Virus record (IMG/VR): IMGVR_UViG_3300030331_000673
Span: 1 to 29,645 of that record
Length of the DNA stretch: 29,645 nucleotides
Source: a virus
Direction: 5' to 3' (one strand)
A program made the translations under genes and the position numbers. Below are positions 1 to 29,645 of this stretch, piece after piece; position 1 is the first letter of the stretch, and each line of letters opens with the position of its first letter. A model generated the notes under the pieces. It was given only the letters and a program-made list of their open reading frames with translations, was not told the DNA's origin and ran no database searches.

Positions 1-1
1 A

Positions 2-1255
2 GTAAATTGGTCATCTGGTACAAGAACTATCTTTATGACATATCCTGCTGATAAAGCAGTTTTTGAAGATGCAGATGGTCATGTATCTATTCCACATGAT
101 TTGTTTATCGCAGGTGGTTTGATTGATCTTAAAAATGATGGAGGTGCTGTATCACAGATTAAGTTTTATTGTGAAAGCTCAAACGCTCATGCACAAACTC
201 TTATTGGAGCACCACACTCAGAGAGTGCGTCAAATACTTTAACACTACCTAGTTCTGGTGGTGATGCTAAATTAGTATCAGCAACATCAACTGCAACACT
301 TACAAACAAGACATTAACAACACCAACAATTAATGGTGCTACTATTGGTTCTGCTAATCTAGCTACTTCCAGTAATGGTGACATAAATTTTGCACCAAAT
401 GGCACAGGTAAGATTGTTGTAAGGGGTAATACTAATCAAGGTAAGATTGTACTTAACTGTGAAAGTAATAGTCACGGACAAACAATTATAGCTGCACCTC
501 ACTCTGAAAGTGCTAACAATGTTCTTACATTACCGAGTACAGGAGGTGATGCTCGTTTAGTTTCAACATCTTCAACAGCTACTTTAACAAACAAAACACT
601 AACTTCACCAAAGATAAATGAGGATGTAGCAGTCACATCTACTGCAACAGAATTAAATATTCTTGATGGTGTGACAGCTACCACAGCAGAGCTTAATATT
701 CTAGATGGGGTTACATCTACTACAGCAGAGCTTAATATCTTAGATGGCGTTACTTCTACAGCATCTGAACTTAATATCTTAGATGGAGTTACGTCCTCTA
801 CTTCAGAATTAAATATATTAGATGGTGTTACAGCAACCACATCAGAGTTAAATATATTGGATGGTGTGACCTCTACAACGGCAGAGCTAAACATTCTTGA
901 CGGAGTAACGGCTACAGCATCAGAGCTTAATATTATGGATGGGGTGACTTCCACAACAGCAGAGTTAAACATACTCGATGGTGTTACAGCCAGTGCTACA
1001 GATATTAATCTTATAGATGGTATTACAAATGGAACAGTAATAGCTAGTAAAGCTATTATAACAGATTCAAACAAAGATATTACTGGTGGTAGAAACATTA
1101 CTATAACAGGAGAACTCGATGCAGCAACACTTGATATATCTGGTGATGCTGACATAGACGGCACACTTGAAGCAGATGCGATTACTGTAAACGGAACAGC
1201 ATTAAACACAGTCATTGCTGACGAAGCAACAGCATTAGCAATAGCGTTAGGATAA
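2..1255 (+). CDS. Tail fibre/structural protein with ten 13-residue repeats (5' end probably outside window)
   Basis: The reading frame is open from base 2. The first ATG is at 35, but the codons before it (VNWSSGTRTIF) read smoothly into the protein, so the true start is probably upstream of the window. Counting from the ATG, two similar blocks (about residues 45-100 and 135-195) share the APHSESA, LTLPS and TATLTNKTLT motifs. Residues 206-335 are ten tandem units of the type ELNILDGVTxTTA. The tail contains SKAIITDSNKDI and a threonine/aspartate-rich beta-type sequence. There are no enzyme motifs. Known family: this repeat is common in phage fibres, and the repeats are probably shaft-forming beta structure (inference). 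The same C-terminal module follows a single repeat unit in the fibre at 7220-8656. It stands first in a run of fibre genes. Confidence 0.8.
   Translation, partial: VNWSSGTRTIFMTYPADKAVFEDADGHVSIPHDLFIAGGLIDLKNDGGAVSQIKFYCESSNAHAQTLIGAPHSESASNTLTLPSSGGDAKLVSATSTATLTNKTLTTPTINGATIGSANLATSSNGDINFAPNGTGKIVVRGNTNQGKIVLNCESNSHGQTIIAAPHSESANNVLTLPSTGGDARLVSTSSTATLTNKTLTSPKINEDVAVTSTATELNILDGVTATTAELNILDGVTSTTAELNILDGVTSTASELNILDGVTSSTSELNILDGVTATTSELNILDGVTSTTAELNILDGVTATASELNIMDGVTSTTAELNILDGVTASATDINLIDGITNGTVIASKAIITDSNKDITGGRNITITGELDAATLDISGDADIDGTLEADAITVNGTALNTVIADEATALAIALG
650..1039 (+). repeat. Tandem array of ten 39-bp (13-aa) units
   Basis: Units start at 650, 689, 728, 767, 806, 845, 884, 923, 962 and 1001, exactly 39 bases apart and in frame. 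Nine encode ELNI(L/M)DGVT plus a four-residue T/S/A linker. The tenth is a variant, DINLIDGIT. Synonymous codons differ from unit to unit (Leu as ctt, cta, tta, ttg or ctc; Gly as ggt, ggg, ggc or gga), so protein identity is much higher than DNA identity. Confidence 0.95.
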
Positions 1256-1258
1256 GAT

Positions 1259-1606
1259 ATGGCAAATACATTTAAGGTAGTTACAAAAGCAGGAGTGACA
1301 TCGGAAGATATAATTTACACTGTGGCAAGTTCAACAACTACAGTTATATTAGGTTTAGTTTTAGGTAACACAACAACAAGTCAAACAACTGCAACAGTTA
1401 CACTGTCGTCAAATACAGGAAATAGAGCAGGTGGTAATGATGAAGCAAACCAAGATGTAGAGTTAATTACAAATGCACCAATTCCAGCAGGATCGTCATT
1501 GGAGATGTTAGCAGGAAATAAAGTTGTTATGGAAACAACAGACTTACTAAAAGTTACAGGAAGTGGTGCAACAGATGTTTGTCTATCTATTATGGAGATC
1601 ACTTAA
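1259..1606 (+). CDS. Small virion protein of the MANT(F/Y)K type
   Basis: A 115-aa protein rich in Thr, Val and Ala, with alternating hydrophobic residues typical of a beta sandwich and no catalytic motif. It starts MANTFKVVTKAG and ends CLSIMEIT. Its opening, length and ending (LHLVVSYLEIS) resemble the 107-aa protein at 11683-12006, so the two look like paralogues. An AGGATAAG sequence just before the ATG serves as ribosome site, and the stop overlaps the next start (TAATG at 1604-1608). It is probably a small tail or fibre-attachment component, judged from position only. Confidence 0.6.
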   Translation: MANTFKVVTKAGVTSEDIIYTVASSTTTVILGLVLGNTTTSQTTATVTLSSNTGNRAGGNDEANQDVELITNAPIPAGSSLEMLAGNKVVMETTDLLKVTGSGATDVCLSIMEIT

Positions 1607-2685
1607 TGCCATATTTAGGTAACACACCTTCAACAAGTTTTGCGACAGTAGTCAAAGATAGTTTTAATGGTGGTAGCACAGCATATACTTTATCTAAAGT
1701 TGCTACGACTAACTCTGTATCCGTGTTTGTTGAGAACGTAAGACAAGAGCCTACATCAGCTTATTCAGTCAGTGGTACAACTTTAACATTTACTGCTACT
1801 ACACCTTCAGGTACAGGTAACATCTACGTTCTTCACATGAACCCAACAACAACGACTACACATCCTGCGGCACAAAACCTTACAGCCGTAGATGGTACGT
1901 TTACAGGCAACATAGACGTAGATGGCACGGCTAACTTAGATGTTGTAGATATTGATGGTGCAGTAGACATGGCTAGTACATTAGCTGTTACAGGTGCAAC
2001 TACATTAAGTGGTGGTGTTAGTGGTGATTTAACTGTAGATAGTGGTGTTTTAGCAGTTGATGCAACTAATAATAAAATTAGGTATACACAAGGCACAAAC
2101 AAAGGTCTTGTTATTCAAGATGCTGGTATAGCAGATACTACTGAAATAAACTTTGGAACTTCTGGCGAAGGAATAAGGGCTGGTTTAATTACTGGTTCAA
2201 ATCTATCTTTTTACACTGGTACTGCTGGTGGTGGTTCAGCATCAAAGAAAATGGAAATTGATACTTCTGGTAGAGTAATGAAACCTTCACAACCGGGATT
2301 TATGATTGGATTAAGTGGTGGTCATATTACATCTGGTGGTAATACAGTAATATTCAATAATAGCTATTTTAACGAAGGTAGTCATTACAATACTTCTACT
2401 GGAGTATTTACTGCTCCTGTTGCTGGAACTTATATATTTCATGCTTTTTTATTATTGCAGAATGACCGATCTATTGGCGATTATTATTGGTCATTTACAT
2501 ACAATGGCAGTGCTTTAGCTTATTGTTATCAAAATAATTTTGTAGCAAATAAACACGTTCATTATTCAAATGCTATTATTTATAAAATGAGTGCTAGTGA
2601 CACCATGCAAGTATATAACCATAATGCCACTTGGTATGGTATTTCTGCTTTGCATGGTCAATTTCATGGATATTTATTAGGATAA
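1606..2685 (+). CDS. Tail fibre with C-terminal C1q-like domain
   Basis: A 359-aa protein. An ATG 27 bases upstream is in frame, but the start at 1606 is preferred: it overlaps the previous stop and gives MPYLGNTP, matching the MPYIG opening of the fibre at 3966. The N-terminal 85 residues are probably a virion-attachment module. The middle is a Gly/Asp/Val repeat-like shaft (NIDVDGTANLDVVDIDG). Residues about 230-359 carry the C1q/TNF jelly-roll signature: GSHYNTSTGVFTAPVAGTY, then alternating aromatic strands and a closing LHGQFHGYLLG. C1q heads are trimeric binding domains that some phages use as receptor-binding tips. Fibre role confident; exact ligand unknown. Confidence 0.82.
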   Translation: MPYLGNTPSTSFATVVKDSFNGGSTAYTLSKVATTNSVSVFVENVRQEPTSAYSVSGTTLTFTATTPSGTGNIYVLHMNPTTTTTHPAAQNLTAVDGTFTGNIDVDGTANLDVVDIDGAVDMASTLAVTGATTLSGGVSGDLTVDSGVLAVDATNNKIRYTQGTNKGLVIQDAGIADTTEINFGTSGEGIRAGLITGSNLSFYTGTAGGGSASKKMEIDTSGRVMKPSQPGFMIGLSGGHITSGGNTVIFNNSYFNEGSHYNTSTGVFTAPVAGTYIFHAFLLLQNDRSIGDYYWSFTYNGSALAYCYQNNFVANKHVHYSNAIIYKMSASDTMQVYNHNATWYGISALHGQFHGYLLG

Positions 2686-2694
2686 GGAGAAAAA

Positions 2695-2961
2695 ATGGCA
2701 GATTATACAGTAAAATTAACAGACGCAGAGGATAAGGCTATGTCTTACTGTGCTATGTCTACTCAAGATTGGGTAGATAATGCTCTAAAGAACAGAGCAA
2801 GAATAGCTAAAGAAGAAATTATTAGTCTTAACACAGCACATTGTAATGCTAATAGTATTCAAATAGCCACTGGCGAAGATGCACAAGTTGCACAAGCGTT
2901 TACTTTAAAGGTTGTAAAGACAGCTAAAGAACGTGAAGAAGAATTAAAGTTACCTGAGTAG
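2695..2961 (+). CDS. Small conserved phage protein between fibre genes
   Basis: An 88-aa protein with a good AAGGAG ribosome site about 6 bases before the ATG. It begins MADYTVKLTDAEDKAMSY, followed by a probably helical, charged central segment (DNALKNRARIAKEEI), and ends AKEREEELKLPE. There is no signal peptide, membrane segment or recognisable catalytic motif. Proteins of this size and style sit next to fibre genes in marine phages. It could be a fibre assembly partner or a minor virion protein, but nothing in the sequence decides this. Confidence 0.6.
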   Translation: MADYTVKLTDAEDKAMSYCAMSTQDWVDNALKNRARIAKEEIISLNTAHCNANSIQIATGEDAQVAQAFTLKVVKTAKEREEELKLPE

Positions 2962-2968
2962 GATAAAC

Positions 2969-3664
2969 ATGGCACTATCAAAGATAAACACAAACAGTAT
3001 AGCAGATGATGCAGTAACAACTGCAAAGGTAAATCCAGCACAGACTGATATAACGAGTGTTGGTACATTAACAAGTTTTAGAAGCACAGGAATAGATGAC
3101 AATGCTGATGCTTTAGCTATGACTATTGATAGTAATGAAAATGTTGGAATAGGTACAGCAAGTCCTTCTGATCCTCTTCATGTAAAAGGGTTTGCTCAAA
3201 TTGAAGGTAAATCTGGTGATGGTAATTATTTAAGAATGGATAATACTGCAAACACGAATGGTAAAATATGGAGAGTTGGAAGTGGTGTCTATGAACACCC
3301 AACTTTTAGTATTTATGACCAAACAAATAATGTATTCCCATTTAATTTAAGAAATTACAACAACGCTTGTGAAATAAAAAGTGCAACTGCAATTACACTA
3401 GCAGATGATGGTGAATTATTTATTGCAGCTAATTGTCAAGGTCTTTTAGTTTTATCTTCATATAGTGAAGGAATAACTGGGTTTTTTAGATGCGAGTATT
3501 TAAATGTTGCTCAATTAGTTTCAGGCACAGGTACATTTTCTACTGGAGATACCGATGGTAAAATTTGTGTGATTGTCGGCAGCAATTCTTATTCAATTAA
3601 AATTAAAAATAGAATGGGTGGTTCAAGAGATTTAAGAGCCATTTTTGTAGGCACTCATACATAA
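2969..3664 (+). CDS. Tail fibre-type structural protein
   Basis: A 231-aa protein. The N-terminal part MALSKINTNSIADDAVTTAKV is a stretch often seen at the start of phage fibre proteins. Residues about 50-75 contain the NVGIGTASPSDPLHVKG module that recurs in marine phage fibres. The rest is rich in Asn, Gly, Thr and aromatic residues and looks beta-structured, ending in a compact hydrophobic segment that may be the tip. A GTAGGAT sequence precedes the start. It lacks an S74 or C1q domain, so how it folds or trimerises is unknown. Confidence 0.7.
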   Translation: MALSKINTNSIADDAVTTAKVNPAQTDITSVGTLTSFRSTGIDDNADALAMTIDSNENVGIGTASPSDPLHVKGFAQIEGKSGDGNYLRMDNTANTNGKIWRVGSGVYEHPTFSIYDQTNNVFPFNLRNYNNACEIKSATAITLADDGELFIAANCQGLLVLSSYSEGITGFFRCEYLNVAQLVSGTGTFSTGDTDGKICVIVGSNSYSIKIKNRMGGSRDLRAIFVGTHT

Positions 3665-3674
3665 AGGAAAAGTT

Positions 3675-3962
3675 ATGACATTAAGTATAAAAGTAGAAAA
3701 TTTTGAACAACAAAAAGTTGATAATAATAACACTGTTACAGAAAGTGGCACACTAAAACAAAGCGTTACATTAAAAGCAATAGACTCAGATATTGAAGGT
3801 ATGTATGTAGCAACTAAATGGTTGACTATAGATAGCAGTAAATCTGATGATGATTACGTTAAAGAAGCCTATGATGCTATTAAAGATGACATTACAGCTT
3901 GGCAAAATTCAAAGAAAAACATAGGTAAAACATTTAATCCTGACACAGGAAAGATGGAATAA
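3675..3962 (+). CDS. Small unknown protein of the fibre region
   Basis: A 95-aa acidic protein starting MTLSIKVENFEQQKVDNNN, with an AAAGGAA ribosome site. The first half is probably beta (SGTLKQSVTLKAIDSDIEGMYVATKW); the second half is helical and charged, and it ends GKTFNPDTGKME. No known motif. It lies between two fibre genes, as the small protein at 2695 does, suggesting a fibre-plus-partner arrangement. Function unassigned. Confidence 0.55.
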   Translation: MTLSIKVENFEQQKVDNNNTVTESGTLKQSVTLKAIDSDIEGMYVATKWLTIDSSKSDDDYVKEAYDAIKDDITAWQNSKKNIGKTFNPDTGKME

Positions 3963-3965
3963 CAT

Positions 3966-5228
3966 ATGCCATACATAGGAAGATCAACAGACGGATTTGG
4001 AGTACGAAATAGGTTCGTATACTTAGCATCAAGTGGTGCTACATCCGTAAGTGGAGCAGATGCCAATGGTGCTACTCTAACATTTACAGATGGTGCATAC
4101 GTTGACGTGTATCTCAATGGTGTTCTACTAAAACCAACAACAGACTACAACACAAGCACTGCTAACACGATAGCAGGTCTATCAGCACTCAATACAAATG
4201 ATGAAGTGACTGTGGTGGTCTATGATGTCTTTACTGTTGCTGACATGGTAAGTGCTACAAGTGGTGGTACGTTTGTTGGGAATGTTACGTTTGATGGCAC
4301 AGTAACAAATAACTCGACTACAGCCTTGAAAGAAGATGTTGTTTTTCATGGTAGCAATTATAATGTTACTTGGGATAAATCAGACAGTGCATTAGAGTTT
4401 GGTGACAATGCTAAATTAACTTTTGGTTCTGGTAATGATTTACGAATATATCATACACCAGGCACTGGTTCATTTATAGATGAGGCTGATGATGGCTCTT
4501 TATTCATAAGAAGTAGCCGAGTAACCATACACAAGTACACTGGCGAAACTATGATAAATGCTGTAGCTGATGGTGCAGTAACTCTTTCCTATAATGACAA
4601 TCAAAGATTTGCAACAACTGACCTTGGGTTTGATATAATAAATGGGGGTACAAGTTTTGGAAGTTTTGAATTAACTAACTCAGATAATTTAACCATTGAT
4701 TGTAATAGCACTGACCATGCAGGATTAACATTTGGAACAGCAGAGATATTTCCTAGAAAAAATGCAGCAAATTCTGATGATGGTGTGGATTTAGGTGCAG
4801 CATCTATACGTTTTGATGATATTCATGCAACCAATGGTACAATACAAACTTCAGACCAAAACGAAAAACAAGATATAGCAAGTGCAACAGCTAAAGAACT
4901 TAATGTAGCAAAAAAACTATCTAGCTTATTTAAAACATTTAGATGGAAGAGTAAAGTTGCAGAAAAAGGTGATAATGCTAGAATACATACAGGCATCATA
5001 GCACAAGAAATACAATCTGCGTTTAGTGCAGAAGGATTAGATGCATCCAAGTATGGGCTGTTTACATCACATACATGGTGGGAAAAAGATAAAGAGGTAT
5101 ACAATATAGAAAAAGAAGCACCTTCTGATGCAATTAAAAGAACTAGACTAGGTGTAAGATACCCAGAGCTATTTTCTTTTATTTTCTCATCTATAGAAGC
5201 ACGACTTACAGCATTGGAGAGTAAATAA
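3966..5228 (+). CDS. Tail fibre with self-cleaving S74 chaperone domain
   Basis: A 420-aa protein. Residues 1-90 (MPYIGRSTDGFG...) are an attachment-type module like that of the gene at 1606. The middle carries a DLRIYHTPGTGSFIDE...GETMINAVADGA module shared with the fibre at 7220. The C-terminal 125 residues are a Peptidase_S74 intramolecular chaperone: S296-D297 and K301 match the catalytic Ser and the Lys five residues later (as Ser911/Lys916 in K1F endosialidase), followed by HTGIIAQEIQ and a C-terminal helix RLTALESK. In this family the domain trimerises the fibre, then cuts itself off just before the Ser. The usual Arg after SDx is Asn299 here. The stop overlaps the next start. Confidence 0.87.
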   Translation: MPYIGRSTDGFGVRNRFVYLASSGATSVSGADANGATLTFTDGAYVDVYLNGVLLKPTTDYNTSTANTIAGLSALNTNDEVTVVVYDVFTVADMVSATSGGTFVGNVTFDGTVTNNSTTALKEDVVFHGSNYNVTWDKSDSALEFGDNAKLTFGSGNDLRIYHTPGTGSFIDEADDGSLFIRSSRVTIHKYTGETMINAVADGAVTLSYNDNQRFATTDLGFDIINGGTSFGSFELTNSDNLTIDCNSTDHAGLTFGTAEIFPRKNAANSDDGVDLGAASIRFDDIHATNGTIQTSDQNEKQDIASATAKELNVAKKLSSLFKTFRWKSKVAEKGDNARIHTGIIAQEIQSAFSAEGLDASKYGLFTSHTWWEKDKEVYNIEKEAPSDAIKRTRLGVRYPELFSFIFSSIEARLTALESK

Positions 5229-6307
5229 TGAGCCGAGCAAGAACATTCGCAGATTTAGCTACAGCATCTGAAGAGGGTAGTTTAAGTAAGCGTAACATGA
5301 TTATTAATGGTGACATGGCTGTTGCACAAAGAGCAACAAGTGCTACAAATAAATCAGCAAGTGGATACTATACTTGTGATAGATGGTCTTATGTACATAG
5401 TGGAGATGGTGCTGTTGATTTTGCACAAAGCACAGTTGTTACACCTACAGAGTTCAACAATGCTTTAAAAATTGAAGTTAGAACAGCAGATGGTTCTTTA
5501 GGTGCAACAGATGTTTCAGGTTTAAGACATTATATAGAAGCACAAAATTGCCAAAAACTACTGTATGGTACATCAAGTGCAAAATCGGTTACTCTTTCTT
5601 TTCATGTGCGTTCTAAACAAACAGGAACATATGCTGTAAATTTATTTCAAGATGATGACACAAGACAGTTTACTAAAACTTACACAATTAATTCTGCTGA
5701 TACTTTTGAAAAAAAGACAATTACCTTTGTTGGAGATACAACAGGAGTAATAGATGTAAATAATGGAAAAGGTATAGAAATAACATGGTGGTTAAGAGCA
5801 GGTAGCACTTACACAGGTGGTGATGCAATGTCTGGTTATGAAGCATTTAGTAATGGTGATTATGCAGTAGGACACGCTGTAGATTTTTTAAGTAGCACTT
5901 CAAATGAGTTTTATTTAACAGGTGTTCAACTAGAAATAGGTGATGTTGCGACACCTTTTGAACATGAAAGTTATGGAGATAATTTAAAACGCTGTAAAAG
6001 ATACTTTATTAGGTATAATAATAGTGGTAATTATGCTATAGGTGCTGCTGAAGATGGCACAAGAGGAATATTTGCTTTTCCTGCTCCAGATATGAGAGCA
6101 GCACCAACAGGAACTCAAGGTACTCTAACATTAGGTGGTGGTATTGGTTCTCCTCCTGCCGTTACAGCAATTTCATCTGTAACTAATTCAGGACATGGAT
6201 TAGATTTGCTTCTTACTGTTGGTTCAGGATTGACTGCAAAAGATGCTCTTAGAATTAGGGCAACAGATACGGCATCTTTTCTCGCATTTGATGCAGAATT
6301 ATCATAG
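5228..6307 (+). CDS. Tail spike/fibre protein with probable carbohydrate-binding fold
   Basis: A 359-aa protein. After a leader (MSRARTFADLATASEEGSLS) it has the marker sequence KRNMIINGDMAVAQRATS followed by TCDRWSY, then a beta-sandwich region (KSVTLSFHVRSKQTGTYAV) and the marker LTGVQLEIGDVATPFEHES, about residues 20-245. These markers recur in marine phage and prophage tail proteins and look like a galactose-binding or CBM-like jelly roll. Residues 250-359, after RCKRYF, are a variable C-terminal tip. No glycosidase motif was recognised, so binding is more likely than cleavage. The start codon overlaps the preceding stop. Confidence 0.75.
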   Translation: MSRARTFADLATASEEGSLSKRNMIINGDMAVAQRATSATNKSASGYYTCDRWSYVHSGDGAVDFAQSTVVTPTEFNNALKIEVRTADGSLGATDVSGLRHYIEAQNCQKLLYGTSSAKSVTLSFHVRSKQTGTYAVNLFQDDDTRQFTKTYTINSADTFEKKTITFVGDTTGVIDVNNGKGIEITWWLRAGSTYTGGDAMSGYEAFSNGDYAVGHAVDFLSSTSNEFYLTGVQLEIGDVATPFEHESYGDNLKRCKRYFIRYNNSGNYAIGAAEDGTRGIFAFPAPDMRAAPTGTQGTLTLGGGIGSPPAVTAISSVTNSGHGLDLLLTVGSGLTAKDALRIRATDTASFLAFDAELS

Positions 6308-6318
6308 GGAAATTTAAT

Positions 6319-6528
6319 ATGAATATAACATCAGCTAAATATTTAAAAAATTTAGAAGACCAAAATTCTATCGTTAAGATTGTTGTAGATGGAGAAACTT
6401 TATTTGTTCCAATAGACCCAAATAAAGTAAACAGCGAAGGTACTATAACTTATGTAGGCAACATACATTACGCTGAAATCAAACGACAAGTTGATGCAGG
6501 TGAACTAACAATAGAGGATGCAGACTAA
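6319..6528 (+). CDS. Small fibre-associated protein
   Basis: A 69-aa protein, MNITSAKYLKNLEDQNSIV, with central strands (VDGETLFVPIDPNKV) and an ending HYAEIKRQVDAGELTIEDAD that I recognise as a recurring C terminus of small proteins downstream of marine phage tail-fibre genes. An AGGGAAA ribosome site lies about 8 bases upstream of the start. Its stop (TAA) overlaps the next ATG. Function unknown; a chaperone or minor tail role would fit the position. Confidence 0.6.
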   Translation: MNITSAKYLKNLEDQNSIVKIVVDGETLFVPIDPNKVNSEGTITYVGNIHYAEIKRQVDAGELTIEDAD

Positions 6529-6728
6529 TGGACAACGTAATAAATATAAACGGCAAGAATCATAATATTGATACTATGTCCGACCAACAAAAGTATTTAA
6601 TAAAACAAATAAGAGCTTTGACAGCAGAAGAAGAAAGATTGTCGTTTCAACTTGATCCGATCCGTGTTGCTAAAAACTCTTATACAACTGCGTTGATACA
6701 ATCATTAGAAGAAAAAAAGGCTAGTTAA
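6528..6728 (+). CDS. Small coiled-coil protein, DUF6447-like
   Basis: A 66-aa protein. It opens MDNVININGKNHNIDTMSDQQKYL, followed by one long charged helix (IKQIRALTAEEERLSFQLD) likely to form a coiled coil, and ends EEKKAS. The ININGK-then-helix layout is that of the DUF6447 small phage proteins; this is recalled from the pattern, not searched. Start and stop both overlap the neighbours by one base, so translation is coupled. Role unknown. Confidence 0.6.
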   Translation: MDNVININGKNHNIDTMSDQQKYLIKQIRALTAEEERLSFQLDPIRVAKNSYTTALIQSLEEKKAS

Positions 6729-7210
6729 TGTTAGGTCATGTCGCCCTTTCTGAAACACCGATCAGTAGTATAAGTAAAATACTCGAAGGTAACGCAGAGA
6801 TGAGTGGCATTGCTTCTAAAGCATCTGCTGGTATCGGTATACTGGTAGGTGTTGCAGATATATCTGCTATCTTTGTAGAAGAGGTAGAAGGTGCTGCTGT
6901 ACCAGATATACCAGTGACAAGTATGAGTTTTAACTTTGGGTTAGATGATATACCTGGTCGTTTTGTTAAGGGTACAGAGCTTGAGACAGATATAGAGTTT
7001 TTAGCCGAACAATCTACGGCTGGTAATGCTACATTAACTGGTGTATCAACACAAGATTTTAATTTAACACAGACAGCTACTGGTGAATTATTATTTACAG
7101 AAATCGTTCCGAGTGTTACTGTGACTTACACAGAGATCACGCATACAGGTGATAATTGGACAGAGATTACTCACACAGGCGACACTTGGACAGATGTGAG
7201 TACAAATTAG
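6728..7210 (+). CDS. Unknown structural-region protein
   Basis: A 160-aa protein. It begins MLGHVALSETPIS, has an Ala/Ile/Gly-rich stretch (ASAGIGILVGVADISAIFV, about residues 33-51) that is probably buried rather than transmembrane, then a Thr-rich beta region. It ends with two near-identical units, TEITHTGDNW and TEITHTGDTW (about residues 135-155). Similar MLG-starting proteins occur beside tail genes in marine phages. A minor virion protein is likely from context; the function is unknown. Confidence 0.55.
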   Translation: MLGHVALSETPISSISKILEGNAEMSGIASKASAGIGILVGVADISAIFVEEVEGAAVPDIPVTSMSFNFGLDDIPGRFVKGTELETDIEFLAEQSTAGNATLTGVSTQDFNLTQTATGELLFTEIVPSVTVTYTEITHTGDNWTEITHTGDTWTDVSTN

Positions 7211-7219
7211 GAGTTATAG

Positions 7220-8656
7220 ATGGCGAGTTCGTATACAGCAAATAACGGCATAGAAAAGATTGGTACAGGCGAACAAGCAGGTACTTGGGGTGCAACAACC
7301 AATACAAACTTTGATATTCTTGACAGAGCTATAAATGGTGTAGGTGCGATTACCTTATCTGGTACAACACATACGCTGACAACGACAGATGGTGCGTTGT
7401 CCGATGGTCACTTTAAAGTATTAGTTTTTGGTGGCACTTTAAGTTCTACAAACACCATTACCATATCACCTAATGATCAAGACAAACTGTACTTTGTATT
7501 TAACAATACCTCTGGTAGTCAATCTATAATAATTAAACAAGGTAGTGGTGCAACTGTAACTGTAGGCAATGGTAAGACTGCTATTGTATATGCAGATGGT
7601 GCAGGGTCTGGTGCGGCAGTTGCACAGATAGAAACTGGATCAGACGAGTTCACAGAAGATGTAACCATGAAAACTGGTGATGGTGCTTTGTTAACCTTAC
7701 AGACATCTGATACGACTGTTACTGATGGTGATGTACTTGGTGCATTACAGTTTCAAGCACCGAATGAAAGCAGTGGTACAGATGCTATAACAGTTGCTGC
7801 ATCTATTGTGGCTGAAGCAGATGCAGAGTTTACAGCCTCTGTTAATAAAACAGACATGGTGTTTAAGTTAGGTAGTTCTGAAGCTGCAACAGAAAAGATG
7901 AGACTAACACATGAAGGTATTTTATCTATACCTGCTGATGGTAGTATTACTGCTAATCATTTTTCAGTAGGCACTGGTGCAGATTTAAAAATATATCATG
8001 ATGGCTCAGACTCGTATGTTGATGATACTGGAACTGGAAATTTAAATTTAAAAGGAAGTATTGTTCAGCTTTTATCAACTGGTGGTGAAGCTATGATAAA
8101 AGCAACCACAGATGGTGCGGCAGAATTATATCACGATGGCACTAAAAAAATAGAAACAACATCTGCTGGAACAACAGTATCTGGTGTTGTAACTGCGACA
8201 GGCTTCACAATAGGAAGTGCAGTTATTGCAGAGTCTGAATTAGAACAAATAGATGGAATAACAGCAGGTACTGTAGCTGCATCAAAAGCAGTTGTTGTTG
8301 ATAGCAATAAAGACATTAGTGGTTTTAGAAACATATCTAACACTGGTACAATTACGACAGGTGGTGCAATAACTGCTAGTGGTGATATTACAGCTTTTTC
8401 AGATGAGAGATTAAAATCAGATATAGAAACAATAGATAACGCTTTGGATAAAGTTATGAATATGCGTGGCGTTTCATATACAAAACAAGCTGAAAAAGGT
8501 ATTGGTGTTATTGCTCAAGAGGTAGAAAAAGTATTACCAGAGGTTGTAACAGATGGTGAATATAAGTCTGTTGCGTATGGCAACATAGTTGGTGTTTTAA
8601 TAGAAGCAATCAAAGAGCAACAAAAACAAATTAATGAATTAAAGAAAGATAAGTAA
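7220..8656 (+). CDS. Tail fibre with S74 chaperone domain
   Basis: A 478-aa protein with an AGGAG ribosome site. The N-terminal section (MASSYTANNGIEKIGTGEQ, AGTWGATTNTNFDILDRAI) is a fibre opening often seen in marine phages. The central module DLKIYHDGSDSYVDDTG...GGEAMIKATTDGAAELYHDG parallels the fibre at 3966. A single ELEQIDGITAGTV unit followed by SKAVVVDSNKDI matches the end of the repeat array in the first gene. The C terminus is Peptidase_S74: S394-D395-x-R397-x-K399, GIGVIAQEVEKVLPEVV, YKSVAYGNIVGVLIEAI, and a final helix. Both catalytic residues and the Arg are present. It should trimerise and shed the chaperone. Confidence 0.88.
   Translation: MASSYTANNGIEKIGTGEQAGTWGATTNTNFDILDRAINGVGAITLSGTTHTLTTTDGALSDGHFKVLVFGGTLSSTNTITISPNDQDKLYFVFNNTSGSQSIIIKQGSGATVTVGNGKTAIVYADGAGSGAAVAQIETGSDEFTEDVTMKTGDGALLTLQTSDTTVTDGDVLGALQFQAPNESSGTDAITVAASIVAEADAEFTASVNKTDMVFKLGSSEAATEKMRLTHEGILSIPADGSITANHFSVGTGADLKIYHDGSDSYVDDTGTGNLNLKGSIVQLLSTGGEAMIKATTDGAAELYHDGTKKIETTSAGTTVSGVVTATGFTIGSAVIAESELEQIDGITAGTVAASKAVVVDSNKDISGFRNISNTGTITTGGAITASGDITAFSDERLKSDIETIDNALDKVMNMRGVSYTKQAEKGIGVIAQEVEKVLPEVVTDGEYKSVAYGNIVGVLIEAIKEQQKQINELKKDK
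8237..8275 (+). repeat. Single-copy homologue of the 13-aa fibre repeat
   Basis: It encodes ELEQIDGITAGTV, directly followed by AASKAVVVDSNKDISGFRNI. It aligns with the last unit of the ten-copy array (DINLIDGITNGTV plus IASKAIITDSNKDITGGRNI), so the same module exists here with one repeat. Confidence 0.8.
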
Positions 8657-8658
8657 AT

Positions 8659-9405
8659 ATGGCTCTTCAGAGTAGTGGTGCAATAAGTATGAGCGATATA
8701 CGTTCAGAGATTGGCACATCTGGTGCTATATCTATGAGTGACTTGTATAGAGTAAATACAAGTAGTGAATTTCCAACAGAAAAAGAAATAACTGATGCAA
8801 TATCATCTATAAGCTATAGTGGTGTATCTGGTGCTACTCTTGGATATAGTAATAGATATATGTATGGTGATTTATCGACATATAGTGGTGGTTTAGGTGC
8901 AGGTGGTATTTATGCTTATGGTTTTCTTTATAATGGAAGATCTTCAACATCTAGTATAAATGCAGAAACTTACATTTTTAACACTGGTACTAATGGTGCA
9001 AGTTATACCTCTGATTGTATATTTGAACATCACGGAACAAGTAAAAGTGGACAGACGCTTACAGAAACTACAACTTTAACTATGGGTAAAGCAGGCACTT
9101 ATTATGTGTGGGGATACTCTTTAAATCTTGGTCAACTAGGAATTGAGGTTGATACAGGAAGTGGTTTTTCTACAGTGTATAGTTTAGCACAACAATCAAC
9201 TACTAGCACTTCAAGATACACTTTTAACGCATCTGTAGGTCATAAATTAAGATTAACATTAAAAGGAATTGGAGAAGAAATTATTAGATACGTTAGAGTT
9301 AGCACAAGTAGTAGTAGTGACTTTGATAAGACCATAACTGTAAACTCTGGTGTTCCGTCATCTGGTGCTATATCTTTTTCTGATTTATATGGAGCAGAAG
9401 GATAA
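8659..9405 (+). CDS. Structural/fibre protein with three SGAIS(M/F)SDL motifs
   Basis: A 248-aa protein, very rich in Ser, Thr, Gly and Tyr. Two copies of the motif lie at the N terminus (SGAISMSDIRSEIG and SGAISMSDLYRVN, about residues 6-33) and one at the C terminus (SGAISFSDLYGAEG). The GxISxxDI motif recurs at the start of phage fibre-region proteins and may be a small docking element (inference). The middle (residues about 50-220) looks like a beta-rich adhesin. Its ribosome site is weak, so reinitiation from the S74 fibre two bases upstream is likely. The stop overlaps the next ATG. Confidence 0.65.
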   Translation: MALQSSGAISMSDIRSEIGTSGAISMSDLYRVNTSSEFPTEKEITDAISSISYSGVSGATLGYSNRYMYGDLSTYSGGLGAGGIYAYGFLYNGRSSTSSINAETYIFNTGTNGASYTSDCIFEHHGTSKSGQTLTETTTLTMGKAGTYYVWGYSLNLGQLGIEVDTGSGFSTVYSLAQQSTTSTSRYTFNASVGHKLRLTLKGIGEEIIRYVRVSTSSSSDFDKTITVNSGVPSSGAISFSDLYGAEG

Positions 9406-11525
9406 TGCCACTGACTAAACTACAATTTAAACCAGGTATAAACAGAGAGATTACAAAGTACAGCAACGAAGGTGGTTGGGTTGACTGTGATAAGATACGT
9501 TTTCGTTTTGGCTATCCAGAGAAGTTTGGGGGTTGGGAAAAATTAACTAGCAATGAATACGAAGGTACAGCAAGACGTTTACACAACTGGTTAGCTCTTG
9601 ATGGATCAAACTTTCTTGGTGTTGGTACGCATCTTAAATACTATATAGAAGAAGGTGGTACATTTAATGACATAACACCAATTCGTGCATCAACAACAAA
9701 CTCTACAACTTTCTCAGCCACAAATGGTTCTACAAATATAACTGTTACAGAGACTAATCATGGTGCGGCAGAGAATGATTTTGTTACATTTAGCAATGCT
9801 GTGAGTTTAGGTGGTAATGTTACAGCGGCTATACTTAATGCAGAACATCAGATTGTATCTGTAACTAATGCAAATACTTATGTTATTACAGTTAGTGTAA
9901 CTGCTAATGCTTCTGACAGTGGTAATGGTGGCAGTGCAACAGATGCCGAGTATCAAATAACTGTTGGTCTTGACTCACAAGTTGGTGGTACAGGTTGGGG
10001 TGCTGGATTGTTTGGTGGTACAACAGCAGGTGCTTTGACAACCACTTTAGCCGAAGATTTAGACAACAGTGAAACAGGTGTTGATGTAGCAGACGAAACG
10101 GGAATAACAACAGATAATGATGTTATATTAGTTGGTGAAGAACTTATGCTTGTAACAGCAACAACTGATGATAATACCTTAACTGTTACGAGAGGACATA
10201 GTGGCACAACAGCAACCACACACTCAAATGGAGCAATTGTTCGGCTTGCTGTAGGTAATGCGTCATCTGATGATGACTTTACTGGTTGGGGTATAGCAGC
10301 AGTAAGTGGTACAACTCGTGAAATACGAACATGGTCACATGACAACTTTGGTGAAGATTTATTAATTAATCCTAGAGATGGTCAAGTTTTTCGTTGGGAT
10401 AAAACTAATGGTCTGTCAACAAGAGCAGTAGAACTTAGCACTATATCTGGTGCAGAAAATGTGCCTACCATAGCAAAACAAATACTTGTTAGCGATCAAG
10501 GTCATGTATTTGCATTTGGTGCTAATACTTATGCAACAACAACACAAGACCCATTGTTAGTTAGATTTTCATCTTTTGACAATCCACTCGTTTACACTGT
10601 GTCTGCAACAACAAGTGCAGGATTTTTAAGTATTGGTTCAGGTTCTGAGTTTGTACAAGCTGTCAAAACAAAACGTGAAATACTTGTTTTTACTGATATT
10701 TCTTTACATACACTTAGATATTTAGGTGCACCATTATACTATGGTATAGAGCAAATAGCATCTAATATAACAATCATGGGGCCGCAAGCAGCTGTTGCTA
10801 CACAAGATTTTGTATTTTGGATGGGTAAAGATAATTTCTACGTATATGCGGGTGGAACGCAAACCTTACCTTGTACTGTCAAAGACAAAGTATTTCTTGA
10901 TTTTAATAGTCAACAAGCAGACAAAGTTATTGCAGGCGTTAATTCTGAATATACAGAAGTTATATGGTTTTATCCGTCTGAGTCTAATTCACTTAACAAT
11001 GGTGGCACGGGCGACATAGATAAATATGTTGTATATAACTATGGTCAAAAAATATGGTACTTTGGCACATTAGCTAGAACTGCTTGGTTAGACAGAGGTA
11101 TTCGAACATTTCCTATAGCTGCTGGAACTCCTAATTTATTTAATCACGAAACAGGATATGATGATGATGGTTCTGCCATGACATCATTTATTGAGTCAGC
11201 ACCAATGGATATAGGTGATGGTGATAAATTTAGTTTAATACAAAAAGTTATACCTGACTTGACATTTGAAGGTTCTGTTAATCAAAGCACACCTGCGGCT
11301 AACTTTACAATCAAAGCAAGAAATGAGCCTGGTGAGGACTATGGCAACACATCTAGTGGCACTGCAACAAGAACTGCTACATCACCTGTAGAATTATTTA
11401 CCAATCAAATAGACTTACGGGCAAGAGGACGTTCATTTGCTTTGCGTGTGGACTCAAGTGCAACAGGTATGAAATGGAAACTTGGTACGCCTAGAGTTAA
11501 CATTAGACCAGATGGGAGAAGATAA
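9405..11525 (+). CDS. Large virion structural protein, tail nozzle/hub candidate
   Basis: A 706-aa protein beginning MPLTKLQFKPGINREITKY, then GGWVDCDKIRFRFGYPEKFGGW, a conserved opening of a large structural protein of marine podovirus-like phages. The rest is beta-rich with repeated aromatic Gly-Trp strands (LHNWLALDGSNFLGVGTH, WGIAAVSGTTREIRTWS, FVFWMGKDNFYVYAGG) suggesting a beta-propeller. Residues about 90-160 and 200-285 are Thr-rich inserts. Length and position, just before the internal virion proteins, fit a tail nozzle (T7 gp12-type) or a P22 gp10-type stabilisation protein. I cannot choose between them by sequence alone. Confidence 0.7.
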   Translation: MPLTKLQFKPGINREITKYSNEGGWVDCDKIRFRFGYPEKFGGWEKLTSNEYEGTARRLHNWLALDGSNFLGVGTHLKYYIEEGGTFNDITPIRASTTNSTTFSATNGSTNITVTETNHGAAENDFVTFSNAVSLGGNVTAAILNAEHQIVSVTNANTYVITVSVTANASDSGNGGSATDAEYQITVGLDSQVGGTGWGAGLFGGTTAGALTTTLAEDLDNSETGVDVADETGITTDNDVILVGEELMLVTATTDDNTLTVTRGHSGTTATTHSNGAIVRLAVGNASSDDDFTGWGIAAVSGTTREIRTWSHDNFGEDLLINPRDGQVFRWDKTNGLSTRAVELSTISGAENVPTIAKQILVSDQGHVFAFGANTYATTTQDPLLVRFSSFDNPLVYTVSATTSAGFLSIGSGSEFVQAVKTKREILVFTDISLHTLRYLGAPLYYGIEQIASNITIMGPQAAVATQDFVFWMGKDNFYVYAGGTQTLPCTVKDKVFLDFNSQQADKVIAGVNSEYTEVIWFYPSESNSLNNGGTGDIDKYVVYNYGQKIWYFGTLARTAWLDRGIRTFPIAAGTPNLFNHETGYDDDGSAMTSFIESAPMDIGDGDKFSLIQKVIPDLTFEGSVNQSTPAANFTIKARNEPGEDYGNTSSGTATRTATSPVELFTNQIDLRARGRSFALRVDSSATGMKWKLGTPRVNIRPDGRR

Positions 11526-11683
11526 TGTCAGTTGTTATACCTCCTAGATTACCAGAGCCACCCGAACAAATTGATAGACAATATGTAGAAGATTTGATAA
11601 GAGCGTTAGAATTGTTTATATCTCAACAGACAACAAGCACAGTTGAAGATGATGCACAAGCATTTGGTTGGTTTACAGGATAA
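11525..11683 (+). CDS. Small 52-aa protein in the structural operon
   Basis: Starts MSVVIPPRLPEPPEQIDRQY, then a helix (VEDLIRALELFISQQ) and an ending AFGWFTG. The ATG overlaps the preceding stop (TAATG) and its own stop overlaps the next ATG (TAATG at 11681-11685), so it is translationally coupled on both sides. This, and the Pro-rich head plus amphipathic helix, supports a real gene despite its size. Possibly a minor structural or connector protein; function unknown. Confidence 0.65.
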   Translation: MSVVIPPRLPEPPEQIDRQYVEDLIRALELFISQQTTSTVEDDAQAFGWFTG

Positions 11684-12006
11684 TGGCTAATACATACAAA
11701 AATGCAAAGGTAGATTTAACAACAACAAATGCAACAACTGTGTTGACAACACCTGTTGGCTCTACAAATATTATAAAATCAATGCTTGTATCAGAAGATA
11801 GTGGAAATGCTGATACAATTACATTAACTATTACAGATACAGATAATGCAGTGTTTAGTTTGTTTAAAGTAAAGGCTGTTAGTGCAAATACAACAGTTGA
11901 ATTGTTGACACAACCATTAGTGTTACAAGACTCTGAAATATTAAAAGCGACAGCAGCTACAGCTAATCGTTTACATTTGGTTGTAAGTTATTTAGAAATA
12001 AGTTAG
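11683..12006 (+). CDS. Small virion protein, paralogue of the 1259 gene
   Basis: A 107-aa protein, MANTYKNAKVDLTTTNATTV, rich in Thr and Val with a beta-sandwich pattern, ending LHLVVSYLEIS. An upstream in-frame ATG at 11668 is rejected because the 11683 start overlaps the preceding stop and gives the MANT opening shared with the protein at 1259-1606. The location next to the nozzle and ejection proteins suggests a tail or adaptor component. No catalytic features. Confidence 0.65.
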   Translation: MANTYKNAKVDLTTTNATTVLTTPVGSTNIIKSMLVSEDSGNADTITLTITDTDNAVFSLFKVKAVSANTTVELLTQPLVLQDSEILKATAATANRLHLVVSYLEIS

Positions 12007-12015
12007 GATAAGAGC

Positions 12016-12795
12016 ATGGGTTTAGGTGACGTATTAAAAAAGGTTGTTTTACCAGTAGCTGCTGGAGCTTTTTTGGGAGCACCAGTTGCTGGTGCAATGA
12101 AAGGTTTAGGTCTAGGTAAACTTGCCGCTAATCCTTTTATTGCTAATGCTTTAGCCAGTGGTTTAGGTAGCATTGTTGCAGGAGGAGATACTAAAGATGC
12201 TTTACGATCTGCACTATTAGGTGGTGTGGGCGGTACTTTTGCACAAAGAAAATTTCCAAAATTAACAGGTCAAACAACACCACAATCAGTGTTTTCCGCA
12301 AATCAAATTGATCCAGATAGTACAAAAACTATCACTAGAAAACCAATAGATGCTGCAAAGAAATTTGAACCAGCAACCATGTCAGGACAATTAGCACAAC
12401 AATTAGGATTTGAAGATAGTTTAATCGGTAATTTGTTAAACACGAAATTAGGTGAGGGTCTTGCTGCAGGATTGTTAACACAGTTACTTTCTGATGATGA
12501 GGATGAAGATTCACGTACTGCTTTTGAACGTAGACCTTTTGGATTCGGTGGCCCTGGCGGACAAATTGGTGGAATAAATTATATGCAACAAGGTGGTGAG
12601 ATGGATTTTCCTAGACGCGATGGCGGCATAGACCCATCAGAGGGATCAGGAACAAAAGATGATGTGCCAGCTATGTTGACTGCTGGTGAATTTGTTTTAA
12701 CTAAAGATGCTGTTAAAGGTTTAGGTAACGGCAATCAAAGACTTGGCATACAAAGAGCATATGATATGATGGGTCAATTAGAGAGGATGGCATAA
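12016..12795 (+). CDS. Internal virion/tail-associated protein with conserved phage C-terminal motif
   Basis: A 259-aa protein. Residues 1-75 are Gly/Ala/Leu-rich and amphipathic (VVLPVAAGAFLGAPVAGAM, GLGLGKLAANPF), consistent with membrane-interacting ejection proteins. An acidic patch DDEDED lies near residue 160. Residues about 195-245 hold the conserved block MDFPRRDGGIDPSEGSGTKD, then DVPAMLTAGEFVLTKDAVKG, known from many phage virion proteins. AGGAT precedes the start and the stop overlaps the next ATG. It opens a block of four genes that looks like an ejection module. Confidence 0.68.
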   Translation: MGLGDVLKKVVLPVAAGAFLGAPVAGAMKGLGLGKLAANPFIANALASGLGSIVAGGDTKDALRSALLGGVGGTFAQRKFPKLTGQTTPQSVFSANQIDPDSTKTITRKPIDAAKKFEPATMSGQLAQQLGFEDSLIGNLLNTKLGEGLAAGLLTQLLSDDEDEDSRTAFERRPFGFGGPGGQIGGINYMQQGGEMDFPRRDGGIDPSEGSGTKDDVPAMLTAGEFVLTKDAVKGLGNGNQRLGIQRAYDMMGQLERMA

Positions 12796-13850
12796 TGGCA
12801 GTTCAAACAGTTGAACAGGTAAAACGCTTACCACCTTATCTCGAAGGTTTACAAAAACGTCTTTTATCCAGTTTATATGGCACGTTTGATGGTGCAACTC
12901 AGACACAAAAAGGTTTATTAGATAAAAAACTAGATTTACCTGCTTTTCAAGTAGCTGGATTGGACCCTTTACAGCAAATGGCTTTTGCATATGCTCCACA
13001 AATGTTCGGGTCTTTTGCACCATTTACGCAAAGTGGTTTAGGTCAAATTGGTGCTGGTGCTAATGCTTTAGGTCAAGGACAAGCGACATTAGGTGCAGCA
13101 TTATCACCTATAGGTGCGGCTGGAACTGCAATATCTAGGGGCATAGGACAGTTAGCTGATCCAACAGCAGGTATGCAAAAGTTTTTTGATCCTTTTCAAG
13201 AACAAGTTATTAAACAAGCAGAAAAAGATATTGAGAGAGATGCAAATTTACGAAGTCAAAAATTATTAAGTGATTTACAAGGTCGAGGTCAAGGCATCGG
13301 TTCAGGTCAAAGAAGTGGTCGTAGTGCTGTATTAGAAGCAGAACTTGCAAGAAACACAGCAGATCAAAAGGCAAGAACATTAAGTGGGTTACGATCTGGT
13401 GGTTTTCAACAGGCCATGAAAAACTTTCTTGGCTCTACAGAATTGATGGGCGGTCTTGGTAGTAGATTAGGAGAGGTAGGTAGTCGTTTTGGAGATATTG
13501 GTGGAAAATTTGGCGTTTTGGGTGATGTTTATAATCGTCTCGCTGGTACTACTGGAGATTTAGGACGACTCACATCAGAGTTAGGTCGTGCTGATTTAAC
13601 AAATTTAGTTAATTTAGGTGGAATAGGAAGAGCTTTTCAACAAGAAGGACTTGATGCTAATAGACAAAATATTTTACAGGGTATTATGGAGCCTTACACA
13701 AGGTTACAATTAGGATCACAATTCTTGTCAGGTATGCCTAGTGCTTCAATACCATCAATATTTAAATCTGTTACAACACCAGAGCCTAACCCATTTATGT
13801 CTGGCGTTGGTGCTTACACAGCCCTACAAAATGCAGGAGTAAGTGCATAA
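12795..13850 (+). CDS. Internal virion protein (ejection-type)
   Basis: A 351-aa protein. The N-terminal region MAVQTVEQVKRLPPYLEGLQ contains the PPYLEGLQKRLL block common in marine phage internal proteins. A Gly/Ala/Gln-rich region follows (residues about 75-125, with ALGQGQATLGAALSPIGAAG), then a long charged helix (QEQVIKQAEKDIERDANLRS) and heptad-like Gly/Leu repeats (GSRLGEVGSRFGDIGGKFG, about residues 220-245). No enzyme signature. By position and composition it resembles the small internal virion proteins that leave the capsid with the DNA. Confidence 0.62.
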   Translation: MAVQTVEQVKRLPPYLEGLQKRLLSSLYGTFDGATQTQKGLLDKKLDLPAFQVAGLDPLQQMAFAYAPQMFGSFAPFTQSGLGQIGAGANALGQGQATLGAALSPIGAAGTAISRGIGQLADPTAGMQKFFDPFQEQVIKQAEKDIERDANLRSQKLLSDLQGRGQGIGSGQRSGRSAVLEAELARNTADQKARTLSGLRSGGFQQAMKNFLGSTELMGGLGSRLGEVGSRFGDIGGKFGVLGDVYNRLAGTTGDLGRLTSELGRADLTNLVNLGGIGRAFQQEGLDANRQNILQGIMEPYTRLQLGSQFLSGMPSASIPSIFKSVTTPEPNPFMSGVGAYTALQNAGVSA

Positions 13851-15526
13851 TGGCTGAAGATAGTTTATTAAAATTTATTTTTCCAAAAGCTGATCCAAAA
13901 GGTATTCAACGTGGTTTAAATTTTGTTTTTCCAAAAGCAAATTTCGATTTTGCGGGAGAAGATACTGAAGAAATTATTGATGATAATGAAATAATAAAAC
14001 CACCTATGCCAGGTAAAAGTATAGATTTAAACTTAATACCAGATGAAATACAAGAAAAATTAAACTTGCTTTCAAATGTACCTATCCTAAAAAAGGAGGA
14101 TAAAACTGCAGAAAATGTAGTTACTTCAGATAATGTTGTAGATGATAATGTTGATGTTGATGACGGTGCTGATGATTCCGAACAAAGTTTAACTCCTACA
14201 ATGGAGGGATTTGAAGAGTTTACAGAACTACAAAAAGATAGTTTTAGACCTGATTTAGAGGGTGTTGATAAATATGATAAGGCTAGTCAAGATTTGTTTG
14301 ATAAATCTTTAAATGATTATGAAAATGTATTTAAAGGATCAATACCAACGATAGGTGATATAAAAGATTATAAACAAGAATTTTATGAAGCAACTGGTCT
14401 TGATCCATCAGGAAAACCAGATTTAAGAACTGCTGCTACAGCTTTCGGACTAGCTTTGATGCAAAATAAAGCAGGTAAAGGTTTTAATATTGGAAGAATA
14501 ATGGCTGAAATTGGAAAAGCTGGTGAAAAAGCTCTTCCATTAGCTGAAAAAGCAAGGCAACAAGCTAAAGCAGAAGAAATAGCTGCTGGTCGTTTTGCTT
14601 TGGGTGAGGTCGCAAAAGATAAAGCTGCAAGAAATACTGCCATACAAAATAAAATAAACGCCATGATTGAGTTACAAAAGGAAATGCGTAAACAATATGG
14701 TGAAAGAAATAAAGCTATACTTGATCATTATTTTAATACTCAAATAGAAACTTTAAAAGCAAATAAAGATATAACTAAGGCAGAAATTGAAGCTGGCAAA
14801 CCAGATAATGATTTAATTTTAGCAAGAATAGATACTCCTATATTAGGAATTGATAATATTAAAATTCAAACTGCAACTAGAAAAAATGATTTACAAAGAG
14901 TTTTTGTAAACCCAAGCTCAGATGTTATAAATCTTGCCAAAGGTTATACAGATACATTAGAAGCTGAAGCAAGTCTTGATAAAATTATAGGAATTTTAAA
15001 AGATTTGGGTAAGGGAAGTGGTTTTAGTGAACAAGTTTTAACTACGTATGATGAAATTGTAGTTGGGTTATTTGGTAAAAATTATTCTATTTTTCTGAAT
15101 GAAGATGGCGAAGTAGATAGAAGACTTAATAATGTAGAAGCGATAAAAGATAGAGTTATAGCTCAATATAAAAGATTTTTAACACAAGAAACAGGTAATG
15201 GTATTTCTAATCAAGACGTTGAAAGAATTAATACAGCACTTGGTGAATTAAAATTACTCACTGATCCAAATAAGATAGCTAAAAAAGTAAAAGAAACTAA
15301 AGAAATATTTTTGTCAAGAAGAGAAGCTCTTGGTCTTCAATTAAGAGATTTTCAAGACAGAGATATGTATTTAACTGAAAAAGAATATAGAAAAACAATT
15401 GAACAAATAGATAGACAATTAATAGCTAGTTTAGCAACAGAAGGAACTGTAAGCAAAAGTATTAAATTTGAGCCAATTTCAACAAGTGATGATGGTATTC
15501 CTTTATATAAAATACTAACAGGTTAA
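13850..15526 (+). CDS. Internal virion protein, 558 aa
   Basis: Starts MAEDSLLKFIFPKADPKG and repeats the F(I/V)FPKA(D/N) motif about 17 residues later. Residues about 40-120 are acidic and low-complexity (DDNVDVDDGADDSE). From about residue 150 the protein is Lys/Glu/Ala-rich and helical (GEKALPLAEKARQQAKAEEI), typical of the middle internal core protein of podoviruses (T7 gp15-like position). A catalytic centre is not visible. An AGGAG lies about 12 bases before the ATG, which overlaps the previous stop. Function inferred from order and composition. Confidence 0.62.
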   Translation: MAEDSLLKFIFPKADPKGIQRGLNFVFPKANFDFAGEDTEEIIDDNEIIKPPMPGKSIDLNLIPDEIQEKLNLLSNVPILKKEDKTAENVVTSDNVVDDNVDVDDGADDSEQSLTPTMEGFEEFTELQKDSFRPDLEGVDKYDKASQDLFDKSLNDYENVFKGSIPTIGDIKDYKQEFYEATGLDPSGKPDLRTAATAFGLALMQNKAGKGFNIGRIMAEIGKAGEKALPLAEKARQQAKAEEIAAGRFALGEVAKDKAARNTAIQNKINAMIELQKEMRKQYGERNKAILDHYFNTQIETLKANKDITKAEIEAGKPDNDLILARIDTPILGIDNIKIQTATRKNDLQRVFVNPSSDVINLAKGYTDTLEAEASLDKIIGILKDLGKGSGFSEQVLTTYDEIVVGLFGKNYSIFLNEDGEVDRRLNNVEAIKDRVIAQYKRFLTQETGNGISNQDVERINTALGELKLLTDPNKIAKKVKETKEIFLSRREALGLQLRDFQDRDMYLTEKEYRKTIEQIDRQLIASLATEGTVSKSIKFEPISTSDDGIPLYKILTG

Positions 15527-15527
15527 T

Positions 15528-18497
15528 ATGGGTAAAATACGTATACAACTGCCAGATTTAACTTTTGATGCAGAAATAGCTGGAGAGACACCTACTATTG
15601 AAGAAAAGTTAAAAATAGTAGATTTAATACGGCAGTTACGAGCACAAAAAGCAGACCGAACAAATATTCAAGAAACCGAACAAGGTCAAGAAATTGATAC
15701 AACATCTGGTATTCGTAACGCAAAGTTACGTTTTGATTTAGGTTTTGCCGAAAATAAATTAGGTGAAGAGACAAGACTTAAAGAAAATTATGGTATGACA
15801 GAAAATGATTATTTTCGTGATAATAGAGGTCGTTTAGGTCTAAACGTATCTGGTGCGAAGAAGATTGGTATTGACATAGATAAACCTACATTGATTGATG
15901 AGTCAGGTTTTAGTAAGTATGACTTTGCAGATTTAAGTGGCATTACACCAGAGTTAACTGGTGGTATAGCAGGTGCTGTTAAGGGTGCCGCTGTAGGTGC
16001 ACCTGGTGGACCTCTTGGTATACTGTTTGGTAGTGCCGTAGGTGCTGGACTTGGTGCTGGTGGTGGTAAGACTGCTGAAGAAGTTGTAGAAACTGCTCGT
16101 GGTTTACAAGATCAAACATTTGGTGAAGTAGCTGGTGATGTCGGAAAAGAAGTTGCTACGACTTTTGCTATAGATGCGGTTTTAGGTGCACCCTTTTTAG
16201 GTTTGCGTTATGTAAGTAAAATATTTGGTGGCGGTAAAAAACCAACAGAGACTGAGCTTGAAACAATAGGAAGTGGATTAGAAAGAACAGCTAAAATAGA
16301 CGGTAAAGAGGTTAAAACACCATTATTACCAAATTTACAAACCATTGGAGCACCAGCATTATTAGGACGTACTGCAGGAATATCCGAAAAAATATTTGGA
16401 ACTTCTAAAAGATTAGAAACAAATGATGAAAGCATAAGAACTACATTAGAAGCATATAAACAAGTGGTTGGTGAAGCTGCAACGTCAGAAGATATTGGTC
16501 AAATGATTTTACAAGCATCTGATCAACAGTTTAAAAAGATATTAGGTTCGCAAAAAAAAGCAGCAGATGTAGTTTTAAATCAACTTGATGATTTGTTAAA
16601 AAGCATGGGTGCTGCGGCTTCTAAAAATTCAAATTTAGATGCAGACGCTTTGGATTTTTTAGAGAAATCTTGGATACAGGCAACAAAAAATATAGACGAT
16701 AGCACTGCTGAAATAGCTGCAATAATAAATCAAGCTCCATTTCAAAACAAAGTTATACCTACAAATGATTTAGCAGAAATGGCTTTAAATATAAGAAAAG
16801 CTAAACCTAACACTGCAACAAATAAAGATTATAGAGCTATAGCTGATGTGTTAACAAAATATGCACAAAGACGCGTAATGTCTTTTTCAGGTTTGCTTGA
16901 TTTAAGAAAAGATTTAAATGCTCTTAAAACCATGAATCATAGTGTTAGACAAGAGGGTACAAGTAATACAATTGCTATCACTCAAGGTGCTTACAATCAC
17001 ATAAATGATATAATTAAAAAAATAGATGCAAAATTAACACCTATTGAAGTTGAAGATTTAATTAGAAATTTTGACATTACAGAAGGTGGACAAAGGATTG
17101 GAACAGGTGTTTTAAAACCAGGCACTGTACAAAGGTTAAATGAAAAACTTCTTGCACATAGAGATTTAATTCAAAATACAAATAGAATATTTGGTGATAT
17201 GGAATCAGCGGCAGCACTTAAAGATTTTAGCTCTAAGGGTATTATAGGTGAAGGTGTAAACGCTGACTTTCTTGCAAATAACTTAATTAAAGATGGTAAA
17301 CCAGAAATACTCAGAAAAGCTATAGATGCAGTTGCAGAGGGAGATATAAGCGGTTTTGGTAATGCCGAACAATTTAGAGAGCTACTGGCTGGTCAATGGC
17401 TCCGTAATGCCATGACAGAGACGAACATAGGTTCTGATGCCGCAGGTAAGTTTAATGGATTATTATTTCAAAAGAAAATAGATAGATTAGGTAGAACTGC
17501 TGATGTATTGTTTGGTAACAACGCAGCTAAAATAAAAGAGTTAAGTGCTAAAATTGCTAAAACAAACTTTAATGATTTAACATCAGAGAGCATTGAAAAT
17601 ATTTGGAAACAAGAAAAAGGTATTCTTAGAAGCCTTAATGATGTTTTAACTGCTGCAAATGAAGAAGCAGGGTTAAGATCACTAAATTTATTTCAAAAAA
17701 TACGAACAAATCAAATAGGTGATTTGCAAGCAGCGTCAAACTTAACGCTTGATACAACAAAAACATCCGAAGTAAGAAGAATATTAAGTAGCGTTGATTC
17801 ACAAAAAAGAGAAAGTATCAAAGGTTTTTATCTAAAAGAATTAATTGGTGATTTTGGTACAACACAGACAACTAACGCAGATGCTGTTAAAGCATTTTCT
17901 AGTAGACTGATAAAACAAGGTGAAGATGGTAAACTAGCTGTAGTTTTTGGTGATGAAATGGGTAAAGATATGTTGGCTTTTGGTAAACAATTAGAGTTGT
18001 TGGCAAGAAAAGCTGATGGAGGTGATTTGATAGCTGCTAATATAGCTGCAAGTCCTTTACAGAATATAGGTTCGGTTTTACGTTTTGGTTTTCTTGGAAG
18101 AATTTTAGGTATGAGAAACTTTTACAAATCAACATTAGATGATTATGCAAAACTTAAAGCACAAAAAGCTGGTAAAAAAATACCAGATGCAACTTTGTTT
18201 GCAAAAGCAATATCTAATACTATATCTGCTCTGTCTGCAACCGTTAGACAAACACCTCAACAAGTTACAAGAGATATGGGAAGAGATGCAAAACAACAAC
18301 TGGAAAGTTATATTGAAAGTAAAGAACAAGATGCACAACCAGATGATCAAGTATCTCAAATACAACAAAATTTACCAGCTCCGAACATAGATTCGGATAT
18401 AGCCCAGGTGAATGTGACGCAGCCTAATAATAGAGCTTCTATTATATTAAATCCAAATCCACAAACTAGATTTTTAGCAGAGCAAGGATTAGTCTAA
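15528..18497 (+). CDS. Large internal virion/DNA-ejection protein
   Basis: A 989-aa protein, the largest in the window. N terminus MGKIRIQLPDLTFDAEIAGE with a helical RQLRAQK stretch. Residues about 140-240 contain a long Gly/Ala-rich hydrophobic section (GGIAGAVKGAAVGAPGGPLG, then ILFGSAVGAGLGAGGGK) that could insert into a membrane, as in phage ejection proteins such as T7 gp16. The rest is mostly long helices. The C terminus is Gln/Pro-rich and ends NPNPQTRFLAEQGLV. No transglycosylase triad was recognised; that activity, if used at entry, may come from elsewhere. It is separated from the previous gene by one base and its stop overlaps the lysozyme ATG. Confidence 0.7.
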   Translation: MGKIRIQLPDLTFDAEIAGETPTIEEKLKIVDLIRQLRAQKADRTNIQETEQGQEIDTTSGIRNAKLRFDLGFAENKLGEETRLKENYGMTENDYFRDNRGRLGLNVSGAKKIGIDIDKPTLIDESGFSKYDFADLSGITPELTGGIAGAVKGAAVGAPGGPLGILFGSAVGAGLGAGGGKTAEEVVETARGLQDQTFGEVAGDVGKEVATTFAIDAVLGAPFLGLRYVSKIFGGGKKPTETELETIGSGLERTAKIDGKEVKTPLLPNLQTIGAPALLGRTAGISEKIFGTSKRLETNDESIRTTLEAYKQVVGEAATSEDIGQMILQASDQQFKKILGSQKKAADVVLNQLDDLLKSMGAAASKNSNLDADALDFLEKSWIQATKNIDDSTAEIAAIINQAPFQNKVIPTNDLAEMALNIRKAKPNTATNKDYRAIADVLTKYAQRRVMSFSGLLDLRKDLNALKTMNHSVRQEGTSNTIAITQGAYNHINDIIKKIDAKLTPIEVEDLIRNFDITEGGQRIGTGVLKPGTVQRLNEKLLAHRDLIQNTNRIFGDMESAAALKDFSSKGIIGEGVNADFLANNLIKDGKPEILRKAIDAVAEGDISGFGNAEQFRELLAGQWLRNAMTETNIGSDAAGKFNGLLFQKKIDRLGRTADVLFGNNAAKIKELSAKIAKTNFNDLTSESIENIWKQEKGILRSLNDVLTAANEEAGLRSLNLFQKIRTNQIGDLQAASNLTLDTTKTSEVRRILSSVDSQKRESIKGFYLKELIGDFGTTQTTNADAVKAFSSRLIKQGEDGKLAVVFGDEMGKDMLAFGKQLELLARKADGGDLIAANIAASPLQNIGSVLRFGFLGRILGMRNFYKSTLDDYAKLKAQKAGKKIPDATLFAKAISNTISALSATVRQTPQQVTRDMGRDAKQQLESYIESKEQDAQPDDQVSQIQQNLPAPNIDSDIAQVNVTQPNNRASIILNPNPQTRFLAEQGLV

Positions 18498-18943
18498 TGG
18501 ACTTAGAAAAATTAAAAGAACAACTCATCATTGATGAGGGGGTCAAGTATGAAACATATCTCGATCATCTTTCCCTAAAGACGGTAGGAATCGGACATTT
18601 GTGCCGTGAAGACGAACCAGAGTTTGATTTAGAGCTAGGTGCAAAGGTATCTGAAGAAAGAGTAACAGAGCTTTTTGAGCAAGACATACAAAGTGTTATA
18701 CAAGACTGTAAAAAAGTTTATGATGATTGGGATAAATTACCAGAAGAAGTAAAACAAATCATAGCAAACATGATGTTTAATCTAGGTAGACCAAGATATA
18801 GTAAATTTCGCAAACATATCCAAGCTGTTATGGATGGCAAGTGGCAGGAAAGTGCAAATCAGATGCGTGACTCGAGGTGGCATAAACAGGTGCCAAATCG
18901 GGCGGAGCGTTTATGTAAACGCATGGAAGAAGTTAGTCTTTAA
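18497..18943 (+). CDS. T4-type endolysin (lysozyme, GH24)
   Basis: A 148-aa muramidase that cuts the MurNAc-GlcNAc bond of peptidoglycan for lysis. The catalytic triad matches T4 lysozyme in exact spacing: E14, D23, T29 (T4: E11, D20, T26), within IDEGVKYETYLDHLSLKTVG and the hallmark VGIGHL. MMFNLG and KQVPNRAERLCKRM near the C terminus are also family features. There is no signal peptide, so a separate holin is expected; none was identified here. AAGGA precedes the ATG, which overlaps the stop of the ejection protein. The last 11 bases overlap the convergent minus-strand gene. Confidence 0.93.
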   Translation: MDLEKLKEQLIIDEGVKYETYLDHLSLKTVGIGHLCREDEPEFDLELGAKVSEERVTELFEQDIQSVIQDCKKVYDDWDKLPEEVKQIIANMMFNLGRPRYSKFRKHIQAVMDGKWQESANQMRDSRWHKQVPNRAERLCKRMEEVSL

Positions 18944-19115
18944 GTTTATTTTTCAACATTAATAATATTTCAGTAGCTAATTTAAGAGCTTGATGTGTCG
19001 TTATCTCATGTTGCTGAAAGTCATGTTTAAATTCTTTATTACGTTCTAATATATTAATTTTTATTGGTGTGTTTTCTGCTTCTTGTGTCGCATATACATA
19101 TACTTCTTTTTTCAT
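18933..19115 (-). CDS. Small unknown protein, second gene of minus-strand operon
   Basis: A 60-aa protein, MKKEVYVYATQEAENTPIKI, mixed strand then helix (THQALKLATEILLMLKNKLK). Its ATG overlaps the stop of the upstream regulator gene (ATGA on the minus strand), so the two are coupled. Its end overlaps the lysozyme 3' end by 11 bases in convergent orientation. No known motif. The pairing with a DNA-binding protein suggests a regulatory partner, or the second half of a toxin-antitoxin-like pair, but there is no positive evidence for a toxin. Confidence 0.6.
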   Translation of the reverse strand: MKKEVYVYATQEAENTPIKINILERNKEFKHDFQQHEITTHQALKLATEILLMLKNKLKD

Positions 19116-19303
19116 TGCATTTGCTTTGCAGAACCAATACCCATGTCTTTGATCTCACTACCATATCTTGATTCATATTCTTTTTTTACAAGATTTGTAA
19201 TTTGTTGTCCGACTTTTCTATCTTCGTCTACAGCTATCTTTTTAAGTTGTTTATATGTCTTAATATCAACGCTAACACTTTTCCACTTTTCATTTGAAGC
19301 CAT
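19112..19303 (-). CDS. Ribbon-helix-helix (Arc/CopG-like) DNA-binding regulator
   Basis: A 63-aa protein, MASNEKWKSVSVDIKTYKQLKKIA. The pattern strand (KSVSVDIKTY), helix (KQLKKIAVDE), turn, helix (KVGQQITNLVKKEYESRY) is that of RHH dimers, which bind palindromic DNA with the paired N-terminal strands. The frame extends 52 codons upstream, but the inner ATG is chosen because it has an AAAGGA ribosome site about 8 bases away and the extra sequence is not RHH-like. A 17-bp palindrome lies 42 bases upstream, overlapping the probable promoter, so self-repression is likely. It is the only clear transcription regulator in the window. Confidence 0.78.
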   Translation of the reverse strand: MASNEKWKSVSVDIKTYKQLKKIAVDEDRKVGQQITNLVKKEYESRYGSEIKDMGIGSAKQMQ

Positions 19304-19321
19304 ATACTTTATCCTTTCTTT

Positions 19322-19693
19322 ATGATTAAAAGTAATATACACTATCCCATACGATATGGGAAGTATAATAAGTATAACGCTAAAAAAACAGAGTTTATGG
19401 GATTTAAGTTTGATTCCAAATGGGAAGCAGAGCGTTATGGTCAACTTGCATCTATGCAAATGGCAGGTGTTGTTGAAGATTTAGAACGACAAGTAAAGTT
19501 CGATATAATTATAAATGATATTAAAATTTGTAAATATGTTGCCGACTTTGTTTATACATTAGTTCATGAAGATGGAAAAAAAGAAAAAATTGTTGAGGAT
19601 GCAAAAGGAGTGCAAACCACTGATTTTAAAATAAAAATGAAGCTAATGAAAGCTGTTAATAACATAGAAATTAAAATTTCTAAAAAAAAGTAG
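19322..19693 (+). CDS. DUF1064/PD-(D/E)XK-type phage endonuclease
   Basis: A 123-aa protein. The order of motifs fits the DUF1064 phage nuclease-like family: KYNKYNAKK (residues 14-22), DSKWEAERY (D31, E35), LERQVKFDI, ADF (D75) and VEDAKG (D93-x-K95), the last two forming a PD-(D/E)XK core that binds metal and cuts DNA; Holliday-junction resolution is a proposed role. The start is uncertain. ATG 19322 has no ribosome site, while ATG 19397 would delete the conserved KYNAKK, so 19322 or a non-ATG start in between is likely. The operator palindrome lies inside its first codons. It is divergent from the regulator operon. Confidence 0.72.
   Translation: MIKSNIHYPIRYGKYNKYNAKKTEFMGFKFDSKWEAERYGQLASMQMAGVVEDLERQVKFDIIINDIKICKYVADFVYTLVHEDGKKEKIVEDAKGVQTTDFKIKMKLMKAVNNIEIKISKKK
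19334..19362 (-). promoter_or_regulatory. Probable promoter and operator of the RHH operon
   Basis: Read on the minus strand: TTCCCA (-35-like, 19357-19362), 17-base spacer, TATATT (-10-like, 19334-19339), about 30 bases before the regulator ATG. A palindrome TCCCATA-CGA-TATGGGA (19345-19361) covers the -35 edge and spacer, so a bound protein would block polymerase. The same bases code for residues of the divergent DUF1064 protein. Confidence 0.5.
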
Positions 19694-19727
19694 TTGACAT
19701 TTTTGTGGGAAATTCCCATGTTATAAG
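19694..19727 (+). promoter_or_regulatory. Promoter with embedded palindrome before the replication operon
   Basis: TTGACA at 19694-19699 and an extended -10 TGT-TATAAG at 19719-19727. The spacer of 22 is long, so the extended -10 may act alone. The palindrome TGGGAA-A-TTCCCA occupies 19706-19718 between the two. The first ATG with a ribosome site is at 19754. The palindrome halves match those of the RHH operon site. Confidence 0.5.
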
Positions 19728-19753
19728 TTCCTAACAATTATATGAGGTGTACT

Positions 19754-20176
19754 ATGTCAAAGGTAGAATACATTGAAAAGTTTAATCTTGCTGAAACACA
19801 AGCACGATTAAATGAAAATCTTAAAAAAGCTCAGAAAGATTTACAAGAGTTTAATAAGTATCTTGAAGAGCGTTACACACAAAAGGCACAACAAGTTCTA
19901 AATGATAGCGGTAAAGACTTTGGTACTGCTAATCTTTTAGAGGGTAATACGCAGGTCAAAGTAGAGTTGCGTAAAAAGGTAGCTTGGGATCAAGAGGGCT
20001 TGATAAAGTATCTTAATACTTTAAAGGCAGAAGATGCAGACCACTTATCTAAGGTATCTGTTACCGTGCCTGAGTCAAAATATTCTAATGCTTTACCTGC
20101 TATTCAGCACGAACTTAAAAAGTTTCGCACTGTTTCTTTGCAGGGTGTAAAAGTAACATTTGAGGGAGAAGAATAA
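19754..20176 (+). CDS. Unknown early protein preceding the Sak4-like ATPase
   Basis: A 140-aa protein starting MSKVEYIEKFNLAETQARLN. The upstream ATG at 19742 is rejected: GAGG at 19744-19747 sits 6 bases before 19754 and nothing precedes 19742. Residues 5-50 form a charged helix, probably coiled coil (LNENLKKAQKDLQEFNKYLE). The second half mixes strands and helices (VKVELRKKVAWDQEGLIKYL and SVTVPESKY). Phage proteins of this layout precede recombination genes, but I know no activity for them. The stop overlaps the ATPase ATG, so they are likely functional partners. Confidence 0.65.
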   Translation: MSKVEYIEKFNLAETQARLNENLKKAQKDLQEFNKYLEERYTQKAQQVLNDSGKDFGTANLLEGNTQVKVELRKKVAWDQEGLIKYLNTLKAEDADHLSKVSVTVPESKYSNALPAIQHELKKFRTVSLQGVKVTFEGEE

Positions 20177-21036
20177 TGTTAAAAATAATATCAGCCGACG
20201 AGAGAATGGCAGAAGAAAGAGGTCATAAAATCGTTATTGGTGGACCAAGTGGTGTCGGTAAGACTAGCTTGGTTCGCACAATGGACTCAGAAAAAACTTT
20301 GTTTATGGATTTAGAAGCAGGAGATGCCGCAATACAGGGGTGGCCTATAGATGTTATCCGCCCTAGAACATGGCAAGAATGTCGTGATTTTGCTTGTTAT
20401 ATTGGTGGTAGCAATCCTGCTTTAAATGATGATCAAGTCTATTCTAAAGCACACTATGAACAACTCTGCAAAGAAAAGGGCAACCCGCAAGAATGGTTGG
20501 CAAAATATGACAGTATATTTATTGATAGTATTACTGTAGCAGGTAGGTTGTGTTTTCAATGGTGTCAAAGTCAACCCGATTGCAAAACTTCTAACGGCAG
20601 GCTCGATACTCGAGCCGCCTACGGTATGCAGGGTCGTGAAATGATGGCTTGGCTTACGCATTTGCAACATATTAGAGATAAGAATGTTGTATTTGTTGGT
20701 ATACTAGATAGTCGCACAGACGACTACGGTAGACCAATACATGATTTACAAATAGAAGGCTCTAAGACGGGTCGTGAACTACCAGGGATTGTGGACGAAG
20801 TTATTACTATGGCAATAATGCCAGGTGATGAAAACACTCCACCATACCGTGCGTTTGTATGTCATACTCTAAACGAATGGAATTATCCTGCAAAGGATAG
20901 ATCGGGTTGTTTAGATTTGTTAGAACCACCTCACTTAGGTAATCTGTTAAAAAAGATGTCAGGTAACACTAAGGCAGAGGATCGTTTGTTAACTTTTAGT
21001 TTATTAAATAAAAATAATGGAGAGGTAAATGCTTAA
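20176..21036 (+). CDS. RecA-like P-loop ATPase (AAA_24/Sak4-like)
   Basis: A 286-aa protein. Walker A is GGPSGVGKT (residues 22-30, K29), Walker B is YDSIFIDSI (D117), and the region ahead (TLFMDLEAGD) is typical of phage nucleotide-binding AAA_24 proteins. Members such as Sak4 are RecA-core single-strand annealing proteins that act with a phage SSB. That fits here, because the next gene overlaps it and is SSB-like. GDENTPPYRAFVCHTLNEW near residue 220 is the usual C-terminal part. The ribosome site is GAGGGAG. Annealing activity is inferred from family and neighbours, not from a specific residue. Confidence 0.8.
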   Translation: MLKIISADERMAEERGHKIVIGGPSGVGKTSLVRTMDSEKTLFMDLEAGDAAIQGWPIDVIRPRTWQECRDFACYIGGSNPALNDDQVYSKAHYEQLCKEKGNPQEWLAKYDSIFIDSITVAGRLCFQWCQSQPDCKTSNGRLDTRAAYGMQGREMMAWLTHLQHIRDKNVVFVGILDSRTDDYGRPIHDLQIEGSKTGRELPGIVDEVITMAIMPGDENTPPYRAFVCHTLNEWNYPAKDRSGCLDLLEPPHLGNLLKKMSGNTKAEDRLLTFSLLNKNNGEVNA

Positions 21037-21616
21037 TTTTAATGACGTAGAACCCGATAAGGGGTTAGAACCACTAGAACTTATACCTGCAAATACTGTT
21101 GCAAGGGTAACTCTAAAGATTGAAGAGGGTCAAATTGAGATACCCGAGTTTGGTCAAGGTAATTTTTTTCGTGCAAGTGCTACAACAAAAGCAAAATGGT
21201 TGCCTATTGAGTTTACTATTACAAGCGGTAAACATAAAGGACGTAAGTTATGGCACAAATTGTTTGTTGATGGCGATAAGATTGCCGAGGGTGGTATGCC
21301 ACAAGCTAAACAGATTGGTTTGCGTACCATGCGTTCTATTTTAGAAAGTGCCCGTCAAATCCGTACTGATGATATGTCGCCTGAAGCAAATGCTAAGAGA
21401 CAAATAAATTCTATCGAAGATTTAAATGGTATGAATTTATGTATTAGAATTGGTATAGAAAAAGGCACTAATGGTTACGGTGATAAGAACTCATTGATTG
21501 CACCTTTAACACCTGGTCAAACAGATTATATACTTTCTGATTTGCCTACTGAACCACAGGTTCAGCAAGTGCAACAAACAACTTCTAATCCAACACCCGA
21601 TTGGGCTAAACAATAA
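21029..21616 (+). CDS. DUF669-like single-stranded DNA-binding protein
   Basis: A 195-aa protein starting MLNFNDVEPDKGLEPLELIP. Strands around residues 20-80 (ARVTLKIEEGQIEIP, WLPIEFTITSGKHKGRKLWH) with the GKHKGRKLW turn are typical of phage DUF669/SSB-like OB folds that follow AAA_24 ATPases. The tail is Gln/Pro-rich and ends PTPDWAKQ, a flexible end comparable to SSB tails, though less acidic. A GAGAGG ribosome site precedes an ATG that overlaps the ATPase gene by 8 bases. Probable role: coat single strands and load the annealing ATPase. Confidence 0.7.
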   Translation: MLNFNDVEPDKGLEPLELIPANTVARVTLKIEEGQIEIPEFGQGNFFRASATTKAKWLPIEFTITSGKHKGRKLWHKLFVDGDKIAEGGMPQAKQIGLRTMRSILESARQIRTDDMSPEANAKRQINSIEDLNGMNLCIRIGIEKGTNGYGDKNSLIAPLTPGQTDYILSDLPTEPQVQQVQQTTSNPTPDWAKQ

Positions 21617-21630
21617 GTTTCTAAGATTTC

Positions 21631-21710
21631 TAGCGTCAACACCTTGTAGTGCGTTAGGACTATGTTTGGGGAGTACATAGGACGCAAAACTCCCCGCCAC
21701 AATCGGGAGG
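21631..21710 (+). ncRNA. Structured leader with possible pseudoknot and SD-sequestering alternative (riboswitch candidate)
   Basis: Visible pairings: outer stem GCGTC 21633-21637 with GACGC 21681-21685; weak stem CAC 21640-21642 with GTG 21649-21651; stem CTATG 21660-21664 with CATAG 21676-21680, whose 11-base loop contains GGGGAGT 21668-21674. That loop is complementary over 7 bp to ACTCCCC 21689-21695, giving a pseudoknot. The same downstream strand (CTCCC 21690-21694) can instead pair with GGGAG 21705-21709, part of the ribosome site of the SleB gene. Three stems plus a loop-to-3' pseudoknot resembles the layout of glutamine (glnA/downstream-peptide) riboswitches of marine bacteria and phages, but the conserved bases only partly match, so the ligand is unassigned. 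Confidence 0.5.
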
Positions 21711-21715
21711 ATTAA

Positions 21716-22138
21716 ATGATTGAATCAATTATGTGTCTAGCCATGGCGATTTACTTTGAAGCAAGAGGTGAGCCTATGGTGGGGCAAGTGGCGGTTGCTC
21801 AAGTTGTCGTAAATAGAGTCGGTGATTATAGATACCCCGATAATGTTTGTGATGTCGTTAAGCAAGGCTATTACTATTCTTGGAATCAAAACATTCCTAT
21901 TAGAAATAAATGTCAATTTAGCTTTTGGTGCGACGGTAAACCCGAAACTATAAATGATATGATGGCATGGGGTTTTGCTATTGATATAGCTGAAGCCACA
22001 ATGAAAGGCTATCTGTATGATACAACAAGCGGTGCCACTCATTATCATGCGTATTATGTACAACCAAGTTGGTCATATCAGTTTACAAGGACTGTTCGTA
22101 TTAACGACCATATATTTTATAGAAGAGAGATGGAATGA
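21716..22138 (+). CDS. SleB-type cell wall hydrolase (Hydrolase_2)
   Basis: A 140-aa protein. The family motif AMAIYFEARGEP (E15 the probable catalytic acid) is followed by VGQVAVAQVVVNRV, NVCDVVKQ, CQFSFWCDG and TSGATHYHAYYV, the full order of the SleB/CwlJ lytic transglycosylase-like fold. There is no clear signal peptide. It is a peptidoglycan hydrolase inside the replication cluster, about 2.8 kb from the T4-type lysozyme. GGGAGG lies 5 bases before the ATG and can be hidden by the upstream structure. The 3' end overlaps the helicase start (ATGA). Role could be lysis, entry or host wall remodelling; not decidable here. Confidence 0.88.
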   Translation: MIESIMCLAMAIYFEARGEPMVGQVAVAQVVVNRVGDYRYPDNVCDVVKQGYYYSWNQNIPIRNKCQFSFWCDGKPETINDMMAWGFAIDIAEATMKGYLYDTTSGATHYHAYYVQPSWSYQFTRTVRINDHIFYRREME

Positions 22139-23877
22139 TACTTAGACCATATCAAGATGTGGCAGTAAACTCTGCTATTAAATCATTGAACAAACATAAA
22201 AATACAATAGTTGTTGCACCAACGGGTGCAGGTAAAACTATTATGCTATCTTCTTTGATAGGGAAGATGCACAAGGAAAACAATAAAGTATTGGTGCTAC
22301 AACACCGTGATGAACTTGTTAATCAAAATATGGACAAGTTTAAAAAGATAAATCCTAATATATCAACGAGTATTTTAAATGCTGATGAGAAGGATTGGTC
22401 AGGTGATGTGGTGTTTGCCATGGTACAAACTCTATCAAGGCCGAACAATTTATCGAGTATGCAGCGGGTTAATTTAATTATTATTGATGAGAGCCATCAT
22501 ACTATAGCAAATTCTTGGTTAAATATAATAAAAGAATCAAAAGAAATTAATCCAAATGTTAGGATAGCGGGGTTTACGGCTACTCCTAATCGGGGTGATG
22601 GCAAGGGTTTAAAGCAGGTTTTTTCTAATTGTTCACACCAAATAGAGATAGCAACACTTATTCGTGAGGGTTTTCTTGTATCTCCTAAAACATTTGTAAT
22701 TAATGTCGGAGTTCAAAAAGAACTTAGTCAAGTTAGAAAAACGATTGATGAATTTAACATGGACGAGGTAGCTCGTATCATGAACAAAAGACCTATTAAC
22801 GAACGGGTTGTAAACGAATGGCATGAAAAAGCATCAGACCGTAAAACAGTTGTTTTCTGTTCTACAAAGAACCATGCTAAGGATTTGTGTGATGAGTTTG
22901 TAAAACAAGGTGTTCGGGCAGAGGTTCTCACAGGTGACACAAAGAAAGATGTTCGGGTTAATATGCTGCAAAGTTTATCGAATGGTGATTTGCAGGTTGT
23001 TATCAATGTAGCGGTGTTAACTGAGGGTTTCGACTCACCACCTGTATCTTGTATTATTTTAACAAGACCTTGTTCGTATAAATCAACAATGGTGCAAATG
23101 ATTGGTCGTGGATTACGAACCATTGATCCAGGTGAATACCCGAACATAATTAAAACTGACTGTATAGTTTTAGATTTTGGAACATCAATATTAACTCATG
23201 GTGAGTTAGATGAAGAAGTTAACTTAGATGACGTTGCATCAAATGATAATGGTCAAGCACCACAAAAGCAATGTCCTGAGTGTAATTCAATAGTTCCTTT
23301 AGGTGTTCGTGAATGTCCTATTTGTGGTCATGACTTTGCCAAAGAAGAAGAAAAGAAGCTTAAAGAATTTAATATGACAGAGGTAGAACTTATTGATCGC
23401 TCTCCGTTTCGTTGGATTCGGGTTTTTGACACTGATAAATGTTTGATGGCATCAGGATTTAATGGTTTTGCTATGGTTGTAAATTTACATGATACTTTTT
23501 TTGGGTTTACAAAGCCTAGAAATGATAGATTAAGAGTAGTTAGTGTAGGAACTAAGAAACAAGCTATTGCATCTGCTGACGACTTTCTGAGAAGGATTGA
23601 GAGTAATAGTAACGCTAAAAAGAATAAGCGTTGGTTAAATCAAGAGGTAAGTGAAAAACAAAAAAGCATATTGATTAGAAAAGGTTATAGAATTAATCCT
23701 TTTGATTTTTCTTGGACAAAATATAAAGCGGCTTGTCTTATAAATTACTTGTTTAATCAAAAAGAAGTTGATTATCTTATTTATAAGAAACAAAAAGAAA
23801 TTAAAATAAGAGAAAAGTCAGAAAGAATAAGAAGAGAAAGATTAGAGTATTTAAATAGAATTTCAGGAAGAGCATAA
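22135..23877 (+). CDS. SF2 DEAD/DEAH-type helicase with zinc-ribbon insert
   Basis: A 580-aa protein. Motif I is APTGAGKT (K34), motif II is DESH (D118-H121), motif III-like FTATPNRGDGKGL, motif V region VLTEGFDSPP, and motif VI QMIGRGLR (residues 321-328). After the two RecA lobes come C380-x2-C383 and C394-x2-C397, a zinc ribbon, then a Lys/Arg-rich C-terminal domain ending in a basic helix (REKSERIRRERLEYL). It is an ATP-driven DNA or RNA remodeller, like phage UvsW-type helicases that handle branched replication or recombination intermediates. The gene contains three exact CCCGAACA motifs. Confidence 0.88.
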   Translation: MILRPYQDVAVNSAIKSLNKHKNTIVVAPTGAGKTIMLSSLIGKMHKENNKVLVLQHRDELVNQNMDKFKKINPNISTSILNADEKDWSGDVVFAMVQTLSRPNNLSSMQRVNLIIIDESHHTIANSWLNIIKESKEINPNVRIAGFTATPNRGDGKGLKQVFSNCSHQIEIATLIREGFLVSPKTFVINVGVQKELSQVRKTIDEFNMDEVARIMNKRPINERVVNEWHEKASDRKTVVFCSTKNHAKDLCDEFVKQGVRAEVLTGDTKKDVRVNMLQSLSNGDLQVVINVAVLTEGFDSPPVSCIILTRPCSYKSTMVQMIGRGLRTIDPGEYPNIIKTDCIVLDFGTSILTHGELDEEVNLDDVASNDNGQAPQKQCPECNSIVPLGVRECPICGHDFAKEEEKKLKEFNMTEVELIDRSPFRWIRVFDTDKCLMASGFNGFAMVVNLHDTFFGFTKPRNDRLRVVSVGTKKQAIASADDFLRRIESNSNAKKNKRWLNQEVSEKQKSILIRKGYRINPFDFSWTKYKAACLINYLFNQKEVDYLIYKKQKEIKIREKSERIRRERLEYLNRISGRA

Positions 23878-24162
23878 ATGCCACTAATAGAACTTAATAT
23901 GATACTAGATTGTGAAGAAGAGGTAAAAGAAGTGGGCTTTTACACACCTCTTGAGTACCGTGTATTGGATCGTAAACAACTTCTGAACGGGATCAAAAAA
24001 GAAATAAATAAAAAAGGTTATTTGTTTGACAGTTGTAATTACGCTAGTGCTATGGCTATACATGAAGGTTATGTTGTTGCTTCATTGACTATGAGTAACA
24101 AAAAGAAAAGAAAAAATAAAATAATAACAGATTGGAAAGAAGATTGTCTTACGATTCATTAG
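23878..24162 (+). CDS. Small unknown early protein
   Basis: A 94-aa protein directly after the helicase stop with an AGGAAGAG ribosome site. It begins MPLIELNMILDCEEEVKEVG, with a middle YRVLDRKQLLNGIKKEINKK and a basic stretch NKKKRKNK near the end, then DWKEDCLTIH. No family recognised. It overlaps the next reading frame by up to 31 bases. The basic stretch might contact nucleic acid, but that is only a composition argument. Confidence 0.55.
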   Translation: MPLIELNMILDCEEEVKEVGFYTPLEYRVLDRKQLLNGIKKEINKKGYLFDSCNYASAMAIHEGYVVASLTMSNKKKRKNKIITDWKEDCLTIH

Positions 24163-24404
24163 TCAAAGCAGGAAAATTGTTCGGTCAAGTAGGCTGGAAT
24201 AAAAGATTTACAGAGCTGGACGAACAAGATGTATTGTATTTAATTTCAAGTATTCAACAAATGAAGGATATAGCAGATGACGTTAACGAAACTTATTTGG
24301 CAGCAATCTGGCTCAAATTCAACGTCGGGGATAAAGCAGCGGAGTTCCCATTCGGAAGAAATAAGCCAGATAATGAAAAACAAAATAGATCGGGCGATAC
24401 TTGA
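24132..24404 (+). CDS. Small helical protein with TTG start, overlapping both neighbours
   Basis: Up to 90 aa. There is no ATG in the right place. TTG at 24132 or TTG at 24144 would start it; the second gives LSYDSLVKAGKLFGQVGWNK, which looks like a natural beginning, but the SD-like GGAAAGAAG is too close to it. The body is helical (FTELDEQDVLYLISSIQQMK, then DIADDVNETYLAAIWLKFN). The reading frame is clearly coding up to about residue 75. The last 32 bases overlap the start of the nuclease gene. Function unknown; translational coupling to the nuclease is likely. Confidence 0.5.
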   Translation: MERRLSYDSLVKAGKLFGQVGWNKRFTELDEQDVLYLISSIQQMKDIADDVNETYLAAIWLKFNVGDKAAEFPFGRNKPDNEKQNRSGDT

Positions 24405-25062
24405 AAAACAAAAAGATCAAGAACCTAGAAAGTATTTAGGTGCTTCATCTCTCGGTGACGCTTGTTCACGCAAGATACAGTATAGATATATGGGTAAAAA
24501 GGCAGATAAAGGAAAAGAGTTTTCTGCAAAACTACTGCGTATCTTTCAGTTTGGTCATGTAATTGAAGATATGGCTCATGGTTGGATATACAATGCTGGC
24601 TTTGATTTAAAAAGCACTGATAAAAATGGCGAACAATTTGGCTTTTCAATAGCTAATGATCAGATTCGGGGTCATATTGATGGTGTTATATGCGGTGGAT
24701 CAGATGATTTTAAATATCCTATGTTATGGGAGTGTAAATCTGCAAATGAGAGGAGCTTCAATGAATTTGTTCGGAAGGGTGTCAGGCAAGTTAACTTAAC
24801 ATACGCATCACAAATTGCATTGTATCAAGCGTATATGGATTTAACAGAAAACCCTGCATTGTTTACAGTAATAAATAAAAATACTTGTGATATATACTAT
24901 GAGTTTGTTGATTTTGATAAAGAACTTGCTCAAAAAACAAGTGATAAAGCAGTTGAAATATTAAAAGCAGTTCAACATGATGAAATATTACCTCGTGTTG
25001 CTATGGACTCTGATTACTTTTTATGTAAAAATTGTGAGTTCAGGAGTACCTGCTGGAATTAA
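24373..25062 (+). CDS. PD-(D/E)XK exonuclease with Cas4-type cysteine set
   Basis: A 229-aa protein. The frame is open back to 24277, but the ATG at 24373 (MKNKIDRAILEKQ) is preferred because the extra residues are Ser-rich and unlike the family. C31 in LGASSLGDACSRK and C218-x2-C221-x5-C227 at the very end form the four-cysteine iron-sulphur signature of Cas4/AddB-type nucleases. Between them are FGHVIEDM, the metal-binding aspartate in GHIDGVI, LWECKSAN (E-x-K) and the QIALYQAYM helix. It probably resects DNA ends to feed the Sak4-like annealing protein. No CRISPR array or other cas gene is nearby. Confidence 0.82.
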   Translation: MKNKIDRAILEKQKDQEPRKYLGASSLGDACSRKIQYRYMGKKADKGKEFSAKLLRIFQFGHVIEDMAHGWIYNAGFDLKSTDKNGEQFGFSIANDQIRGHIDGVICGGSDDFKYPMLWECKSANERSFNEFVRKGVRQVNLTYASQIALYQAYMDLTENPALFTVINKNTCDIYYEFVDFDKELAQKTSDKAVEILKAVQHDEILPRVAMDSDYFLCKNCEFRSTCWN

Positions 25063-25067
25063 AAAAA

Positions 25068-25097
25068 AACCCGAACAATTTTGGCGTTGCTCGGGTT
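25068..25097. terminator. Hairpin after the nuclease gene, terminator geometry on minus strand
   Basis: AACCCGA 25068-25074 pairs with TCGGGTT 25091-25097; after one mismatch CAA pairs with TTG, leaving a small loop. A run of nine A precedes it on the plus strand and no T run follows it, so a standard rho-independent terminator is formed only for transcripts running leftward. The 5' arm is one of the CCCGAACA motifs and the 3' arm is nearly its inverse. On the plus-strand mRNA it may instead protect or regulate the primase message. Confidence 0.45.
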
Positions 25098-25127
25098 CAG
25101 GTGTAATGACTATAGGAGTACAATATA

Positions 25128-27290
25128 ATGCGTATCGTTCCTTTTGACAACACAAAATATAGTGTTAATGCAAAAGATTTAGTAAATGAAATATCTAAGA
25201 AAGTACCTAATCAGGTGCAGATTGACATTCTTCGGCAGACTTTTCCGCACGGTGAAGTAAAGGGTGATTTGTTCACTATCGGGTCTTTACAGGGAGAAGC
25301 AGGTAAATCATTAAAAATAGACATAAATCCTAACAGTCCTTTCTTTATGAAGGGTCAGGACTTTAATGGAAGCACTGGTGTCGGGGGTATTGTTAAGATA
25401 CTTATTGAAGGTCGTGGTATGAATCTACCTGAAATTAAAGAAATGTTCGCAGATTACCTGGGTGAAGAAAGAAACTTTGTTCGCCAGCAGCCTGCTGAGA
25501 ATCCAGTAAAAGTCCAGATTAACAGGCAAACACCATACGATTCGGAGTATTTATACAAAAATGCTGAAGGTCAGATTATATGTGCTGTGCGTAAATACCT
25601 TGTTCGGGATAGTTCAGGTAATCCTGTGTTGGATACGCACGGCAAACCTAAGAAGGAGTTCAGGCAGTTTACTGGCGACCACCCGTATCCTCGTATGCCT
25701 GATGTCAGACCATTGTATAATATCCCGAACATTTTAGCTTCTGATACTATTATCTGGGTAGAAGGCGAGAAGTGTGCAGATGCACTCAACAACTTAGGTT
25801 ATACGGCTACTTGTACTATGGGTGGAGCAGGTATGCTTACGAAGAAGTCAGCGTCACAATATGATTTCTCTCCTTTACAGGGTAAAGAACTCATCTTATG
25901 GGCTGATAATGATACAGCAGGCAGGCGTTTGGCTGAGCTTGTGCAAGAGCTATCACTCAAGGCTAATGTTAAATCCGTTAAGATGCTTACTCTTCCTCGG
26001 GGTAAGCCTGAGAGATGGGACGCAGATGATGCTATAGCCGAAGGGTTTGACATAAATACTTTTCTTAATACTCCGAACAATGTTACTAAACATAACATAA
26101 ATCTGCTGGACGATAGTATGCTGGTTTCCAGATTCACTGGCGTTGCACCCGAACAAAAATTTATCGTGGACGCAACATTTCCGCTCGGGGTACCCATAAT
26201 TTTATCCGCAGCAGGAGATGCGGGCAAGGGTATGTTGACGTTAGATTTGGCTATGAAGGTGGCTTCGGGGGCTTCTATGACCAGTTCCTTCGGGGCGAAT
26301 GTAACAGAGTTCGGGAATGTGGTTATATTTACAGCAGAAGATGATGAAGCAGAGATGCACCGACGAATCCAGCGTTTAGACCCGAACAATGATCGGGCTA
26401 ATTATTATCATGAACTTCGGGTCGTTGCTCTGCCTAACGCAGGAGGTGTGTTTCCGATACTGCAAAATGTTCACGGGGAGTTCACAACTTCTGCTGAGTT
26501 TGAGCGTATATACGAACAAATATTACAAATAAATAACTTAAAGTTAATTATATTTGATCCTTTAGCGTCTTTTGTTCACGCTGATGTGAACTCTGATCCA
26601 GCAGCGGGAGCAGCTTTAACGGGGCTAATGTCGAAAATAGGTTCGGAAACTGGAGCTTCAGTGATGATGTGTCACCATATGACCAAGGTTAAAGATGATG
26701 CCGTCATATCAACACCAGAACAAGCCAGAAATCTTATTCGGGGTACTTCTGCCCTTGTAGACGGTGTGCGTTGTGCTTTTGCGTTGTGGCAAGTAGATGA
26801 GAAATCTGCAAAACGCCAGTGTAAGGAACTGAACATAGAATATCAGCGTAATCGGTGCTTTGACGGGGCGGTTGTCAAGTCGAACGGGGTTGCAAAAAGA
26901 CAAGTGCGTAAGTTTGTTCGGGATTTAAATACTGGACTGCTGGTTGATCGGAGTGAAGATATTGAACAACTGAATATGGGAACTAATCGGGATAACAGAA
27001 AGACTGCCCTGTACGAGTGGATAGCTCGGTGTGAACGGGAAGGTAGAGCTTTATCACAACAGGGAGGTGCTGATTCTCTAACGAATCGTATGACTGATGC
27101 TGACGCTCCTGATGCCCTGAACAATTTATCTCAACGGGTATTAGATGGAATTGTTCGGGAACTTATAACTGACAATCGTATAGACAAGTTTAGCTTTAGC
27201 ACTGCTGGTGGGAGGAAGTGGCTTGGCACGACGGTCGGGGTGATGAGTCGTGGTGAATATCAAGCAACGACTGCCAGAGATAATATATAA
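25128..27290 (+). CDS. TOPRIM primase fused to RepA-like helicase
   Basis: A 720-aa protein with a GGAG ribosome site 9 bases upstream. Residues 1-115 resemble the head of phage primases (DLFTIGSLQGEAGKSLKIDI), but no zinc-binding cysteine set is visible. The TOPRIM domain, about residues 195-300, has VEGEKCAD (E212) and WADNDTAG (D260, D262). The helicase domain, about residues 340-600, has Walker A GDAGKG (363-368, K367), Walker B LIIFDP (D477), and MCHHMTK, as in RepA/AAA_25 hexameric helicases. It should unwind DNA and make RNA primers. The C-terminal 120 residues may bind DNA. The gene carries six exact CCCGAACA motifs and many CGGG tetramers unusual for this genome. Confidence 0.85.
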   Translation: MRIVPFDNTKYSVNAKDLVNEISKKVPNQVQIDILRQTFPHGEVKGDLFTIGSLQGEAGKSLKIDINPNSPFFMKGQDFNGSTGVGGIVKILIEGRGMNLPEIKEMFADYLGEERNFVRQQPAENPVKVQINRQTPYDSEYLYKNAEGQIICAVRKYLVRDSSGNPVLDTHGKPKKEFRQFTGDHPYPRMPDVRPLYNIPNILASDTIIWVEGEKCADALNNLGYTATCTMGGAGMLTKKSASQYDFSPLQGKELILWADNDTAGRRLAELVQELSLKANVKSVKMLTLPRGKPERWDADDAIAEGFDINTFLNTPNNVTKHNINLLDDSMLVSRFTGVAPEQKFIVDATFPLGVPIILSAAGDAGKGMLTLDLAMKVASGASMTSSFGANVTEFGNVVIFTAEDDEAEMHRRIQRLDPNNDRANYYHELRVVALPNAGGVFPILQNVHGEFTTSAEFERIYEQILQINNLKLIIFDPLASFVHADVNSDPAAGAALTGLMSKIGSETGASVMMCHHMTKVKDDAVISTPEQARNLIRGTSALVDGVRCAFALWQVDEKSAKRQCKELNIEYQRNRCFDGAVVKSNGVAKRQVRKFVRDLNTGLLVDRSEDIEQLNMGTNRDNRKTALYEWIARCEREGRALSQQGGADSLTNRMTDADAPDALNNLSQRVLDGIVRELITDNRIDKFSFSTAGGRKWLGTTVGVMSRGEYQATTARDNI

Positions 27291-27334
27291 ACCCGAACAT
27301 TTATCCCATGAAGGCTCCAGGACGAACAAAGTTT

Positions 27335-27379
27335 CTGCTGCAGTACCTGAAAAAAAACCAGCAGTTTTTTCTGCTGGTT
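27335..27379. terminator. Strong hairpin with a competing upstream partner
   Basis: AACCAGCAG 27356-27364 pairs perfectly with CTGCTGGTT 27371-27379 around a six-T loop. Eight A bases run from 27350, so leftward transcripts would see a perfect terminator. For rightward transcripts, CTGCTG 27335-27340 can pair with CAGCAG 27359-27364, directly followed by TTTTTT, which would be a terminator; the 9-bp hairpin would then act as antiterminator. It lies in the 223-base gap after the primase gene. Confidence 0.5.
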
Positions 27380-27421
27380 GAGTATGGAGGAAATATAAAT
27401 TTACATTTTTACAATAAATTA

Positions 27422-27441
27422 TTTTTTTTGCTTGTAAAATG
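27422..27441 (+). promoter_or_regulatory. Upstream element T8-GCTTGTAAAATG
   Basis: A 20-base stretch that matches 17 of 20 bases at 28027-28046, upstream of the next small-gene group. TTGTAA at 27432 lies 17 bases before ATTATT (27455-27460), the same spacing as in the other copy. It may be a phage promoter type; a start site is not proven. Confidence 0.35.
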
Positions 27442-27458
27442 TTTTTTTATGATTATTA

Positions 27459-27487
27459 TTTACTTATGGGATTTTCCCATGTAGTAT
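27459..27487 (+). promoter_or_regulatory. Probable promoter with palindrome in the spacer
   Basis: TTTACT (27459-27464), 17-base spacer, TAGTAT (27482-27487). The palindrome ATGGGA-TTT-TCCCAT fills 27466-27480, exactly between the two boxes. The following sequence CCCATGT resembles the copy at 19715-19721. It precedes the gamma-glutamylcyclotransferase gene by about 25 bases and probably drives the right-end genes under the same regulator as the replication operon. Confidence 0.5.
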
Positions 27488-27513
27488 TAAATTATTAATT
27501 ACAGGAGTAAAGA

Positions 27514-28026
27514 ATGACAAAATTATATATCGCATACGGTAGTAACTTAAATCTTAGCCAAATGGCTTTTCGTTGCCCTAATGCAAAACAGTTAGGTAGT
27601 TTATATATTCCAAATTGGAAGTTAGTATTTCGTGGTGTTGCAGACATTCAACCGTCAACAAATAATCATGATATGTTGCCCGTGGGTTTATGGGAGATTA
27701 CAAAAGAATGTGAGCAGGCATTAGACTTGTATGAGGGTTTTCCAAACTTATATGGCAAAATAGAGATTATGGGTATGATGACATATACCATGAACAGAAC
27801 AAGTTTTGCCCCACCGTCTAGAGGTTATTTTCAATCTATTCTTGAGGGTTACAAAGACTTTGGTTTAGATACTGATCATTTATACAATTCTTTGGGTTGG
27901 TCGCATTGCCACCATGTACATACTAATATTATTCAAGATAAACATATTAATAAAAAATTTTTACGTATGACGCCTTCTGATAAAAATGCTTATAGATTGA
28001 AGTATTTTAGTGGCAATAAAAAGTAG
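27514..28026 (+). CDS. Gamma-glutamylcyclotransferase-like protein
   Basis: A 170-aa protein. The substrate loop YGSNL (residues 8-12) and the catalytic Glu in LDLYEGFP (E74) are the two hallmarks of the GGCT/AIG2-like fold, which releases 5-oxoproline from gamma-glutamyl compounds. ARCPNA-type spacing is kept as FRCPNA (residues 19-24). The C-terminal 50 residues (HCHHVHTNIIQDKH) are unusual and His-rich. The ribosome site is AGGAG. GGCT-like genes are frequent in phages, with unclear role: glutathione turnover or trimming of gamma-glutamyl adducts on modified bases or proteins are possibilities. It heads the right-end cluster behind its own promoter. Confidence 0.83.
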   Translation: MTKLYIAYGSNLNLSQMAFRCPNAKQLGSLYIPNWKLVFRGVADIQPSTNNHDMLPVGLWEITKECEQALDLYEGFPNLYGKIEIMGMMTYTMNRTSFAPPSRGYFQSILEGYKDFGLDTDHLYNSLGWSHCHHVHTNIIQDKHINKKFLRMTPSDKNAYRLKYFSGNKK

Positions 28027-28046
28027 TTTTTTTTACTTGCAATATG
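28027..28046 (+). promoter_or_regulatory. Second copy of the T8-RCTTGYAAWATG element
   Basis: Begins at the last base of the GGCT stop codon's neighbour and matches 27422-27441 at 17 of 20 bases. TTGCAA (28037-28042) is followed after 17 bases by ATTATT, and a perfect TATAAT lies at 28050-28055. It may start a separate transcript for the small genes from 28086 onward. Confidence 0.35.
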
Positions 28047-28085
28047 AATTATAATACATATTATTATTATAAAGGAGTTATAAAT

Positions 28086-28241
28086 ATGAAGAATAAAATT
28101 ATTAAAGAAATAGAAAAAGGTACGTCTACTAATGCCATTGTTGGTATGTTCTTAAGTAAAAGAGTTGACTATGATGATATAGTTAAAATTATCCGTGATT
28201 ATAAATGGGAGCAGTTTAGACGATATGGCAGGAGATTTTAA
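28086..28241 (+). CDS. Small unknown protein (51 aa)
   Basis: MKNKIIKEIEKGTSTNAIVG, then FLSKRVDYDDIVKIIRDYKW and a basic end FRRYGRRF. An in-frame ATG at 28044 exists, but AAAGGAG sits 8 bases before 28086, and the 14 extra residues are Tyr/Asn-rich noise. Helical with a basic tail. Its stop overlaps the next ATG. Function unknown; such short genes behind an early promoter are often host-takeover factors. Confidence 0.6.
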   Translation: MKNKIIKEIEKGTSTNAIVGMFLSKRVDYDDIVKIIRDYKWEQFRRYGRRF

Positions 28242-28441
28242 TGAGCAAAGAATATTATAATAGACAATTACAAAAATTGGTAAATTCTGAATATGGTTTT
28301 ACAATTAAAATTATGGATAGTGAGAATAATTCTACTCATAGTTGGACTGTAAATAAAGAAAGTCATAAAGATATTATGAATGAGTTAAAAAAGTTTTTTA
28401 ATAATAACTTTTATGAATATGTTGGAGATACTGATGAATAA
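28241..28441 (+). CDS. Small unknown protein (66 aa)
   Basis: MSKEYYNRQLQKLVNSEYGF, an alpha-beta-alpha pattern: helix, two strands (FTIKIMDSE and HSWTVNKE), then a helix (DIMNELKKFFNNNF). No family recognised. The start overlaps the previous stop by one base, and the last 8 bases overlap the start of the next gene. Compact and soluble; no signal or membrane segment. Confidence 0.55.
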   Translation: MSKEYYNRQLQKLVNSEYGFTIKIMDSENNSTHSWTVNKESHKDIMNELKKFFNNNFYEYVGDTDE

Positions 28442-28898
28442 TATTAGAAATATTATTGATGAAGAAGAAGAAGAGAAGAAAAAACGTAGGATTAAAAAAC
28501 GTAAGGTATCACAAACTTTATATTGGGAAAATCTCGGTATAGATGGTTTTTGCCCCGATTATGGAGATAATAAAGATATATTACTAGATGAATATAATGA
28601 TACTGTTGATTATGTTCAAAACTTAGCAGGTCGTAATTCTATATTATCTTTTGATAATACTGACGTTATTAACTTTCCAACATATAATTCTCTTATGAAG
28701 TTAAAGACTAATAGACTTATAGACTATTATGAAAAACTTGGTTTTAAAAACGTCAAGATAAAGATTGGTAAAGATAGGTATGTGGGCGGTAAGAGAAAAG
28801 GTCAACAAGGTCGTGAGTTAAAATTACCACCTATCGGTAAATTACAATCGGACAAAAATCCATTAAAAAAGAAAATAGAGGGAGTTATTGATGTATAA
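28434..28898 (+). CDS. Unknown charged protein (154 aa)
   Basis: The start at 28434 is chosen over the upstream in-frame ATG (28413) because GGAG lies 6 bases before it. After MNNIRNIIDE comes an acidic-then-basic stretch, EEEEEKKKRRIKKRK (about residues 10-24), likely a helix. The middle is Asp/Asn-rich. LIDYYEKLGFKNVKIKIGKD near residue 110 echoes the YEKLGF motif at the end of GNAT acetyltransferases, but no acetyl-CoA loop was found, so I do not assign that family. The end is basic with Pro (LPPIGKLQ, NPLKKKIEGV). Function unknown. Confidence 0.55.
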   Translation: MNNIRNIIDEEEEEKKKRRIKKRKVSQTLYWENLGIDGFCPDYGDNKDILLDEYNDTVDYVQNLAGRNSILSFDNTDVINFPTYNSLMKLKTNRLIDYYEKLGFKNVKIKIGKDRYVGGKRKGQQGRELKLPPIGKLQSDKNPLKKKIEGVIDV

Positions 28899-29082
28899 TA
28901 AAGATGATATTCATGTGATAGATTATGAGACTATGAAAATTAAGTCTCTTAATAGTTGGGATTTATGTATGTTCGTCAATGAGATGATGGGTGATAAATC
29001 TTTCAAGAGCAAAAGGTATTTGTTTTTACCTAATGCTGATGTTGCTTTAAAAATATTAGATGAAAAAAAGGAGAATGAATAA
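28891..29082 (+). CDS. Small unknown protein ending in ENE (63 aa)
   Basis: MYNKDDIHVIDYETMKIKSL, then a helix (SWDLCMFVNEMMGDKSF) and LFLPNADVALKILDEKKENE. A TTG codon precedes the ATG, but ATG 28891 is the natural start, with GAGGGAG about 7 bases upstream. It overlaps the previous gene by 8 bases. The end is the first copy of the repeated junction module. Function unknown. Confidence 0.6.
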   Translation: MYNKDDIHVIDYETMKIKSLNSWDLCMFVNEMMGDKSFKSKRYLFLPNADVALKILDEKKENE

Positions 29083-29276
29083 TGTTAAAAGAAATATTTA
29101 GTGATAAAAAAATGACTATATCTGAAGTAGATGTAAATAAATTTCATCAACATTTAAATAAACATGATGCTCAAATTATTTCTGATTATATACATGATGC
29201 TTTAGCAAGTATGGATATTAAGCATTGTGGATTTCAATGGGATATAAACGTAACTGTTGAGCAGGAGAATGAATAG
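29082..29276 (+). CDS. Small unknown protein ending in ENE (64 aa)
   Basis: MLKEIFSDKKMTISEVDVNK, then helices (FHQHLNKHDAQIISDYIHDA) and a strand (HCGFQWDINVTV) before EQENE. The ATG overlaps the previous stop within the junction module. His-rich middle; no recognised motif. Function unknown. Confidence 0.58.
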   Translation: MLKEIFSDKKMTISEVDVNKFHQHLNKHDAQIISDYIHDALASMDIKHCGFQWDINVTVEQENE

Positions 29277-29452
29277 TGAGTACATATATTAATAATATTG
29301 TAGAAGAAGATACAATCGCTTGTGGTGTTTGTGAACAAACATTTAATACCAATGAAATTACAACTGATGATTTTAATTTTGCATGGGATAATGTAGTTTC
29401 TATTGACTGTTGTAATGAATGTTTTTCGATTAGTAAAAAGGAGAATGAATAG
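29276..29452 (+). CDS. Small zinc-finger-like protein with GTG start (58 aa)
   Basis: It starts with GTG overlapping the TAG of the previous gene. The protein is MSTYINNIVEEDTIACGVCE onward. C16-x2-C19 and C46-x2-C49 (plus C45) form a likely zinc ribbon about 26 residues apart. The rest is acidic, with FAWDNVVSIDCCNECF, and the end is KKENE. A zinc ribbon in a short early phage protein suggests binding to nucleic acid or a host protein, but its target is unknown. The ribosome site is the GGAG of the junction module. Confidence 0.6.
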   Translation: MSTYINNIVEEDTIACGVCEQTFNTNEITTDDFNFAWDNVVSIDCCNECFSISKKENE

Positions 29453-29595
29453 TGAGTAAATGGAAATATATAGTGTGGGTAGGTGGTGTAGATGATTATT
29501 ACACTACTTATGAAAGAGCAAAAGAACATTATGATGAATGGATTGCTCAAGGCTATGATGATGTAATATTAGAAAAAATAGAGGAGAATGAATAA
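29452..29595 (+). CDS. Small unknown protein with GTG start (47 aa)
   Basis: Reads MSKWKYIVWVGGVDDYYTTY, then ERAKEHYDEWIAQGYDDVIL and EKIEENE. The pattern strand (KYIVWVGG), loop, helix (TYERAKEHYDEWIAQGY), strand (DVILEKI) is a compact beta-alpha-beta unit often seen in small phage proteins. Start and stop are both embedded in junction modules. Function unknown. Confidence 0.58.
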   Translation: MSKWKYIVWVGGVDDYYTTYERAKEHYDEWIAQGYDDVILEKIEENE

Positions 29596-29645
29596 TGAAC
29601 GGTAACGGTATGTTTAAAATGCCTAATCATTATGGTGTATGGGAT
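29595..29645 (+). CDS. 5' part of a further gene, cut by the window end
   Basis: The ATG at 29595 follows the fourth junction module and overlaps the previous stop. The 17 codons visible read MNGNGMFKMPNHYGVWD with no stop before the end. It is called only from the ribosome site and coupling; its length and function cannot be seen. Confidence 0.5.
   Translation, partial: MNGNGMFKMPNHYGVWD

Follow-up and report, generated by a model that had tools for sequence, protein, structure and literature searches.

Comparison with described tail fibers

According to the accessible text of PMC3909814, the T7-like tail fibers of marine podoviruses carry a repeat stretch after a conserved N-terminal domain and have a variable C-terminus, and pelagiphage tail fibers contain repeat stretches with C1q genes adjoining. 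The window analyzed here, a whole virus contig of 29,645 bases with tail-fiber, C1q, and S74 genes at its left, is similar to the fibers described there in having a repeat stretch within a fiber protein and a C1q gene adjacent to or near the fiber gene. It differs from that description in that a single 13-residue unit recurs across many contigs whose flanks differ, and in that the window end cuts the ORF and leaves the N-terminal domain out of view. As far as the accessible parts of PMC3909814 extend, the array is a further member of the repeat-bearing pelagiphage-type tail fibers and is ordinary in kind. The 13-residue unit is not given in those parts of PMC3909814 or in the accessible parts of PMC9004378, and literature searches on the peptide, on fiber repeats, and on repeat codons did not find it in titles or in the opening of abstracts, a weak negative because peptide strings seldom appear in running text.

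The unit also occurs in two annotated tail fibers. Octadecabacter Antarctic DB virus 2 gp12 (tail fiber protein) carries runs of four and two units in mid-protein, such as TATAAELNILDGV, and the gene following gp12 matches window positions 9405–11525 at 31%; unlike the window, it has fewer units, interrupted once and set between different domains. Pelagibacter phage HTVC033P gp66 (putative tail fiber protein) contains the units VTSTAAELNIVDG and VTATAAELNLLDG together with a segment, GELDAGSLDISGDADIDGTLEADAITVNG, that resembles the module following the array in the window, whereas its units are solo and form no tandem array. The occurrence of the unit in these two fibers corroborated the initial annotation, which had assigned the array to a fiber protein. 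Taken as a whole, the array is likely to be a repeat-built segment of a tail fiber, probably a trimeric shaft, whose units turn over by birth and death under strong protein constraint while their synonymous sites are saturated.

Organization of the array and its ORF

The array occupies positions 635–1024 of the plus strand and consists of ten 39-base units in a single frame without indels. As established by repeat finding and a unit table, the nine units at 635–985 follow the pattern T[SA][TS]xxELNI[LM]DGV (in full, T[SA][TS][AT][TAS]ELNI[LM]DGV), while the tenth, TASATDINLIDGI (986–1024), is a degenerate end unit. Tandem Repeats Finder (TRF) reported a period of 39 with 9.1 copies and a score of 246 at 635–988, together with the multiples 78 and 156. 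The ten-copy, 13-residue array placed at 650–1039 by the initial annotation was therefore real, being the identical ten units cut five codons later. Most of the variation among units was held by residues 2–5, and the E, N, D, and G residues of the ELNxLDG core were constant across units 1–9.

At the DNA level, units 1–9 were 73.4% identical on average (36 pairs), and of every 13 codons 4.4 were identical, 6.5 synonymous, and 2.1 non-synonymous, in agreement with the earlier description of units nearly identical in protein yet different in synonymous codons. Nei–Gojobori estimates for these units gave a pS of 0.72, which is near saturation, a pN of 0.10, and a dN/dS of approximately 0.05, which rose to 0.09 once unit 10 was added. 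These values indicated that the protein is held, as had been claimed, while synonymous sites are near saturation. Since the most alike pair, units 2 and 3, reached 87% identity, the array contains no recent duplicate unit. Units 1–9 resembled one another in their codons no more than random synonymous draws would, and adjacent units shared 4.63 identical codons, compared with 4.77 ± 0.61 by random draws. The variation being mostly synonymous, the array does not have the character of a diversity-generating retroelement target, and no reverse transcriptase was found among the subset of window ORFs scanned in this possibly incomplete record.

The array is carried by an ORF of at least 417 residues (2–1255, plus strand) that is open at the 5′ end of the window and was recognized as encoding a tail-fiber-like structural protein by the ORF list, PHROG, and tblastn. 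Its upstream region (2–634) contains two copies of the motif TLPSxGGDAxLVSxxSTATLTNKTLTxP, ends in SPKINEDVAV, and has homologues in the best 80 of at least 432 relatives. The array is succeeded up to the C-terminus by a follow-on module (1025–1252) starting with TNGTVIASKAIITDSNKDITGGRNITITGELDAATLDISGDADIDGTLEADAITVNG, defined from the sequence and from comparison of 3′ flanks; the 3′ flanks of 144 arrays, the window included, were similar in protein to this module. PHROG 29288 (unknown function) matched the ORF with an E-value of 2.4e-18 in three stretches, the best of which (residues 251–290) lies within the array, and further matches were to PHROGs 31104 and 30158 (unknown function) and 692 and 6002 (virion structural protein). 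By tblastn, 19 phage records were hit, annotated as hypothetical, tail fiber, structural, or baseplate wedge proteins. The array protein is presumably located in the virion. Truncation of the ORF at the 5′ side leaves its virion-attachment domain out of view; the visible part showed no N-terminal domain of that sort (PF03906 or similar), and Pfam gave no fiber domain above cut-off.

Occurrence and conservation of the unit among relatives

The sample comprised 364 loci, mostly IMG/VR phage contigs with some contigs duplicated, collected as three sets of the best 80 each and two sets of 120 and 15 stretches. Among the matches listed, at least 361 DNA-distinct arrays of 2–14 units (the window included) were found in 235 sequences; arrays with identical DNA were counted once, ahead of all comparisons, and a unit outside the search pattern ended a run. 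Clustering left 309 arrays, of which 201 had at least four units (1220 units). A locus end was touched by 16 of the 361 arrays, and by 12 of the 309 after clustering, so that these may have been cut.

The 309 arrays contain 1484 units, among which D11 and G12 were invariant, N8 varied once, and E was kept in 1440, even though the search pattern allowed other residues. The end unit of the window, TASATDINLIDGI, was the joint commonest last unit, closing 24 of the 201 arrays with at least four units in a tie with TSTAAELNILDGV. The window units had no identical match in the other arrays of the sample, the best matches having 2–5 differences. In a survey of cultured phages covering six loci, runs of 4 + 2 units were present in DB virus 2, 4 in Prochlorococcus phage P-RSP2, 3 in Synechococcus phage S-RIP2, and 2 in Roseobacter phage CRP-9, while HTVC033P and CRP-603, both annotated as having putative tail fibers, showed no unit run by the search pattern. 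The unit is thus recognizable in more than 200 loci and in isolates on Prochlorococcus, Synechococcus, roseobacters, Octadecabacter, and Pelagibacter, and still no Pfam or NCBIfam model matched the array ORF at cut-off.

Several arrays per fiber ORF were observed in loci such as L022, L049, L050, L054, and L061, some of them closely related. The distances between unit starts in multi-array ORFs recurred at 57, 73, 87–88, 124, 129, 152, and 244 residues, which suggests a small set of spacer modules. In addition, 24 arrays came from 15 genome-contig loci. Two-unit matches were present in these 15 contigs (L277–L291), which are binned with bacteria and archaea, including Patescibacteria, Pacearchaeota, and Omnitrophota, and these are perhaps phage sequence or misbinned contigs.

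Unit number differs between relatives

Among ortholog families whose flanks are at least 90% identical, 5 of 21 varied in unit number, as did 19 of 40 at a flank threshold of 80%; these shares are upper estimates, since dropping DNA-identical arrays removes pairs of equal number. The initial annotation had named an identical copy number among related phages as the result that would speak against it, and the relatives were found to differ. When 373 array pairs with both flanks aligned, which are not independent of one another, were ranked by flank identity, an equal unit number was seen in 8 of 8 (≥97%), 8 of 13 (90–97%), 37 of 106 (80–90%), and 46 of 246 (<80%). As the flank alignments had to come to 20 bases or less from either end of both arrays, a missed edge unit could not fake a difference in number. 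Matrices of unit comparisons for 14 such pairs showed units gained, lost, and replaced, and between L332 and L325 one unit recurs unchanged two places on. For the window itself, no array with both DNA flanks orthologous was present in the sample; both flanks were similar in protein in 14 other arrays, which had 2–8 units compared with 10 in the window.

The first and last units seem to be more constant than the inner ones, although the trend is weak. In 67 number-differing pairs (flanks ≥80%, at least three units), the first unit had the same amino acids in 48 and the last in 43, compared with 88 of 207 inner units at the same index, a comparison that penalizes inner units after an indel. Base differences averaged over 23 pairs were 5.6 for the first unit, 4.3 for the last, and 6.0 for the best match of inner units. 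The end units may perhaps be more constant because they meet the neighboring domains.

Origin of the scrambled codons

The initial annotation had offered two accounts of the codon scrambling, namely that the array is old or that it is selected against DNA identity; the former was borne out in the sense that a recent duplicate is lacking, and the latter, tested three ways, was unsupported. According to the selection account, scrambling is favored since recombination or slippage between identical units would alter the length of the fiber, and it draws weakly on two deficits: units 1–9 of the window share 4.36 of 13 codons compared with 4.88 ± 0.44 in random synonymous draws from window codon usage (z −1.2), and the pooled same-codon fraction is 0.449 compared with 0.456 ± 0.004 expected from flank codon usage. 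The 201 arrays, however, contained 35 near-identical unit pairs (at most 2 differences in 39 bases), 3.5 times the 10.0 ± 2.2 (maximum 17) obtained by within-column synonymous codon shuffles, and 20 of these pairs were adjacent, compared with 12.1 ± 2.6 when unit order was shuffled (maximum of 300 shuffles, 20). In simulations from flank and array codon usage, neighbors differed at fewer bases (10.24 vs. 10.70) and shared longer exact runs (9.59 vs. 8.60, z 9.5) than expected. Copy number, moreover, changes despite the scrambling, and thus selection against DNA identity is very unlikely to be at work. The excess of near-identical copies with some bias to neighbors, as left by tandem duplication, was statistically demonstrated and indicated that tandem duplication happens; the observations fit an occasional tandem duplication of units with later decay to saturation, and not an avoidance of identity. 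The near-identical pairs were confined to 27 of the 201 arrays. In the 148 arrays without close pairs, neighbors differed by 10.84 bases compared with 11.03 ± 0.06 in shuffled order. The mean codon identity of neighbors barely exceeded that of shuffled order (same-codon fraction 0.461 vs. 0.459 ± 0.004, with 30% of shuffles reaching 0.461), so that duplication is visible only in the tail of the distribution. The codon-usage nulls disagree in the mean, units appearing slightly less alike under the flank-only null and slightly more alike under the flank-plus-array null, and only the excess of near-identical pairs and that of long exact runs are clear. The scrambled codons look like ordinary old divergence rather than a special protection against slippage, and the synonymous saturation found here is a warning that scrambled codons in repeats require no special selection.

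Exchange of units between phages, by which arrays would serve as recombination joints and the codon mosaics would stem from imported diverged units, is a possibility to which we give appreciable weight while leaning against it. Synonymous divergence was higher in the array than in the flanks in 27 of 36 ortholog pairs, which are non-independent and were those used out of 53 same-number pairs (flanks ≥80%), the remainder having short or gapped flanks; this may reflect unit exchange rather than point mutation alone. By blastn, the 5′ flanks of L057/L104 and L098/L165 were 96–97% identical over 450 bases with no 3′ match, L043/L062 matched at the 3′ side (88% over 316 bases) and not at the 5′ side, and some one-flank pairs also shared a long exact stretch of the array. 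A gapped recheck of six pairs found three (L037/L085, L055/L106, and L092/L118) to be similar on both sides, though the other three stayed one-sided. In a joint test covering the 315 of 348 arrays with enough flank, upstream homology anchored at the 3′ side was lost across the array in 555 of 993 cases, compared with 304 of 1228 control gaps in the same ORFs, an excess implying that some 3′ modules occur behind a wide range of upstream sequences; with the anchor at the 5′ side, there was no excess (140 of 376 vs. 1086 of 2564 control gaps). The phage encodes annealing and exonuclease genes that would suit such exchange, but the tendency of near-identical units to be neighbors speaks for local duplication, and the window units were without an identical match among the other arrays sampled. 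It is less probable still that the pattern is one of ascertainment, in which short-read assembly breaks or collapses arrays of identical units so that mainly scrambled ones are seen, the short-read origin of the contigs being an assumption. Of 50 whole contigs (rows, among 80, whose locus was the entire contig), 5 had a unit run no more than 100 bases away from an end, compared with 1.97 ± 1.37 expected. Identical-like units do get assembled, however (no more than 2 differences in 39 of 4257 pairs), the window units differ enough for reliable assembly, and such a bias could skew the frequency of duplicates but not create the array.

Structural predictions and proposed function

Short repeats are known to form the layers of a trimeric fiber in the triple beta-spiral shaft of adenovirus, in which the repeat is 15 residues long, and trimeric heptad coiled coils are built from hydrophobic heptads without helix breakers. 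The array is similar to the adenovirus shaft in that short repeats would stack as layers of a trimeric shaft; it differs in repeat length and in its conserved positions, and had no PDB sequence match. With a period of 13, the array could be assigned neither to the triple beta-spiral nor, given the invariant D-G in every unit, to the heptad coiled coil. Tandem short repeats in a fiber protein, the characteristic of repeat-shaft tail fibers, are present both here and in DB virus 2 gp12.

The AlphaFold2 monomer model of positions 335–1252 had a mean pLDDT of 61 and no secondary structure in the array, while that of 635–1141 had a mean pLDDT of 54 and one helix of 5–8 residues per unit; the array blocks scored 46–69 across both models, and the C-terminal follow-on module was the best-modeled part of the ORF. 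No similar solved structure was found in PDB sequence searches (best E-value 0.33), fold matches reached 3.6 at best, and Foldseek against the PDB with the 335–1252 model returned nothing. Against BFVD, Foldseek with the 635–1141 model gave two matches with E-values below 0.001; the top three were 38–65% identical in sequence, and therefore probably carry the same repeat, and one is a 'Tail fiber protein' of an uncultured virus. The initial annotation had also named a predicted disordered region as a result that would speak against it, and the models demonstrate neither disorder nor its absence. The low pLDDT of the array in both models might be taken to indicate a flexible or disordered linker rather than a structured shaft. 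Monomer predictions for obligate trimers, however, often come out poor. Furthermore, the conservation across the 1484 units (D and G invariant, a single change at N, and E in 1440) and a dN/dS of approximately 0.06 are constraints that linkers rarely keep, and the spacing was 13, the other spacings listed (top four per ORF) being at least 26. A linker is accordingly rather improbable.

The units are arranged in tandem and in one frame, experience strong purifying selection, are saturated at synonymous sites, and differ in number between relatives. On the preferred reading of a shaft, the trimeric state, the fold, and fiber length as the selected trait are putative. The array would most likely form the part of a trimeric shaft between the virion-attached and distal domains, and each 13-residue unit would add one structural layer and so set the local length, a hypothesis that fits the period and the low-confidence helix. 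Units would be born by unequal or replicative recombination, for which the annealing protein and exonuclease of the phage itself may be responsible, and lost in the same manner; in the surviving units, synonymous sites would diverge until saturated, as selection acts on the protein alone. A broader proposal, that the array is an uncatalogued but widespread shaft block acting both as a length ruler with rapid birth and death of units and as a joint for module swapping among marine phages, driven by phage annealing recombinases, is put forward only speculatively, and we think it unlikely to hold as a whole. Since unit length is constant and unit number shifts among close relatives, such arrays amount to a natural experiment in how fiber length is tuned and receptor-binding parts are exchanged by phages.

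Genome context

Judging from its relatives, the contig apparently derives from a marine phage, and megablast of window positions 1–20000 against 50,697 phage records gave no match. A C1q gene and two S74 genes were identified near the array gene by Pfam. The former, at 1579–2685, is a fiber-like gene with a terminal C1q domain (Pfam E-value 2.3e-10) and stands near the array gene, an arrangement shared with pelagiphage host-recognition modules. At 7220–8656 (plus strand), a second fiber-like gene, identified from its ORF, Pfam, and alignment, encodes a C-terminal S74 chaperone and one solo degenerate unit, ESELEQIDGI; it matches the array ORF at 8102–8446, and a related module follows the solo unit. 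This solo-unit module, TAGTVAASKAVVVDSNKDISGFRNI, resembles the post-array module and is possibly an ancestral single-unit form. Another tandem repeat, of 30 bases and 2.2 copies (7130–7194, TEITHTGDxW), lies at the C-terminus of the ORF at 6728–7210.

The fiber genes are followed by genes for endolysin-like, Holliday resolvase-like, Sak4-like annealing, helicase, Cas4/RecE-like exonuclease, and primase proteins. The Holliday-junction resolvase-like protein (19322–19693), the Sak4-like annealing protein (20176–21036), and the Cas4/RecE-like exonuclease (24277–25062) constitute a recombination set that could drive the turnover of repeats. The five best phage matches of the primase/helicase-like protein at 25128–27290 were Wolbachia phage records, at 38–43% identity.
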